Below, piece after piece: positions 1-64,000 of a stretch of DNA of 64,000 nt. Numbering within the stretch: the first letter of the stretch is position 1; each line of letters begins with the position of its first letter. Under the pieces are notes generated by a model, which was not told where the DNA came from, ran no database searches, and worked only from the letters and a program-made list of their open reading frames with translations. The stretch is from Bryobacteraceae bacterium (GTDB taxonomy: Bacteria; Acidobacteriota; Terriglobia; Bryobacterales; Bryobacteraceae): contig JACADU010000019.1 of NCBI GenBank assembly GCA_013388415.1, positions 1 through 64,000 of the forward strand. Direction: 5' to 3'. A program made the translations under genes and the position numbers.

Positions 1-96
1 AGTGATGGAGCCGCAGCGCAGATCGCCGAGAGAGGCGATCTCAAGCGCGATGGCGGCGCGTTGCTGTTCGAGGGAATCCAGGGATTGCGGGATCAT
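1..96 (-). CDS. N-terminus of small DUF6788-like protein (often adjacent to transposase genes), truncated by window edge
   Basis: Minus-strand ATG at 96 with AGGAGG just upstream; reads MIPQSLDSLEQQRAAIALEIASLGDLRSGSIT to window edge; resembles N-terminus of DUF6788 proteins. Confidence 0.5.
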   Translation of the reverse strand, partial: MIPQSLDSLEQQRAAIALEIASLGDLRCGSIT

Positions 97-1687
97 GAGG
101 CCTCCTGACTCCGAGCGTAGCATATACGCTCGGATCACCAGCCCCAAAAAAGAAACCGCGCGGATCACCACTTCTATGTCGCGCACCCGCTTCATACTCT
201 TGCCGTGCAAACCGGATGTAGTCGAGGTACCCTAACGCCGCCTGGAAACCGGGATCCTGCGTGGCCACATTCTGGATCCGCCGGAGAGCGTCATCAAATC
301 TCCGCGCAAAACATAGTGTCTTCGCCCAATCTACCTGGATGATCAGTGATGTTGGATCCAGCCTGCTCGCGACTTCGAAACCGCGTTCAGCCTCTTCAAA
401 TCGCCCCATCAACCCGAGCAACTCCGCGTAGAAATGGTGGGTCGTGGCATCGCGTGGGTCGAGCCGCAGAGCGATCTTGTATTCCCTTTCTGCTGTCACG
501 CGGTCATAGTCGTAGTTCTCCGCCACCAGAGCGAGCACACGGTGAGGGCTCCCGAGCCGGGGGTCCAGGTCAATGGCTTTCCGCGTTTCATCCCGTATCC
601 TTGCGATTGACGCCTCTTGTGACCTGAACATGTAGCCGTTGTAGATGAACAAGGCTTCCGCCAGGAGCGAGTGAGCCTCAGCCTAATTGGGATCTCGCCG
701 GATCGCATCCTCGAAGCACTCGATCGCCCGTCTGAAGCCGTCGCCCGACCGCTGCGCAGAGTACTGTCGCCCTCTCAACAAACTCTGTTGCGCCAACCGA
801 TCTGTCGTTCCGTGGTCGGCCAGCGCGGCACGCTGCTCCTCTGTGAGGTGGCTGGAGATCGAATTCGCCACCTCAGACGCAAACTGGTCCTGCAGGCTGA
901 GCGGATCGCCGGTTTCTTCCTCAATCGTTCCAGACCACAACGTCCGTCCATCCTTTACCCGCAGGAGCCTGGCATTCAAGCGCATTTTCTGGCCCGATGA
1001 GAGAAGAGATCCCTCAAGCACCGCATCAACCCGCAGTTCTCTGCCTGCCTCCAGCGGATCCACTTCCTTGCCCGCATACCTCCTCACTGCGTTGAGCGAC
1101 CGCACTTCCAGTGTCGTCGCCCTGCTCAGGCTGGTGATCAGTGTGTCGGCGATGGACACTCCCGGGTCCGCCGCTCCGAGCGGGATTGACTCGGCTCGAA
1201 TCGGCAGGATCGCAACGGATTCAATGGTAGCCGGGCCGGACGGACGATTCCAGACTCCAATCCAAATCAATCCACTGAGTCCAACAACCGCCCCGACAGC
1301 GCCGACAGCCCATCGCAACCTGCTTCTCCGTGGTCCGGCCGTGTCGTCACCCTGTTCCGCGTCCGCCCCGCGAACGGCCACATCGCAAATAAATCGATAG
1401 CCGAATTTGGGGACTGTTTCGATGAATCTCTGCCCGGCTTCGCCATCACCCAGCGCTTTTCTCAAGTCCGAAACCGCCCGGGCCAGCGTCGCCTCCTCGA
1501 CGAACGTGCCGGCCCAGACGGCATCCATCAGTTCCTTTTTCGAAACCAGCCGCCCTGCGTTGCCTGACAGATGCAGGAGCAGATCGAAGATCTTTGGCGA
1601 GAGGCCGACCGGCGCTCCGCTGCGTAACAACAGCCTCTCTGCCGGGTCCAGTGAAAACTGCCCGAAGTAATAGATCTGCTTGGACAT
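41..1687 (-). pseudogene. Winged-helix (CadC/OmpR-type) DNA-binding + TPR regulator, interrupted by in-frame TAG at 683-685 and apparently truncated at its 3' end
   Basis: ORF 683..1687 has wHTH (FGQFSLDPAERLLLRSGAPVGLSPKIFDLLLHL...) and ORF 41..652 has TPRs in the same frame; only a TAG separates DPN from AEAHSLLAEALFIYNGYMF. Confidence 0.8.
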
Positions 1688-1829
1688 TCCTCATTCCCAG
1701 AAAAAACTCAAATGAAAATCCGCCGTCTCCCAGGGCCCGCTTCCCCGATCTCAAGTATCTTACACGGAGCGCGGGCTATGGCCAAGGCGAATCCGAAGCC
1801 CGGCTTGAAAGGAAGAGGAGATCCAAGGG

Positions 1830-2462
1830 ATGTCAAAGAGGACTGGTTTTATCGCAATTGCTGTCTTTGCCGCCTGCGGCGCGGCGCAGGCCGCCACCAC
1901 GCCGGAGGTGGAGACCGCCGGATCGCTGCCGGAGGCCGTCAAGGCCCGGGGCGTCCGCTGCTCGGATGGCGGCGTCAAACTGAAAGGACCGGGCGGAGCC
2001 ACCGTCGAGATTTGGGTGCGGGACACCCTTCCCAACGGTGAGAAGCCGGAAAGCCCGGACGTCGCCTTCATGAAGATTCCTCACGGAGCCATGATCGGTT
2101 TCATCCGGGTTACAGGAAAGTTTACCGACCGCCGAGGCTAAGCTGTCCCGGAGGGTGTGTACGGCCTTCGCTACACCCTCTACCCAAATGAGCCGAACCA
2201 CTACTACCTCGCCCCGCAGCGCGATTTCCTCGTGCTCACCAACCTTGACGTGGACACGAAGGTCGACTCGAACCTCACGTTCCAGGAGATCCTGGGCGCA
2301 AGCCAGAAGGCCCGGAAGAGCGCTCACCCGCTTTGCCTGGGGCTGAGCGCCGTCAGCGGGCGCGAAACGCTTGACAAGCAGGGTGACGAAGACTGGGTCC
2401 TCAAGGTCCGCGTCGAGGGCGAAGAGATAGGCATCATCGTCTTCGGCCGGCATTCAGGGTAG
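1830..2462 (+). pseudogene. Secreted hypothetical protein with in-frame TAA at 2139-2141
   Basis: ORFs 1830..2141 and 2157..2462 share a frame; reads FTDRRG*AVPEGVYGLRYTLYPNEPNHYYLAPQRDFLVLT; signal peptide at N-terminus. Confidence 0.7.
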
Positions 2463-2765
2463 GGCCGGCGTCTTCTCAGAGTTGTGCTCGCAAGAACCGG
2501 AGGCGGACCCTGATCGCGGTCCGCCTCATGTTCATCGCGTTGACCACCTTCTTAGGCCGGGTTGCGCCGCGGCGCGCGCGTACCCCTGAACAATCACGCG
2601 GGCGCGATAGTGTCCTTCATGGAAGGCCCGGAACGGGCGCATCCGACGAATCGCCGGCGGCTCCCCGCTCGCATCGAAGGGGTCCGCAAAGGCGCTTCTT
2701 TCGTCGTCAACCTCCCGTGCGAGTTGAGAGCCGGCGAGCCGTTCCGCCAGAACAAGTAGCCCAGG

Positions 2766-4448
2766 CTACTTCACTCCCGCGCTCTTCCGGTTGAGAATCC
2801 CGCCGTGCCCCTCCAGAGTCCGCAGCAGCTCTGCAACGTCGATTCGCTGCACGGCCTTGTTCGTCGTCGCCGCCATCGCCGCCGCCACGCCCGCCGCCTC
2901 GCCCAGCATCATGTACACCGGCTCCATCCGGATCGTGCAAATCGCCACGTGCGAGGCCGACAGACAGACAGGCACGAGCAGGTTGCGGCACTGCTGCGCT
3001 TTCGGCGTCAGGCTGCGGTACGGAATCTCGTACGGCGCGCGGCTGAGGTTGATGGATTCGTCCAGGTGACCCTCCACCCGCACAAATCCTTCCTTGGTCT
3101 CGAACCGCTGTACCCAGTGCGAATCGAGCACGAAACTGCCCATCCCCACCGAATCGTGTTTCACTTTGTCCCTCAGGACGTCGCGCTCCGTCATCACGTA
3201 CTCGCCAACCATCCTGCGGCACTCGCGGATGTACAACTGCTGCGGCCAGTGGCCCGAGTCCGCGTACTCGTCCCTGCAAAGCCCCCAACCGTTCACCTCG
3301 TCACGCAATGGCCCAGGCACGCGCGGGTCATGGGCCAGGAACCAGAAAAACCCCTTCTGGTAGTTGAGATGGTCCTGATAGATCCTTCGCCGCTCAGCCG
3401 GTGAGGCCTCAGCAAAGCCTCTGTTGCCCCCGATGTAATCAATCGAAAACGGCCCGCTCGCGTTGAGGTCCCACTTGCCGTTCGGAATTGGGCCCAGATG
3501 AACCAGGCGCGCGAAAGAAATCCCCGGATGGGCCTCGATGTACTTCAGCAGCAGTTCATACCTCTCCGGCTCGTACCTGTCCGGCTTCGGCCACGGCACG
3601 AGAATGTCCTTCCGCTGCGTCGCAATCAGCCGGAAGCAGTAGGCCTGCATCAGCCGGTCTGCGTCGCCAACCCGCCCGCTTGGCCGCGGCGCCACTCCCC
3701 ACAGCAACCGTCCCTGCCCGTCCCTCGCCCGGATATCCGCCCCGAACTGCCCGTGATGCATGTACTCGATGCCGGGCGTGCCGTAGACCTCCTCACCGTA
3801 GTTCTGCCTGAAATGGGGCTCGCGTACGCCCGCCAGGCTCTCGCCGTACTTCTTCACGCTCTCCCGTCCCCATGTGTGGCCGACCTGTGCCTTGGCCATC
3901 AGGTCGCCTTCATAGCTCGCGTCGATGAACACGCGCCCTTGAATCACGCTGCCGTCAGGGAGCCGAATCGATCTGATTGCCCCGTTCACCTTTGCGACGC
4001 TCGCCACCGTTTGAGCGGTCAGAATCGGAATCCGGTGCTCGCGCACCCAGCCCTCAAACACCTGCCGCATTAGTTTCGGCTCCAAATCCCAGCGCCGCGG
4101 CATGCGAAATGGGATGCTTCGCCCTCGAAACTGCATGAGCGGCGGCTCCTCTTTCGCGGGCCTCCCCTGTAACGCTGCCGCTTCCTCGAAGAATTTCCGC
4201 GCCAGCCCTCCGACGTACTCCGGCGTCGCCGTGTCCGTGATCGCGATGCCGCCGGTCACCATCCCGCCGATGTGCCCTGCCGGCTCCACGACAACGACCG
4301 AAACGCCCTCCCTCGACGCCGCCACAGCCGCCGTCAAACCCGCGGGCGTCGCGCCGTAGATCACGACATCCGCCTTCCTTGCGGGCGGCGCGGCGCACGC
4401 CAGCGCCGCGCAAACCCCTGCCGCGAGAACGAATCGAACCGCTGGCAT
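2766..4448 (-). CDS. FAD-dependent oxidoreductase, secreted
   Basis: Signal peptide then ADVVIYGATPAGLTAAVAASREGVSVVVVEPAGHIGGMVTGG dinucleotide-binding motif. Confidence 0.85.
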   Translation of the reverse strand: MPAVRFVLAAGVCAALACAAPPARKADVVIYGATPAGLTAAVAASREGVSVVVVEPAGHIGGMVTGGIAITDTATPEYVGGLARKFFEEAAALQGRPAKEEPPLMQFRGRSIPFRMPRRWDLEPKLMRQVFEGWVREHRIPILTAQTVASVAKVNGAIRSIRLPDGSVIQGRVFIDASYEGDLMAKAQVGHTWGRESVKKYGESLAGVREPHFRQNYGEEVYGTPGIEYMHHGQFGADIRARDGQGRLLWGVAPRPSGRVGDADRLMQAYCFRLIATQRKDILVPWPKPDRYEPERYELLLKYIEAHPGISFARLVHLGPIPNGKWDLNASGPFSIDYIGGNRGFAEASPAERRRIYQDHLNYQKGFFWFLAHDPRVPGPLRDEVNGWGLCRDEYADSGHWPQQLYIRECRRMVGEYVMTERDVLRDKVKHDSVGMGSFVLDSHWVQRFETKEGFVRVEGHLDESINLSRAPYEIPYRSLTPKAQQCRNLLVPVCLSASHVAICTIRMEPVYMMLGEAAGVAAAMAATTNKAVQRIDVAELLRTLEGHGGILNRKSAGVK

Positions 4449-4463
4449 CTCTGACGCCGTCTT

Positions 4464-5591
4464 TTACTTCTTCCCGCCGGGCCAGCCGTACGCCGCCATC
4501 ACAATATCGAAAATCCGCGTATTTGGCATGAATCCCTGAACCCGCTCCGCGCCGGGCCCTGTCGCCGCCACCACGATCTCTTCTGCCGTGTGGCTCCTCA
4601 ACACGTTGATGTTCGGCAGTTCGATCGTTCTCGGCTTCTCGCCAGGGTACTTCTGCTTCCACTCGTCCAGCCCCCTCAGCAGCGGATCGCCCTTCTTGCC
4701 GCCCCGGACGTACATCCCGAAAGAGTGGTCCGCCGCGAACAGCAGCAGCGTCTCCCTCGGATTCACCTTTGAAGCGATCTCCCTGATCAGCTTGTCGAAC
4801 GCGACCAAGTTGTCCAGGCCCTTCTGCGGATCGTCCGTGTGCGCGTCCCACTCGATCATCAGAAAGTAGCCCTTCCTGTTCCGCGCCAACCTGTTCAGCG
4901 CCATGCGCGCCGCCGCGGGCACGTCGGGCTCCTTTTCCGTCACCACCACCGGCCGTAGATCCTCCGCCGGAACCTCGTCGAGCGATGTCCTCACCGGGCG
5001 CTGCTTCGCCGCCGCGACAGCATCCAGATCCTGGTTCAATTCCTTCATCGCTTTGTAGATCGCCGGCCTCCCCGCGCCGATCACCACGTCCACTCCGTCG
5101 CCGAACCTCGGGTTGAACACCTGTAGAAAGATCTCCCCGAACTTCCGCCGGTCGTTGGCGTGTGCGTAGCACGCCGCCGGCGTGGCGTCCGCGATGTTGA
5201 CATTCGACAGGACACCCGTCGAAAGCCCCTTCTCCTCGGCGTACTCCAACAGCGTCTTCAACACGGCGCCGTCTTTCTTGCCCCGCTCCGTGTCCGGCCC
5301 CATGCTGATCACGCCGTTCTGCGTCTTCACCCCGGTCACGATCGCCGTCATGCCGGCAGCCGAGTCGCTCACCCAATTGCCCGCCGTAGAGGTATCGCTC
5401 AGCGCCACATGTGGCCAGCTCTGCACGAAAAGCTTCTGCGCGTCGCCGTGCCCGTGGATGCTCGCCGCGTTGAGCGTGGATAGCCCTGCGGCGTCGGCGA
5501 GGAAAATAATGACGTTCTTGGCTCTGTTCCCGGCGGCGCTTGCCGGAGCCGAGAGCAAGGCAACTACGACGAAAAAACTGAGTGATCGCAT
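4464..5591 (-). CDS. Alkaline phosphatase
   Basis: NVIIFLADAAGLSTLNAA...DTSTAGNWVSDSAAGMTAIVTGVKT, AADHSFGMYV metal-binding motifs; start at internal ATG 5591. Confidence 0.85.
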   Translation of the reverse strand: MRSLSFFVVVALLSAPASAAGNRAKNVIIFLADAAGLSTLNAASIHGHGDAQKLFVQSWPHVALSDTSTAGNWVSDSAAGMTAIVTGVKTQNGVISMGPDTERGKKDGAVLKTLLEYAEEKGLSTGVLSNVNIADATPAACYAHANDRRKFGEIFLQVFNPRFGDGVDVVIGAGRPAIYKAMKELNQDLDAVAAAKQRPVRTSLDEVPAEDLRPVVVTEKEPDVPAAARMALNRLARNRKGYFLMIEWDAHTDDPQKGLDNLVAFDKLIREIASKVNPRETLLLFAADHSFGMYVRGGKKGDPLLRGLDEWKQKYPGEKPRTIELPNINVLRSHTAEEIVVAATGPGAERVQGFMPNTRIFDIVMAAYGWPGGKK

Positions 5592-5742
5592 CGCCCTCCA
5601 AGATACATTGAAGGCGCAGGACACGGCCACTCCTGTCATTGCGGCTTTGTTGGATTCAGCTCGGCGCGCAGTTCAGCCACTCGCCACGGCGCCGTGATCG
5701 GCGTCCTCGTCTCCGGCCGCCATGCCGGTTGGGGCCCGGTGC

Positions 5743-8700
5743 TCAAAACCGCAGCCGGACCCCGATCTCGATCCTCCGCATGTCCATCACGCTCGTCACG
5801 TTCTCGTGGCCCACGCCGTTACGATACTGGTTGTATTTCTCGGCTTCTGTCGAATTCGGCAGCCGCTCCAACAGGTTCTTCACCTGCATCTCCGGCGAAT
5901 TGAACAAGTAGTAGCCGTCAGCCAGAGTCCGCCCCTTCATCTTGTAAGTGAATCCCGTGTTCAGATTTTGCCGTCTCACCTGGTTGAATGGATTGAAGAA
6001 GCTGGCTCTGAGTTCGAGGCCCAGCCGCTCCCTGATCGGGAACTCCTTGGTCACATTGATGTCGTTCGAGAATGTCCCCCGCGACCACAGGTAGTTCCTC
6101 GACCCGCTGCCGTCGCCCGGAATCGCCGGGATCCCGAAAGCGTTGAGGTCGAACATATGGGCCATGTCGTCCAAGCCCCAGTTTGGATTCGTGCCCAGAG
6201 GCAGAATGCGCGGAGCGAAGTCCGGACTCCCCGTGAACACCGAATTGACATTGGCCACGCCCTGAGTGTTGCTTGCATACTGCAAGCCGAACGTCGGCGT
6301 CAGCGCCCGCCCGCTGTAGAAGTTCATCATGTGGGCCAGCCCCCACCCGTCGAACACCTGCCGGGCGAATCCGTTGTTCCACCCAAACTTGGAGCTCAGC
6401 CGCGGCACATCGTAGGTGTAATTGAACGCCCAGACTTGCGGCCGGTGCTCGTTGGCGATGTAGCCGGTGTATTTCCGCCAGTGGGCGAAGAAGGGACCAA
6501 CGCTTTCAGTCCCCGAAATCAGCTTGCTCCAGGTGTGCGACACCTGGAACGTCAATCCATGGCTGAGGCGCTTGTTGACGTACCACTGTAACGAGTCGTA
6601 GTGCGCGTTCCCGACGTTCGTGATCAGATTCAACGTCGTGAATCCCTGATACGGACGCATCAGGTTGGAGTCGACGGTCTGCGTTCCCGGCAAAGGGCCG
6701 GGATTCGAAGCCGAAATCGGGCCGTAAAAATTGTTCCCCGCCAGGCGCGGGTCGATGTACTTGGGATTGTAAGAGGTGCCCGGCAGCACCTGATTGATGT
6801 TGAACTGAATCACCTGGTGCCGTTGAATATTGCCCACGTAGGCGACGTCCAGCACCATGTTGAACGGCAACTCCCGCTGAATCGAGATCGAATAGTCGTA
6901 GACCGTCGGCGCCGCATTGCTCGATTCGTCCATCGCGCCAAACGACCTCGGCGAAAGCCGCTTCACTGTTGAATTGACGAGCGTGGCGAGGCTCGTTTGC
7001 CGGTAATCGGCCTGGTCCGCCATTCCGTTCTGATAAGTCCCCGTCGCCTGCCCGATGGTCGGCCGGTTGTAGGACCAGCCGAAGCCCGCCCTCAAGACCG
7101 TCTTGTCCATGAACTTCCACGCGACGCCGCCTCGCGGCGCGAAGAGCAGATAATTCGGGTTCCGGATCCCCGCCTCGCCGATGGTGTCCTTCCTCAGCGG
7201 CACGACGCCGTTCAACGGATCGCCCGACCCCGGCACAAGTGAATACAGCAGCTCGTTGAACACGTTGGCCGGCAGCGGCTTGTCAGGATAGGCCGGATCA
7301 ATCAGCGTCTTCGTGTTCTTCGGATTGACCACGTAATACCGCGGCGCCTTGGACGGATCCCACTTGCCGGGAACGAAGGCCGCGTCGAGCGTCACGTCGT
7401 AGTCCGTGTTGTGCTCGGTCGGGATGTGGTAAACGCGCATGCCAAAGTCAAACGTCAGATTCGAGGTTGCCTTCCAGGTGTCCTGAATGAAGAAGTGGAC
7501 GTCCTGGAACATGCTCAGCTTGTGCGAGGGGTTGGACACCTGTGTGAACTGAGACAGCGCCCCCGTGAGAATATTCGCCGGGCTGTAGCCCATGTCGAAG
7601 TCGCTGGCCGTGTTGACTCCGAAGTTGTAGTTGCCTTTCTCAATTGCCTGATTGATCTCGTCCTTCCGGTTCTGAATGTACTGGCCGCCCCATTTGATCA
7701 GGTGCGTTCCCTTCGTCCATGCCCACGTCTGCGCGACCTGATACTCGGGCGCGATGGCATACCAGGGGAAGCGGTTGAACTGGAAGTCCTGATATCCGGT
7801 CCCTGAAATCTGGGGCAGGATGTTGGTCTTGACCGGATAGGCCACCGGCAATCCCGACAGGCCCATCTTGGCCCGGTCGATCTTCTCCGGATCGCCGGAG
7901 ACCTCAATCGGAGCGTTGACGAAGTCCTTCTGCCAGTTGAACAGCGTCTCCACAACCATGCTCGCCGACATCGTCTTCGTCAGGTTGGCCGTCAGCGCCT
8001 TGTCAGGCCGGTTCCACCCGGTGATGACAAAAGGCAGGTTGCTCCCCGCGGCCCAAGTCACCATGTCGCGGTAGTGCTGGTAATCGTAATTGAACCGCAC
8101 ATAGGCGCGCATCGACTCGCTGATGTTGTAGTCAACCTTCACCACGTTCAGATAGCGGTTGTTCACCCTCGCATACTGGTTCAGGTAATTGTTGTTCGTC
8201 TCGTTCTTCAGGTTCGGCAGCGGATAGATGTTCATGATTGCCGTGCCGAGCGGCGTGATCAGATTCTGAGGAATGATGTTGTTCGGAATCAGCACAGGCT
8301 TTCCCGACGCCTGCGTCCCGGGGTAGTAAATCGTCGGCCGGGTGCCGTTGGCGTTCACCGTCTGCGAGAAATCGCCCTTCCTCTCCAACTCGGTCGGAAC
8401 CCGGATCTGCTGCGTGATCGTCGGTGTGTCCTGCTTCAGGTTTTCGTAGTTGTAAAAGAAGAACAGCTTGTCCTTCTTGATCGGTCCGCCCAGATTGCCG
8501 CCAAAGTAGTTATAGCGGTACCGCGGCTTCGGCAGCCCAAAGAAGCTCTCGTTCCACGGCCTTGCGTTCAGCACTTCGTTTCGCAGATAGTCCCACGCCG
8601 TTCCGTGCCACTGGTTCGATCCCGATTTCGTGACGATGTTAATGACGACTCCCGCGCGGTTGCCATACTCGGCCTGGAAGTTGTTCGCCAGAATCGCGAC

Positions 8701-9426
8701 CTCCTGGATCGACTCCAGGCTCGGCGTCACCGTCGTCTTTGTGTCCGAGCCGTGATCCACATTCGAACCTCCGTCCAGGTTCACCTGCGTCTGATTCGAC
8801 GCTTTGCCGTTCACCCGGAAATCGCCGTAGCCGTCATAGCCAGCGTCCCGCCCGTTGATCGCGTTCGTGTTGTTCGGCGACGACCCCGGAATTACCTTTA
8901 GCAGCGTCGTCCAGTTCCGCCCCTGAAGCGGCATGTCTGTCACTTGCTTCGCCTGAATGACGTCGTTGCGCACCGCGTTCTCGGTGGTCATCAGAGGGAT
9001 CTCGGCGTGCACGTCCACAGTGGTCTGCGTCGTGCCTAACTCCATCTGAATCCGCCCCAGCGCAAGGTTCTGAAATGCGTTGAGCCCCAGGTCCTTGATC
9101 GTCTTCGTCCGGAACCCGGCCGCGGTGATCGTCACCTCGTACTTGCTGGCGACCAGCGATGGAAGTGAAAAGATCCCAACGTCGTTGGTGACGGTATTCC
9201 GCTCCGAGTTCGTCGAAAGCTGAACAACTTTGACGGCAGCGCCGGGAATCGGCGCGTCCGACAAGTCGACGACTGTGCCTGTGATCGAGCCGAGGCCGGC
9301 TTGGGAGTAAGCTGGCATCCCCGTAACGAGAAGCCCGCAGACGAAGAGGATTATAGCTCTCATGTGACTCACCCCTGAGTGTGATTGGGCAGCACTCAAA
9401 CTATCGCGAGATGCCATCAGAGTCAA
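5743..9426 (-). CDS. TonB-dependent receptor with carboxypeptidase regulatory-like (Oar/Cna-B) domain
   Basis: GSITGTVVDLSDAPIPGAAVKVVQLSTN N-terminal domain, plug and barrel, C-terminal aromatic RLRF. Confidence 0.9.
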   Translation of the reverse strand: MTLMASRDSLSAAQSHSGVSHMRAIILFVCGLLVTGMPAYSQAGLGSITGTVVDLSDAPIPGAAVKVVQLSTNSERNTVTNDVGIFSLPSLVASKYEVTITAAGFRTKTIKDLGLNAFQNLALGRIQMELGTTQTTVDVHAEIPLMTTENAVRNDVIQAKQVTDMPLQGRNWTTLLKVIPGSSPNNTNAINGRDAGYDGYGDFRVNGKASNQTQVNLDGGSNVDHGSDTKTTVTPSLESIQEVAILANNFQAEYGNRAGVVINIVTKSGSNQWHGTAWDYLRNEVLNARPWNESFFGLPKPRYRYNYFGGNLGGPIKKDKLFFFYNYENLKQDTPTITQQIRVPTELERKGDFSQTVNANGTRPTIYYPGTQASGKPVLIPNNIIPQNLITPLGTAIMNIYPLPNLKNETNNNYLNQYARVNNRYLNVVKVDYNISESMRAYVRFNYDYQHYRDMVTWAAGSNLPFVITGWNRPDKALTANLTKTMSASMVVETLFNWQKDFVNAPIEVSGDPEKIDRAKMGLSGLPVAYPVKTNILPQISGTGYQDFQFNRFPWYAIAPEYQVAQTWAWTKGTHLIKWGGQYIQNRKDEINQAIEKGNYNFGVNTASDFDMGYSPANILTGALSQFTQVSNPSHKLSMFQDVHFFIQDTWKATSNLTFDFGMRVYHIPTEHNTDYDVTLDAAFVPGKWDPSKAPRYYVVNPKNTKTLIDPAYPDKPLPANVFNELLYSLVPGSGDPLNGVVPLRKDTIGEAGIRNPNYLLFAPRGGVAWKFMDKTVLRAGFGWSYNRPTIGQATGTYQNGMADQADYRQTSLATLVNSTVKRLSPRSFGAMDESSNAAPTVYDYSISIQRELPFNMVLDVAYVGNIQRHQVIQFNINQVLPGTSYNPKYIDPRLAGNNFYGPISASNPGPLPGTQTVDSNLMRPYQGFTTLNLITNVGNAHYDSLQWYVNKRLSHGLTFQVSHTWSKLISGTESVGPFFAHWRKYTGYIANEHRPQVWAFNYTYDVPRLSSKFGWNNGFARQVFDGWGLAHMMNFYSGRALTPTFGLQYASNTQGVANVNSVFTGSPDFAPRILPLGTNPNWGLDDMAHMFDLNAFGIPAIPGDGSGSRNYLWSRGTFSNDINVTKEFPIRERLGLELRASFFNPFNQVRRQNLNTGFTYKMKGRTLADGYYLFNSPEMQVKNLLERLPNSTEAEKYNQYRNGVGHENVTSVMDMRRIEIGVRLRF

Positions 9427-9448
9427 GGACCTGAAAGGTGGTTAGGGG

Positions 9449-10756
9449 TTAATTTGCGATAAGGCTTTGAACAACCAGGATGATCGTGATTCCCACCAAA
9501 GATGTAATCACTTTCATCACCGTCCAGGACCGCAGCGACTGCGGCACAGTCATCCCGAACATCTGGTTGACAATCCAGAAGCCTGCGTCGTTCACGTGGG
9601 AAAGGATGGTCCCACCGGCGCAGATCGCCAAAACAAGCATCTCAGGGGTGTAGCCGGGAATCTCTTTCACCAGCGGCGCCACGATCCCCGCCGCCGTGAT
9701 GATCGCCACCGTCGCCGAGCCCTGCGCGATCCTCATCGCGCACGCCACCAGGTACGCCAGCACCAGCGGGCTGATGTTCGCCTCGACCAGCAATTTCCCG
9801 GCATACGGCCCCACCCCGCTGTCCACGATCACCTGCTTGAACGCCCCTCCCCCGCCCATGATCGCCAGCAGCGATCCCATCGGACCCAGGCAGTCGGTCG
9901 CCAGTTTCCCCATCTGGTCTCGCGACAGACCACGCCTCACCCCGAATACGTACATCGCCGCCAGCGTTGTCACCGTCAGCGCAGTGAAGGGGTGTCCGAA
10001 AAAGCCCATGGCCGGGTACACCGTTCCGCCGAAAATCAGCAAAACGGGGAGAACCAGCAGAATCGCGACGATCCACGGGGATGGCGGATTCTCCACCGCC
10101 GCCGCCGGCGCTTCTTTGGCATAGTCGGGCACCGGCAGGTGAATCCGCCGCGAGATCCACATCGCATAGACAACGCCCGATAGCGTCATCGGAACGGAAA
10201 TCGCAATGCCATGCAGAATCACTCTGCCCAGGTCCGCCGCGAACAGTTGCGCCGCCGCCGCCGGCGCGGGATGCGGCGGGACCATCGCGTGGGTCACGGT
10301 GAGAGCGCAGGCGATCGGCAAACCGAAGTAAAGCAGCGAACGCCCCGTCGTCCGGGTCAGGCTGATCGCCAGCGGAGCCAGAATCACAAACCCCACCTCG
10401 AAGAACAACGGCAGCCCGATCAGGAAGGAGGCGCACAACACGGCCCACACAGCCCGCTTCTCACCGAAGGTGGCCAGCAGCCGTTCCGCCAGCGCCCTGC
10501 CCCCGCCGGAATGCTCGATGAACCGCCCGATCATCGCCCCCAGCGCCACCACAACCGCGATGAAGCCCAGCGCTTCCCCAAAGCCGTTCTGGATCGACTT
10601 CAGCAGCTTTGCCGGAGCCATTCCGCACGCCAGTCCAAGCGCCATGCTCGTCAGCAGCAGCGCCAGGAAAGCGTGGAGCCTGACCCACAGAATCAAGAGG
10701 AGCAGCAGCGCAACCGCCCCCAGCGTCAGTAACAAAAGTTGTGGCCCTGCCGGCAT
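9449..10756 (-). CDS. Gluconate:H+ symporter (GntP family)
   Basis: Hydrophobic protein with GLPLFFEVGFVILAPLA, THAMVPPHPAPAAAA and SHVNDAGFWIV motifs of GntP. Confidence 0.9.
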   Translation of the reverse strand: MPAGPQLLLLTLGAVALLLLLILWVRLHAFLALLLTSMALGLACGMAPAKLLKSIQNGFGEALGFIAVVVALGAMIGRFIEHSGGGRALAERLLATFGEKRAVWAVLCASFLIGLPLFFEVGFVILAPLAISLTRTTGRSLLYFGLPIACALTVTHAMVPPHPAPAAAAQLFAADLGRVILHGIAISVPMTLSGVVYAMWISRRIHLPVPDYAKEAPAAAVENPPSPWIVAILLVLPVLLIFGGTVYPAMGFFGHPFTALTVTTLAAMYVFGVRRGLSRDQMGKLATDCLGPMGSLLAIMGGGGAFKQVIVDSGVGPYAGKLLVEANISPLVLAYLVACAMRIAQGSATVAIITAAGIVAPLVKEIPGYTPEMLVLAICAGGTILSHVNDAGFWIVNQMFGMTVPQSLRSWTVMKVITSLVGITIILVVQSLIAN

Positions 10757-10900
10757 CAGGGGGCATTATGTCACGCAAGCGCGGCGCGGCGATGAGTTAG
10801 CGCCCGCGAATCCGGCGTGGCCCAGGTGAATGCCGCGATCGGTTGTATTCCAGAGCCCCCGGTGGTAGCCATTTTGTTAGGGCATCGGGTTGAAGACGAT

Positions 10901-11305
10901 ATGAAGTCTCCAGAATTGATTCTTAAAGAACTCGCGATTGAGAAATGGAGTAAGGGTGGTCTGGAACGGCCCGTAAAGGTTGTGGCCCTTCACCGTGGCC
11001 CGTTGACCGCGGTTCGCGGTTACATCACTCAGGAGAAGAACATCAAAGGTCAGCCGTTGCGTGAAATCGAGTCACGCCTGGGCCTCCCGGTTGGCGCTCT
11101 GGCCGCTGGAGCGCATGTGATGGCCCTCAACCGGGTGCCCCGAGCGCACGAGTTCGAGTTGAGGAGCTATACCAACCTGCCCGGTGGACGGCCTTATCAG
11201 CCGGGGGGCCAATACCCGCCGGGCTCTGGTGTTCCTCAATGGGAGTTGACAGTCGATATACCATCCACGCCGCTAAAGACCGTGCGCCCGGGCCAATGTT
11301 ATTAG
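10901..11305 (+). CDS. Hypothetical protein
   Basis: ORF with internal ATG at 10901; MKSPELILKELAIEKWSKGGLERPVKVVALHRG...VPQWELTVDIPSTPLKTVRPGQCY. Confidence 0.5.
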   Translation: MKSPELILKELAIEKWSKGGLERPVKVVALHRGPLTAVRGYITQEKNIKGQPLREIESRLGLPVGALAAGAHVMALNRVPRAHEFELRSYTNLPGGRPYQPGGQYPPGSGVPQWELTVDIPSTPLKTVRPGQCY

Positions 11306-11478
11306 ACTGCGGCCGCCCGCCGTTTGGGACGATCGGAGGCCCCACTGAAGTGAAGTTCAGGCTCCGATCCATCCAGCCCATCTCCAGGCGCAACAGATTC
11401 TTCCCGCAAAAGTCCCGAACAGGCGGCGTCCGCGGCTCTGCCTTGCTTCTCTCCTGGAGGGCAAATACAATCGGCGAC

Positions 11479-12153
11479 ATGATCCGAATATCCCGGCGCA
11501 CGCTGCTCGGAGCCGGGTTCACACCGGCGATGTTGCTGGAGGCAAGCGATCCCTGGAAAGACAAGAGCCCCTCGGAATGGACCGACGCCGATCTGGTCAG
11601 GATGCTCAACAATTCCCCGTGGGCGCAACCGGTGGACATTGTGTTTGGGAGCCCGGAGCTCAGCATTGTGGGGTCCGGACCGGAGGGCTTTATCGACAGA
11701 GGCCCTAAACGTCCCGGGATTCCGTTTGTGGTCCGCTGGTTGAGCGCGCCGCCGTATCAGGAGGCCTACGCGAGGGCCACCTACGGGCAGGGCGAGGAGG
11801 CTCTGAAACAGGCGAAGGAGTACCTGGGGCGAACCGAGCCGCATTACCTGATCGGAGTGATCTGCCCGCCAAAGCTCTCCGCGCCAAAGCAGGAGAGCGC
11901 GGTTCAGGAGAGGATGAAGTCCGAAACAGCTCTCAAGCGGATGGGCATGGCGGACATTCACCCGGACTCCATGACAACTGTTCCCGGCAAGCGGCAGGCG
12001 ATTGTATTCCGATTTCCGCGGACCAGCGAGATCACCTTGGCCGATAAGAGCGTGGAGTTCTCGACAGTGCTTTATTTGTCATGGGCGAAGATCTACCTCC
12101 GGCGGAAGTTCTGGCTCGAGGAGATGATCTGGCAGGGCAGACTGGCCCTATAG
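11479..12153 (+). CDS. Hypothetical protein with possible Tat/lipoprotein-like leader (GWxTD-like)
   Basis: MIRISRRTLLGAGFTPAMLLEASDPWKDKSPSEWTDADLVRMLNNSPWAQPV. Confidence 0.55.
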   Translation: MIRISRRTLLGAGFTPAMLLEASDPWKDKSPSEWTDADLVRMLNNSPWAQPVDIVFGSPELSIVGSGPEGFIDRGPKRPGIPFVVRWLSAPPYQEAYARATYGQGEEALKQAKEYLGRTEPHYLIGVICPPKLSAPKQESAVQERMKSETALKRMGMADIHPDSMTTVPGKRQAIVFRFPRTSEITLADKSVEFSTVLYLSWAKIYLRRKFWLEEMIWQGRLAL

Positions 12154-12233
12154 CGGATTTCCGCGCGACGAGGCCTGGCATCAGCCCGGCGGATGGTATC
12201 CACTCCGCTTCAGGGCGCAGATCCGAAGCACGA

Positions 12234-13067
12234 TCAAACGGCCGCTCGCAAGGAGGCAAAGAACTGGGTCCACATTTCCACGTTGGCGCTCCAGGTCTTT
12301 CCGAGAGTGAAGCCGCCATCGACGACCAGGGCATGGCCAGTCACGAAGCTGGAATCGTCGCTGGCCAGCCACAGAGCGGCGCGGGCAATGTCCTCCGGTG
12401 TTCCGGCGCGCGGAATCGGCTGGAAGTTCTTCAGCGCGTTTCCCGCCGCTTCAAGCGTCCTGTCGGCCTTGTCGGCGGAAAGTCCGGCCGCGATTCCGAA
12501 GATCGGGGTGACGATGCCGCCCGGGCAGATGCTGTTGACCCGTACTCCATAGTCGGCAAACTCCATCGCCACTGAGCGGGTGAAGTGGATCACGGCGGCT
12601 TTGGCGGCATTGTACACGTGGTTGCCGCCGGTCCTCAGGCCGGCGACGCTGGCGGTGTTGACGATGCTCCCCGAACCCTGCTGCTTCATGATCGTCCCGG
12701 CGTGTTTGACCCCAAGGAAGACGCCGCGCATGAGCACCGCCATGTGGGCCTCGTAGTCCTCCAGTGACACCTCCAGGATGCTGGGGCATCCTCGAACAGA
12801 TCCTGCGTTATTGAACATGATGTCGAGCCGCCCGAACTTGTCCTGAACCAGTTCGACCAGCGCCTTGACGTCGGGTTCCCGAGTGACGTCGGCATGCTGG
12901 TAGACAGCAGACGGACCAAGGTCTCGGGCCAGTTGTTCTCCCTTGGCGTCCTGGATGTCCGAAATCACCACGCTCGCGCCTTCGTGGACGAACAGACGCG
13001 CCGTGCCCGCGCCGATGCCGCTCGCACCGCCGGTGATGGCGGCAACCTTCCCTTCGAGTTTCCCCAT
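12234..13067 (-). CDS. SDR family oxidoreductase
   Basis: GKVAAITGGASGIGAGTARLF, NNAG, YNAAK motifs. Confidence 0.92.
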   Translation of the reverse strand: MGKLEGKVAAITGGASGIGAGTARLFVHEGASVVISDIQDAKGEQLARDLGPSAVYQHADVTREPDVKALVELVQDKFGRLDIMFNNAGSVRGCPSILEVSLEDYEAHMAVLMRGVFLGVKHAGTIMKQQGSGSIVNTASVAGLRTGGNHVYNAAKAAVIHFTRSVAMEFADYGVRVNSICPGGIVTPIFGIAAGLSADKADRTLEAAGNALKNFQPIPRAGTPEDIARAALWLASDDSSFVTGHALVVDGGFTLGKTWSANVEMWTQFFASLRAAV

Positions 13068-13079
13068 GGTGTCTCCCCC

Positions 13080-13913
13080 TTACACCATTGCGGGGATTGC
13101 TCCGAGCTGCTGGAACGCGCCGAGGGCATCCCAATCGATCCACATTTCGGCGATCTTGCCTGCTTCAAGCCGATAAGTGCCCGTCCCGGTGATCTCAATG
13201 GCCTTGCCGGTGGGGGGAATCCCCTTCCACTCACCGGTCAGCGTGCCGGTTATGGAAAAGCGCAGCGCAACCTTGTCTCCATCCGCGATGAGATCGCCCA
13301 CAGAGACGCGAAGGCCGTTGAACGCGGCGTCGGTGGAGATGATGTAATCCTCGAATTCCGCGCGGGTGTTGATCGGCGGGGTGTGAGGAGAGTGCATGAC
13401 CAAGTCGTCGGCGACGAGCGAAAACGCCACCGGGTTATTGCCGCTGTGGATATTTTCGGCATAGCGCCTGACGATGGCTTTGTTCGCCGCGAGGACTGCC
13501 GGGTCAGCAGCCGCTCCCAGTGTTTGCAGGCAGCCGAACGCGTCCCAAACAGACCAGATCTCCGCGACCTTGCCGGCGGCGATTCGGAGCAGGACGTTCG
13601 CCGTGCCCTCAAGACGCTTGCCGGTTGCAGCCATGCCCATCCATTCTCCAAGGTGAGTACCCGAGTACGAAATGCGCGTGGCGGCATTGTCTCCTTCGAT
13701 GATTAGATCCTCAATGGCGTAGTGAATATCGGGGAAGGACGCATGAACCGCGGCAACGTGCTGCTTGAGGGCTTCGCGGCCCTTGAACTGCGGCTGCACC
13801 GGGTCGTTGTGAACATAATCGGCGGCAACAATCTCATCAATTGCCGGTAAATTTCCCTGATTCCAGATCTCCTCGGTCCAGCGGCGGACGAGGTCCTTGT
13901 TTGCCTCAGACAT
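13080..13913 (-). CDS. Ester cyclase / tandem SnoaL-like protein
   Basis: Two repeats of SnoaL-like sequence (VRRWTEEIWNQGNLPAIDEIVAADYVHNDP... and VRRYAENIHSGNNPVAFSLVADDLVMHSP...). Confidence 0.85.
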   Translation of the reverse strand: MSEANKDLVRRWTEEIWNQGNLPAIDEIVAADYVHNDPVQPQFKGREALKQHVAAVHASFPDIHYAIEDLIIEGDNAATRISYSGTHLGEWMGMAATGKRLEGTANVLLRIAAGKVAEIWSVWDAFGCLQTLGAAADPAVLAANKAIVRRYAENIHSGNNPVAFSLVADDLVMHSPHTPPINTRAEFEDYIISTDAAFNGLRVSVGDLIADGDKVALRFSITGTLTGEWKGIPPTGKAIEITGTGTYRLEAGKIAEMWIDWDALGAFQQLGAIPAMV

Positions 13914-14106
13914 GCTGAATTACTCCGCGATTGCGGTTCCGGGGAGGTCCAGAGGAGGGCCAGAAGGTTGAGGGAACCGCGTTTCAACGAGCCACGCAGG
14001 CTCCCAACGGCATCACCCGAAGATGCGCCGTTGTGTGAGGCCAACGGGGAGATGCTAAATCCGCCCATAATGAGAATAAAGGGCCTGAATTGCCTTTTTT
14101 TCGGAC

Positions 14107-15564
14107 TCACGTCACGGGAGCGGGATTGAACAAGGCCAATCGATTGTGCAGCCCCCACTGGTCCGCCCATGGCCGACGCCGCCCGCTCGCCGCATCCAGC
14201 ACAAACTCGAAGATTTCGCGCCCCACTTCCTCGACCGCCGCCGCCCCTGTCGCGATCCGCCCTGCATCGACATCGATCAGATCCGGCCACTTTTCCTTCA
14301 GCGCCGAGCGCGAACTCACCTTGATGACCGGCGCCATCGCGAGTCCGTAAGGCGTGCCCTCTCCGGTTGTGAAAACGTGCACGTTCATCCCCGCGGCGAG
14401 TTGCAGCGTCCCACAGATGAAATCCGACGCCGGCGTCGCCACGAAGTTGAGCCCCGGCGCCGCCGCCCTCTCGCCGGGACCGGCGACCCCCATAATCGGA
14501 GCCGTGCCAGACTTCGCGACCGATCCCAGCGCCTTCTCGACGATGTTCGCCAGCCCGCCGCGCTTGTTGCCCGGCGTTGGATTCGCGCTGCGATCCGCTC
14601 CTCCCCGAGCGAGGTACGCGTCGTACCAAGCCATCTCACGAACCAGCGCTCTGGCGACTTCCGCCGAAGCGCATCGCGGGACCAGCAGGTGCACGGCGTC
14701 GCGCACCTCGGTCACTTCGGAGAAGTAAACCGTGGCCCCCGCCCGGACCAGCAAGTCCGCCGCATGGCCCACTGCCGGGTTGGCGGTGACCCCCGAGAAG
14801 GCATCGCTGCCGCCGCACTGCAACCCGACGCTCAGCTTCGACGCCGGGCACTGCGTGCGCCGCCGCCGGTCCAATCGCCCCAGCCGCTTCTCGGCAAACC
14901 GCATGATCGCCGCCACCATGTCGCCGAAGCAGCGGTATTCCTCATCCTGCAACCGCACCACCCACGGTTCGCCCTGAATCAGCGGGAACAGCCTCGACGG
15001 TTGCAGCTTCTCGCAGCCCAGCGAAACCGCCATCACCTCGCCGCCGAAGTTCGGATTCAGCGCCAGGTTTCGCAGCGTCCGGACCGGGATCTCCGCTCCC
15101 GGCGCGTCAATCGCCACCCCGCAGCCGTAAGGATGCGTCAGCGCCACGACATCGTCGACATTCGGAAAGCGCGGCAGTACCTCTTCGCGAATCCGCCGCG
15201 CTGCTATCTCCACCGTCGCCGCCACGCACTGCACCGTCGTGGAAATCCCTAACAGGTTCCTCGTCCCCGCCGAGCCGTCGGCGTTGAGATACCCCTCGAA
15301 CTTGATGCCCTCCAAAGGCGGCAGCGGCTGCGGCGCCACGCTTTCCAGGTCGAGCGATTCGAGCGGCGGCGGGGCGGGCAGATCAAGCATGTCCTCCCCA
15401 ACCGCCTCTCCCTCCTCGATCGTTCGAACCGCCAGGCCAATGACCTGCCCGTAGCGGAGCACCGCTTCACCGGCCTCGATCTTCCTGGCCGCGACCTTGT
15501 GCGCCACTGGCTCAAGGGCCACCACGACGTTATCCCGCTCATCGACTCGAATTGGCGCCGCCAT
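14107..15564 (-). CDS. UxaA-family hydrolase (altronate/galactarate dehydratase-like)
   Basis: SAF-like N-terminus, [47 protein letters not shown] motifs. Confidence 0.88.
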
Positions 15565-15593
15565 GCCCGAAGTCTACCGGATAAAATCAGGCC

Positions 15594-16235
15594 ATGCGGA
15601 ACTTGACCCTCATTCTGGCGGCTACGGTGCTGGCCGGCTGCGGAGGCGCCCCGGAGAAGAAGGCCGATGAGCCAAGGAAGGCCGCCAAACGCGAAGGCCC
15701 GATGCCCGATGTCTACAGAGTCCGCTTCGACACCACCAAAGGCCCCTTTGTTGTCGAGGTCCACAAAGACTGGGCGCCAAAGGGAGCCGAGCGCTTCTGG
15801 AAGCTGGTCAACATGCGCTTCTTCGACGACACCCGCTTCTTCCGCGTCCGGCCCACGTTCGTCATTCAGTTCGGCCTCTCCGGCGATCCGCAAACCAACT
15901 CGCTCATGAACGCCATGCCCATCGCCGACGACCCCGTCAAGCAGAAGAACGTTCGCGGCATGGTCAGCTTCGCCCAAGCCGGCAAAGGCACGCGCCGCAC
16001 GCAAATCTTCGTCAACATGAAGGACAACCGGGCTCTCGACCGCGACGGTTTCGCTCCCTTTGGCCAGGTGGTCGAGGGCATGGAGGTTCTCGAAAGGCTT
16101 TACGCCGGATATGGCGAGTGGTCTCCGCCCGGCTCCGGCCCCAGCGCCACCCGCATCCAGTCCGAGGGCAACGCCTATCTCGACAGCAAGTTCCCGCGTC
16201 TCGACAGACTCCTGAAGGCCGTGGTTCTTGATTGA
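15594..16235 (+). CDS. Cyclophilin-type peptidylprolyl isomerase, lipoprotein
   Basis: Lipobox LAGCGG; FDTTKGPFVVEVHKDWAPKGAERFWKLV, FVIQFG. Confidence 0.88.
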   Translation: MRNLTLILAATVLAGCGGAPEKKADEPRKAAKREGPMPDVYRVRFDTTKGPFVVEVHKDWAPKGAERFWKLVNMRFFDDTRFFRVRPTFVIQFGLSGDPQTNSLMNAMPIADDPVKQKNVRGMVSFAQAGKGTRRTQIFVNMKDNRALDRDGFAPFGQVVEGMEVLERLYAGYGEWSPPGSGPSATRIQSEGNAYLDSKFPRLDRLLKAVVLD

Positions 16236-18774
16236 GCTTTCGGGCATCCTGAAAGGAGTGCCCCGCCGTCCCGCCAAACCCGAAGTCATGGCGCCGGCCG
16301 GCCATTGGCCGCAGTTACGCGCGGCCATCGAAGCCGGCGCGGACTCCGTCTATTTCGGCCTCAAGCACTTCACAGCCCGCGCCAAGGTTGGCTTCTCCAT
16401 CGATGAACTGCCTGAGGCGATGCGGACATTGCACCGCCGCGGCGTCCGCGGCTTCCTCACCTTCAACACCCTGGTCTGGGACCACGAGCTGGAATCCGCC
16501 GCCGTGGCGCTGGCACGCATCGCTGAAGCCCAAGTCGACGCCATCATCGTGCAGGATCTCGGAGTCCTCAGGCTCGCTCGCGAGATCGCGCCCGATCTTG
16601 AAATCCACGCCAGCACCCAGATGAGCGTCACCGACGCCGCCGGAGCGCGGCTTGCCGCCGCGATGGGCGCCAGCCGCGTGACCCTGGCCCGCGAACTCTC
16701 GCTCGCCGAAATCCGCCGAGTCGCCGCCGAGGCCGATGTCGAGCTCGAAGTCTTCGTCCACGGAGCGCTGTGCGTCGCCTATTCCGGCCAGTGCTTCTCT
16801 TCGGAAGCCTGGGGCGGCCGCAGCGCGAACCGCGGACAGTGCGCTCAGGCCTGCCGGCTTCCATACGACATGTTCGTCGACGGCCGCCTCGAGCCCCTCG
16901 GCGATGCCCGCTACCTGCTCTCGCCCGGAGACCTTTACGCCCTCAAGCAGGTCCCCGAGCTGATCGAGATCGGCGCCGCCGCCTTCAAGATCGAAGGCCG
17001 CTACAAGGAGGCTGAGTACGTCGCAGCCGCCACCCGCGCCTACCGCCAGGCGGTCGACGAAGCCTGGGCCGGGCGCGCCCTCAGCATCACTCCAGCGGAG
17101 GAACTCGAACTCGAGCAGGTCTACTCGCGTGGCATGGGGCCGTACTTCCTCACCGGCACGAACCACCAGGCTGTTGTCCGCGGCCGCGCCCCGCGCCACC
17201 GCGGAGTCCTGTTGGGCCGCGTCGCGGAAGTCTCCTCCAACTGCGTGTTCATCGACCCTGCTCCAGCCAACTCCCTTTCCCCCCTCAAGCCCGGCGACGG
17301 CGTCGTCTTCGATTCGAGCGGCTGGCGCTCGCCTCAGGAAGATGAAGAGGGCGGCCGCGTCTTCTCCGTCGTCGAGAGCAAGGGCCGCTTGCGTCTCGAG
17401 TTCGGCAACGATGCCATCCGGTTCTCTCGCATCCGCCCGGGCGACCTGCTTTGGCGCACGGATGACCCCGCCCTCGAGAAGAGGCTCCGCGCCTTTACTC
17501 ATGCTGAAACTCCGCTGCATAAACAACCCGTCAATGTCTTGCTCGATGCCCGCCCTGTCGAGCCGCTGCGCCTCGAGTGGACACTGGCCGCACACCCCAC
17601 GCTTCGGGTCCACCTGTGTTCCTCCGAGTCTTTGCGGGCTGCCGCCAACCGGGGACTCACGCCCGAATTCGCTCGGCGGCAACTCGAGCGCCTCGGCAAC
17701 ACTCCCTACGAACTCGCGCGCCTCGACACCCGCATTGAAGGTCTCCCATTCGTTCCCGCCTCACTGCTGAATCAGTTGCGCCGTGAAGCCGTCGATCGAT
17801 TGCAGGCTCTCCAGGAGAGCCCGCCACTCAACACGCTGCGTGAACCGCATGAAGCGCTCCGCTCCGTGTTCTCCGCCATCCGGCGCCGCTGCACCCCGCG
17901 CGAACCGCCGTCCATCCATCTTCTCGTTCGAACTCCTGAGCAACTCGAAGCCGCCATCGAACTCGCTCCTTCGAGCATCACGCTCGACTACCTCGACCTG
18001 TATGGCTTGAAGCCTTCCGTCGAACGTCTTCAGCAAACGGGCATCGAGGCTCGTGTCGCCAGCCCGCGTATCGTCAAGCCCGGCGAGGAGCGCATCGCCG
18101 ACTTCCTCTCACGCCTCGGCTGCGGCATCTTGGTCCGGCCGCTCGGCCTGCTCGAGGTCCTGCGCGGCTTGGGGGTTCCGCGGCTCAGCGGCGACTTCAG
18201 TCTCAACGCCGCCAATGCCATCACTGCCTCCATACTGCTGGAGATGGGCCTCGAGCGCATCACTCCAACGCACGATCTCAACGCCGCTCAGATCACGGCC
18301 CTCGCCGCCGAAGCCGGCGGCGGCGTCCTCGAAGCCATCGCTTACCAGCATCTGCCCGTCTTCCACACCGAGCACTGCGCCTTCGCCCGCTTCCTTTCGA
18401 ACGGCACGAGCTACCACGACTGCGGCCGGCCGTGCGAAAAGCACCGCGTCGAACTGCGCGACCCGAGTGGACGCCGCCACCCGCTCATGGCCGACGCCGG
18501 CTGCCGCAACACGCTGTTTGGAGCCGAAGCCCAGCAGGCTGCGCGCCACCTCGAAGACTGGCTCGCAGCCGGCATCGTTCACTTCAGGCTCGAGTTCGTT
18601 CACGAATCTCCGGAGCAGGTGGCTCAGGTCACCGAGGCTTTCCGCGCCGCACTTGGCCGGCGCATCAGCTTCGCCGCCCTGGACGAGCGCCTGGCGCGGA
18701 TCGCTCCGCAGGGCGCAACCGAAGGCAGCCTGTTCATTCCGGCAGACCACCTCGCGCTTCCCATCCTCCAATGA
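16228..18774 (+). CDS. U32 family peptidase (RlhA/YdcP-like)
   Basis: PEVMAPAGHWPQLRAAIEAGADSVYFGLKHFTARAKVGFS and EVFVHGALCVAYSGQCFSSEAWGGRSANRGQCAQACRLPY; start may be TTG 16228 or further downstream. Confidence 0.9.
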   Translation: MIELSGILKGVPRRPAKPEVMAPAGHWPQLRAAIEAGADSVYFGLKHFTARAKVGFSIDELPEAMRTLHRRGVRGFLTFNTLVWDHELESAAVALARIAEAQVDAIIVQDLGVLRLAREIAPDLEIHASTQMSVTDAAGARLAAAMGASRVTLARELSLAEIRRVAAEADVELEVFVHGALCVAYSGQCFSSEAWGGRSANRGQCAQACRLPYDMFVDGRLEPLGDARYLLSPGDLYALKQVPELIEIGAAAFKIEGRYKEAEYVAAATRAYRQAVDEAWAGRALSITPAEELELEQVYSRGMGPYFLTGTNHQAVVRGRAPRHRGVLLGRVAEVSSNCVFIDPAPANSLSPLKPGDGVVFDSSGWRSPQEDEEGGRVFSVVESKGRLRLEFGNDAIRFSRIRPGDLLWRTDDPALEKRLRAFTHAETPLHKQPVNVLLDARPVEPLRLEWTLAAHPTLRVHLCSSESLRAAANRGLTPEFARRQLERLGNTPYELARLDTRIEGLPFVPASLLNQLRREAVDRLQALQESPPLNTLREPHEALRSVFSAIRRRCTPREPPSIHLLVRTPEQLEAAIELAPSSITLDYLDLYGLKPSVERLQQTGIEARVASPRIVKPGEERIADFLSRLGCGILVRPLGLLEVLRGLGVPRLSGDFSLNAANAITASILLEMGLERITPTHDLNAAQITALAAEAGGGVLEAIAYQHLPVFHTEHCAFARFLSNGTSYHDCGRPCEKHRVELRDPSGRRHPLMADAGCRNTLFGAEAQQAARHLEDWLAAGIVHFRLEFVHESPEQVAQVTEAFRAALGRRISFAALDERLARIAPQGATEGSLFIPADHLALPILQ

Positions 18775-19178
18775 ACTCCTTCATCCACAAGGCCGCACTC
18801 ATGGTCGTCCGCGACGGCCGCCTGCTTCTCTGCAAGAAGAGGCGAGGAGGCGCCCTCATCCTGCCCGGCGGCAAGATCGAGCCCGGCGAGACCCCGGAGC
18901 AGTGCGTTATCCGCGAAGTCCGCGAGGAGTTGGGCGGCATCAAGGTTGTCAACCTCTCTCTCGTCGGCTCCTACGAGGACGTCGCCGCCCGTCTCCACGG
19001 CGAGATGCACCAGCGAATCCGCATCGAGCTGTACCAAGGGGAGCTTCGCGGCGCGCCGCAGCCCAGCGCCGAGATCGCCGAGCTCGTCTGGTTCGGCCCG
19101 GAAGACAACCTGGAAAACGTTGCCCCAAGCTTGCGCAACAAGATCATTCCCGACCTGCGGGAGCGCGGCCTGCTCTGA
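18771..19178 (+). CDS. NUDIX hydrolase
   Basis: GGKIEPGETPEQCVIREVREELGG Nudix box; ATGA overlap with upstream gene. Confidence 0.92.
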   Translation: MNSFIHKAALMVVRDGRLLLCKKRRGGALILPGGKIEPGETPEQCVIREVREELGGIKVVNLSLVGSYEDVAARLHGEMHQRIRIELYQGELRGAPQPSAEIAELVWFGPEDNLENVAPSLRNKIIPDLRERGLL

Positions 19179-19263
19179 GCGAGTTCTCACAGGTTGTGCG
19201 GCGCTTCCGGCCACTGCTATGCTCCAGTTTGCTGCTTCTCCGCCAAACTGGATCAGTCCACGC

Positions 19264-20517
19264 ATGAACCGCCTGTTCAGGCTCCTCGGGCCGGGCTTTG
19301 TCTTTATCCTCACCGTCCTGGGGCCCGGAGACTTCGTCGCCAACGCCGTCACGGGCGCAACCCAAGGCTATGCTCTGCTTTGGGCTCTCGCGCTTGCCGT
19401 CTTCTTCCGCTTTATCTGGCTCGACACTTCGGCCCGCTATGTCCTCGCCACGGGTGAAACGCTCATGGACGGCTATGCTCGCCTCGGCTCGTGGCTGCTC
19501 TGGCTAGTCCTCGGTTCGCTCATCGTCATTCGCCTGCTGGCAAACCTCTACAAGCTCGTCCTCCTGAGCAACACCGCGGCGTTGCTGCTGCCCTTCGAGT
19601 TCTCCGCTTCGCGTTATCTCTGGAGCCTTCTGTTCGCAGCCGCCGTCTTCTTTCTCTGCGACCGCGGCGGGTATCGCGCTCTCGACAGCTGGTTCAAGTC
19701 GCTGGTGGCGGTCATGTGCTGCGCCCTTTTGGCCGCGGCAATCCTCGCCAAGCCGAGCCCGACGGCGATCTTTCGCGGCTTCTTCCTCCCCGCCATCCCC
19801 GGCGACCGCGGAGCCTACGGCACTCTGTTCCTGCTCATGGCCCTGATCGGAACCGAAGCCGGCTCTCTCACCAACCTCACATACTCCTACTTCGTACACC
19901 GGAAGGGCTGGCGTGATGCATCGTTCCGGAAACGCCAGCAGATCGACCTCCTGATCAGCGTTGGCTGCCTCCTCCTGATGTCCGGCGCAGTGCAGGTCGC
20001 GGCGGCGGGCACGCTCCTGCCTGCCCGGGTCATTCCCACAAATGCCGACGACCTGGTGCCGCTTTTCTCCAACGCGCTCGGCCTGGCGGGCCGCATCATC
20101 TTTACCTTCGGCCTTTGCGCCGCGGCCATCAGCAGTTACATTGGGGGGACGATGGGGTATTCGATGATCGCCGCGGATGTCTGGTCCCGGCTCCGCCCGG
20201 GAGCTCAGCTTGAAGGTCCTGAGGCACAGCTCCGTCACCGCCGTTTTCTCGCCTTCTGGTGTTTCGCGCCTCTTTGCCTGCTGTTCTTCATGGACCGCCC
20301 GCTCTGGCTCTCGCTCGCGGTCAGCGCCCTGATGGGCGCTTTGATTCCGCTGCTCGCCGGCGTTCTCTTCCATCTCACCAGCGACCGGCAGCGACTCGGC
20401 TCCCTCGCAGCGCCCCCCTTCATCCGCATTTCGCTGGCCGTGCTCGTCCTGATTTCGACCGCGCTGCTGGCGACCAACGCCGCCCGGTGGGTTTCTGCCC
20501 GCCTTGCAGAGTCATGA
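19264..20517 (+). CDS. Nramp family divalent metal transporter
   Basis: GPGFVFILTVLGPGDFVANAVTGATQGYALLWALALAVFFRF and multiple TM segments. Confidence 0.8.
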   Translation: MNRLFRLLGPGFVFILTVLGPGDFVANAVTGATQGYALLWALALAVFFRFIWLDTSARYVLATGETLMDGYARLGSWLLWLVLGSLIVIRLLANLYKLVLLSNTAALLLPFEFSASRYLWSLLFAAAVFFLCDRGGYRALDSWFKSLVAVMCCALLAAAILAKPSPTAIFRGFFLPAIPGDRGAYGTLFLLMALIGTEAGSLTNLTYSYFVHRKGWRDASFRKRQQIDLLISVGCLLLMSGAVQVAAAGTLLPARVIPTNADDLVPLFSNALGLAGRIIFTFGLCAAAISSYIGGTMGYSMIAADVWSRLRPGAQLEGPEAQLRHRRFLAFWCFAPLCLLFFMDRPLWLSLAVSALMGALIPLLAGVLFHLTSDRQRLGSLAAPPFIRISLAVLVLISTALLATNAARWVSARLAES

Positions 20518-23500
20518 GACACGCCGCGCTTCTCCTTCTCGCCGCGCCGGTAATTTGGGCGCAGCCGCGCACCAGCGCCATCTCCGGCGAAGTGCTCGAC
20601 CCCGCCAGCCGTCCAGTCGAAGGCGCCGCAGTCACCGCGGTGAGCGTCGAGCGCGGGACTGTCCACGCCACGCTGACCGGCGCCGGCGGTTCCTACCGCA
20701 TCGCCGAACTCGCTCCCGGCAGTTACGACATTCGGGTGGACAAGGCCGGCTTCAGCGCCAGCATCCGCCCCGCGGTGAGACTCACTCTCGACATTGAGGT
20801 CCGCCTCGTCCATTCCCTCACCCTCGCCGAGACCCGGAATGAGGTCACGATCGCGGCCGAACCTGTCAGTGCCGCTTCCACTCCCTCATCGGTCACCGGA
20901 CTGATTGGCCGCGAGCGCATCCAGGAATTGCCGCTGATCGGCCGCGACTACCTGCAATTGTCCATCCTCCAGCCGGGCGTTCACGTCGCGCGTGCTTATG
21001 CCACCAACAATAACGGCGGCTTCGGCCAGGCACTGTCCATCTCCGGCAGCCGTCCCGTTCAGAACACCTTCCGGCTTGACGGCGTTCACCTCACCAACCA
21101 GACCGGCTCAACACCCGGCAGTCTCCTTGGAGTCAACCTCGGCGTGGAGGCGATTCAGGAATTCAGCCTCACTTCCAGCGCCTACAGCGCCGCGGCAGGC
21201 CGCGGCGCAGGAGGAATGGTCCACGCCGCCACCCGCTCCGGCACAAACGATCCCCACGGCAGCGCGTACTATTTCCACCGCAACTCCGCTTTCGACGCCC
21301 GCAACTTCTTTGACGCCTCCAAGACAGCCGCCTTCCGCCGCCATCAGTTCGGCGGCGCCCTTGGCGGCCCGGTTCGCGCCAACCGGACCTTCTTCTTCGC
21401 CAACGCCGAGGCGATCAATGAATTCACCGCGGGCGCCTCCATCAACACCACGATCAGCGATGCCGCTCGCGAAGGCCGTCTCACAGCGGGAACAGTGCCC
21501 GTGGACCCCGCAATCCGCCGGTGGCTCGCGCTCCTCCCGCGCCCCAATCGCGAGGTCTTCGGCGACACCGGACTATATTACTTCGCCAACCCTGTGCAGT
21601 CGGGCGAAACGTTCGTCACTTCGCGCCTCGACCATCAATGGTCGTCCCGCGACATGAGCTTCCTCCGTTACACTTTCGACAGGGCGCAGCGCGAGGACCT
21701 GACCAACTTCGCGCTGGCCCGCCGCTCCAGCAAGACTCTCATGCACTCGGCTGCCGCTGAGCACACCCACATCTTCTCTCCCGCCCTCTACGGCACCGCC
21801 CGGTTCGGCTGGCTGCGCTCGGAGATGGACATGGGTCAAACCGAAGCTGTGGACAGGTCGCTCGACGACCCATCGCTCGCTTTCGTCACGCCGGGAACCG
21901 GTCCCGGGATCGTCTACGTGAATCAACTCAGCACGTTCGAAGGCGCCACCGGCGGGACTGACAAAGACCTCAGCCAGTTCGACTCCTACCAGACCTACAA
22001 CGACTACACCTGGATGCGCAGCCGCCACCTGCTCCGCTTCGGCGGCAGTCTCGAGCTCACCAATTTCGCCATCGACAGCACCATTCACCCCTTGGGCGAG
22101 TTCACCTTCGACACACTCGCATCGCTGCTCACCAACCGCGCCCTGCGCTTTCGGGCCATGATGCCAGAGACGAATGCGGCTCGCCGTTTCCGGCAGGAAG
22201 TCGCCGCCTGGTACATTCAGGATTCCATCCGGCTTTCCCGCAGGCTTCAGATCGACCTTGGCCTGCGCCACGAATGGGCTACCGTCCCGCGAGAGGCCAA
22301 TGGCCGCAGCGCTAACCTGGACCGGCTCTCGGACCCTGCGATGCGCACCGCGGGGCCTTTGTTCAAGAATCCCTCGCTGCTGAATTTCGTGCCGAGAGCT
22401 GGTTTGGCGTGGGACCTCCGCGGCGACGGCCGCTCGGTGTTTCGAGCAGGCTTCGGAGCGTATCCGGATCTGATCCTCTCCCACTTTCTGCTGCTGGCCG
22501 GTGTCCGCAATCCGCCATACTTCCTCGACGCGGAGCTGCGCAATCCGGCGCAGGGCGCATTCCCCGGCAAGGCGTATGAGAGTCTGCTCACCGAGGCCAT
22601 CCCCGACTACAGGGTCGAGAGGCTCGACCCGGAACCGGGCCAGTCCATGGTCCGGCAGTGGAACGCTTCCTGGCAGCAGACCCTCTCTACGAAGTGGATG
22701 TCGCAAGCGATTTACTCCGGATCCCGGGGGCGAAACCTCTCGACGATTGTGGAGGACGCCAATCTTGTTCAGCCGGTCGTTCAACCGGACGGAAGGCTCT
22801 TCTTCCCGGCCGGCGGGACAAAGCTGAACCCCGCCTTCGGTTTCATCCGCAACCGGCTGTTCAACGGCATGTCGTCTTATCACTCGTTGCAGACCCTCCT
22901 GCGGCGGCAGTGGCGGCAAGGCAGCCTCTTGCAAGCCGCCTACACTTTCGGCAAGAGCATTGACGACGACTCGAGCACCTTTGCCCGCACAGATTCCTCG
23001 AACTCGATCGGCATTCCTGTCGACGGCTATCCCGGCTTCAACCGCGGACTGTCGAATCACGACGTGAGACATCATCTTGCCGTTCACGGTCTGTGGGCCC
23101 TGCCGACACCTCGCGGAGGGGCCAGACTCTGGCTTGGCGACTGGCGCATTGGCGCGCTCATTGCCGCGGGCTCGGGACTTCCCTTCTCTGCCACGCTCGG
23201 CTACGACGCGGCCCGGACCGGCACATCGCGGCCCGACTATCGGGGAGGCCAGCGGCCCGACGTGAATCCGGCCTTCACGGGTCCTGTGGCTACCGGAGAC
23301 CCGGCGCGATGGTTCCGCCCGGAAGCGTTCCTGCGCCCGGAACCGGGTTATCTCGGCAACCTGGGCAGAAACACCATCCCCGGCCCGGCCTGGTTCAGCG
23401 CGGATGCGATGCTCAGCGGCGACTTCGCCCTGCCGCGGGCAGAGGGATGGCGGCTGACTCTTCGCCTCGAGGTCTTCAACCTCTCCAATCACGCCAACTT

Positions 23501-23624
23501 CGACTTGCCGGGAGGCCGCCGCTCGCAGGTCTTCACCCGGACCGCGATCCCGGAGGACGCCGGCAGGATCACCAGCGCAGTGCCGGCGCGAAAGTGGCAG
23601 GGAGGACTGAGACTGTCTTTCTGA
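20514..23624 (+). CDS. TonB-dependent receptor with carboxypeptidase regulatory-like domain
   Basis: Signal peptide MRHAALLLLAAPVIWAQ then ISGEVLDPASRPVEGAAVTAVSVE; C-terminal LRLSF; ATGA overlap with upstream gene. Confidence 0.9.
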   Translation: MRHAALLLLAAPVIWAQPRTSAISGEVLDPASRPVEGAAVTAVSVERGTVHATLTGAGGSYRIAELAPGSYDIRVDKAGFSASIRPAVRLTLDIEVRLVHSLTLAETRNEVTIAAEPVSAASTPSSVTGLIGRERIQELPLIGRDYLQLSILQPGVHVARAYATNNNGGFGQALSISGSRPVQNTFRLDGVHLTNQTGSTPGSLLGVNLGVEAIQEFSLTSSAYSAAAGRGAGGMVHAATRSGTNDPHGSAYYFHRNSAFDARNFFDASKTAAFRRHQFGGALGGPVRANRTFFFANAEAINEFTAGASINTTISDAAREGRLTAGTVPVDPAIRRWLALLPRPNREVFGDTGLYYFANPVQSGETFVTSRLDHQWSSRDMSFLRYTFDRAQREDLTNFALARRSSKTLMHSAAAEHTHIFSPALYGTARFGWLRSEMDMGQTEAVDRSLDDPSLAFVTPGTGPGIVYVNQLSTFEGATGGTDKDLSQFDSYQTYNDYTWMRSRHLLRFGGSLELTNFAIDSTIHPLGEFTFDTLASLLTNRALRFRAMMPETNAARRFRQEVAAWYIQDSIRLSRRLQIDLGLRHEWATVPREANGRSANLDRLSDPAMRTAGPLFKNPSLLNFVPRAGLAWDLRGDGRSVFRAGFGAYPDLILSHFLLLAGVRNPPYFLDAELRNPAQGAFPGKAYESLLTEAIPDYRVERLDPEPGQSMVRQWNASWQQTLSTKWMSQAIYSGSRGRNLSTIVEDANLVQPVVQPDGRLFFPAGGTKLNPAFGFIRNRLFNGMSSYHSLQTLLRRQWRQGSLLQAAYTFGKSIDDDSSTFARTDSSNSIGIPVDGYPGFNRGLSNHDVRHHLAVHGLWALPTPRGGARLWLGDWRIGALIAAGSGLPFSATLGYDAARTGTSRPDYRGGQRPDVNPAFTGPVATGDPARWFRPEAFLRPEPGYLGNLGRNTIPGPAWFSADAMLSGDFALPRAEGWRLTLRLEVFNLSNHANFDLPGGRRSQVFTRTAIPEDAGRITSAVPARKWQGGLRLSF

Positions 23625-25210
23625 TGCTTGACGACCTTTGGATGCTATTCCGCTTCACACGCGGCCTCGTGCCGTTCCTCACTGAGTTGCAGGACGCGCA
23701 AGGGGCGAGCGAAATCCTGGCTGAAGGCCGGGCCCGCCGCGTGGAGAACTTTCTTGCACTGCTCCGGCGGGCGGTCTTCGAATACCCAGCGCGGCCATAC
23801 AGCCGTCTCTTTCACCACGCTGGCTTCGACTTCGGGAAGACCGAGCGTCTGGTGCTGCAACTCGGCATCGAGGCGGCGCTCGAGCGGCTTCTCGATGCCG
23901 GCGTCTATCTGACCCTCGACGAGTTCAAAGGCCGCGTCCCCATCCGCCGCGGCGGGGTTGAAATCGCTGCCACCGCGTCCGACTTCGACAATCCCCTCCT
24001 CAAGAGAGATTTTGAGGCCGCGACGAGCGGTTCAACCGGGACGCGGCGAAGATTGTTGATCGATCTGGACCTGCTGCGTTTTGAGGCCGCCTTGCAGGCG
24101 GTCTTCATCGGTGGAGCCGGCATGGCCGGCATGCCCATGGGGATCTGGCGGCCTGTTCCGCCTGGCACCGCAGGGATCAAGCGGGCCCTGTCACAACTGC
24201 GGTACGGCGAGCGATTGGAGCGGTGGTTCACCATGGAGCCCTTCTCCCTCGTGCGGCCGCGGACCAAGTCCTGGGCGGTGACCGCGGCAGCCTTGGGGGC
24301 TTCGCGGCTGGCCGGGCGCCCGCTGCCGGTCCCGGAATTTGTGCCGCTCGAGAACGCGATCGTCGTGGCCGAGTGGATGGCCTCCGTGCTGCGGCGCGGC
24401 GAACGGCCCTATCTCGATGCGAGCTCGAGCGCGGCGGTCAGAGTGATTCAAGCGGCGAGAGCGGCCGGTTTTAATCTCCGCGGTTCCTTCGTCAGAGTGG
24501 GCAGTGAGCCGTTCACTCCCGCCAGGGCGGCACTGTTTGAAGCCGCCGGATGCGGGACAGGCTCCAACTATTCGATCTCCGAAACCGGCGTCGTCGCCAT
24601 CGCCTGCTCCAGACCGGCTGCGCCGGACGATGCGCACTTGATTGACGCAAAGATCGCGATCCTTCAGCGGGAAGGCGTGCCGCTTGTTAGAGCCCAACAC
24701 GGGACCGTGCCGATCTTTCTGACCACGCTGTTGACGTCGACTCCGAAGCTGCTGATCAATGTCGAGAGCGGCGATTTCGCGGACCGGTCCGAGCGCAGGT
24801 GCGGCTGCGTGTTCGACAGGCTGGGCTTCACCACTCACCTCCAGAACATTCGCAGCTACGAAAAGCTCACGACCGAAGGGATGCACTTCACGGGGAGCAC
24901 CCTGCTTCGCATCGTTGAAGAGGTGCTGCCCGCAAGGTTCGGCGGAGATCCGACGGACTATCAGCTCGCCGAAGCCGAAGTGGAAGGGAACCGCGTTGTC
25001 CGGATCCGGATGCATCCACGCCTCGGCGACGTCGCGGAGGAGGAAGTGGTCGGCGCTGTTCTGTCATCGCTGGCGGCGGAGGGGGCTGGAGACAGAATGA
25101 TGGCGGACATTTGGCGTCAGGCGAAGACCCTGCGGCTGGAACGCCGCCCTCCCGAGGTCTCCGCGGCCGGCAAAGTGCCGGCTGTCGTCCAGGCGAGGGA
25201 CGCCGGCTAA
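23624..25210 (+). CDS. Adenylate-forming (PaaK/CapK-like) enzyme
   Basis: ATSGSTGTRRRLLIDLD phosphate-binding motif; SISETGVVAIAC; TGATG overlap with TonB receptor stop. Confidence 0.7.
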   Translation: MLDDLWMLFRFTRGLVPFLTELQDAQGASEILAEGRARRVENFLALLRRAVFEYPARPYSRLFHHAGFDFGKTERLVLQLGIEAALERLLDAGVYLTLDEFKGRVPIRRGGVEIAATASDFDNPLLKRDFEAATSGSTGTRRRLLIDLDLLRFEAALQAVFIGGAGMAGMPMGIWRPVPPGTAGIKRALSQLRYGERLERWFTMEPFSLVRPRTKSWAVTAAALGASRLAGRPLPVPEFVPLENAIVVAEWMASVLRRGERPYLDASSSAAVRVIQAARAAGFNLRGSFVRVGSEPFTPARAALFEAAGCGTGSNYSISETGVVAIACSRPAAPDDAHLIDAKIAILQREGVPLVRAQHGTVPIFLTTLLTSTPKLLINVESGDFADRSERRCGCVFDRLGFTTHLQNIRSYEKLTTEGMHFTGSTLLRIVEEVLPARFGGDPTDYQLAEAEVEGNRVVRIRMHPRLGDVAEEEVVGAVLSSLAAEGAGDRMMADIWRQAKTLRLERRPPEVSAAGKVPAVVQARDAG

Positions 25211-26508
25211 CGCTCTGGCGGCAGGGCTTCGAACATCCGGTTCTTGCCCTTGCTGGCGGGTGGAAGGGAGTCCATCGGGACCGCGCGGATTCGGACAGCG
25301 GGTCCCGCGGCAGAGCCGACAGCGTGTTCAATGGCCACGGAGGCGGGGTCCCGTGGAGGGGCGCCGGGCAGGACCGTGTACCAGACTTCCACCTCGGCGC
25401 GGCTTGTTTGGACCATGCGGTACTCTCTGAGCCAGCCGATGAACTCGAGCAGCGGGTTGATCAGTTGGAAAGGGTGAATCCGCCGGCCATCGGAGAAGTG
25501 GAAGAACTCGGCGATACGGCCTTGGATCTCTCGGAGTGTGCGGACGGGGGCGCCGCAGGGGCAGCGCTCCGGCCCAATGGTGGCCCAATCATCAAGGGCG
25601 TAGCGGACGTAGGGGATGGCGTAGGCGTGGAGGTTGGTGGCGAACACCTCGCCCTCCTCCCCGTCTCGCACAGGCTTGCCGTCGCGGAGCACCTCGACGT
25701 ATGCTCCCTCCTCGTTGAGGTGGAACAGGCCGGTCTGCGGGCACTGGGCGGCGAGCATATTGAACTCGGAGGCGCCATAGGTGACGTAGAGCGGACAGCC
25801 AAAGGCGCGTGAGATCCGTGCACGCATTTCGGGGGTGACGGTCTGGACTCCGGCGGTCATGAACTTGAGCCCCAATGAGCGCAAGCCGGTTTCAGGCAGT
25901 TCGAGCGCGAGGCGGTAGATGCCGTCAGCGTGACCGCCAATGACATCGGGCCTCAGCTCCTTTAGCCGCAGCAGCGCCTCTGGGGGCTCCAATTCGACGT
26001 GGCTGACGTATTCTTGCCGAAGCAGGCCGAGATTCATCCAAGGTTCGCGATCCCGGTCGCTCCGGTCGCCGAAGGCGGCGTTGAGACCCGTTCGCATAGT
26101 GGCGCGGCGGTCGAACCAGCCCAGGCCATAGCCGAAGTATGTTCTCAGCCTGAAGGAGGAGAGGACGAGGTCCTCGAGGCGAGTGCGGTAGATCGCCAGG
26201 GGCACCGCAGTCGAGCCGCTGGTAGCGGTCTTCTTGAGAGTGGCGTTCCGGAAATCGTCTGAGAGCAGAACCTCCAGACTGGACGCCTGGTACTGGGATT
26301 TGCGGGTGATGGGATATCGTCTCAGGTCATCGAGGGAAGTGAGGGGAGCGGGAGCAAGACCGGCGTCACGCCACCATGAGGAGATGCAGGAGTTGTGTTT
26401 CCAGGTGTGGGCAATCAACCGCCTCAGGCAGGAGAACTGGTAGGGGAGTGGGTCGCGGGGCGGACCGAGGAGGTTGCGGAGGATTGTGGCGAGTGGGCGG
26501 AGGAGCAT
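25207..26508 (-). CDS. Phenylacetate-CoA ligase / CapK-like adenylate-forming enzyme
   Basis: TATSGSTAVPLAIYRTRLE, YVTYGASEFNMLAAQC, GPERCPCGAPVRTLREIQGR motifs. Confidence 0.85.
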   Translation of the reverse strand: MLLRPLATILRNLLGPPRDPLPYQFSCLRRLIAHTWKHNSCISSWWRDAGLAPAPLTSLDDLRRYPITRKSQYQASSLEVLLSDDFRNATLKKTATSGSTAVPLAIYRTRLEDLVLSSFRLRTYFGYGLGWFDRRATMRTGLNAAFGDRSDRDREPWMNLGLLRQEYVSHVELEPPEALLRLKELRPDVIGGHADGIYRLALELPETGLRSLGLKFMTAGVQTVTPEMRARISRAFGCPLYVTYGASEFNMLAAQCPQTGLFHLNEEGAYVEVLRDGKPVRDGEEGEVFATNLHAYAIPYVRYALDDWATIGPERCPCGAPVRTLREIQGRIAEFFHFSDGRRIHPFQLINPLLEFIGWLREYRMVQTSRAEVEVWYTVLPGAPPRDPASVAIEHAVGSAAGPAVRIRAVPMDSLPPASKGKNRMFEALPPER

Positions 26509-26579
26509 TGAGCAGAATGCGGCAGCGGCTGGCGCGCGCGTCCGCCCGGGGGGGGCCCGCGCGCCAGACCCCTGCGCGT

Positions 26580-27662
26580 TTAGCGGTCGATTCGGGCTGA
26601 GCCGCCCTTTGCGAACGCAGCCACCTGCTCGAGTGTGACCATCGTCGTATCGCCGGGCGTCGTCGTCAATAGGGCGCCATGAGCCCAGCCGAGGTTCACT
26701 GCTTCCTGGGCGGTCTTGCCGGTCAGCAGACCATAGAAGAACCCGGAGGCAAAGCCATCGCCTCCTCCAACGCGGTCGTGGATTGTCAGATCGCAGGTCG
26801 GGGCTTTGACGGCCTTGCCATCGATGAAGGCGACCGCGCTCCAGACGTGATGGGCGGTGGAGTGGACTTCCCTCAGCGTCGTGGCGACGATCTTCACCTG
26901 GGGGTGCTTCTTCGAAACCGAGTCCATCATGGCCTCGAAGACCCTGGTGTCCAACTTGGACTCGGAGTGAACGTCCGGGCCGGGAATGCCAAGCCCCTTC
27001 TGAAGGTCCTCCTCGTTTCCGACGAGAACGTCGACGTTGGCGACAATGCGGTTCAGAACTTCGACGGCCTTACCCTCGCCGCCGAAGACCTTCCACAGCT
27101 TGGCCCTGAAGTTGAGATCGAAGCTGACAATGGCGCCGTGGGCCTTAGCCGCCTGCATGCCTTCGATGATGACCTCGGGAGTGGTCGGCGAGAGTGCCGC
27201 GAAGATGCCGCCGGAGTGGAACCAGCGCACGCCGCCGGCGAAGATCTCTTTCCAGTTGAAGTCCCCCGGCTTTAGTTGAGCGGCGGCTTCATTCGACCGG
27301 TTGTAGAACACAACGGGGCCGCGCACCCCCATCCCCCGGTCGGAGTAAACCGTGGCCATGTTGGGACCGGTGACGCCGTTGTGCTCGAAGTACTTGTAGA
27401 AAGGCCTGACCCCCATCGCGCGGACCCGTTCGTGGATGAGATCGCCGATCGGGTACTTGACCATCGCCGTGACAATCCCCGTCTTCAGGCCGAAGCAGTC
27501 GGCGAGGTTGGCTGCGCAGTTGTATTCGCCGCCCGAAACGTGGATGAGGCACTCATGCGCTTTGCGGAACGGGATGATGCCGGGGTCGAGGCGGTGGATG
27601 AGCGCGCCGAGGCTGACGAAATCGAGGTCGGCGGAGGGAAGAATGTTCAGTCCGTTTGGCAT
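26580..27662 (-). CDS. PfkB-family sugar kinase (2-keto-3-deoxygluconate kinase-like)
   Basis: GGEYNCAANLADCFGLKTG, DLNFRAKLW, DRVGGGDGFASGFFYGLL motif. Confidence 0.87.
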   Translation of the reverse strand: MPNGLNILPSADLDFVSLGALIHRLDPGIIPFRKAHECLIHVSGGEYNCAANLADCFGLKTGIVTAMVKYPIGDLIHERVRAMGVRPFYKYFEHNGVTGPNMATVYSDRGMGVRGPVVFYNRSNEAAAQLKPGDFNWKEIFAGGVRWFHSGGIFAALSPTTPEVIIEGMQAAKAHGAIVSFDLNFRAKLWKVFGGEGKAVEVLNRIVANVDVLVGNEEDLQKGLGIPGPDVHSESKLDTRVFEAMMDSVSKKHPQVKIVATTLREVHSTAHHVWSAVAFIDGKAVKAPTCDLTIHDRVGGGDGFASGFFYGLLTGKTAQEAVNLGWAHGALLTTTPGDTTMVTLEQVAAFAKGGSARIDR

Positions 27663-27680
27663 AGTGTTTGGGAATCCTCG

Positions 27681-29138
27681 CTAGACGTTGTAAACCCCGG
27701 AGGCGACGCGGCCGCCGCGCCCGGTCCAATTGGTATGGAAGAACTCGCCTCGGGGCCTGTCGATGCGCTCGTAGGTGTGAGCGCCGAAGAAGTCGCGCTG
27801 GGCTTGGAGCAGGTTCGCCGGCAGCCGTTCGGTGCGGTAGCCGTCGTAGAAGCTCAGGGCGGTGGTGAAAGCCGGGACAGGAACACCATATTCGACAGCC
27901 TTAATGACGGCGCGCCGCCAGGAGGACTGGTAGTTGATCAGGGCTTGTTTGAAGAAGTCGTCGAGCAGGAGGTTGTTCAAGTTGGGGTTTTTGTCGAAGG
28001 CCTCCTTGATCTTGCCGAGGAACCGTGAGCGGATGATGCAGCCGCCGCGCCACATCAGCGCGATGCCGCCGTAATTGAGGTTCCAGCCCTGGTCCTTGGC
28101 GGCTTCACGCAGGAGCATGTAGCCCTGAGCGTAGCTGACGATCTTCGAGCAATACAGCGCTCGGCGGACGTCTTCGATGAACTGCTTACTGTCCTCATTG
28201 GCTTTGTAACCCGGCCCCGGCAGCACTTTCGACGCCGCCACCCGTTCATCCTTGATGGCCGAGAGGCAGCGCGCGAAGACGGCTTCACCGATGAGGGTCA
28301 CGGGCATGCCGAGGTCTAGAGCCGAGGAGGCGGTCCATTTGCCGGTGCCTTTTTGGCCGGCGGTGTCGAGAATCTTGTCGACAACGGGAACGCCGTCCTC
28401 ATCGAGCTTGGCGAAGATCTGAGTGGTGATGTCGATCAGGTAGCTGTCGAGTTCACCCTTGTTCCATTCGCCGAAGACTTCATGCAGCTCGGCGGCGTTG
28501 AGGCCAAGCGCGTCCTTCATGAGCTGGTAGGCTTCGCAGATGAGCTGCATGTCGCCGTACTCAATGCCGTTGTGGACCATCTTGACGTAGTGGCCGGCGC
28601 CGTTTTCGCCCACCCAATCGCAGCAGGGGCTGCCGTCGTCGACCTTGGCGGCGATGGACTGGAAGATCTCCTTCACGTGAGGCCACGCGGCCGGATTGCC
28701 GCCGGGCATGATGGAAGGGCCGCGGCGCGCGCCCTCTTCCCCGCCGGAGACGCCCGTGCCGATAAAGAGGATCCCCTTCTCGGCCAGCGACTTCGTCCTG
28801 CGGTTCGAATCCGGCCAGTGGGAGTTGCCGCCGTCGATGATGATGTCGCCGGCTTCCAGGTGCGGCAGGATGAGGTCGATCATGTGGTCGACGGTATCGC
28901 CGGCTTTCACCATCAGCATGATCCGGCGCGGCCGCTTCAGGAGGCTGGCGAGCTCTTCCACACTGTGCGCGCCAACGACCTGGGTGCCCTTGGCTTCGTT
29001 GTTGAGGAAGTCATCGACCTTGGAGACCGTGCGATTCCAGACGGCGACTTTGTAGCCGTGGTCGTTCATGTTGAGGACGAGGTTCTGGCCCATGACGGCC
29101 AAGCCGATGAGACCGATGTCACAAGTACCGTTCGACAT
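27681..29138 (-). CDS. gnd: 6-phosphogluconate dehydrogenase, decarboxylating
   Basis: IGLIGLAVMGQNLVLNMNDHGYKVAVWNRT, GGEEGARRGPSIMPGG, HNGIEYGDMQLICEAYQLM. Confidence 0.95.
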   Translation of the reverse strand: MSNGTCDIGLIGLAVMGQNLVLNMNDHGYKVAVWNRTVSKVDDFLNNEAKGTQVVGAHSVEELASLLKRPRRIMLMVKAGDTVDHMIDLILPHLEAGDIIIDGGNSHWPDSNRRTKSLAEKGILFIGTGVSGGEEGARRGPSIMPGGNPAAWPHVKEIFQSIAAKVDDGSPCCDWVGENGAGHYVKMVHNGIEYGDMQLICEAYQLMKDALGLNAAELHEVFGEWNKGELDSYLIDITTQIFAKLDEDGVPVVDKILDTAGQKGTGKWTASSALDLGMPVTLIGEAVFARCLSAIKDERVAASKVLPGPGYKANEDSKQFIEDVRRALYCSKIVSYAQGYMLLREAAKDQGWNLNYGGIALMWRGGCIIRSRFLGKIKEAFDKNPNLNNLLLDDFFKQALINYQSSWRRAVIKAVEYGVPVPAFTTALSFYDGYRTERLPANLLQAQRDFFGAHTYERIDRPRGEFFHTNWTGRGGRVASGVYNV

Positions 29139-29426
29139 AAGAGCTCCTGCGTGAGGGGGTGGGACACTTGCCGCCTTCGTGCGGCGCCGTCCGCGATGTC
29201 TGAACCATTCTATCGAAATCGGACCGAAAGGTCTGGGAGGTTGACATGGGATTGCCGGGTGTCAGAGCCTCCCGGCGGATGATTCCCCGGCGGAGGCGGG
29301 GCGCCACGGGGAGTTCGTTTTGGCAGGAGTTGGATGCGGTTCTTTCGAATCGCGTGACCGCAAACCGGCGGACTTTGGCTTCGCCGGTCGTTCGGCGGTA
29401 AATGACTTGGAGCGGCGGGCACGATT

Positions 29427-30905
29427 TCATTCGACGACATTGACGATGACGCGGCGGTAGCGGGTGAGGCGCGGAGAGCCGTGGTCGGTGACGGCGAGGA
29501 TGATGTGGAGGGAGCCGGTCCCGGGCGGCATGAAGCGTGTGGTGGGGACGGTGAACCAGGCCTTGGGCTGGTCGAAGTTCCTGATCTCCAGGGGCTGGCC
29601 GGAGCGGGCGCTTGAGAGGGGGAAGGAGCCGGCTTCGCTGTAGCAGAACCAGTGGTAGGAAACGGCGTCGTTGTCAGGGTCGGAGGACCCTTCGGCGCTG
29701 AGGTCGATGCGTTGACCGCGCCTGGCGGTGAGCGTGGCGGGGTGGCCGAGCATTGGCACGGGCGGATGGTTGGCCCCGGCATAGGGTTTGACGGTCCAAT
29801 CCATACGGGCGGCGAAATCATTCTGGAAGGCCTCACGCCAGCGCCAGATGGTGGCATGGTTGTCGTCGTGCCAGCGGCCGTCAATGCCGAGGACTTCATC
29901 ATCGGCGTCGGTCCAGAAGGGGCGGGTCTCCGGCTGGAGATGCCATTTCTGGAGGCGGGGGGTGTAGAACTCGTAGCGGCCGCCCCAACCGCCCCAGTCC
30001 GGGCGTCCGGGGTCGCTGAGACCGTTGTTTATCAGGTTGAGGAAGGAGGGGGTGTCGCCCTCCATGAGGAACTCCCAGCGGGGGTACTCGGCTCCGAGGG
30101 GGCCCTTGCGGCGGATGTTGAGGTCGAGCCACTCGTTGGTGACGAGGGAGAAATCCGCGCCGTCGCAGCGGGCATGGAAGTGGTCGCCGCTGATGCCGCT
30201 CCAGGTGGCGTGATGGTAGGCTCCGCCGGCATTGAAGCCGGGGCTGGCGATGTAGAAGAGCGAGGGGAACTCCTTGCGGAGCCAGGGGCCGTAATCGTCC
30301 GGGTCGGAGATGGTGTAGACGCGAAGTTTGGCGACGGCTTGGGCCAGGGCTTGGGGCGAGCGCGTGGCGCGGATCTTCCAGAGAGCCTGGGCGAGGACGG
30401 AGGAACCGCCCCAGACGGGAACCCAGAGTGGGCGGGGATCGTCGCGGCCGATGGCCTGAATCAAGAGCTCAGAGCCGGGGGAGTCCTTGCTCTGGCCGAC
30501 GCCTTCCATGCCGTAAAGGGGCAGGCCTTCGGAGACGACAGAGAGCAGGCGGGCGGGCGTGGGGAAACCGGGCTCATGGCGCTCGAGGTTTTCGCGGACC
30601 TTGGCGTAGGCTTCGACGATGCGGCGGATGCGCTGGGGAGCGACGCGGCTGCGCTGGTGGATGGAGGTGGTGGCGACAAGGCCTTCGATGTCGAAGTGGT
30701 TGGCATAGACGAGGAGGCGGACCATCGACATGGTGTCGTCGGGCTCGTTCTCGATGTCGGTGAGGATGAAGACGCGAGGTTTGGAGGGGGCGGAGGCAGT
30801 GGCGGTCCCGGCGGTGCCCTGACGGTCGCGGCTTCGTTCAGGCTGTGCGGAAAGGGGAAGGATCGACAACAGGAGGAGCAGGATTGGAGATTGCATGAGT
30901 GTCAC
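29427..30905 (-). CDS. DUF1593 family protein (nucleoside-hydrolase-like), secreted
   Basis: [38 protein letters not shown]. Confidence 0.85.
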
Positions 30906-31194
30906 CGGAGTCTACTCGCCACGATACAGGTTAGAGCGTGAGGGTGTGGGACTTCGCTCAGGCGCTTCGATTCTTCGCGAACAGAGTCCGGTGGGGGAGC
31001 CGCGGGCGAGGCGGAGCAGCGCAGGGTGAGGGTTTCGGATTCGAATAGGAAGTCGGCGGAGAAGCGATTGGAGGGTTGGGCGGGTGCGGAGAACTAGAGA
31101 TTTCCGGTGACGTCCAGGCCGGGCAGACTCTGGAAGCTACATTCCCATTTGGTGTTGCATCGCGATATAGTGGCTGGCGATTCAAAGGATCATC

Positions 31195-34100
31195 ATGACT
31201 ACGGGATCGGCTCTTACGCTCTTGCTGGCGCCGGCGCTCGCCGTCGCAGGCGCCAGTTTCATCACGGCGATGCAGGCGGGCAGGGGGAGCGCGGCGGCTC
31301 CGGCGCGGCCCGAGGGTCCGTGTGACATCTATGCCGCGGCGGGGGCGCCATGCGTGGCGGCGCACAGCACGACGCGGGCGCTGTACTCCAGCTACGGCGG
31401 ACCGCTGTACCAGGTGCTGCGGCAGTCCGACCTGAAGACGCTGGACATCGGCGTCGTCCAGCCCTCCGCGTCGCCGGTTCCGGATCCGGGTGGGTATGCG
31501 AACGCAGCCGCGCAGGATACGTTCTGCGCCAACACCTATTGCTGGATCTCCATCATCTACGACCAATCGCCGAAGAAGAACCATCTCATTCAGGCTCCTC
31601 GCGGCGGCTTCAGCGGACCGGCCATGGGCGGGTTCAACAACCTGCCGATCGCCGACATGGCGCCGGTGACGATCATGGGGCACAAGGTTTACGGGGTGTT
31701 TATCGCGCCGGGCATGGGTCTGCGCTGGAATGACGCCAAGGGCACGGCGGTGGATGACCAGGCGGAGGGCCAATACTGGGTCATCAACGGGCACCATTAC
31801 AACAACGGCTGCTGTTTCGACTACGGCAACGCCGAGACGGACAGCCGTGACGACGGCGACGGGACGATGGAGACGACCTACTTCGGCAATGCGACGGCTT
31901 GGTACCGTGGCGTGCCGCCCGGCCCATGGATCATGACCGACCAGGAGAACAACCTGGTGGGCTGCGTGAACGAGTCGCCGAACGACAAATACTGCCCGAA
32001 TCTGCCGGTGATCACTTGGCGATTTGTGACGGCGACGGCCGACGGCGAGCCGCACCACTGGAGGTCGATGGGCGGCGACGCGCAAAGGGGCGGGCTGAAG
32101 ATCATGTTCGACGGGCCGCGGATCAAGAACGACAGAAGCAGCTACGATCCAATGCGGAAGCAGGGCGCGATCCTGCTGGGCAACGGCGGCGACAACAGCG
32201 TCGGCTCGCAGGGGACATTCTACGAGGGCGCGATGACGGCCGCCGGAACGTTCCCTTCGGAGGAGACCAACCAGCGGATTCAGGCCAACGTGGTGGCCGC
32301 CAGGTACGACGTGCAGAGACTCAGCATCGCGCCGGCCTCGCGGACCGCCATGCCGCCCGGGCTGCAAACGTTCGAGCCGGGGTCGTCACAGGAGACGACG
32401 GTGACATTCACGAATACGACCGGGGCGCCCGTGACGGGCCTCAGGCTGAGCATCACGGTGCCCAAGGGGTGGTCGAGCGGCGCGCCGGCGGCCATTCAGG
32501 GCCCGGTGGCGCCGGGGGCGAGTGTCAGCGCGAGTTTCAAGATCACCTCGGGCGAGGCGCGCTTCAATGGCGACATCGTTGGCCATGCGGCCTGGACGGC
32601 GAATGGCCGCGAACGATCGGAGAGCACGGCACAGAAAGTGCGGAATGTCCCTGCTGTCAAGATCAACGAGTTTCGCGCCAGCGCCGGGTCTCCGGCCAAC
32701 CAGACGGATTCGTTCATCGAGCTTTACAACGCGGGATCGAGCAGCGTGGACATCTCCGGCTGGACGTTGACACACCATGCCGCGCAGATGCCGAGCTTCT
32801 CGGCGGTGAGAATCCCGGCAGGAACGAAGCTCGCTGCGAAGGGCTTCTACCTGCTTGGCCTCGCGAACTCCGGGCTGGCGGCGGACGCGAGGGCGGGCGA
32901 TTCCGTCATCCATGTCCGCAGCACGGCGGGGATGAGGGCGGGCGACACGATCACGATCGGCAGCGGGGCGGATGCCGAGACTCGGAAGATCGCCAGCATG
33001 GGGACGGCTGCCGGCGCCGCCACGACGGTGTGGCAACCGCTGCCGGATGGGCCGGTGATCACGGTTCCTCCCGGCTCGACCAACGTGCCGGTGACGAGCG
33101 TGGCGGGTTTTGAAGTTGGGCAGAAGATCGCGCTTGGCTACGGAGCCAGCTATCCGGCAGTGGCGAAGACGGTTGAGAAGTATGAGGTCGTCACGGTGAC
33201 AGCCGTGGGCAAGCCGGGCACGCAAGCGTGGCTGTCGGCCGACGCCAAGCCCGGCGACACCAACATCAAGGTGTCGTCGACCGCCAACATTTCGGTGGGC
33301 GACAAGATCCGGCTGGACATTGACAGCACTGGGCACGGGATCGAGACGGTCACGGTAAAAAGCGTTGGCACGGCTTCGGCGCGCAGCACGTTCAACGGGC
33401 CCCTGAAGAGCAATGAGGATCCGGGCACGGGCCTGGAACTGACCGCACCGCTGAAGTTCCATCATTCATCGAACATGCCGTTCAGCGTGAGGGGAACGGG
33501 CATCAGCTTCACGCCGGCGGCGGCGCATGCGCACTCGAGCAACGAGCCTGTTCTGCCGCTCGGCTCCGGCGTCACACTGGACAAACCGCTGGCGAAGAAC
33601 CATCCGGTCGACGACGTGGTGCGCGACGCCTCGGTGACGACAGCGGGGTATCAGGGACCAGCGGAGCCGAACCAGTGGTTCGGCGGTCCCGCGCTTTCGC
33701 CGGGCGCCGGCGCGATGGTGCTGCGGGATGCTTCGGGGTTGGTGGTTGACAGCCTGAATTACGGGCTTCTGGCCGACCCCTGGGCCTCAGAGGGCTATCA
33801 TGGCAAGTCCGGCACCGGCGAGGGAGGCTGCCGCGCGCCGGCGCCAGGCATGGGAGGCAGGGGCTTCGGACCTCCGGGGGCGGCCGCGCCGGCCGTGCCA
33901 TCGCCCCATCGGAGCGCGGGCCGTTTCCCGGACGGCGCGGACAGCGACAGCAATTGCGGCGACTTTCTGGTGCAGGCGGCGGCGACGCTTGCGGCCGCGG
34001 CGGCGGCGGGCGACAACAACATCAAAGTCGCCAGCGTCGCGGACTTCTCCGTTGGGCAGAAGTTGATGATCGGGACGGGGGCGGATGCCGAGAGCGCCGT

Positions 34101-34461
34101 CATCGCGGCGGTGGGGACGGCGGGAGCAACGACGGTGCGCACCGCCACGGCGGCGGGGGCGACGGTCATTCCAGTCGCCAGCGCGATGGGCTTCCGCCCG
34201 GGCGAAACCATCAGCATCGACAGCGGTGCGGCGCGTGAGACAGCGGTGGTTGCCTCCGCCGCCGTTTTCGGGCGCGCCGGGGCCAGTGTCACTGTGAGCG
34301 CTCCGCTCGCTCGGGCGCATGAGAGGGGCGCGCAGGTCTCCGGCAGCGGCATCACTCTGGATGCCGCGCTGATGAAGCCGCACGCCGCCGGAACACAGGT
34401 TGGAGTAGACATTCCGACACCTGGCGCGCCGAACAAGTACTCCAGAGCCGGAAGCCGTTGA
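31195..34461 (+). CDS. GH54-like alpha-L-arabinofuranosidase catalytic domain protein with NEW3-like and lamin-tail-like domains and small repeats
   Basis: CDIYAAAGAPCVAAHSTTRALYSSYGGPLYQVLRQSD...NGCCFDYGNAE; VKINEFRASAGSPANQTDSFIELYNAGSSSVDISGWTL; several GDxxIxVxSxxxFxVGxxIxI repeats. Confidence 0.82.
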   Translation: MTTGSALTLLLAPALAVAGASFITAMQAGRGSAAAPARPEGPCDIYAAAGAPCVAAHSTTRALYSSYGGPLYQVLRQSDLKTLDIGVVQPSASPVPDPGGYANAAAQDTFCANTYCWISIIYDQSPKKNHLIQAPRGGFSGPAMGGFNNLPIADMAPVTIMGHKVYGVFIAPGMGLRWNDAKGTAVDDQAEGQYWVINGHHYNNGCCFDYGNAETDSRDDGDGTMETTYFGNATAWYRGVPPGPWIMTDQENNLVGCVNESPNDKYCPNLPVITWRFVTATADGEPHHWRSMGGDAQRGGLKIMFDGPRIKNDRSSYDPMRKQGAILLGNGGDNSVGSQGTFYEGAMTAAGTFPSEETNQRIQANVVAARYDVQRLSIAPASRTAMPPGLQTFEPGSSQETTVTFTNTTGAPVTGLRLSITVPKGWSSGAPAAIQGPVAPGASVSASFKITSGEARFNGDIVGHAAWTANGRERSESTAQKVRNVPAVKINEFRASAGSPANQTDSFIELYNAGSSSVDISGWTLTHHAAQMPSFSAVRIPAGTKLAAKGFYLLGLANSGLAADARAGDSVIHVRSTAGMRAGDTITIGSGADAETRKIASMGTAAGAATTVWQPLPDGPVITVPPGSTNVPVTSVAGFEVGQKIALGYGASYPAVAKTVEKYEVVTVTAVGKPGTQAWLSADAKPGDTNIKVSSTANISVGDKIRLDIDSTGHGIETVTVKSVGTASARSTFNGPLKSNEDPGTGLELTAPLKFHHSSNMPFSVRGTGISFTPAAAHAHSSNEPVLPLGSGVTLDKPLAKNHPVDDVVRDASVTTAGYQGPAEPNQWFGGPALSPGAGAMVLRDASGLVVDSLNYGLLADPWASEGYHGKSGTGEGGCRAPAPGMGGRGFGPPGAAAPAVPSPHRSAGRFPDGADSDSNCGDFLVQAAATLAAAAAAGDNNIKVASVADFSVGQKLMIGTGADAESAVIAAVGTAGATTVRTATAAGATVIPVASAMGFRPGETISIDSGAARETAVVASAAVFGRAGASVTVSAPLARAHERGAQVSGSGITLDAALMKPHAAGTQVGVDIPTPGAPNKYSRAGSR

Positions 34462-34476
34462 GGGGAGGAGACTGCG

Positions 34477-35685
34477 TCAATTCTCGCTGCCGGTTCTGAC
34501 GGCGCGGAAGAAGCCCACGCCAGCCGCGCCGGCGGCCATCAGGAGACCGGCAAAACCGAAGGCGGCCCCAGGCCCCGCCGCGCTCCATAGCCACCCTGTC
34601 GCCAAGCTACTCAGGAAGTCTCCGGCCCCGTTCACAATCGAGAGGAGGCCGAATCCCGCGCCACGTTGCCGCGGGGGCACCAATTCGGCCGCCAGCGAAT
34701 CTTCGAGGGTCTCTTCCACACCGACGTACACCCCGCCAAGCGCAAACGCGATGGCAAGCGCGGGAAGCGACCCGGCCCCCCGCGCCAGGATCAAAGCCAC
34801 CAGTGCGCCGAGCGCATAGCCGGCCGAGAGCAGTTTCTGCTTGGGCAGGCGGTCGGCCAGCCACCCGGCTGGATAAGAACTGGCCGCATAGCAGACGTTG
34901 TGCAAGGCATAGAGCCCCACAGCCATGCTCGCCGCCCCCGCTGGTCCATGGCTGGAGGCCAGCGCGGAGGTGGCGTAGAGGATCATCAGTGAGTGAGCGA
35001 AGTCGCCTGCTCCGAACAAGCCGATCCAGCGCAACAGCCGCAGATACGGCCCCGGAAGATCACGGTAGCTATCCAGCAGACGGTGCGGATGTGGCTCTCG
35101 CGCGGGAGTTTCGCGAACGAGCAGGGTGATGGCGAGGACGGCCAGCAACGCCGGAAGCGCCGCCCAGAGCATTAAGTTGCGCGGGGCAAATCCCGCCTTC
35201 AGCAGCAGGAGCGTCGCCACGGGAGCCAGCACTGCGCCGAGCGTGTCCATGGTTCGCTCGAAGCCAAACGCGCGCCCATAGCAATCAGGCGTCACCGCTT
35301 CCGCCAGCAGCGCTTTCCGGGGCGGCGTCCGCAGGCCGCGGGCGACCCAGGCCAGAGTGCGGCCGCTCAGGACGATCATCCAGTGTCCCGCGGTGGCGAT
35401 CACCAACGTCGCCGCCGCCATGACGCCGTAACCGGAAGCACACAACGGTTTCCGCCGCCGCAGGCGATCTGTCCACCAACCGCCATAGAGCTTAGCGACC
35501 GAGGAGAGCCCATCTGCAACGCCTTCGATCGTGCCCAGCGCGGCGGCAGCGGCTCCCAAAGCGGCCAGCAGGCCGGGGAGCAGGGACGTCACGGTTTCGT
35601 GGCTTAGATCGCTCAGCAGCGAAGCCATCCCGATGCCGAGCACGGTTCGGTTCAGCCAGGAGCTGCGCTTCGGGAGAACAGGCAC
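34477..35685 (-). CDS. MFS transporter
   Basis: ~12 TM segments; GIGMASLLSDLSHETVTSLLPGLLAALGAAAAALGTIEG; GTG start at 35685 adjacent to upstream stop. Confidence 0.85.
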   Translation of the reverse strand: MPVLPKRSSWLNRTVLGIGMASLLSDLSHETVTSLLPGLLAALGAAAAALGTIEGVADGLSSVAKLYGGWWTDRLRRRKPLCASGYGVMAAATLVIATAGHWMIVLSGRTLAWVARGLRTPPRKALLAEAVTPDCYGRAFGFERTMDTLGAVLAPVATLLLLKAGFAPRNLMLWAALPALLAVLAITLLVRETPAREPHPHRLLDSYRDLPGPYLRLLRWIGLFGAGDFAHSLMILYATSALASSHGPAGAASMAVGLYALHNVCYAASSYPAGWLADRLPKQKLLSAGYALGALVALILARGAGSLPALAIAFALGGVYVGVEETLEDSLAAELVPPRQRGAGFGLLSIVNGAGDFLSSLATGWLWSAAGPGAAFGFAGLLMAAGAAGVGFFRAVRTGSEN

Positions 35686-35686
35686 A

Positions 35687-36886
35687 TCACGCTCCCAGCC
35701 GCACCCAACCCCGGCGCGTGAAGTGATAGACGAGCAACCCGGCGGCGAGCCCGACCATGTATCCGTAAGGGACTGAACTGGCAACGACCCCGACGACCAA
35801 CGCGAGGAGGAAGTCAGACCCGCTGCCTGCAAGGTCGCGCAGCAGGGCCAGCAAGGTGATCGCCTCGAACAGCAACAGAACTCCGAGGACGGGCAGCGGG
35901 AAGACCTGGATCACGGTCTGAAAGCCAGGTCCGAAGAATAGGCCCAGCAACACGTACATCGTTCCGTAGATGATGACCGAGCCGCCGGTCCTGCCGCCGA
36001 AGGCGTAATGGCCAGCCATACCGCCTGAGCCGTGGCAGGTCGGAATGCCGCCCAGGAAGGGATTGACGAGGTTCATCAGCGAATAGGTCCAGCCGATGCG
36101 CCGCGCCGTGATGCGCTTCTCGGGAAAGAGGTCTTCGGTGAGCTGCCGTGTGGCGAGCACGGAATTGGTGACGGAAAGCGGAATTTGGGGCAGCGCCAGC
36201 AGAAGGAATCCTGTCCAGACGTCTGGCAAGTTGGGCTGATGCCAAACAGGTAAATGGAACCCTACGGAGCCAAGCAGGGCAGAGCCGCTGAGCTTAAAGG
36301 CGAACGCGTAGGCGACGCCAAAGGCGACCAGAATCACAGCGGCGGGCACGCGCCGGCGCCCGATAAGGAGGAGGGTCACCACAAAACCTGCCGCAGCCAG
36401 CCACCAGCCGGCGCGCCCGTCCGAGGGGACAAAATCCCTGAGCGCGATGCCCGCCAGTTGGAGTCCGAGCCCGCACTGGATGCCGCGTACGACCGGCTTC
36501 GGCACCACGCGGTTGATCCACTCGAGCAACCCCGAAGCCGAAAGCAGCAGCATGCTGACGCCGATGGCAAGACCGCCGCCATAAAGCACGTTCGCGGGTA
36601 ATTTCTGCGCGATGACGAGCGCCGCCATCGCCTTGAGGGGCTGGACCGGCATGGGCATCCGGTAACAGAACGCCGTCGCGATCTGCATCAACCCGAACAC
36701 CGTCAAAACGCTGGCCGCATCGAGGCGGGCGGCCAGAACCATGCCGACGATGAGAGGCAGGTCGGTGCCCAAGTCGCCGAAAGCGCCCGACCACTCCTGG
36801 CGGTTGAAGCGAAAGCGGCTTTCCGGACTGATGGCGGCTGCGCCGGGCGCAGTGGATTGGGCTAGTTGCACCTGTCGTGCTAACAT
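35687..36886 (-). CDS. Putative molybdate transporter (MOT1/SulP-like)
   Basis: FNRQEWSGAFGDLGTDLPLIVGMVLAARLD, FCYRMPMPVQPLKAMAA, PTCHGSGGMAGHYAFGGRTGG motifs. Confidence 0.85.
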   Translation of the reverse strand: MLARQVQLAQSTAPGAAAISPESRFRFNRQEWSGAFGDLGTDLPLIVGMVLAARLDAASVLTVFGLMQIATAFCYRMPMPVQPLKAMAALVIAQKLPANVLYGGGLAIGVSMLLLSASGLLEWINRVVPKPVVRGIQCGLGLQLAGIALRDFVPSDGRAGWWLAAAGFVVTLLLIGRRRVPAAVILVAFGVAYAFAFKLSGSALLGSVGFHLPVWHQPNLPDVWTGFLLLALPQIPLSVTNSVLATRQLTEDLFPEKRITARRIGWTYSLMNLVNPFLGGIPTCHGSGGMAGHYAFGGRTGGSVIIYGTMYVLLGLFFGPGFQTVIQVFPLPVLGVLLLFEAITLLALLRDLAGSGSDFLLALVVGVVASSVPYGYMVGLAAGLLVYHFTRRGWVRLGA

Positions 36887-36934
36887 AACACAGTCGCGGG
36901 AAACATGTCAGCGCGGAGTAATCGAGAGGGCTGA

Positions 36935-38050
36935 ATGCTTGTCAAGAACCACCTCGCATCTGTCAGGCGGGAGCGCGGTCTTGCCGCCGCGGGCCTGGCG
37001 AAGCGCGTGGGAGTCAGCCGGCAGACGATATATGCGATTGAGTCAGGGAACTATGTTCCGAACACGGCAGTCGCCTTGCGCCTGGCGCACGAGCTGGAGG
37101 TCCCGGTCGAGGCGCTGTTTTCCCTTGCGGAACCAGAGATACCCGCGCGTCCTGAGGCAACGGCAACATTGCTCCAATCCATGGCGAAAGCCGCCGGCAG
37201 GCCCGTGGCGCTTGGAAGGTTGAAGGGCAATCTGGTAGCCGCGCCGCTGGACGGCGCACCTTACTTCCTGCCCGAAGCCGACGGCGTCGCGATGGGGACA
37301 AGCCGGATGTCATCGCAGGTCAGGGTGCAAGTGCTGAGCGAAGCCGGCGAGATTGAAAAGCGGCTGTTCATCGCAGGATGCGATCCGGCGATCGGGCTGC
37401 TGGCGCGGATGACAGAGCGCCTGGCGGGCGTCCAGATTGTGACAATTCCAGCCACGAGCCGCCGGGCGCTTGAATGGCTCCGGAAAGGGATGGTGCATGT
37501 GGCGGGGAGCCACCTGGAAGACCCGGCTTCCGGCGAGTTCAACGTGCCCTATTTGCGCCGGCTGATGCCGGATGGCGAATACTCAGTGTTTACCTTCGCC
37601 CGATGGGAGGAGGGCCTCGTGGTGGCGGCGAAGAATCCGCTGGGGATCCGTCAAGCGCCGGATCTGGCCCGGCGGGGCGTGAGGTTCGTCAACCGGGAAA
37701 CGGGATCCGGCAGCCGGGCGCTTCTGGATTCGATGCTGCGGAAGGCAGGGATCTCCGCAAAGCAGGTGAATGGCTATGAGCGGATGGCAGTGGGGCATCT
37801 GGCAGCGGCCTACGCGGTCGCTTCTGGCAGCGCGGATTGCTGCGTGGCCACTCCATCGGCGGCGCGGGCATTTGGACTTGATTTCGTGCCACTCCAAGCG
37901 GAGCGATTCGACTTTGCAGTCCGGCGGGAGCACCTGGACATGCCGGCGGTGAGACAGCTTCTTGACGTGCTTCAGCGGGCGAGCCTGCGCCGGAAACTGG
38001 AGTCCCTGGCTGGATACGACACGAGTGAAACGGGCCGCGCGATCGCTTAG
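36935..38050 (+). CDS. XRE-type HTH regulator fused to periplasmic-binding-protein-like domain
   Basis: N-terminal HTH (GLAKRVGVSRQTIYAIESGNYVPN) plus PBP-like domain (FVNRETGSGSRALLDSMLRKAGI). Confidence 0.85.
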   Translation: MLVKNHLASVRRERGLAAAGLAKRVGVSRQTIYAIESGNYVPNTAVALRLAHELEVPVEALFSLAEPEIPARPEATATLLQSMAKAAGRPVALGRLKGNLVAAPLDGAPYFLPEADGVAMGTSRMSSQVRVQVLSEAGEIEKRLFIAGCDPAIGLLARMTERLAGVQIVTIPATSRRALEWLRKGMVHVAGSHLEDPASGEFNVPYLRRLMPDGEYSVFTFARWEEGLVVAAKNPLGIRQAPDLARRGVRFVNRETGSGSRALLDSMLRKAGISAKQVNGYERMAVGHLAAAYAVASGSADCCVATPSAARAFGLDFVPLQAERFDFAVRREHLDMPAVRQLLDVLQRASLRRKLESLAGYDTSETGRAIA

Positions 38051-38190
38051 GGGATGTCGGCAAACAACTGCGATACGCGGCCAGACCACGCCGTTGCGGC
38101 CGCGGCCCAGAACCGGTGGCAGAGCCGCGGCCGTCAGGGAGCGGCTGGCATCGTTTCTTCTTGACGATTCGTAAACTTGGCGGCCCGTGA

Positions 38191-41100
38191 TCAGGCCTTG
38201 AACAAGAACACTTTCGAGTCGTAGAAGACCGCGCTGCCGCCGACGACGTCGCTGAGTGGCGACCGCATGTGCTCATCGACATACATGGCCGCATTCGCGT
38301 GCACGCCCATTGCCCTCCGGTGATCGTAAGGGATGACGTCGCCGTCGATGATCTGGTTCGAGGCGCCGTAGGCCCAGTGGCCCCAGCCGAGTTCGAAGGC
38401 GACCACTCCGGGACGGATCCGTTCGGTGGTGCGGACGCGGCCGACCATGGGTTTGCCGAGGCCGGGAGCATAATCCCAGGAGCAGTTCGGGTTCCCGGGA
38501 GAACCGACCCAGGCGTGGTCGTTGTCCTTGAGTCCGAGCCGCAACGCGTCGGAGGGGTGCAAGTAGAGGTAGTTCTCCTCCTGGATGTCAGTGAGCCAGT
38601 AGTTGGAGATGGTCCGGCTCTTGCAGGCCAGCATTGAGCGGTTGGTGATCATGTGCAGCGGAGCGCCCGCATGGTTCAACTCCTGGCCGATCGAGTTCCG
38701 GATGGGCAAATATGCCGCGACGCCTTTCAGATACTGGCCGGTCATGGAGTTGCGGGCGGTCGCCGCTTTCTCGTGATAAAGATTGACGAGTTTCCCATAC
38801 TTGGCCTTCGTCTGTTCGCCTGACCATGCTTCGTTGTAGCTCCACCAGCGGCCGCCGCGGTTGAGGACGTAGACCACCTTTTTCCACCATTCGCCGCCCG
38901 CGGCGCGCTGCCAGGCTTCGGCATCGAACATGGACTTGGGCAGGTGCTTGCGGGCCTGGAGAAACGCAGCCATCTCTTCTTCGTTGGCGTCGGGGCAAAC
39001 ATCGGTCCCGGTGCTCGAATCTCCGTAGGCGATGTTGGCGACCATACGAAGGTAGAAGTCCTCAGGACGTTTCAGGTCGCCCTTGCCGGCGAATCCGCCC
39101 GGACCGAATCCGGGGAGGTTGAGCCGCTCGGCGATCGCCAGGAAGACCGCCTCCATCGAGACCGGCATCTCCTGGCCGTAGACACGAACAGTCTCATTGG
39201 GCGAAGCGACGGCGGGCTGGCGCACCGGTGAAACGCGGTGGACGATGGACGGGTGAGTCCGATGGAACTCCCAGCGCTCGAGGAACGTAAGGTCCGGGAA
39301 GATGTAATCGGCGTAAAGGCTCGTTTCGCCGATCGTGATGTCGCTGCAAACGAATAGAGGGATCTTGTTTGGGTCGGACAGAGTGGGGATCAGGGAGTGG
39401 CCGGCGGGCAAGGCGTAGACTGGAGATCCCATGTAGAGGAACAAGACCTTGATGGGGTAAGGGTAGGCGTCGCCCGCCGAAGGAATGACTTCCTGGTAGA
39501 CGTCGCTCGCCAGCGGATACCACGGCCGCTTCGCCGGGTAGCCCTCAAAAATGGTGCTCTTCTCGTAACTGGCGCCTCCGCGAATGATGTCCAGGCCGAC
39601 CGGCGTGATTTTGGCCGGGTGGTCTCCCAACTGGTAGGGCCGGCCGGTGCCTCCGGTTTCGCCGTAGGCGCCGCCGCCGTAGACGAGCCCGCCTTTCCAA
39701 TCCAGGTTTCCGATGAGCGTGTTGAGCGCGCCCATGGTGGCGAGGACGTTGTAGAAGCCGTTTGTATGCTGTGAAACGCCGCGGTGAATCTCGACGACGG
39801 CCCGCTTTCCGTGAGAGGTGAATTCGCGAGCGACGGCGATGATGTCCATCGAGTCGAGCCCGCAGACGGCGGCCCACTCCTGGATAGTCTTCTGTTTCGA
39901 TTCCTCGAAGAGGATCTGCAGGCCGCTCTTCACCCGGATCCCATTGATGGTGGTATCGACGAGTAGGTCGCCTTCGACAGACTTCGCGGTGTCGTTCGAC
40001 TTGAATGCGACGGGTTTCCCGTCCTTGAGGCAGACGAAAGTGTCGGCGTCGCCCTCAAGTCCCAGTTCCGTGGCGCGGACGAATCCGGCAGCCGAGCCGT
40101 CACTGCGCATTTTGACAAGCCAGGCGCCGTTGCTCCAGGTGGGTTCGCCGTCGGCGGTTGCCGCTGCTTTATTGCAGTTCTCGAGGTATCGCTTGTCGTA
40201 GCGCTGGTTTTCGATGATCCAGCGGATCATCGCCATGGCCATGGCGGCGTCTTCACCCGGCTTGATGGCCAGCCACTTCCAGGCTTTGGCGGCCATTTTG
40301 GTGTGTCTTGGGTCAACGACGACGGCCTTCAGACGCTTGCTGGCGAGGCCGCGCGTGATCTTGGGGACTTTGAGCGGAGGCCCATAGTTGCCTTCGAGCA
40401 CGTTCGCGCCCCAGAAGATGACGAACTCCGCGTTTGTCAGGTCGGCCATCCAATACGCCTTGGCGCCGCCGGTCCACTTGCCGCCCGAGGGCTGCTCTGA
40501 CATCGACTTGCCGGCGAAATAGATCGACCCCTGGCAAACGGTCGTGTGCCCGTGGGCGTTGTTGGATCCGAAACTGTCCTTGACGAACCGGAGGAAAAAG
40601 TCCTGCCGGCCGGCCTTGAGGCGACCCCAATTGAAGACGAACTGATTGTTCTTGGGACCGAAGTCGGGGTGTTCCGGATCGATCAGCGCGTCAAGATGAT
40701 CTTTGTATTTCTCTTTGAACTCCGCCACGGTCATCTTCTTATCCTGGATGGCCGTGATGTCGGTGGCCATGCTGGCGAAGACCTTGGGGTCCTTGAGCGC
40801 ATACAACTCGCGCAAGCCGGGGACGCGCCGGCCTCCATCCTGCGGGAACAGGGCGCCGCCTTCAGTGATTTCCGTGATGGCCTTGTCGAAGGGGATGGTC
40901 GTCCACTTCCCTTCGCCTCGGGCGCCGGCACGCTTAAGGACTTTGATGACGCGATACGGGTCATAGGTTGATTGGATACCCGCCTGGCCCTTCGGACAGA
41001 TGACGCCGTTCAGATTCGCCGCGTCCGCCGCTGGGGTTTTCCAGTCGATGTGCGGGTCCATGGCGCGGGGTCCGTAGGGATTGCCGTCGATCTTCACGGC

Positions 41101-41352
41101 GACGCCGTCCTGGATTCTGACCTTGATCTCGCAACCGGTGTTGCATTGCAGGCACGTGGAATAGATGTAATCGGACGCCTCGCGGGGCTTGGGCGTGACA
41201 CGGCCTTGCTTCCAGTCCTGCGCGGCCTCTCCTTTGAACGCGGCTGCGAGGCAAGCCCCGCCGAGCAGCGCGCCGCTCCGGATCAACTCACGCCGGCCCT
41301 GATCCGCGCGTTGTTGCGCCTTCACATTGCTGTTGTTGATGTCCTGGCTCAT
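38191..41352 (-). CDS. Molybdopterin-dependent oxidoreductase, catalytic subunit, TtrA-like (tetrathionate/arsenate reductase clade)
   Basis: Tat-like GRRELIRSGALLGG; CLQCNTGCEIKVRIQDGVAVKIDGNPYGPR; TTVCQGSIYFAGKSMSEQ; ICPKGQAG. Confidence 0.82.
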   Translation of the reverse strand: MSQDINNSNVKAQQRADQGRRELIRSGALLGGACLAAAFKGEAAQDWKQGRVTPKPREASDYIYSTCLQCNTGCEIKVRIQDGVAVKIDGNPYGPRAMDPHIDWKTPAADAANLNGVICPKGQAGIQSTYDPYRVIKVLKRAGARGEGKWTTIPFDKAITEITEGGALFPQDGGRRVPGLRELYALKDPKVFASMATDITAIQDKKMTVAEFKEKYKDHLDALIDPEHPDFGPKNNQFVFNWGRLKAGRQDFFLRFVKDSFGSNNAHGHTTVCQGSIYFAGKSMSEQPSGGKWTGGAKAYWMADLTNAEFVIFWGANVLEGNYGPPLKVPKITRGLASKRLKAVVVDPRHTKMAAKAWKWLAIKPGEDAAMAMAMIRWIIENQRYDKRYLENCNKAAATADGEPTWSNGAWLVKMRSDGSAAGFVRATELGLEGDADTFVCLKDGKPVAFKSNDTAKSVEGDLLVDTTINGIRVKSGLQILFEESKQKTIQEWAAVCGLDSMDIIAVAREFTSHGKRAVVEIHRGVSQHTNGFYNVLATMGALNTLIGNLDWKGGLVYGGGAYGETGGTGRPYQLGDHPAKITPVGLDIIRGGASYEKSTIFEGYPAKRPWYPLASDVYQEVIPSAGDAYPYPIKVLFLYMGSPVYALPAGHSLIPTLSDPNKIPLFVCSDITIGETSLYADYIFPDLTFLERWEFHRTHPSIVHRVSPVRQPAVASPNETVRVYGQEMPVSMEAVFLAIAERLNLPGFGPGGFAGKGDLKRPEDFYLRMVANIAYGDSSTGTDVCPDANEEEMAAFLQARKHLPKSMFDAEAWQRAAGGEWWKKVVYVLNRGGRWWSYNEAWSGEQTKAKYGKLVNLYHEKAATARNSMTGQYLKGVAAYLPIRNSIGQELNHAGAPLHMITNRSMLACKSRTISNYWLTDIQEENYLYLHPSDALRLGLKDNDHAWVGSPGNPNCSWDYAPGLGKPMVGRVRTTERIRPGVVAFELGWGHWAYGASNQIIDGDVIPYDHRRAMGVHANAAMYVDEHMRSPLSDVVGGSAVFYDSKVFLFKA

Positions 41353-41361
41353 GGCGTCCTC

Positions 41362-42291
41362 CTAGTAGTGGCAAACGCTGCAATCGATATGCGCCGCATC
41401 GGGCATTGGTTCTTCGAAGTAGATGACGCGCGGAGTCAGTCCCATGTCGGTGTGGCCGCGAAAGACGCGGCGGCCCTGAGTGATCTCCTGAACCAGGCTG
41501 GAGGGGTTGTTCGCGTCACCGAAGTACATGGCGCCGCCGACGCAGGTGCTGACGCATGCCGGCAGCACTCCGATATCGAGGAGATGGCTACAGAAGGTGC
41601 ACTTCCGCGCCGAGTCCTTCAGGTCGTTGGCGCCGGGTTTGCGGCTGTGCACCTCGCCGTTTTCAACAAACGCGCGAAGCTCGTAAGGTTGCTGCGACGG
41701 CGTACTTTCGGTAAACGTCTTCCCATCGTCGATGGTGATGAGTTTCAGGGGGCACGCTTGCGCTGCCGCCGAGGCGTACGAACCTTTCAGTTTTTTGTGA
41801 TCGAACTCGACGATGCCATCGGGCCTCTTCCAGATCATGCCGGCGGGCACGGCTTTCGCACAGGGGGCGTTCTCGCATTGCAGGCAGTTGACAGGCTTAA
41901 AGACCGCCCAGGCGCCCACGCTCGGCCCGTGTTCTTTCTGAATCACGCGGCGGAAGTTGCCGCCAGGCCCGGTGGGGTTTTCAGCGCGGCAGGCGACGGT
42001 GCAGGCGTCGCAGCCGATGCACTTGCGGGTGTCGACGACCATCAGCCAACTGGGAGTCCGCCCGCTGGCGATGGTCTGTTCCAGTTCCTGCTGCATGCGG
42101 GCAACCAGACGACCGCTTGGTTCAGCCAGGACGGCTGGGAGTTCCGCGGCCTCGGCCTTTTTCGATTCGAGCATCTTCATGCCCACCAGGCCCGTCACCG
42201 CCCCTGATCCGAGGCTTGCCAGCGCATGGAAGAAACGGCGCCGTCCGGAATCCTTTGGGGGGATTTTCGTCTTATCGATGGTCTCGGCCAT
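41362..42291 (-). CDS. 4Fe-4S ferredoxin subunit, TtrB-like
   Basis: Tat-like GRRRFFHALASLG; CIGCDACTVACRAEN and further cysteine clusters; C-terminal CSVCHY. Confidence 0.85.
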   Translation of the reverse strand: MAETIDKTKIPPKDSGRRRFFHALASLGSGAVTGLVGMKMLESKKAEAAELPAVLAEPSGRLVARMQQELEQTIASGRTPSWLMVVDTRKCIGCDACTVACRAENPTGPGGNFRRVIQKEHGPSVGAWAVFKPVNCLQCENAPCAKAVPAGMIWKRPDGIVEFDHKKLKGSYASAAAQACPLKLITIDDGKTFTESTPSQQPYELRAFVENGEVHSRKPGANDLKDSARKCTFCSHLLDIGVLPACVSTCVGGAMYFGDANNPSSLVQEITQGRRVFRGHTDMGLTPRVIYFEEPMPDAAHIDCSVCHY

Positions 42292-42588
42292 GCCGAACCC
42301 TCCTTGTTGGAATTTGCTACATGTTCGTGTCAGGAACTCAGCCCAACCCGGATCGTGTAGGGTAATTATGCAATTCTGAGTCCAATATGGCTTGGAGTCA
42401 TCGTGTTCGGGGCCTCTATCTCTTAAACTTCTGCAATTCCGGTATTTATGAACGAGTCACCCATTCCGGGGGACGTCGCGGCGTGTGAAGGCAGAACCCC
42501 GGCGGGTGGGTGTAGTTACGCAGGGGGGTGTGCTTTGCCCGCTCAGGTGGTGAGCGAAGCTGTCTTGCCGTGGGGGCGGCGGGCGCGT

Positions 42589-43002
42589 TCAGACGGACTT
42601 CGAGAACTCCTCGACGCGAGCCTTGATTTGATCGCGGATGCGGCGGAAGGCGGCGAGACGGGCTGCCTCGTCACCTTCGACTGCGGCGGGGTCTTCGAAG
42701 CTCCAGTGCACGCGCCGGGCATTGCCCGGAAAATACGGACAGTTCTCTTTCGCGTTGTCGCAGACGGTCACGATGTAGGCGAACTCACGCGAGAGGAATT
42801 CATCCACCGGTTTTGAGCGATGAAAGGAGATGTCGATGCCCAGCTCGGCCATGACGGCGATGGCTTCCGGGCGCACAGAGCTCGGCTTGGTCCCCGCGCT
42901 GTGGATCTCGAATCGATGGCCCAGGTAATGCCGGAAGAGCCCTTCGCCCATCTGGCTGCGCGCGGAGTTCCCGGTGCAAAGAACGAGGATGGCTGGAAGC
43001 AT
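42589..43002 (-). CDS. arsC: Arsenate reductase (thioredoxin-coupled LMW-PTP family)
   Basis: LVLCTGNSARSQMGEGLFRHYLGHRFEIHSAGTKPS; VTVCDNAKENCPYFPG. Confidence 0.93.
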   Translation of the reverse strand: MLPAILVLCTGNSARSQMGEGLFRHYLGHRFEIHSAGTKPSSVRPEAIAVMAELGIDISFHRSKPVDEFLSREFAYIVTVCDNAKENCPYFPGNARRVHWSFEDPAAVEGDEAARLAAFRRIRDQIKARVEEFSKSV

Positions 43003-43005
43003 GAT

Positions 43006-43833
43006 TCAGGGCTTTCTGGCGCGAATAAAGGCGCTCATGAACTTTCCGTCGACCATCGGGGCGATGGCGTCGACATCAATCCCTTCCGCCGTCAGGAACT
43101 CGCGAGCGTCCTCGACGTGATAAACGCGGGTCGGCTCAACCTCGATGGCGGTAAACCCAGCTTGAGCGAGCTTGCTGATGTATTCGGTCTCCTCCAAAGC
43201 GCCGGCGATACACCCCACCCAGAGTTCAACATTGCGCCGGATATTGGAGGGAATCTCGCCGCGGACGACCACGTCGGAGACGGCGAATCGTCCGCCGGGT
43301 TTGAGCACGCGGAAGGCTTCGGCCAGGACCCTGTCCTTGTCGGCGGAGAGGTTGATGACGCAGTTGGAAATGATGACGTCGACGGAGTTGTCAGGCAGCG
43401 GGATGTGTTCGATTTCGCCCTTCAGGAATTCGACGTTCTGCACGCCTGCCTTCCGTTGGTTTTCTCGCGCGAGCGCCAGCATCTCATCGGTCATATCCAG
43501 ACCGTAGGCTTTGCCGGCGGGCCCGACGCGGCGGGCCGAGAGCAGGACGTCGATGCCTCCGCCGCTGCCGAGATCCAGCACCACTTCGCCCGGCTTCAAT
43601 TCGGCCAAGGCCGTCGGGTTGCCGCACCCGAGCGAGGCAAGCACGGCAGTCTCAGGCAGCTCGCTCTTCTGAAGTTCGTCATAAAGACCCGAAGTGATTG
43701 GATCGACGCTCTCCGAACCGCAGCAGGAGGACGGCGCTGCACCGCAGCACGCGCTTCCCGTACCCGATGCGACGCGAAGCGCCGCCTGGCCGTACTTCTC
43801 CTTGACAACTTCTTTCACATTTTGAGCACTCAT
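43006..43833 (-). CDS. arsM: Arsenite S-adenosylmethionine methyltransferase
   Basis: Cys-rich GSACCGAAPSSCCGSES; GEVVLDLGSGGGIDVLLSARRVGPAGKAYGLDMTDEML; SNCVINLSADKDRVLAEAFRVLKPGGRFAVSDVV. Confidence 0.95.
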   Translation of the reverse strand: MSAQNVKEVVKEKYGQAALRVASGTGSACCGAAPSSCCGSESVDPITSGLYDELQKSELPETAVLASLGCGNPTALAELKPGEVVLDLGSGGGIDVLLSARRVGPAGKAYGLDMTDEMLALARENQRKAGVQNVEFLKGEIEHIPLPDNSVDVIISNCVINLSADKDRVLAEAFRVLKPGGRFAVSDVVVRGEIPSNIRRNVELWVGCIAGALEETEYISKLAQAGFTAIEVEPTRVYHVEDAREFLTAEGIDVDAIAPMVDGKFMSAFIRARKP

Positions 43834-44105
43834 AGACCCTTCCTGATCTCCTTCCCGTAGAACTCACGAAACCGTTTTCTGATTTCATCCCGCGCCATGC
43901 TTCCCACTTCCTTCATTGCCTCATCGGAGAACGGATTGACCCGTGGCGCGGGGTCTGTCACCGCCGAATCAACCTCCGGGCGCGGGTCGAAGGATTCGAG
44001 AAACCTCTCTGTCAACTGGCTGCGAGGGTAGTTGCCCGCGCACAGGACCAGAACCCGTTTGCGGCCTCCTTCGGCGTATGCCAGCACCGCGGCCATCAAA
44101 CACAC
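43830..44105 (-). CDS. Miniature LMW-PTP/ArsC-like protein
   Basis: Retains VLVLCAGNYPRSQL (CX5R) but only about 90 aa and lacks a clear C-terminal half of the fold. Confidence 0.6.
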   Translation of the reverse strand: MCLMAAVLAYAEGGRKRVLVLCAGNYPRSQLTERFLESFDPRPEVDSAVTDPAPRVNPFSDEAMKEVGSMARDEIRKRFREFYGKEIRKGL

Positions 44106-44136
44106 AACTGCCGTCCTGAATGAAATCCGCCTCCCC

Positions 44137-44487
44137 TTAGCACTCTTTGCAGAATTGAGCGATCTCTTCCGGCGTGATCACCTTGTTCCTCGCACAGCAC
44201 TCTTCGTAGAGAAAAGCCAGCAGTTCACGCAAAACCTGGGTGTTGGCGCTGTACCAGAGGTATGTGCTCTCCCTTCGAACGTTGACCAGGTCCTCGTTCT
44301 TCAACTTCTCGAGGTGGTGAGACAACGTCGATGGGGGAATGCCAAGTTCGGCTTGGATGTCTCCGACCACCATCCCGCCGGGATGAGCACTCAGAAGGAG
44401 CCGGATGATCCTCAAGCGCGGCTCCGTGCCCATCGCCGCCAGCATGTCGGCGAAGCGCGCGGTCTGATCGATCATCTTATCGGCCAT
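44137..44487 (-). CDS. arsR: ArsR-family regulator
   Basis: wHTH (GDIQAELGIPPSTLSHHLEKLKNEDLVNVRRESTYLWYS); likely start at internal ATG 44487. Confidence 0.9.
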   Translation of the reverse strand: MADKMIDQTARFADMLAAMGTEPRLRIIRLLLSAHPGGMVVGDIQAELGIPPSTLSHHLEKLKNEDLVNVRRESTYLWYSANTQVLRELLAFLYEECCARNKVITPEEIAQFCKEC

Positions 44488-44497
44488 TAATTCTATG

Positions 44498-44510
44498 ATA
44501 GCCGAACTAT
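44498..44510. promoter_or_regulatory. Candidate operator for the 44487 ArsR gene
   Basis: Inverted repeat ATAG-CCGAA-CTAT 11 bp upstream of the start codon. Confidence 0.4.
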
Positions 44511-44614
44511 GGAAAAAGGCAAGCGCCAAGTTCGTTTGCGGGCGCGTGTCACGGCCAAGGGCCAAGCCCGGTTGCTTTTCAGATCTACATGTCTTATATC
44601 TGGTGCGTGACTAC

Positions 44615-44630
44615 TTGGCCCAATGGCCAA
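44615..44630. promoter_or_regulatory. Candidate operator (inverted repeat)
   Basis: TTGGCC-CAAT-GGCCAA perfect inverted repeat, near-identical to the site at 48306-48323. Confidence 0.65.
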
Positions 44631-44658
44631 TTATCAAATGAATAAGGGAGTCTTATCC

Positions 44659-45204
44659 ATGGATACATACGGCTGGCTGTTCGATCCAAAGCGCTGCATA
44701 GAATGCAGCGCATGCGAGGCCGCCTGCAAGCAGTGGAATAAGGTGCCTGTCGGCGCCGGCATCCGGCTGCGGAGGGTGCGCGTTTTCGAGGACGGAGTCT
44801 TTCCGCAGACGAAGGTGCTCGCGCTTTCGATGGCCTGCAACCATTGCGACAACGCGCTCTGCACCCGGGTGTGCCCGGTGAAGGCGATGCACAAGCGGCC
44901 AGACGGCATTGTGGTGGTGGACACAGAAGCTTGTGTGGGATGCGGACAGTGCTTCCAGTTCTGCCCTTACGGCGCGCCGCAGATGAACATGGCCGCACGG
45001 AAGACCTACAAATGCACGATGTGCGCCGACCGCATCGACCAGAACTTAATGCCTGCCTGCGCCACCGTGTGCCCGACCGGGGCGTTGCAGTGGGGCAAGT
45101 GGGACGAAATCGCCGGCAAGGGCGCGGATTGTGTGGGCCACTTCAACAGCCCGTCGCTCACCCAGCCGCATATACGCTTTCAAAGCGCGGAGTGGGGCTC
45201 GTAG
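44659..45204 (+). CDS. 4Fe-4S dicluster electron-transfer subunit (DmsB/PsrB-like)
   Basis: CIECSACEAACKQW, CNHCDNALCTRVCP, CVGCGQCFQFCPYGAP, CTMCADRIDQNLMPACATVCP; ATG 44659 with AAGGGAG upstream. Confidence 0.9.
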   Translation: MDTYGWLFDPKRCIECSACEAACKQWNKVPVGAGIRLRRVRVFEDGVFPQTKVLALSMACNHCDNALCTRVCPVKAMHKRPDGIVVVDTEACVGCGQCFQFCPYGAPQMNMAARKTYKCTMCADRIDQNLMPACATVCPTGALQWGKWDEIAGKGADCVGHFNSPSLTQPHIRFQSAEWGS

Positions 45205-45213
45205 GAGGACGCC

Positions 45214-47448
45214 ATGCCAACACTGACAAGAAGAAGCGTATTGCGCAACGCGGCTGGAGCGGGGACGCTCTGCGCGCTGTCGCCGGACAAGGTTTTCGCC
45301 GAGTTCTTCCAACCGGCCTCGCGCGCCCTTTATCCGCCGGATTCGCTCGTCACCTGCTGCGGCATCTGCGACTCGGCCTGCGGCATCCGCGCCACGGTCG
45401 CCGACGGCGTGGTGCAGTTCCTCCAGGGGCTGCCGGAGGACTTCCAGGGCGGCGGCGCTCTTTGCGCGAAGGGGACGGCGGGAGCGGCGCTGATGTACGA
45501 CCCGGACCGGCTCAAGTATCCGATGAAGCGCACGAACCCGGTGAAGGGGCTGGGAGTGGACCCAGGCTGGGTCAGGATTTCGTGGGAGGAGGCTCTCGAT
45601 ACGATCGCGACGCGCTTCAAGGCGATTCTCGATCAATACGGCAACGAGGCTCTTCTGGCGGTCGCCAGGCCCAAGCCTGAGTTGCTGGTTCGCTTTATCA
45701 AGTCCCTGGGTATGACGCGGGTCGACCACAACGACACCTGCTATGGGGTGGAGAAGGTCATCCAGAAGTATACGGTCGGCCCCAAGTCCTTCGGGCATGA
45801 CTTCGAGAACAGCAAGTATGTGCTGCTGTTTGGTTGGGACCTGATCGCAAAAAACAAGATTGTGTTCGCGCGCGGGCTGCACCAGGCGAAGTCCAACGGG
45901 GCGAAGGTGATCTGCTTTAATCCTCACCGAACGGCCACGGCCCGGTTTGCAGACGAGTGGCATCCGATCCGGCCGGGCTCCGATCTGGCGGCCGTGCTCG
46001 CCATCATCCATGTTCTTGTTCAGGAGAACCTTTACAACAAGGAGTTCGTGGAGGCCTATACGAACTTCAGCCAGTACGAAGCGCAGATTCGAGAGCACTT
46101 CGCCAGGTACTCGCCGGAATGGGCGGAGCAGCAGTGTGACGTCCCGGCGCAGGATCTGCGGCGCATTGCGCGGGAGTTTGCCGCGAACGGCCCCGCCATC
46201 GTTCCCGTTCACAAAAAGACGCCGGCGACCAACTACGCCAACGCCAGCCAACTCACGCATGCTCTTTCCATCCTCAATATCCTTGCGGGGACCATTGACC
46301 GGCCTGGCGGGCGATACGATGCGCGGATGTTCAAGCTCGCCGCCTTGGACGCCATCTATCCGCCGCCTAAGTATCCGGCGCCCGCGGCGAAGCGTGTGGA
46401 CGGACGCGAGAAGTTGCCATTGGCGAACGAGAGCGACTTCGGAATGTTCACGACCCTCGCCGACGGAATGCTGCGGGTGTATCCCGGCCGGACCAAAGGA
46501 GTCTTCTGGTACGGGTACAGCATCCTGAGCTTCCCTCAGCCGGAGAAGATGGCTGAAGCCCTCAAGACCGTGGATTTCATGGCGATCGTGGATGTTTTGC
46601 CGGCGGACGCGACCTACTTCGCCGACATAGTGCTGCCGAACGCGATGTACCTGGAGGGCAATGATCTCGTGGAACGGGATTACGCCGCGAAAATGCCTCA
46701 GGTGATCGCCCGGCAGGCGCTGGTCGCGCCGCAATTCGAAGCGAAAACGACGGGGTGGATCTGTGTCGAACTTGGCAAGCGGCTCGCACCCGACTTTTTC
46801 AGGAAGCCCGACGGCAACTGGATCAACCCGGGCGAGGTTCTTGATGAAAAGCTTCGCCGGGCTGGGCTCGCCGAGAGCTTCGCGGAGTTCAAGAAGACCG
46901 GCATCGCCACCAAAGCGGCCGAGTTCGTGCCGGCCACGAAGTTTGGAGCCCCGGGCGGCAAGTGCCAGATTTACGTGCCCGAGTTCGCTGCGAAAGGTTA
47001 TGACGCCCTGCCACACTGGCGTCCGAAGCGCGAGGAGCCAAACGCAGACTACCCCTTCTACCTCTTGACCTACCTGCCAGGCACGCACAAGCGGAATTCG
47101 ACGCAGAACAATCGAATTCTGAACGAGATCATGCCGGAGAACACCGCCTTGATCAATCCTGCGCTGGCTGGAAAGCTGGGCGTCAAGGAAGGGCAGCGGG
47201 TGCGGATTCGCTCCAAGGACGGCGCAATCGTGCTGACCGCTCACTTGACGGAGACGCTGCGGCCGGACTGCGTCAAGATCGCCCATGGCTTCGGTCATGT
47301 CTCGCCGCTGCTGAGTGCGGCGTCCGGCCGAGGCGCCCGCGACAATGACTTGATCGGGACTCAGACGCCCGAGGCCATGCTGGCCGCGGGCAACTTCGCG
47401 GGCTCCGGCGCAATCATGGACGCGGTGGTGCGGATCGAGCCGCTCTAG
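45214..47448 (+). CDS. Molybdopterin-dependent oxidoreductase (DMSO reductase superfamily, PsrA/PhsA-like)
   Basis: Tat-like TRRSVLRNAAGAG; CCGICDSACGIRATV; ALCAKGTAG; WVRISWEEALDTIA. Confidence 0.88.
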   Translation: MPTLTRRSVLRNAAGAGTLCALSPDKVFAEFFQPASRALYPPDSLVTCCGICDSACGIRATVADGVVQFLQGLPEDFQGGGALCAKGTAGAALMYDPDRLKYPMKRTNPVKGLGVDPGWVRISWEEALDTIATRFKAILDQYGNEALLAVARPKPELLVRFIKSLGMTRVDHNDTCYGVEKVIQKYTVGPKSFGHDFENSKYVLLFGWDLIAKNKIVFARGLHQAKSNGAKVICFNPHRTATARFADEWHPIRPGSDLAAVLAIIHVLVQENLYNKEFVEAYTNFSQYEAQIREHFARYSPEWAEQQCDVPAQDLRRIAREFAANGPAIVPVHKKTPATNYANASQLTHALSILNILAGTIDRPGGRYDARMFKLAALDAIYPPPKYPAPAAKRVDGREKLPLANESDFGMFTTLADGMLRVYPGRTKGVFWYGYSILSFPQPEKMAEALKTVDFMAIVDVLPADATYFADIVLPNAMYLEGNDLVERDYAAKMPQVIARQALVAPQFEAKTTGWICVELGKRLAPDFFRKPDGNWINPGEVLDEKLRRAGLAESFAEFKKTGIATKAAEFVPATKFGAPGGKCQIYVPEFAAKGYDALPHWRPKREEPNADYPFYLLTYLPGTHKRNSTQNNRILNEIMPENTALINPALAGKLGVKEGQRVRIRSKDGAIVLTAHLTETLRPDCVKIAHGFGHVSPLLSAASGRGARDNDLIGTQTPEAMLAAGNFAGSGAIMDAVVRIEPL

Positions 47449-47534
47449 CAAAGGAAGGACCGGAACCGCATCGGCGTTCTTCGCGTCACGGAGCGCAAGG
47501 ACTCGTGCTGCGAATCAGGCGGGAGTGACTGAGA

Positions 47535-48240
47535 CTGAAACGCGAGGGCGTCTTCCCGCGGTGGCTGATCGCCGCGCTGATCTTCAGCGCCGCCGCGGGA
47601 GACGCCCTGGGGCAAGTATTCCCGCCGCCGCTTCGCAACTCGACCTCCAGAATCCGGTGGTCCAGCGACTTGCTGGTGCGCTCTTCTGCAATTGAGGGTT
47701 CCGAAGACCTTCTTGCGCTCAGCAGATACAAGCTCATGGTTGGCGGCAATCTCACGCCGCGGATTCAATGGTATGCGCAAAGACTGTACAAGGACGGCAA
47801 CGACAGTCCGACCGACGGGAAAGCCTGTTTTCAGGAGGCGTGGCTTCGATTCGCATTTCGAGTGGATGAAGGCGCACCTGCGGTTTGACGGTGACCCCGG
47901 CAATGGCTTTGCGGCGAGTGGTTGGTACGTGCAGACCGCCAAATACGTCGCCCCAGAATGGCAGGTGGCCGCCAAGCTGGAATCGCTCGATCCGAACGAG
48001 AGCGTGGCCAACCGTAGGGACGTCAGGCAGGCGACGTTCGGCCTGAACTCCTGCCTGCACAAGGATCGCGCAAAGTTGATGGCCGGATACGTCATTCACG
48101 GCGAACGTGCCGATCCGGTTCGAAACAACCTCTTCCAACTCCAATTCCAGTACTTTCTTCACGAAGGTAGGGGCTTGGCGCGTCCGTTCAAGTTCGCCAG
48201 AGAGTGGGTCGAAACCGCTCCACTGGGGCATTTGGCTCAA
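47535..48240 (+). pseudogene. Remnant of phosphate-selective-porin-like (OprO/P) gene with frameshift near 47.86-47.89 kb
   Basis: Frame 3 reads PRWLIAALIFSAAAGDALGQVFPPP...LTPRIQWYAQRLYKDG...CFQEAWLRFAFRV then continues in frame 1 as KAHLRFDGDPGNGFAASGWYVQTAKYVAPEWQVAAKLESLDPNE...LMAGYVIHGERADPVRNNLFQLQFQYFL. Confidence 0.6.
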
Positions 48241-48305
48241 TTGACGAGCGGGCGATATGCCGGTCCTTTCCCGCTAGTCTCTTCATTTTGCAGGCACTAT
48301 GCATT

Positions 48306-48336
48306 CTTGGCAAAATGGCCAAGTAGTTGCTATAAT
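48306..48336 (+). promoter_or_regulatory. Candidate ArsR promoter/operator
   Basis: CTTGGC-AAAATG-GCCAAG (48306-48323) overlaps a -35-like TTGGCA; TATAAT at 48331-48336 with 18-nt spacing. Confidence 0.65.
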
Positions 48337-48343
48337 GAGAGCG

Positions 48344-48670
48344 ATGGACGCCAGGACACAAGCTCGATTCGAGGCCCGGGCGAAGGTCTTCAAGGCTCTC
48401 GCTCATCCCTCAAGGTTGTTTATGGTCGACGTCCTCTCCCAAGGCGAGCGGTGTGTTTGCGAACTCACCGCCATGGTGGGCGCGGACATGTCCACGGTCA
48501 GCAAGCATCTCTCGGTTCTGAAAGCGGCGGGCATCGTGTCCGATAGCAAGCGAGGCATGCAGGTTTACTACAAACTCAAGATGCCCTGTGTGCTGCGATT
48601 GTTCGACTGCGTCGGAGAGGTGCTGAGTCGAAGCGCGGAAGAGCAGGCGGCACTGGCTTCCACCCGCTGA
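48344..48670 (+). CDS. ArsR-family regulator
   Basis: KVFKALAHPSRLFMVDVLSQGERCVCELTAMVGADMSTVSKHLSVLKAAGIVSDSKRGMQVYYKL; contains ERCVCEL metal-site-type motif. Confidence 0.93.
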   Translation: MDARTQARFEARAKVFKALAHPSRLFMVDVLSQGERCVCELTAMVGADMSTVSKHLSVLKAAGIVSDSKRGMQVYYKLKMPCVLRLFDCVGEVLSRSAEEQAALASTR

Positions 48671-48682
48671 AGGGAGACCCGA

Positions 48683-48913
48683 ATGAAGATCCAGATTCTG
48701 GGCACAGGCTGTGCGAAATGCAAACAGTTGACGGAGAACGCAGAGACGGCGGCGCGCGAGATGGGCTTGGACTACGAACTCGAAAAGGTCACCGACATCG
48801 CCGAAATCGTGAAGTTCGGCGTCATGACGACGCCGGCGCTCGCCGTCGATGGCAAGGTGAAGCTGATCGGCAAGGTGGCCACGCCGGCTGAGATCCGGGC
48901 GCTGCTCAGTTAG
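48683..48913 (+). CDS. Thioredoxin-family small redox protein
   Basis: MKIQILGTGCAKCKQLTENAETAAREMGLDYELEKVTDIAEIVKFGVMTTPALAVDGKV; CxxC and cis-Pro. Confidence 0.93.
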   Translation: MKIQILGTGCAKCKQLTENAETAAREMGLDYELEKVTDIAEIVKFGVMTTPALAVDGKVKLIGKVATPAEIRALLS

Positions 48914-48934
48914 CGGGGGAGGAAACGGAATCTT

Positions 48935-49333
48935 ATGAAGATTACGTCGAAATGCTCATGTAGCGGGTCTCCAGACCTCCTGTTCTGTTGCTCCGGGGCG
49001 GCTGATACGGCCGAAATCGGCGATCGCGCGGTCCGGCTGCTGCACAAGGCCAAAGACGCGAAGATGTTTTGCCTTGCGGGAATCGCTGGCGGCGTGGAGC
49101 TGATCATGACGAACACACAAGCTGCCGGACGGCTGATTGTTGTCGACGGTTGTGACAGCGATTGCGCCAAGCTGACCATGGAAAAGAGCGGCTTCACCGG
49201 CTTTTCCCATTTCCGGGTGACAGACCTCGGGTGGGAAAAGGGCAAGACTCCGGTGACCGAAGAGAGGATTACTGAGGCCGCTGAACGACTGCGCCAGATT
49301 CTGGCGGCTGCGCCGGTGAGTGCCGAGGCATGA
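48935..49333 (+). CDS. Putative zinc-binding (DGC-domain-like) protein
   Basis: Cys-rich CSCSGSPDLLFCCSGAADTAEIGDRAVR; VVDGCDSDCAK. Confidence 0.75.
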   Translation: MKITSKCSCSGSPDLLFCCSGAADTAEIGDRAVRLLHKAKDAKMFCLAGIAGGVELIMTNTQAAGRLIVVDGCDSDCAKLTMEKSGFTGFSHFRVTDLGWEKGKTPVTEERITEAAERLRQILAAAPVSAEA

Positions 49334-49824
49334 ACCGGCGCAACACTCTCACCGGCGTGTTGCTGGCCTTCGTGGCGGTGAGCTTCGGCTTCCTTGCGCT
49401 CCGCAGCCTGAAGGCGGCCAAGTCCTGGCGGGCTCCCCAGACGGCACAGGCCGCCTCCATCGCGCCGGACATCGAAAAACGCGCCGCAAGCAAGGTGATC
49501 GCTTACTACTTTCACGTCACGGTCCGATGCGCGACCTGCCGCGCGATCGAAGCGTATTCGAAGCAGGTGATCCACGAAAGGTTCGCCAAGGAGTTGACTT
49601 CCGGCCAGCTTGAGTGGCGCCTCGTGAATGTCCAACTGCCGGAGAACCGTCACTTCATCAACGACTACCAGCTCTTCACGAAATCGTTGGTGCTCGTGCG
49701 GGAGGCCGGGGGGCGGCAGAAAGAGTTCAAGGTGCTGAACGACACCTGGGAACTGGTTGGAGACAAGGTCGCGATGCAGCGGTACGTCGAGAAGGAGGTC
49801 CGCGAGTACCTGCGGAAGCTGTGA
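49330..49824 (+). CDS. ArsF-like thiol-redox protein, membrane-anchored
   Basis: N-terminal TM; VIAYYFHVTVRCATCRAIEAYS; ATGA overlap with the upstream gene; resembles ArsF family of arsEFG clusters. Confidence 0.7.
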   Translation: MNRRNTLTGVLLAFVAVSFGFLALRSLKAAKSWRAPQTAQAASIAPDIEKRAASKVIAYYFHVTVRCATCRAIEAYSKQVIHERFAKELTSGQLEWRLVNVQLPENRHFINDYQLFTKSLVLVREAGGRQKEFKVLNDTWELVGDKVAMQRYVEKEVREYLRKL

Positions 49825-50531
49825 TGGAGGAACTCGGATCGGGCGCGACACTGGTTGCGGCGGGAACGGCCTTCTGGCTGGGGGTGTTGACCTCGATCAG
49901 CCCTTGTCCGCTTGCGTCCAACATTGCCGCGATTTCCTACGTTGGGAAAGGTCTCGCGAAGCCTCGCCGCGTGCTTGCCGCGGGCGTCCTCTATACGGCC
50001 GGCCGCGTGCTGACTTACGCGCTGTTGGGTTGGCTGCTGGCCGCAAGTCTGGCGAGTATTGCCGGCGTGTCCAACAACCTGCAAGGCGTGATGAACCAGC
50101 TCCTGGGCCCGATTCTCATCCTGGCCGGCATGTTCATGCTCGAGCTGCTGCGATTCGGGAGGGGATCCGGAACGGCAGGTGGACGGGTGGCGGAGATGGC
50201 CGCTGCATGGGGGCTCGGAGGCGCAGTTGCGCTTGGAGCCTTGTTTGCGCTCTCATTTTGCCCGGTCTCGGCCGCCCTTTTCTTCGGCAGCCTTATCCCG
50301 CTTGCAGTGAGCAGCGCGAGTCCGGTGATCATGCCCTCGTTATACGGAGTGGGAACCGGATTGCCGGTGCTTGCCTTTGCCGCGCTGTTCAGCCTTGGAG
50401 CCGGCGCGCTGAGCAGAAGTTTTGAACGGATCACCAGGCTGGAACTTTGGGCACGCCGCGTGACTGGCGTCGTGTTCATTCTGGTTGGGCTCTACTATGC
50501 GCTCAACTACGTATTCGAAGTCCTTCCCTAG
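49824..50531 (+). CDS. CcdA/DsbD-like permease, ArsG-like
   Basis: 6-TM protein GVLTSISPCPLASNIAAISYVG, FALSFCPVSAALFFGSLIP; TGATG overlap with the upstream gene. Confidence 0.75.
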   Translation: MEELGSGATLVAAGTAFWLGVLTSISPCPLASNIAAISYVGKGLAKPRRVLAAGVLYTAGRVLTYALLGWLLAASLASIAGVSNNLQGVMNQLLGPILILAGMFMLELLRFGRGSGTAGGRVAEMAAAWGLGGAVALGALFALSFCPVSAALFFGSLIPLAVSSASPVIMPSLYGVGTGLPVLAFAALFSLGAGALSRSFERITRLELWARRVTGVVFILVGLYYALNYVFEVLP

Positions 50532-50542
50532 AAGGAGGTGTC

Positions 50543-51238
50543 ATGTCATCGCAGTGGAGCAGACGAACTCTCATTGGGGCGGCCGGAGCGACGCCGCTGT
50601 TTGCCGGTCAGGCGTCGCAGCCCGCCTCGGGTCAAACCTCGAAAGAGATCAAGATCATCGGGGTGAGTTGCAGTCCACGCCGGGACCGCACGACGGCGGC
50701 CGCAGTGCGCGAGTGTCTGGAGGCGGCGAAGGCGTCCTCGGCCGGCGTGGAGGTGGAGTTGATCGACCTCGGCGGCCTGAAGATCAATGGGGACCTAGCC
50801 GCGGGAATCCCATTGGCCGCCGGAGAACGGGACGATTTCCCGCAAATTGAAGCGAAGCTCCGCGCGCCGAACGTTGCCGGGATCATCGTTGGCACGCCGG
50901 TCTACTTCAGCAACATGAGCGCGCTGTGCAAGGCGTTTCTGGACCGGTGGATGGCGTTCCGGCAGGCCTTCGCGCTGCGCAACAAAGTAGGCGGCGCGAT
51001 CGCGGTTGGCGCGGCGCGCAACGGCGGGCAGGAATTGACTTTGCAGACAATCCACGCCGCCATGCTTTGCCAGGACATGATCATCGTGAGCGAGGGCAGG
51101 CCCACTTCGCGGCTGGGCGGGATCCTTGTCAGCGCGAAGGACGACATCAGTTCCGATTCGGCAGGGCTCGCGACGGCTCAGAGCCTGGGCCGCCGCGTGG
51201 CCGAAGTGGCCAAGGCGATACGGGCAGGAGGCTTGTAG
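50543..51238 (+). CDS. NADPH-dependent FMN reductase-like flavoprotein with Tat-like signal
   Basis: SRRTLIGAAGATPLF leader; IIGVSCSPRRDRTTAAAVRECLEAA, GIIVGTPVYFSNMSALCKAFLDR; AGGAGG upstream of ATG. Confidence 0.85.
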   Translation: MSSQWSRRTLIGAAGATPLFAGQASQPASGQTSKEIKIIGVSCSPRRDRTTAAAVRECLEAAKASSAGVEVELIDLGGLKINGDLAAGIPLAAGERDDFPQIEAKLRAPNVAGIIVGTPVYFSNMSALCKAFLDRWMAFRQAFALRNKVGGAIAVGAARNGGQELTLQTIHAAMLCQDMIIVSEGRPTSRLGGILVSAKDDISSDSAGLATAQSLGRRVAEVAKAIRAGGL

Positions 51239-51281
51239 ACATTTCCGCGAGAACGCCGGTCGGGCGCACGAGGTGAATCCG

Positions 51282-51509
51282 ATGCAATGCATGGAATGCG
51301 CGAAGTCTGGAATGAGGCGGGAGGCAGTAGCGCTATGCCACTGCTGCTCCGCGGGACTGTGTCTCGAACACGCGGAAGTGGCGCCGAAGAGGCTGGAACG
51401 CGTGGCGCCTTTGTGCAAGGTGGAAGACCTGCCGGTCCAGGCGCGCGCCGTTCTTTGCCACGTCTGCCGCACGGCATTGCAGCAACGCCACCTGCCGCTG
51501 TCCGCCTGA
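51282..51509 (+). CDS. DUF2180-like zinc-ribbon small protein
   Basis: MQCMECAKSGMRREAVALCHCCSAGLCLEHAEV. Confidence 0.8.
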   Translation: MQCMECAKSGMRREAVALCHCCSAGLCLEHAEVAPKRLERVAPLCKVEDLPVQARAVLCHVCRTALQQRHLPLSA

Positions 51510-51521
51510 GGAACGTACTGG

Positions 51522-52499
51522 ATGAGCCCTTTTGCCCTCTTCGATTGGCTTGCCCGCTGGCTGGTGACTTCGGTCTTCGGGCTGGGTCTTGATTCGCACC
51601 TGGGCGCGAGCATTCACTTCTTTTTCTATGACGTGCCGAAAGTGATGACGCTGCTGATCGGCATCAGCTTCTTGGTGGGGACCTTGCAGACCTGGCTGCA
51701 GCCGGAATCCGTCCGCAGATGGCTCGGTGGAAGGCGAACCATCCTGGGCAATGTTCTCGCAGCCTGCGTCGGCATTGTCACGCCGTTCTGTAGCTGTTCG
51801 GCGGTGCCGCTCTTCATCGGTTTCCTGAAAGGCGGGGTGCCGCTCGGCGTCACGTTCTCTTACCTGATTTCGGCGCCGATGGTCAACGAGGTCGCCGTCG
51901 CGCTGCTGTGGGGCCTGTTTGGATTCAAGGTGACTGCCACCTATGTCGCGTTTGGGGTGACACTGGCCATCGCCGCCGGGTTCATCATCGGCATGTTGCG
52001 GCTCGAGAAATGGGTGGAGCAGTTTATCTGGCAAATACCGGCGGTGGATGCCGATGCGGAGGCATCCACGCCTCGGCTGACTCTTCGGGAGAGGGCCGGC
52101 GAGGGATGGCGGTCTTCGCGCGAAATCTTCGGCTCGGTCTGGCCGTACATCGTTTTGGGCATCGGCGTGGGGGCGGGCATTCACGGCTACGTTCCCGAAG
52201 ACCTGATCGCGCGCTTCGCGGGGCCGCAGAACGCCTTTGCGGTGCCCATCGCGGTGCTGGTTGGGGTGCCGCTTTACGCCAACGTCGCCGGTGTTCTGCC
52301 GATCACGGAGGCGCTGGCCGGCAAGGGCCTGCCGCTGGGCACAGTGCTTTCCTTCACAATGGCCGTGACGGCGCTTTCGCTGCCTGAGATGATTATCCTG
52401 CGCAAAGTGCTGCGGCCGCAATTGCTCGCTGTCTTCATCGCCATCATGACCGCTGGCATCATCGGTGTCGGCTATCTCTTCAACGCGCTCATGACTTGA
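51522..52499 (+). CDS. ArsP-like (DUF318) permease
   Basis: NVLAACVGIVTPFCSCSAVPLFIGFLKGGVPLGVTFSYLISAPMVNEVAV. Confidence 0.87.
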   Translation: MSPFALFDWLARWLVTSVFGLGLDSHLGASIHFFFYDVPKVMTLLIGISFLVGTLQTWLQPESVRRWLGGRRTILGNVLAACVGIVTPFCSCSAVPLFIGFLKGGVPLGVTFSYLISAPMVNEVAVALLWGLFGFKVTATYVAFGVTLAIAAGFIIGMLRLEKWVEQFIWQIPAVDADAEASTPRLTLRERAGEGWRSSREIFGSVWPYIVLGIGVGAGIHGYVPEDLIARFAGPQNAFAVPIAVLVGVPLYANVAGVLPITEALAGKGLPLGTVLSFTMAVTALSLPEMIILRKVLRPQLLAVFIAIMTAGIIGVGYLFNALMT

Positions 52500-52515
52500 C
52501 TCAGGAGAATGCCTT

Positions 52516-54912
52516 ATGTTCCGCCGGCCGATCCTCTTGGCACTGTCTCTCGCCGCCACGATCCTCGACGCGCAACCAGCCAGGCAGCCGCTTGGAGTCT
52601 GCCCGCCGTTCCCGCTGCGCGACGAATCGGGCAATGTGATCAACCCGTCCGCGGACCCGAAGGTGAGCGTGCCGTACTCGCCGAAGCAGACCTGTGGCGC
52701 GAAGGGTTGCCACGACTACGACAAGATCACGCAGGGCTTCCACTTCCAGCAGGGGAAAGGCGAGGCGGTCCCGAAGGAGTTCGCCGCCCGCTACCAGTGG
52801 GCATCGAGTCCGGGAAACTACGGCGGCAACTGGTGCTCGCCGGCGCCGTTATACCGCCAGCTGGCGCCGAAGAAGAACTCCAATCCCCGCACGATTGACA
52901 TGACTTCCTTCGACTTCGTCACAGCCACTTGCGGCAACTGCCACCCCGGCGGCGGCCCAATGGAGTTCGATCGGGACGGAAAGCGCTATGACCACCGAAT
53001 GGCGGAGCCAGCCTCGGGCCTGACCCCGGGCGGCGACAACGGCTTGGACGGGGACTACTACAAGGCCCGCTGGTCGGAGACGGGGGTGATCGAAGCCGAC
53101 TGCCTGCTCTGTCACCAGCCTGAATACGACTACAAGAAGCGCAACGCCCAACTTGCCAATCTGAACTTCCGTTGGGCAGCCACGGAGGGAGCGGGCTTCG
53201 GCGCGGTTGTGGGGAAAGTCGCCGCCGGCGAGAAACCAAAAGTTGAATACAACAAGGCACTGTTCCACGAGAACGGCAATGTCACGGTTCACATCGCCCC
53301 GCTGCCGCGAAACGAGACCTGTCTGAACTGTCACGCCAAGCCCGATTGGAAGAAGCGCGGTGCGTCATTCTCCGCCCACACCGATGTTCACCTCGCCAAA
53401 GGTCTGAAATGTGTGGATTGCCACACCTCGGGCAGCCGGGCCTTTGACGCACGTGTTCGCGGAAAGGAAGTGCATCAGTTCGGCAAGGGGGACGATCCTT
53501 CAGGTTGGGTTCGCAACGACCTCGACAACACTGTGAGGACCTGCGAATCCTGCCACGAGCAAGGGACGCTCGGCGCGCCCATCGCGAAGCACTCGTGGCT
53601 GCCTCCGCTGCACCTTGAGAAGATCGCTTGCGCCGCGTGCCACATTCCTCGCCGGTACACAAAGGCAGCGTTGGTTCAGGCCAGCGACGTCTTCAATGGG
53701 GCGCCTCGCATCACCCCGCCGCCCAAGCGGATCTGGACCTTCTACGACCAGGACATGGCCTTCTGGAATCATTATGGTGAACTCGATCTATTCACCGCGC
53801 AGGACAAGCCGGTCAATGAGTTCTTCCCTTCACTGGCGCGGTACAAAGGCAAGATCTTCCCCGTGGACCGTGTCCACTCAGCTTGGGTCGGCATCGAGGA
53901 GCAGGGGAAGCCGGGCCTGAATCAGCTCTTCATGAAGGACTTCTACGGGATGTGGTTGGCGCACAAGAACGACCACTCGAAGTACCCGGGTCTCGCACAG
54001 ATCCGGGACGACAATGGCGATGGCATGATCGAAGTGAACCGGCCTGAGGAGATCGACGCATTGCTCTCTGCAACCGCCGCTCATCTCAAGGCGACTGCGT
54101 TTCCGATGGAAGGGCGCCGCCTCGTCTACGTCAGCGACGATCGCAAGTACACCTCAGGGAAGCAGTTCGAGCTGATTCCGATGGAACCGCACGAGGCCTC
54201 GCCGTATGCCTCGGTCTACAAGTACTCCCACAACGTCCTGCCGGCGCGCTCCGCCCTCGGCGCCAAAGGCTGCATCGACTGCCACAGCCGTAGCGCAAAC
54301 TTCTTTTTCGGCCGGACTCTGGAGAGGCCATTTACCGAGAATGGCGCTTCCGCCTGGATTCCAAACCATCGTGTGTTGGGGCTTTCGAGCCTCGGCGTGC
54401 AGGTTGGAGCGCTCCGCGAGCAGTGGCTTAAGCCTGCGCTCTATCTGCTCATTGCTTTCGTGCTGCTACTTCTCGCGGTCATGGCGCTGCGCCGGGTGAC
54501 CGCGGGCCACGCCTTCCCCGCCGGCGTAGTAGACTCGCCAGCGTGGAAGGGTCTGCCGCTGGCAGGACTCGCGTGCCTTGCCTTCGTCGCGGCCAGACCA
54601 GGTCTCTTGTCGTACATGACCGTCGACCGCTTCCGGCTCGATGCAAATCACTTCTGGGTGGCGCTCGCCGTTTTGGCTGTATCGCTCTGGGCTGCCTCAT
54701 CGGCCTCCCAACGGCAGCAAAGAGTGGTTTCCGTTCTCTTCGCGCTGACCTGCTTGGCAGGTCTCCTCATGGTGCTCTCTCTCCCCGCTATCGATGTCCT
54801 GAACCGCCTGGCTTACACCGGCTTCGACATTGGGTTGACGGCGCTCGTAGCGGTGACCGCCTTCCTGCTCTCCGCACGAATCTGGAGAGGCGGTGAACCC
54901 GCTCAACGCTGA
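52516..54912 (+). CDS. Multiheme c-type cytochrome (eight heme motifs) fused to C-terminal membrane domain
   Basis: Seven CxxCH (CGNCH, CLLCH, CLNCH, CVDCH, CESCH, CAACH, CIDCH) plus CGAKGCH (CX4CH); about five C-terminal TM helices. Confidence 0.9.
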   Translation: MFRRPILLALSLAATILDAQPARQPLGVCPPFPLRDESGNVINPSADPKVSVPYSPKQTCGAKGCHDYDKITQGFHFQQGKGEAVPKEFAARYQWASSPGNYGGNWCSPAPLYRQLAPKKNSNPRTIDMTSFDFVTATCGNCHPGGGPMEFDRDGKRYDHRMAEPASGLTPGGDNGLDGDYYKARWSETGVIEADCLLCHQPEYDYKKRNAQLANLNFRWAATEGAGFGAVVGKVAAGEKPKVEYNKALFHENGNVTVHIAPLPRNETCLNCHAKPDWKKRGASFSAHTDVHLAKGLKCVDCHTSGSRAFDARVRGKEVHQFGKGDDPSGWVRNDLDNTVRTCESCHEQGTLGAPIAKHSWLPPLHLEKIACAACHIPRRYTKAALVQASDVFNGAPRITPPPKRIWTFYDQDMAFWNHYGELDLFTAQDKPVNEFFPSLARYKGKIFPVDRVHSAWVGIEEQGKPGLNQLFMKDFYGMWLAHKNDHSKYPGLAQIRDDNGDGMIEVNRPEEIDALLSATAAHLKATAFPMEGRRLVYVSDDRKYTSGKQFELIPMEPHEASPYASVYKYSHNVLPARSALGAKGCIDCHSRSANFFFGRTLERPFTENGASAWIPNHRVLGLSSLGVQVGALREQWLKPALYLLIAFVLLLLAVMALRRVTAGHAFPAGVVDSPAWKGLPLAGLACLAFVAARPGLLSYMTVDRFRLDANHFWVALAVLAVSLWAASSASQRQQRVVSVLFALTCLAGLLMVLSLPAIDVLNRLAYTGFDIGLTALVAVTAFLLSARIWRGGEPAQR

Positions 54913-55099
54913 AATCCTCAGATGAAATGCGCAACCATGAAGATTCAATCAGCAGGGGCTGGGGAGAAGCTGTCGGGACCGGCACGCCTTCAGGCGCTCT
55001 TTCTCGACTTCGCGCCCTTTCCTGCTCGCTTGTCTGAACTGGCCCTGTGCCGCCCGGATGCGGCTGAGAACAGCTTACGAGAGTCTTGAGGTATTCACA

Positions 55100-56188
55100 A
55101 TGGAACAGCTTTCGGTTGAGACGACCCCTAAGAGGCTTAACTTCTTCGAGCGGTACCTGAGCCTCTGGGTGGCCGCATGCATGCTTGTGGGGGTGCTCAT
55201 CGGCAAACTGGCGCCCGGATTGGTGGACGCCTTCCGGCGCATGGAGTTCGGGTCCGGAAGCCAGATCAATGTTCCAATCGCGGTGCTCATCTGGCTGATG
55301 ATTATCCCAATGATGATGAAGGTTGATTTCACTTCCATCCGGGATGTTGGGCGGCGGCCGAAGGGCCTGCTGGTCACGCTTTTCGTGAACTGGGTGGTGA
55401 AACCGTTTTCGATGGCGCTGATCGGGTGGTTCTTCTTCCGGCTGGTGTTTTCGGCATGGATCTCGCCGTCGGAGGCGGATCAGTACATCGCGGGCGTCAT
55501 CATCCTTGCGGCCGCCCCTTGCACAGCGATGGTCTTCGTGTGGAGTTACCTGACCGACGGGGACCCGGCATACACACTCGTCCAGGTTTCGGTCAATGAC
55601 CTGATTATGCTGGTTCTGTTTGCGCCGATTGTTCGATACCTGGTGAGCGGCGCCTCATCGCTCTCCGTGCCATTCATGGTGCTGCTTTACTCGGTCGTTG
55701 CGTTCATCGTGATCCCGCTGACGGTAGGCTCGATCCTCAGAGCGTTCCTGATCCACCGGCACGGCAAGGACTGGTTCGAGAACACGCTTTTGCCCCAACT
55801 CGCGCCCATGACGATTCTGGCCTTGCTTGCGACATTGGTCTTCATCTTCGCGTTCCAGGCTGACAACATCACCAGCAAGTTCTTCCATGTCGTCTTGATT
55901 GCCATTCCGATCCTGATCCAGGTCTACTTCAATTCATCGCTGGCGTACGGGCTCATGCGGCTGTTCAAGGTGGAGTTCTCCATTGCCGCTCCTGGAGCGT
56001 TAATCGGGGCAAGTAACTTCTTTGAACTCGCGGTTGCGACCGCGATCGCCTTGTTCGGCCCGGGTTCGGGCGCAGCGCTGGCCACGGTCGTCGGCGTGCT
56101 CGTGGAGGTGCCCGTTATGCTCTCCGTTTGCGCGGCTTGTAACCGCACACGGCACTGGTTCGCTTTCAAGCCGTCGGCAGGACGGTAA
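55100..56188 (+). CDS. acr3: ACR3-family arsenite efflux transporter
   Basis: FFERYLSLWVAACMLVGVLIGKLAPG, DFTSIRDVGRRPKGLLVTLFVNWVVKPFSMALIGWFF, AAPCTAMVFVWSYLTDGDPAYTLVQVSVNDLIML. Confidence 0.95.
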   Translation: MEQLSVETTPKRLNFFERYLSLWVAACMLVGVLIGKLAPGLVDAFRRMEFGSGSQINVPIAVLIWLMIIPMMMKVDFTSIRDVGRRPKGLLVTLFVNWVVKPFSMALIGWFFFRLVFSAWISPSEADQYIAGVIILAAAPCTAMVFVWSYLTDGDPAYTLVQVSVNDLIMLVLFAPIVRYLVSGASSLSVPFMVLLYSVVAFIVIPLTVGSILRAFLIHRHGKDWFENTLLPQLAPMTILALLATLVFIFAFQADNITSKFFHVVLIAIPILIQVYFNSSLAYGLMRLFKVEFSIAAPGALIGASNFFELAVATAIALFGPGSGAALATVVGVLVEVPVMLSVCAACNRTRHWFAFKPSAGR

Positions 56189-56466
56189 GTCCGGAAGTGG
56201 TATTCAGCGCGGCGGCTGGCGGCGGTCGAAAAGTGGACAACCTCCGCGGGCAGCCTGAGCAAACAGTAGAGGTGCACTGTGTTTTTGCGACGCCTGGAGG
56301 TGTACATGGTGGAAATGGGGATGCAGGACAACCAGGACGCGCTGGCACAACCATATCTTTTGCGTCCGGCTGGGTTGGCTGAGCTAACTCGGCAAATGGG
56401 CCGAGAATTGGCCGAGGCCGGGGATTCTCTGGACCAGCAGCGCGTACAGCCGGCGATAACAGCCCA

Positions 56467-57537
56467 TCAGTGGAACGTCCAACTCACGTTCGAACTCGTC
56501 CCATAGTCGCTTCCGGAAAAAGTCGCCGGCGGGCGGTTATCCCAGTTGCCGTAAAAAGAGATTTTGAACCAGAGATTGGCGACGATCTGGATCGAGTAGG
56601 ATGAGTTCACGTAGGTTCGCACCCGGCCGGCCTCGGTCAGGACGGGCAGGGCGCTCGCGGAGAGTTCCAGGGCCGTTTTCTTGAACCGGAAGAGTTGCAG
56701 GTTGCCGGCGAACAAGCCGGCCATCGCGTTGGGAGGGTTCTGGCTTCCGCTTGCGGGTTCGTACTGAGTCTTCTGGTAGGCCAGGCCGGCCAGGACTGAG
56801 AACCGGGCGCTGTTTGAGTCCTTCACATACCGCCCGGCTCCGCCGCCGAGAGTCGTTTGAAGGTTGATGCCCTGTTGGGCGCTCTCCAGAAACCTCGCCG
56901 CCCCGGCATAGAACCACCGTTTCCGGCCCACCAGGCGCTCGGCCTGCACCCAGGATTCGTTTCGAGTTGAGGCAGACACGCCTGCGGTCTTTGAGAGCGT
57001 TGAATTGAAACCTACTTCCCCGTTCCATCGTTCCCGCCGCAGCCGGAGCCCCACGCCCAGGTTGTATTGAGTCGTGTCGTTGCCCTTGGTGTAAATGAGC
57101 CCGCTGTCGAAATTGCCCGAAACCCGCTTCCAAAACGACTCCGCGGTCTGGTGGAGTTCCACCACGCGCCCCTGCTCGAAAACCCGTGCCGGTTGAGCCG
57201 GATGCAAAACTTCAATCCTGACGGGAGCCTTGCCAGGCGCTTCCTCCGTCCTGAGGGCTCCTTCGTACACCGATCCGTCCTCGGCTTGAACAATGAACAA
57301 CTGGCGGCTCTCCACTCGCGCCACCTTTGCCCAGTTGATCGAAACAGTTCCGTCAACGTAGTCGAAACTCGCGTATAGAACGCCTCGCTCGAGGCGCTTG
57401 ATCTCGCAAGTCAAGCGGTCGCCGTTTCTCATAATGAGAACGTCGGATTGGGGCCGCGCCCGGAGGCTTGCAGTCGCGATGAAGACGAGCCCCAGGACAA
57501 CGAACATTAGCCGCGCCAATGCGATTCCAGAAGACAT
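56467..57537 (-). CDS. DUF481-like outer membrane protein
   Basis: Signal peptide; DVLIMRNGDRLTCEIKRLERGVLYASFDYVDGTVSINWAKVARVES; beta-barrel ending in SWTFH. Confidence 0.85.
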   Translation of the reverse strand: MSSGIALARLMFVVLGLVFIATASLRARPQSDVLIMRNGDRLTCEIKRLERGVLYASFDYVDGTVSINWAKVARVESRQLFIVQAEDGSVYEGALRTEEAPGKAPVRIEVLHPAQPARVFEQGRVVELHQTAESFWKRVSGNFDSGLIYTKGNDTTQYNLGVGLRLRRERWNGEVGFNSTLSKTAGVSASTRNESWVQAERLVGRKRWFYAGAARFLESAQQGINLQTTLGGGAGRYVKDSNSARFSVLAGLAYQKTQYEPASGSQNPPNAMAGLFAGNLQLFRFKKTALELSASALPVLTEAGRVRTYVNSSYSIQIVANLWFKISFYGNWDNRPPATFSGSDYGTSSNVSWTFH

Positions 57538-57894
57538 CGCTGCTCCCTCCGCCGGAAAAGTCATCGGATCATCGTAACGCCTTCGCCCGAAGACGAAGCG
57601 TTGTGCCTGCTGTTTTCCTGTCCAGGAGTACTGCCATGCGACTGAGTCGAATGGTGATTGCAGCCATCCCAGAAACTGCCGTCCAGAGAAGTCCAGAACC
57701 TGCGTGCCCGTTTTGTCACGTAGGCTTGGGGAGAAAGACTCTGTCCCGCCAGCCATCGGCGGGAGCAGGCTGTCAGGACCACGCTCCAGGCGATTCTGAA
57801 GGGGGAACGCTTCATAGCAGCACCTTTAGCGCACGGGTTTGGGAGCTCCTGAGCTGCCATTGGCCTCGATGAAGCACGGGCGGCGGATGCGGGC

Positions 57895-59136
57895 TCACAG
57901 CCCGCCGATCCTGAACGAGAAGTTGTATCTGAACGAGAACTGAATCTTGTAATCCGGCGCGCTCCAGCCATCTAGAAAGTTCTTGCGGTAACCGTACTGG
58001 AACTCGCCTCCCGCCATGACGTCCTTGACGGGGTAATAAAGCAGGTTCGTCACCGCATACTGCCCGGATCGGAATGCGTTGGCGGCTTGTCCGTCGCTGT
58101 TGTCGATGTCCAGGCGGGAGTATCCGATCGTGCTGCTGAACTTGTCGTTCCAGCAATGGTCGTAAAAGGCCACGATGCCTAGCACAGGAAGCGGGACTCC
58201 GAGAACCGGCGTTTTCGGATTGCCGAAGTTGTTTTTGATGCCGATGTCGGCTGGGGCGTCGTTCATATAATTCTGAATTCCCTCGCCGAATGCAACCTGC
58301 AATTTGATGACGTTCTTCTTGCGCACTTTCAGGTTGGAACTCAGGTTGAGACCCCATCCCCATGCGCCGCCGGAGAGATCGAATTGATCCGTCCCTACGT
58401 CCTCCCATTCAATCCGCCTCAGCATGCCGGCGATCTTCAAGTATCCCCACTTCCTTCCGAGCCGGGCTTCGCCGGAGAGATCCGGCATGGGGAAGCGAGG
58501 CCTCACGTCCTCCAGTTCGACCCGGTCGGCATACCGGCCCTGGTCCGCGCTGGCGCCCGGGCGCTCTAGTGCGAAGGTGACCCGGGAATCCCCTTGAACC
58601 GGCATCCAGCGGAACTGAACATTTCGAAAAAACACCATCCCGTTCGGGCCCCAGCACTCCAGAGAGTTCGGAAAGACATTGATATCCATGAATGGGCTAT
58701 CGTATTGTCCGGCGCCGAACTGGCCCAATTCACCATAAGCGTGCCGCAACCGGAAAGTAGTCTGTCCTGCGTCCGCGCCTGTGCCAAACAGCTCAAACTC
58801 AAACAGTGTTTTCAGTTTGCCGAGCGATGTGGGCACTTCCGACCTGGCGCCGAAGCGCGTCTGCCGGACGCTGAAATAGGTGTTTCCATTCGTGCCAAAC
58901 TGGTTTCTCGACGCCGGCAGCTTTGTCGGCCGCACCACGTCGAACCAGTCCGGATCCACCTGCTTGAAATCATAGCCCGCGTCCATCATTGCGAATCCAT
59001 AGATCTCGAGCCAGGGGTTCTGTTTCGCATCAGGCGCGGGGGACGCCGCGGCGTTCTGCGTCTGTCCCGCACAGTGTTGGCCGAGTTCTAAGCCCAGCGC
59101 CAGAGCGATGGTCATTCTGATGACGCTTCCTGCCAT
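57895..59136 (-). CDS. DcaP-like outer membrane porin
   Basis: WLEIYGFAMMDAGYDFKQVDPDWFDVVRPTKLP...FSVRQTRFGARSEVPT; barrel-type C-terminus. Confidence 0.8.
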   Translation of the reverse strand: MAGSVIRMTIALALGLELGQHCAGQTQNAAASPAPDAKQNPWLEIYGFAMMDAGYDFKQVDPDWFDVVRPTKLPASRNQFGTNGNTYFSVRQTRFGARSEVPTSLGKLKTLFEFELFGTGADAGQTTFRLRHAYGELGQFGAGQYDSPFMDINVFPNSLECWGPNGMVFFRNVQFRWMPVQGDSRVTFALERPGASADQGRYADRVELEDVRPRFPMPDLSGEARLGRKWGYLKIAGMLRRIEWEDVGTDQFDLSGGAWGWGLNLSSNLKVRKKNVIKLQVAFGEGIQNYMNDAPADIGIKNNFGNPKTPVLGVPLPVLGIVAFYDHCWNDKFSSTIGYSRLDIDNSDGQAANAFRSGQYAVTNLLYYPVKDVMAGGEFQYGYRKNFLDGWSAPDYKIQFSFRYNFSFRIGGL

Positions 59137-59298
59137 TTACCCTGCTCCTCGAGCGCCATTCGAGCGCTCCCGATCATGAACCGCCGCCCTTGCGCCACCA
59201 TACAGCCAGTGGGCGTGATGATCATGCGCCAGAAGGCCCAACCCGATTGGCGCCATGATTTGTGGAGGCCGGACAAAAGGCATGGCTTTGCCTCTGCC

Positions 59299-60333
59299 TC
59301 AGTTCAGACCCACGGACCGCGGAGAGAAGAGGTTCAACCCAAGCTTCTCCGCGACATGGGCGATGGCCTTTTGCGCCTTCACGCTATTGCCCGCCTGGTC
59401 CAGTGGCGGCGCGAATCCGACAATGGCGCCTTTGCCGGGAATGACGGTCATGATGCCGCCGCCGACCCCACTCTTGGAGGGCAAGCCCACGTTCCAGGCC
59501 CAACCTCCCGAGCCGTCGTAGAGTCCGGCCATTGTCATTGCAGCCAGAATGTGAGGCACGTTTTCGCGTTTGACGACCTGCTCGCCGGTGACGGGGTTTC
59601 TTCCATGATTTGCCAGTGTGGCGCCCATCACGGCCAGTTGCTTCGCGGTGACGCCGACAGAGCACTGCTTCGTATAAATGTCCGTGGCTTCCAGCGGATT
59701 GGAGTACATCCTCTCATAGCTTTCCAGCAGGACCGCTATGCCACGGTTATGCGCGTTCGTGGCCGCTTCCGACTTGTATACCTCATCGATCAGGGCGAGT
59801 TTCGATCCGGCGGCGCGGCTATAGAAGGCCAGGATCTTCTCCCATTTGGCCGCCGGGCTCGGTCCTTTGATGAGGCTTGTCGTGGCGATGGCGCCCGCGT
59901 TGACGAACGGGTTGCCCGTGCGCCCGGGCATATCCTCCACCGCCGCGACGGCATTGAAGGGGCGGCCGGTGGGTTCGCAGCCAATCTTCTTGAAAACCTC
60001 CTCCGCCCCGAGTTCCTCCATCGCCAGCGCCAGCGTGAAGACCTTGGAGATCGACTGGATCGAGAACGAGTAGTCGATGTCGCCGGCGGTGAAGCTCAGG
60101 CCATCGGTCGTGAGCCCGGCGAGGCCGAATAGCCCGGATGGCACTTTGGCGAGGAAAGGAATGTAATCCGCATTCTTCCCCGTCTTGTCCCCTTTGAACT
60201 TCTCATATGCCTCCGTAACGGTGGCCTGGACGGATTCAGGCGTCGGCGCCACAGGGCTCCGCGCCTGCCCCGCCAGTGTTCCTGAGAGAGCCAGCGCGGT
60301 GATCGCCGGCAACAGCAGTCTTCTTCCAAGCAT
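59299..60333 (-). CDS. glsA: Glutaminase A with signal peptide
   Basis: GDIDYSFSIQSISKVFTLALAMEELG, GRPFNAVAAVED, GNPFVNAGAIATTSLI, LPSKSGVGGGIMTVIPGKGAIVGFAPPLDQAGNSVKA. Confidence 0.95.
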   Translation of the reverse strand: MLGRRLLLPAITALALSGTLAGQARSPVAPTPESVQATVTEAYEKFKGDKTGKNADYIPFLAKVPSGLFGLAGLTTDGLSFTAGDIDYSFSIQSISKVFTLALAMEELGAEEVFKKIGCEPTGRPFNAVAAVEDMPGRTGNPFVNAGAIATTSLIKGPSPAAKWEKILAFYSRAAGSKLALIDEVYKSEAATNAHNRGIAVLLESYERMYSNPLEATDIYTKQCSVGVTAKQLAVMGATLANHGRNPVTGEQVVKRENVPHILAAMTMAGLYDGSGGWAWNVGLPSKSGVGGGIMTVIPGKGAIVGFAPPLDQAGNSVKAQKAIAHVAEKLGLNLFSPRSVGLN

Positions 60334-61157
60334 TACAGCCCCCGTCCCGTTTCCGGAATTCGCAGTCAACCTAAGCCCCTCACAGATGTTATCGGGGTCA
60401 TCGGACTCGTTCATGCAAAGCCTCCATTTCTTTCGTTTTAGCCGGGGACCAACCGGTCCAGCCGAAGACCTCGTCGATGATGGACTGCGGCCGCTCTACC
60501 AGTTCAGAGTTCTGGGACGTCCGCCTTCCGGTCCTCGGGGGCTTCGGCTTCTCGATCGTCTTCTCCTGCTTCATGCACTCGACGTTCCATTCGGGGTACA
60601 TGCAGACGCCATGGGTGTTGCTTGCCATGCTGCCCGCGATGAGGTCTTCGCCGGTGTGGAGCTTCTTCTTTTCAATCATCTGTTCGAGGAGTCTGGCGCA
60701 GCGGAATCCTGACCCGCTCAAAACCGACCTCCTGCGGCGTGCCCGTGTGCAGATCTGCCAGCAAATCGACCCGCGGATCGTCAAATCTGAGTTTTCCTGT
60801 AGTCTCCATTTGGGTTGCTTCGCTCCCTTCGTTGACAGGCTTCACTTGACTTCGTTGGGTGGGCCTGCCGGACTTGCCGCCGTCCAGTTGAGATTGCCAG
60901 GCATGGCCGTAACTGTCGCCTCCAGTTGGTGGAGGCAATCTTCGCGCCAGACCGGCGGAGCAACCGGGCGGTCGCGAGAACTCCCTGATGTGAGCGGAGT
61001 AGGCGATATCACCACTCCTGTCTGGCCGAGAGGCGGCTGGATGATGAAGTTGACATCTCAACCCCCGGAGTGGAATTTCCGACTTCGCGGATGGCCGCCG
61101 TGCTCGATGAGTGGTTCCCTGGTTGGGCTATACTGTGGGGATCGGCGGGCGCTGTTC

Positions 61158-61664
61158 ATGGATGTGACCAAGCCGGTCATCCTCGTTGCTGGCGATGAAC
61201 CTGACTCCCTCAGACTGCGAACGGGGATTCTGGGCGACGAGGGTTATGAATTGCGGTCCGCGGAGAGGGGGCGGCTCGCTCTGGCCTCGGCCGTGGCGTG
61301 TCCTCCCGGTTTGGTCCCGCTTGATCTCCACCTGCCCGGCAAAGACGGGTTGGAACTCTGCCGGCGGCTGATGAAAGGAGAGAGAACTCGAGGCACGCTG
61401 CTGATGTTTATCCGCAGCGCAGCCGGCGTCGAACAGCGGGTTCAAGGTCTGGCCATCGGCGCGGCCGATTCGGCTCCCGTCCTAACCTGGCTCGCCGGAC
61501 GGGGTCCGTCTCGCACCTTATTCAACAAGCGATGGTTGGTGTTTACCCGCCGGAAGATGGGGAAGCAGGTTCCCCGGTTCCGGACACTGGACAGGACCGG
61601 CCGGCGCACTATGGGCCCAAGAAGGGCAGCGGCCGAACTACAGCTCAATACGGGGACACTGTAG
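61158..61664 (+). CDS. Degenerate response-regulator receiver-like protein
   Basis: VILVAGDEPDSLRLRTGILGDEGYELRSAE...LVPLDLHLPGKDGLELCRRLMK; C-terminus lacks the usual receiver Lys. Confidence 0.55.
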   Translation: MDVTKPVILVAGDEPDSLRLRTGILGDEGYELRSAERGRLALASAVACPPGLVPLDLHLPGKDGLELCRRLMKGERTRGTLLMFIRSAAGVEQRVQGLAIGAADSAPVLTWLAGRGPSRTLFNKRWLVFTRRKMGKQVPRFRTLDRTGRRTMGPRRAAAELQLNTGTL

Positions 61665-61747
61665 CGTCGAATGAAGGCGTTGGGTATCCGTCGCGCCATT
61701 CCCGCTCGCGATGGAACGGAACAGGAGATTGGACGAAAAGCGGTACC

Positions 61748-64000
61748 ATGGGCGCGAAGGCGAAGGCGACCATCCAAAGCGATAGGCTCGAAGACCTGCT
61801 CGAGTTCGAGACGCTCATCGCAGATACATCGGCCTCTCTCTTTGCCTGCCCGCTGGAAGAGATTCATCTCGCCGTCGAACGCGCTCTCGAGCGTGTCAGG
61901 CAGTTCTTTCGAGTCGACCGGTGCGGACTCCTGACAGCCAGTCCCGGCCTGGAGGTCGTTCGAGTCAGGCATGCGACATATGCGGAGGGAATTCAGCCCG
62001 TGTCGCCGGAAGTCAATCTGGCGCCGGTCTTCCCTTGGTCCTTTCACAGACTGTTCATCGAACACAAACCAGTGCGCATCGCGAGAGTCTCCGAGCTTCC
62101 GCCGGAGGCGGAAGCTGAGCGGGAGGCTTGGGCGCAGATGTCGATCCGGTCCGCCCTGAACATTCCAGTCGAAACCCGAGGCGTGGTCCGGCATTCGATC
62201 GTCCTCAACAGCGTCGTCGAAGACAGAGAATGGCCGGATGTCCTTGTCACACGCCTCCGTGTCCTGGGCGAGATCCTGGTGAGCGCTCTCGACCGTCGGG
62301 AGTTGCTCGCCGAGCTGCACGAAACGCAGGAGAAGTTGAGCCTCGCCGCCGATTCCGCCGATGCGGGATTCTGGGTCCTGGACATTCGAACGGGCGTTTG
62401 CTGGGTGACGGAAAAAGCCCGGGCCATCTTCGGCTTTGAAAAAGACCAGACTGTCACTACTGAGGCCTTGAATGCTTCAATCCACGTGGAAGACCGCGAG
62501 CGGGTCGCCAGAGTGACGGAACAGTCCCTGCGTGACAGGTCGCCATTTGAGGTGGAGTACAGGATCGTACGGGGTGACGGACAACTGCGTTGGGTCTTTA
62601 CGCGAGGCCGGCCGCACTACAGTTCGATGGACCAACCCGAGAGCTTCATGGGGGTATCCATCGATATCACCCGGCAAAAGCAGTCAGAGAGGGCGCACCG
62701 CACCAGCGAAGCTCGTCTGGAATCGGGCGTGGACTTGGCGGGCCTTGGGTTTTACGAACTCGATTTCGTCTCCGGAGATGCCTATCTCGACAACCGCTTG
62801 CGGCTGTTGTGCGGCTGCTCCGAAGGCAGTTATGACGCGGCGGGGGTTCAGCGGTTCTGGGCCGAGCATGTCCATCCCGAGGACCTTCCGATGGTCATGC
62901 AGCAACGCGAACTGTTGCATTCGGGAAGTCTGGGGAGAGTCTCGGTCGAATACCGGTACCTGCATCCAACGTCAGGCCTGCACTGGTTCCATCACCTCGC
63001 CCGGGTTGCGGAACGCGACGCCACGGGCCGCGCCACACGGACCTACGGCGTAATGCGTGACATCTCGGATAGGCGGCAATCGGAGGAAGCGCTGAAGCGT
63101 TCGTTGGAGGAAATCGAACGCCTGAAGAACCGGTTGGAAGCGGAAGGCGAGTATCTCAAGTCCGAGCTGAGATTAACCCATGTTCATGGAGAGATCATCG
63201 GGCAGAGTCCGGCCATCACGGAGGTGCTGCGCAAGGTGGAACAGGTGGCGCCCACCGGTTCCTCCGTCCTGATTCGCGGCGAGACTGGCACCGGCAAGGA
63301 ACTCATCGCCCAAGCCATTCACCGGCTCAGCCCGCGCCGGGACCACGTGATGATCAAGGTCAATTGCGCCGCATTGCCCTCCGGACTCGTCGAAAGCGAA
63401 CTCTTCGGCCGGGAACGCGGCGCGTACACCGGTGCTTTGACGCGGCAGGTTGGGCGCTTCGAGATCGCGGACGGCTCGACCATCTTCCTGGATGAAATCG
63501 GAGAGTTGCCGCTCGACCTTCAAGTGAAGCTGCTGCGTGTGCTGGAGACCGGCGAGTTTGAGAGGCTCGGCAGTCCGAAAACGATCAAGGTCGACGTGCG
63601 TCTCATCGCCGCCACCAACCGAGACCTGGCGGCGATGATCCGGGAAGGTAAGTTCCGTGAGGACCTTTATTACCGCCTCAACGTCTTTCCCGTCACCGTG
63701 CCGCCCCTGCGCGAGCGGCTGGAGGATATTCCACCACTCGTCTGGTTTTTCGTCGATGAATTCTCTTCCCGGATGGGGAAGAAGATCACTCAGGTGCCCA
63801 GGAAGACCATGAATTCCTCGCGGGGCGCCGGTGGCCCGGCAACGTCCGTGAATTGCGCAACGTGATTGAACGCGGCGCCATCATCACGACAGGCAACGTG
63901 TTGACGATTTCGATCACGGAGGAAGAAGGCGTGCCGAACGCCGAGACCCGGACCCTGGCCGAAGCGGAGCGCGATCTGATTCTGAAGGCGCTTGAAAAGG
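61748..64000 (+). pseudogene. PAS/GAF sigma-54-dependent activator with 1-nt frameshift near 63816, continues past window
   Basis: GETGTGKELIAQAIHRLSPR, ELFGRERGAYTGA, FLDEIGELP AAA+ motifs; WPGNVRELRNVIERG lies in the alternative frame after 63815. Confidence 0.85.

Follow-up and report, generated by a model that had tools for sequence, protein, structure and literature searches.

An FS4-less TtrB-like subunit ending in a heme-c motif is encoded beside arsenic genes in a Bryobacteraceae bacterium

A TtrBA gene pair in an arsenic-resistance island

We analyzed a window of 64,000 nucleotides from a Bryobacteraceae bacterium, a soil acidobacterium. The genes ttrB and ttrA follow each other in this order on the minus strand with a gap of 9 bases, directly downstream of arsR, arsM and arsC on the same strand, and they belong to a large arsenic-resistance island (Table 1). 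Both open reading frames are uninterrupted and the best profile for each subunit is a Ttr profile (TtrB, 115.2 bits; TtrA, 511.7 bits, followed by PhsA with 196.6 and ArrA with 99.1). A sequence-only reading had described a TtrAB-like module with arsC, arsM and arsR directly upstream; this description is confirmed, and the arsenic neighborhood is larger than that reading had indicated. The ArsF, ArsG and ACR3 models all score above their cut-offs within 49330-56188, and this ACR3 is the sole one found in the genome. The C-terminal CXXCH of TtrB, its missing FS4 ligands and a second molybdoenzyme of Psr/Phs type (44623-47448) were not part of the earlier reading.

Table 1. Features of the ttrBA locus and its surroundings (positions in the window).
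Feature	Position	Strand	Remarks
MOT1-type molybdate transporter	35687..36886	minus	
HTH + PBP-like regulator	36935..38050	plus	possible molybdate response (putative)
TtrA-like Mo-bisPGD catalytic subunit, 1053 aa	38191..41352	minus	Tat-exported (predicted); Mo-ligand Cys273
HGHTTVCQGS clade signature including the Mo-ligand Cys, residues 267-276	40525..40554	minus	sequence comparison
TtrB-like Fe-S subunit, 309 aa	41362..42291	minus	three [4Fe-4S] sites (12 cluster Cys); Tat-exported (predicted)
C-terminal CSVCH heme-c motif of TtrB, residues 304-308	41368..41382	minus	protein ends in CSVCHY
Erased FS4 site of TtrB	41764..41850	minus	V148, L168, A173, A176 replace DmsB C79, C99, C102, C105
arsC, thioredoxin-type arsenate reductase	42589..43002	minus	arsC_pI258 type; 139 bits, under cut-off 174
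arsM, arsenite methyltransferase	43006..43833	minus	377 bits, cut-off 263
arsR-family regulator	44137..44565	minus	profile match; divergent from second molybdoenzyme
DmsB-type Fe-S subunit of second molybdoenzyme	44623..45204	plus	16 cluster Cys intact by inspection
Psr/Phs-type Mo catalytic subunit, 744 aa	45214..47448	plus	Tat-like N-terminus
Second arsR-family regulator	48299..48670	plus	profile match
DGC-domain protein	48935..49333	plus	putative ArsE, by position
ArsF-family protein	49330..49824	plus	106 bits, cut-off 60
ArsG-family permease	49827..50531	plus	265 bits, cut-off 200
NADPH-dependent FMN reductase family	50540..51238	plus	
ArsP_1-type permease	51522..52499	plus	
Octaheme c-type cytochrome	52516..54912	plus	7 CXXCH + 1 CX4CH; 5 C-terminal hydrophobic segments
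ACR3 arsenite efflux pump	55058..56188	plus	passes cut-off

The Tat signals are GRRELIRS in the TtrA-like protein, whose FS0 cysteines are residues 67/70/74/119, and GRRRFF in the TtrB-like protein. TtrB contains 14 cysteines, 12 in clusters and two in the tail, with none left over. The four that it lacks are precisely those of FS4, the cluster adjoining the membrane anchor. Its AlphaFold model presents a confident, ArrB/PsrB-like core, with ArrB of Shewanella ArrAB (6cz7) as the top fold match, and a tail of low confidence (pLDDT of about 54).

Affiliation of the catalytic subunit

The TtrA-like protein was compared with the equivalog cut-offs of four families. We rejected its identification as a bona fide TtrA (511.7 bits, far under the cut-off of 1750 for NCBIfam NF011567), as ArrA (99.1 against 1600, NF041714) and as PhsA (196.6 against 694, NF012032). 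AioA was rejected as well, TIGR02693 not being among its profile matches, and no AioA match above the cut-off of 359 bits was found in the six ttrAB-bearing genomes. Plasmid-borne TtrA-type references share only about 32-35% identity with the protein, and two of them (L109 and L111) score 1413 and 1218 bits on the TtrA profile. The robust TtrA-clade placement that the earlier reading had set against an alternative function was thus not obtained.

Relatives at 49-84% identity are spread over many phyla, and sequence comparison assigns the protein to a widespread TtrA-like clade with the Mo-site loop HGHTTVCQGS. This loop is absent from the plasmid TtrA-type references. It is identical in the TtrA of Melioribacter roseus (MROS_1076), which shares 50% identity with the window protein over its full length. 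The plasmid proteins and M. roseus served as references in the TtrA tree, whose backbone is unresolved. A TtrA of Carboxydocella is unmentioned in the genome paper for that genus.

Loss of FS4, CXXCH tail and absence of NrfD

We compared 80 TtrB sequences. Twelve of the 16 cluster cysteines are kept in all 80, and the remaining four are all-or-none: present in 51 and absent in 29. These four align with C79/C99/C102/C105 of DmsB and C196/C217/W220/C223 of NarH, which identifies them as the ligands of FS4. NrfD was found at 41 of the 51 FS4-bearing loci and at none of the 29 FS4-less loci (Fisher test, P = 1e-13, relatedness ignored). The C-terminal CXXCH follows the opposite distribution (25/29 FS4-less against 0/51 FS4-bearing sequences), and C304, C307 and H308 are invariant throughout the 25 tailed sequences. 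The four FS4-less sequences without an intact motif (L040, L042, L053 and L074) retain a histidine near the C-terminus (CKSQHP, AAYHT), and two of them adjoin multiheme genes. Among loci without a detected NrfD, 8 of 35 have multiheme cytochrome genes in the vicinity of ttrA, against 1 of 41 loci with NrfD (P = 0.007). In a tree built with the trait columns removed, the FS4-less TtrB form a single clade (support 99.6).

The window TtrB fits this class: it has lost the four FS4 cysteines, carries the terminal CXXCH and has no NrfD. In agreement with the sequence-only reading, which had seen no membrane anchor gene after the catalytic subunit, ttrB and ttrA have no NrfD/TtrC gene between them or next to them. 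The NrfD HMM search of the window was negative. An anchor encoded elsewhere was considered and rejected, the two NrfD genes on other contigs of this 84%-complete genome being each part of their own Fe-S operon. A contig-edge artefact was also excluded, because NrfD sits between B and A in B-C-A operons and the two genes are adjacent here. Judging from the sequences compared, the lack of an anchor is inherited across the whole TtrB class and is no accident. What is new here is a TtrB without FS4 ligands, ending in a heme-c motif, in loci devoid of NrfD.

In exported proteins, CXXCH is the canonical site of heme-c attachment. We rejected a chance origin of the motif, given its invariant residues in the tailed sequences and its restriction to one clade. 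A single origin of the entire FS4-less operon was also rejected: the matching TtrA proteins reject one clade (AU test, P = 0.00066), in a TtrA tree that is poorly resolved at depth.

Arsenic genes near related loci

Among loci of at least 15 kb, core ars genes were found at 4 of 19 FS4-less loci and at none of 40 control stretches (P = 0.0085). They were also found at 7 of 29 FS4-bearing loci (against 0/40; P = 0.0014), a comparison that is unmatched since the control stretches come from Acidobacteriota only. The main annotated neighbors that recur near FS4-less ttrAB are ars genes. No core ars gene lies within 10 kb, however, of 15 of the 19 FS4-less loci with long flanks, so the link to arsenic may be confined to certain lineages.

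The M. roseus relative is linked to arsenate: MROS_1076 was reported to be transcribed almost solely during growth on arsenate, with clearly significant induction for psr/phsA only (PMC5492636). The M. roseus TtrBCA (MROS_1074-1076; PMC5492636, PMC3534657) adjoins an ars operon, as does the window ttrBA. Unlike the window pair, it keeps all four TtrB clusters and the NrfD anchor and has no CXXCH tail; M. roseus also possesses an ArrTSR sensor system, and none was seen in the window. Together with the neighborhood statistics, this relative supports the arsenic role that had been proposed as a possibility from the sequence alone.

Comparison with known systems

The window pair resembles the Salmonella-type TtrABC in its best profiles, its B..A order, the Tat signals on both subunits and the Cys ligand of Mo. 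It differs in its Mo loop, compared with the plasmid TtrA-type references, in the CXXCH tail and in lacking TtrC and the FS4 ligands. The selenate reductase SrdBCA likewise has an NrfD-type anchor (SrdC), with no counterpart at the window locus.

The soluble periplasmic formate dehydrogenase (FDH) of Desulfovibrio is an oxidizing enzyme that feeds c-type cytochromes. In our alignment, its beta subunits lack the same four cysteines that the membrane-bound FdnH of E. coli carries, a loss that parallels the one in the window TtrB. FdhAB belongs, however, to another catalytic family with another substrate, and the alignments show no CXXCH tail. Shewanella ArrAB is an anchorless Mo/Fe-S pair whose ArrB receives electrons from a periplasmic cytochrome; the proposed TtrBA would likewise be linked to periplasmic cytochromes. 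It differs in that ArrB keeps FS4-type cysteines, in its gene order ((C)AB rather than B-A) and in its Mo loop (SHSSVCAEAHK in ArrA, HGHTTVCQGS in the window TtrA). Finally, AioAB is a soluble periplasmic enzyme, often found in arsenic islands, that donates electrons to cytochrome c. The proposed TtrBA would share these properties, but AioB is a Rieske protein and not a multi-cluster subunit of TtrB type.

Proposed electron route and substrate

In EbDH, whose cluster layout is like that of NarGHI, electrons pass from FS0 to FS4 and on to the heme of the anchor (PMC8840923). TtrB has lost this last cluster and the membrane partner and has gained a putative heme-binding tail, and it is therefore probably wired to cytochromes. 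We propose that TtrBA is a soluble periplasmic molybdoenzyme linked to cytochrome c, most likely with arsenite/arsenate as its substrate, a reading to which we give an even chance. The enzyme would be Tat-exported and its quinone wiring swapped for cytochrome-c wiring. Within TtrA, electrons would be exchanged between the Mo site and FS0; in TtrB their path would comprise FS1, FS2 and FS3. A single heme c on the C-terminal tail would stand in for FS4 and the NrfD anchor and exchange electrons with periplasmic c-type cytochromes. The enzyme would thereby serve an ArsR-controlled arsenic island. We infer heme attachment, the cytochrome partner, ArsR control, the arsenic substrate and the direction of electron flow.

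Arsenite oxidation into cytochrome c is the slightly preferred direction, about as likely as not, and arsenate reduction is somewhat less probable. As an arsenate reductase, the same soluble enzyme would receive electrons from quinol through a multiheme cytochrome and the tail heme to Mo, as a respiratory or auxiliary route like that proposed for M. roseus Ttr; we regard this as quite possible though not favored. It is consistent with the arsenate induction of the Ttr-type enzymes of M. roseus and P. aerophilum (PMC5492636), with the archaeal arsenate reductase listed within the TtrA/SrdA lineage (PMC7331816) and with the membrane segments of the octaheme cytochrome, which could donate from the quinol side. 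But the cytochrome-fed, anchorless ArrB retains FS4-type cysteines, so FS4 loss is not known to characterize reductases; soluble FDH, which sets the precedent for an absent FS4, oxidizes its substrate, and periplasmic arsenate reduction would increase local arsenite.

A sulfur-compound enzyme (acting on tetrathionate, thiosulfate or polysulfide) that lies beside ars genes by chance in a few Bryobacteraceae appears rather unlikely. TtrA is indeed the closest named profile, ars genes are missing from the surroundings of most FS4-less loci, and the usual annotation of TtrA-like genes, in Acidobacteriota too (PMC8528874), is that of a sulfur enzyme. Against this stand the low TtrA score and identity and the different Mo loop, the recurrence of ars genes as the main annotated neighbors and the tie of the clade to arsenate through M. 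roseus.

The tail might also carry no heme and be structural or metal-binding, with TtrB docking on a separate cytochrome through its FS3 face. The histidines retained in the four sequences without an intact motif and the low confidence of the modeled tail would fit this explanation. We nevertheless find it unlikely given the invariant C304, C307 and H308, the lack of any other unassigned cysteine in the window TtrB and the canonical nature of the motif. Improbable as well is a selenate, antimonite or organoarsenical enzyme, either SrdA-like, SrdA being assigned to the same broad lineage as TtrA (PMC7331816), or acting with the ArsF and ArsG of the island on aromatic arsenicals, but these two seldom occur at related loci, where a fragment of ArsG in L031 is the sole instance.

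The FS4-less TtrB form one clade and the matching TtrA do not. For this reason we raise, as a doubtful reading, that the FS4-less heme-tailed TtrB may be an adapter that arose once and joined several TtrA lineages, converting enzymes wired to quinone into soluble ones wired to cytochrome c, and that Bryobacteraceae arsenic islands may encode a third type of Mo arsenite oxidase besides Aio and Arx.

Implications and candidate partners

These traits suggest a rule for reading the electron route from sequence: FS4 ligands with NrfD would indicate a quinone-linked enzyme, and a CXXCH tail without FS4 ligands a cytochrome-c-linked one. The rule would correct annotations of tetrathionate reductases with a missing ttrC, such as that of marine Acidobacteriota, where the absence was attributed to a contig end (PMC8528874). 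If arsenic is the substrate, a widespread bacterial group would gain an arsenic redox route overlooked by surveys of arrA, arxA and aioA. The TtrBA of this Bryobacteraceae bacterium is worth biochemical testing.

The octaheme membrane cytochrome is a candidate redox partner of TtrBA. At an identity of at least 70%, it was found in 3 of 6 relatives with ttrAB and in 0 of 55 without (P = 6e-4); it is thus missing from half of the former. In a second genome its gene also adjoins ACR3. The second molybdoenzyme has no anchor gene either, and it co-occurs with TtrAB.

A TtrB-like subunit without FS4

The window encodes a minus-strand TtrB-like and TtrA-like pair separated by a 9-base gap, both proteins bearing twin-arginine signals; the two ORFs are intact and lie where the sequence-only reading had placed them. 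We scanned one genome per species and kept 80 related loci (49–84% identity, best segment), which span Acidobacteriota, Chloroflexota, Omnitrophota, Planctomycetota, Bacillota, Nitrospirota, Myxococcota, archaea and others. Across the 80 aligned TtrB proteins, 12 of the 16 cluster cysteines are universal and the remaining four are all-or-none (kept in 51 proteins, missing in 29). These four align with C79, C99, C102 and C105 of E. coli DmsB and with C196, C217, W220 and C223 of NarH. They are the ligands of FS4, a cluster to which the DmsB C102/NarH W220 position is known to belong. In EbDH, where the cluster arrangement is nearly that of NarGHI, electrons travel down the chain from FS0 as far as FS4 and on to the heme of the anchor (PMC8840923).

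An NrfD gene was found in none of the 29 FS4-less loci versus 41 of the 51 FS4-bearing loci. Conversely, a CXXCH motif occupies the last residues of 25 of the 29 FS4-less TtrB proteins and none of the 51 others. Of the 14 cysteines in the window's TtrB, three clusters account for 12 and this tail (CSVCHY) for the other two. The FS4-less TtrB proteins group as a single clade even in a tree built without the FS4 region and the tail (support 99.6). The matching TtrA proteins reject a single clade (AU test, P = 0.00066), which, on a weak TtrA backbone, suggests that the FS4-less subunit was paired with more than one TtrA lineage. The AlphaFold prediction for TtrB, with a mean pLDDT of 75 that falls to about 54 in the tail, gave the expected fold matches, ArrB and PsrB, and is not decisive. 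Five FS4-bearing loci without detected NrfD (L056, L085, L089, L093 and L100, from Thermodesulfobacteriota, Nitrospirota and others) branch close to the FS4-less clade when TtrB is used for the tree and may represent an intermediate state; three have small triheme ORFs nearby.

These four cysteines, present in the membrane-bound FdnH of E. coli, are also missing from the beta subunits of Desulfovibrio's soluble periplasmic formate dehydrogenases. The Desulfovibrio enzymes give electrons to c-type cytochromes, so FS4 loss is already known alongside a soluble, cytochrome-linked life. Relative to this precedent, the fused heme tail is an extra step, and we found no description of one on a TtrB-type subunit in the largely open-access literature searched.

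Features of the window
Feature	Positions	Strand	Length (aa)
TtrA-like	38191-41352	-	1053
TtrB-like	41362-42291	-	309
Truncated ArsC/LMW-phosphatase-like ORF	43830-44105	-	91
Second molybdoenzyme	44623-47448	+	
DGC protein, ArsF, ArsG	48935-50531	+	
Octaheme cytochrome	52516-54912	+	
ACR3	55058-56188	+	

Identity of the TtrA-like protein

The protein is neither a bona fide TtrA (511.7 bits against a cut-off of 1750) nor an ArrA (just 99 bits). The Mo-site loop HGHTTVCQGS is common to it and 19 other representative clade members, whereas plasmid TtrA-type proteins (Citrobacter, Pseudomonas, Azospirillum, haloarchaea) are only about 32–35% identical and all four have a different loop. A separate TtrA lineage is also linked to arsenic: on a conjugative plasmid of Citrobacter arsenatis (L108; TtrA 32% identical, other loop), a B-C-A operon directly adjoins arsDABC. 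No AioA-level match was found in six ttrAB-bearing relatives, the window's genome among them.

Searching the phylum of an Ignavibacteriales locus yielded one further clade member, Melioribacter roseus, whose TtrA shares 50% identity and the Mo-site loop with that of the window. Its gene order (arsRPCB, ArrTSR-type genes, ttrBCA) agrees with the published one (PMC5492636).

Gene neighborhood and arsenic

Upstream of ttrBA on the same strand come arsC, arsM and arsR; between the last two is a short ArsC-like fragment, probably what is left of another, degenerate arsC. Past arsR, the plus strand carries the second molybdoenzyme, another arsR, a DGC protein, ArsF, ArsG, an FMN reductase, an ArsP_1 permease, the octaheme cytochrome and ACR3; the DGC-ArsF-ArsG row presumably resembles the arsEFG nitroarsenical cluster of Shewanella. 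The opposite flank holds a MOT1 molybdate transporter and an HTH-PBP regulator. In this assembly (84% complete; closest named relatives Bryobacteraceae, Acidobacteriota), the ACR3 is the single one and the ArsM the only one over the cut-off.

Among loci of at least 15 kb, core ars genes occurred within about 10 kb at 4 of 19 FS4-less (P = 0.0085) and 7 of 29 FS4-bearing loci (P = 0.0014), versus none of 40 control stretches of 20 kb from Acidobacteriota. Since most FS4-less loci have no ars gene nearby, an arsenic role is probable for the window's island, whereas for the class as a whole it is unproven.

Electron path and direction

TtrBA is most likely a soluble periplasmic enzyme, in which electrons would run along Mo, FS0, FS1, FS2, FS3 and the tail heme c, linked in turn to periplasmic or membrane cytochromes. 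Multiheme cytochrome genes are commoner within 6 kb of ttrA where no NrfD was detected (8 of 35 loci) than where one was (1 of 41; P = 0.007). The window's octaheme cytochrome has CX4CH and CXXCH motifs and five hydrophobic C-terminal segments, and its resemblance to octaheme tetrathionate reductases is only weak (45 bits, where the cut-off is 375). A close relative of this cytochrome is present in 3 of 6 related genomes that bear ttrAB and in 0 of the 55 that do not (P = 6 × 10−4); it adjoins ACR3 in two genomes, including G018, and lies about 5 kb from ttrAB in G025.

The direction, which sequence does not reveal, tilts slightly to arsenite oxidation, because FS4 is lost in the oxidizing formate dehydrogenases and is kept in anchorless ArrB. 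Expression in M. roseus tilts instead toward arsenate reduction: ttrA and psr/phsA transcripts are almost negligible without arsenate and rise strongly with it, with clear significance for psr/phsA only (PMC5492636). The sequence-only reading was right about an anchorless module beside arsenic genes; its proposed arsenate, tetrathionate or organoarsenical reductase or oxidase is partly supported, arsenic being a plausible but unproven substrate. The rewired TtrB is the more interesting fact and gives a testable prediction, a covalent heme on TtrB.

The second molybdoenzyme is likewise anchorless (DmsB-type Fe-S and Psr/Phs-type catalytic subunits) and diverges from arsR across a short gap. Such a Psr/Phs-like enzyme co-occurs with ttrAB (4 of 6 ttrAB-bearing versus 2 of 55 other relatives; P = 4 × 10−4), and at locus L049 a pair 59–61% identical to it flanks ttrBA. 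A Psr/Phs-type enzyme is induced by arsenate in M. roseus too; the best match there to the window's enzyme shares 34% identity with it. Finally, Anaeromyxobacter sp. PSR-1 (L098) carries two ttrBA-type copies within about 10 kb, in a locus that also includes arsM and a gene of the ArsR family.
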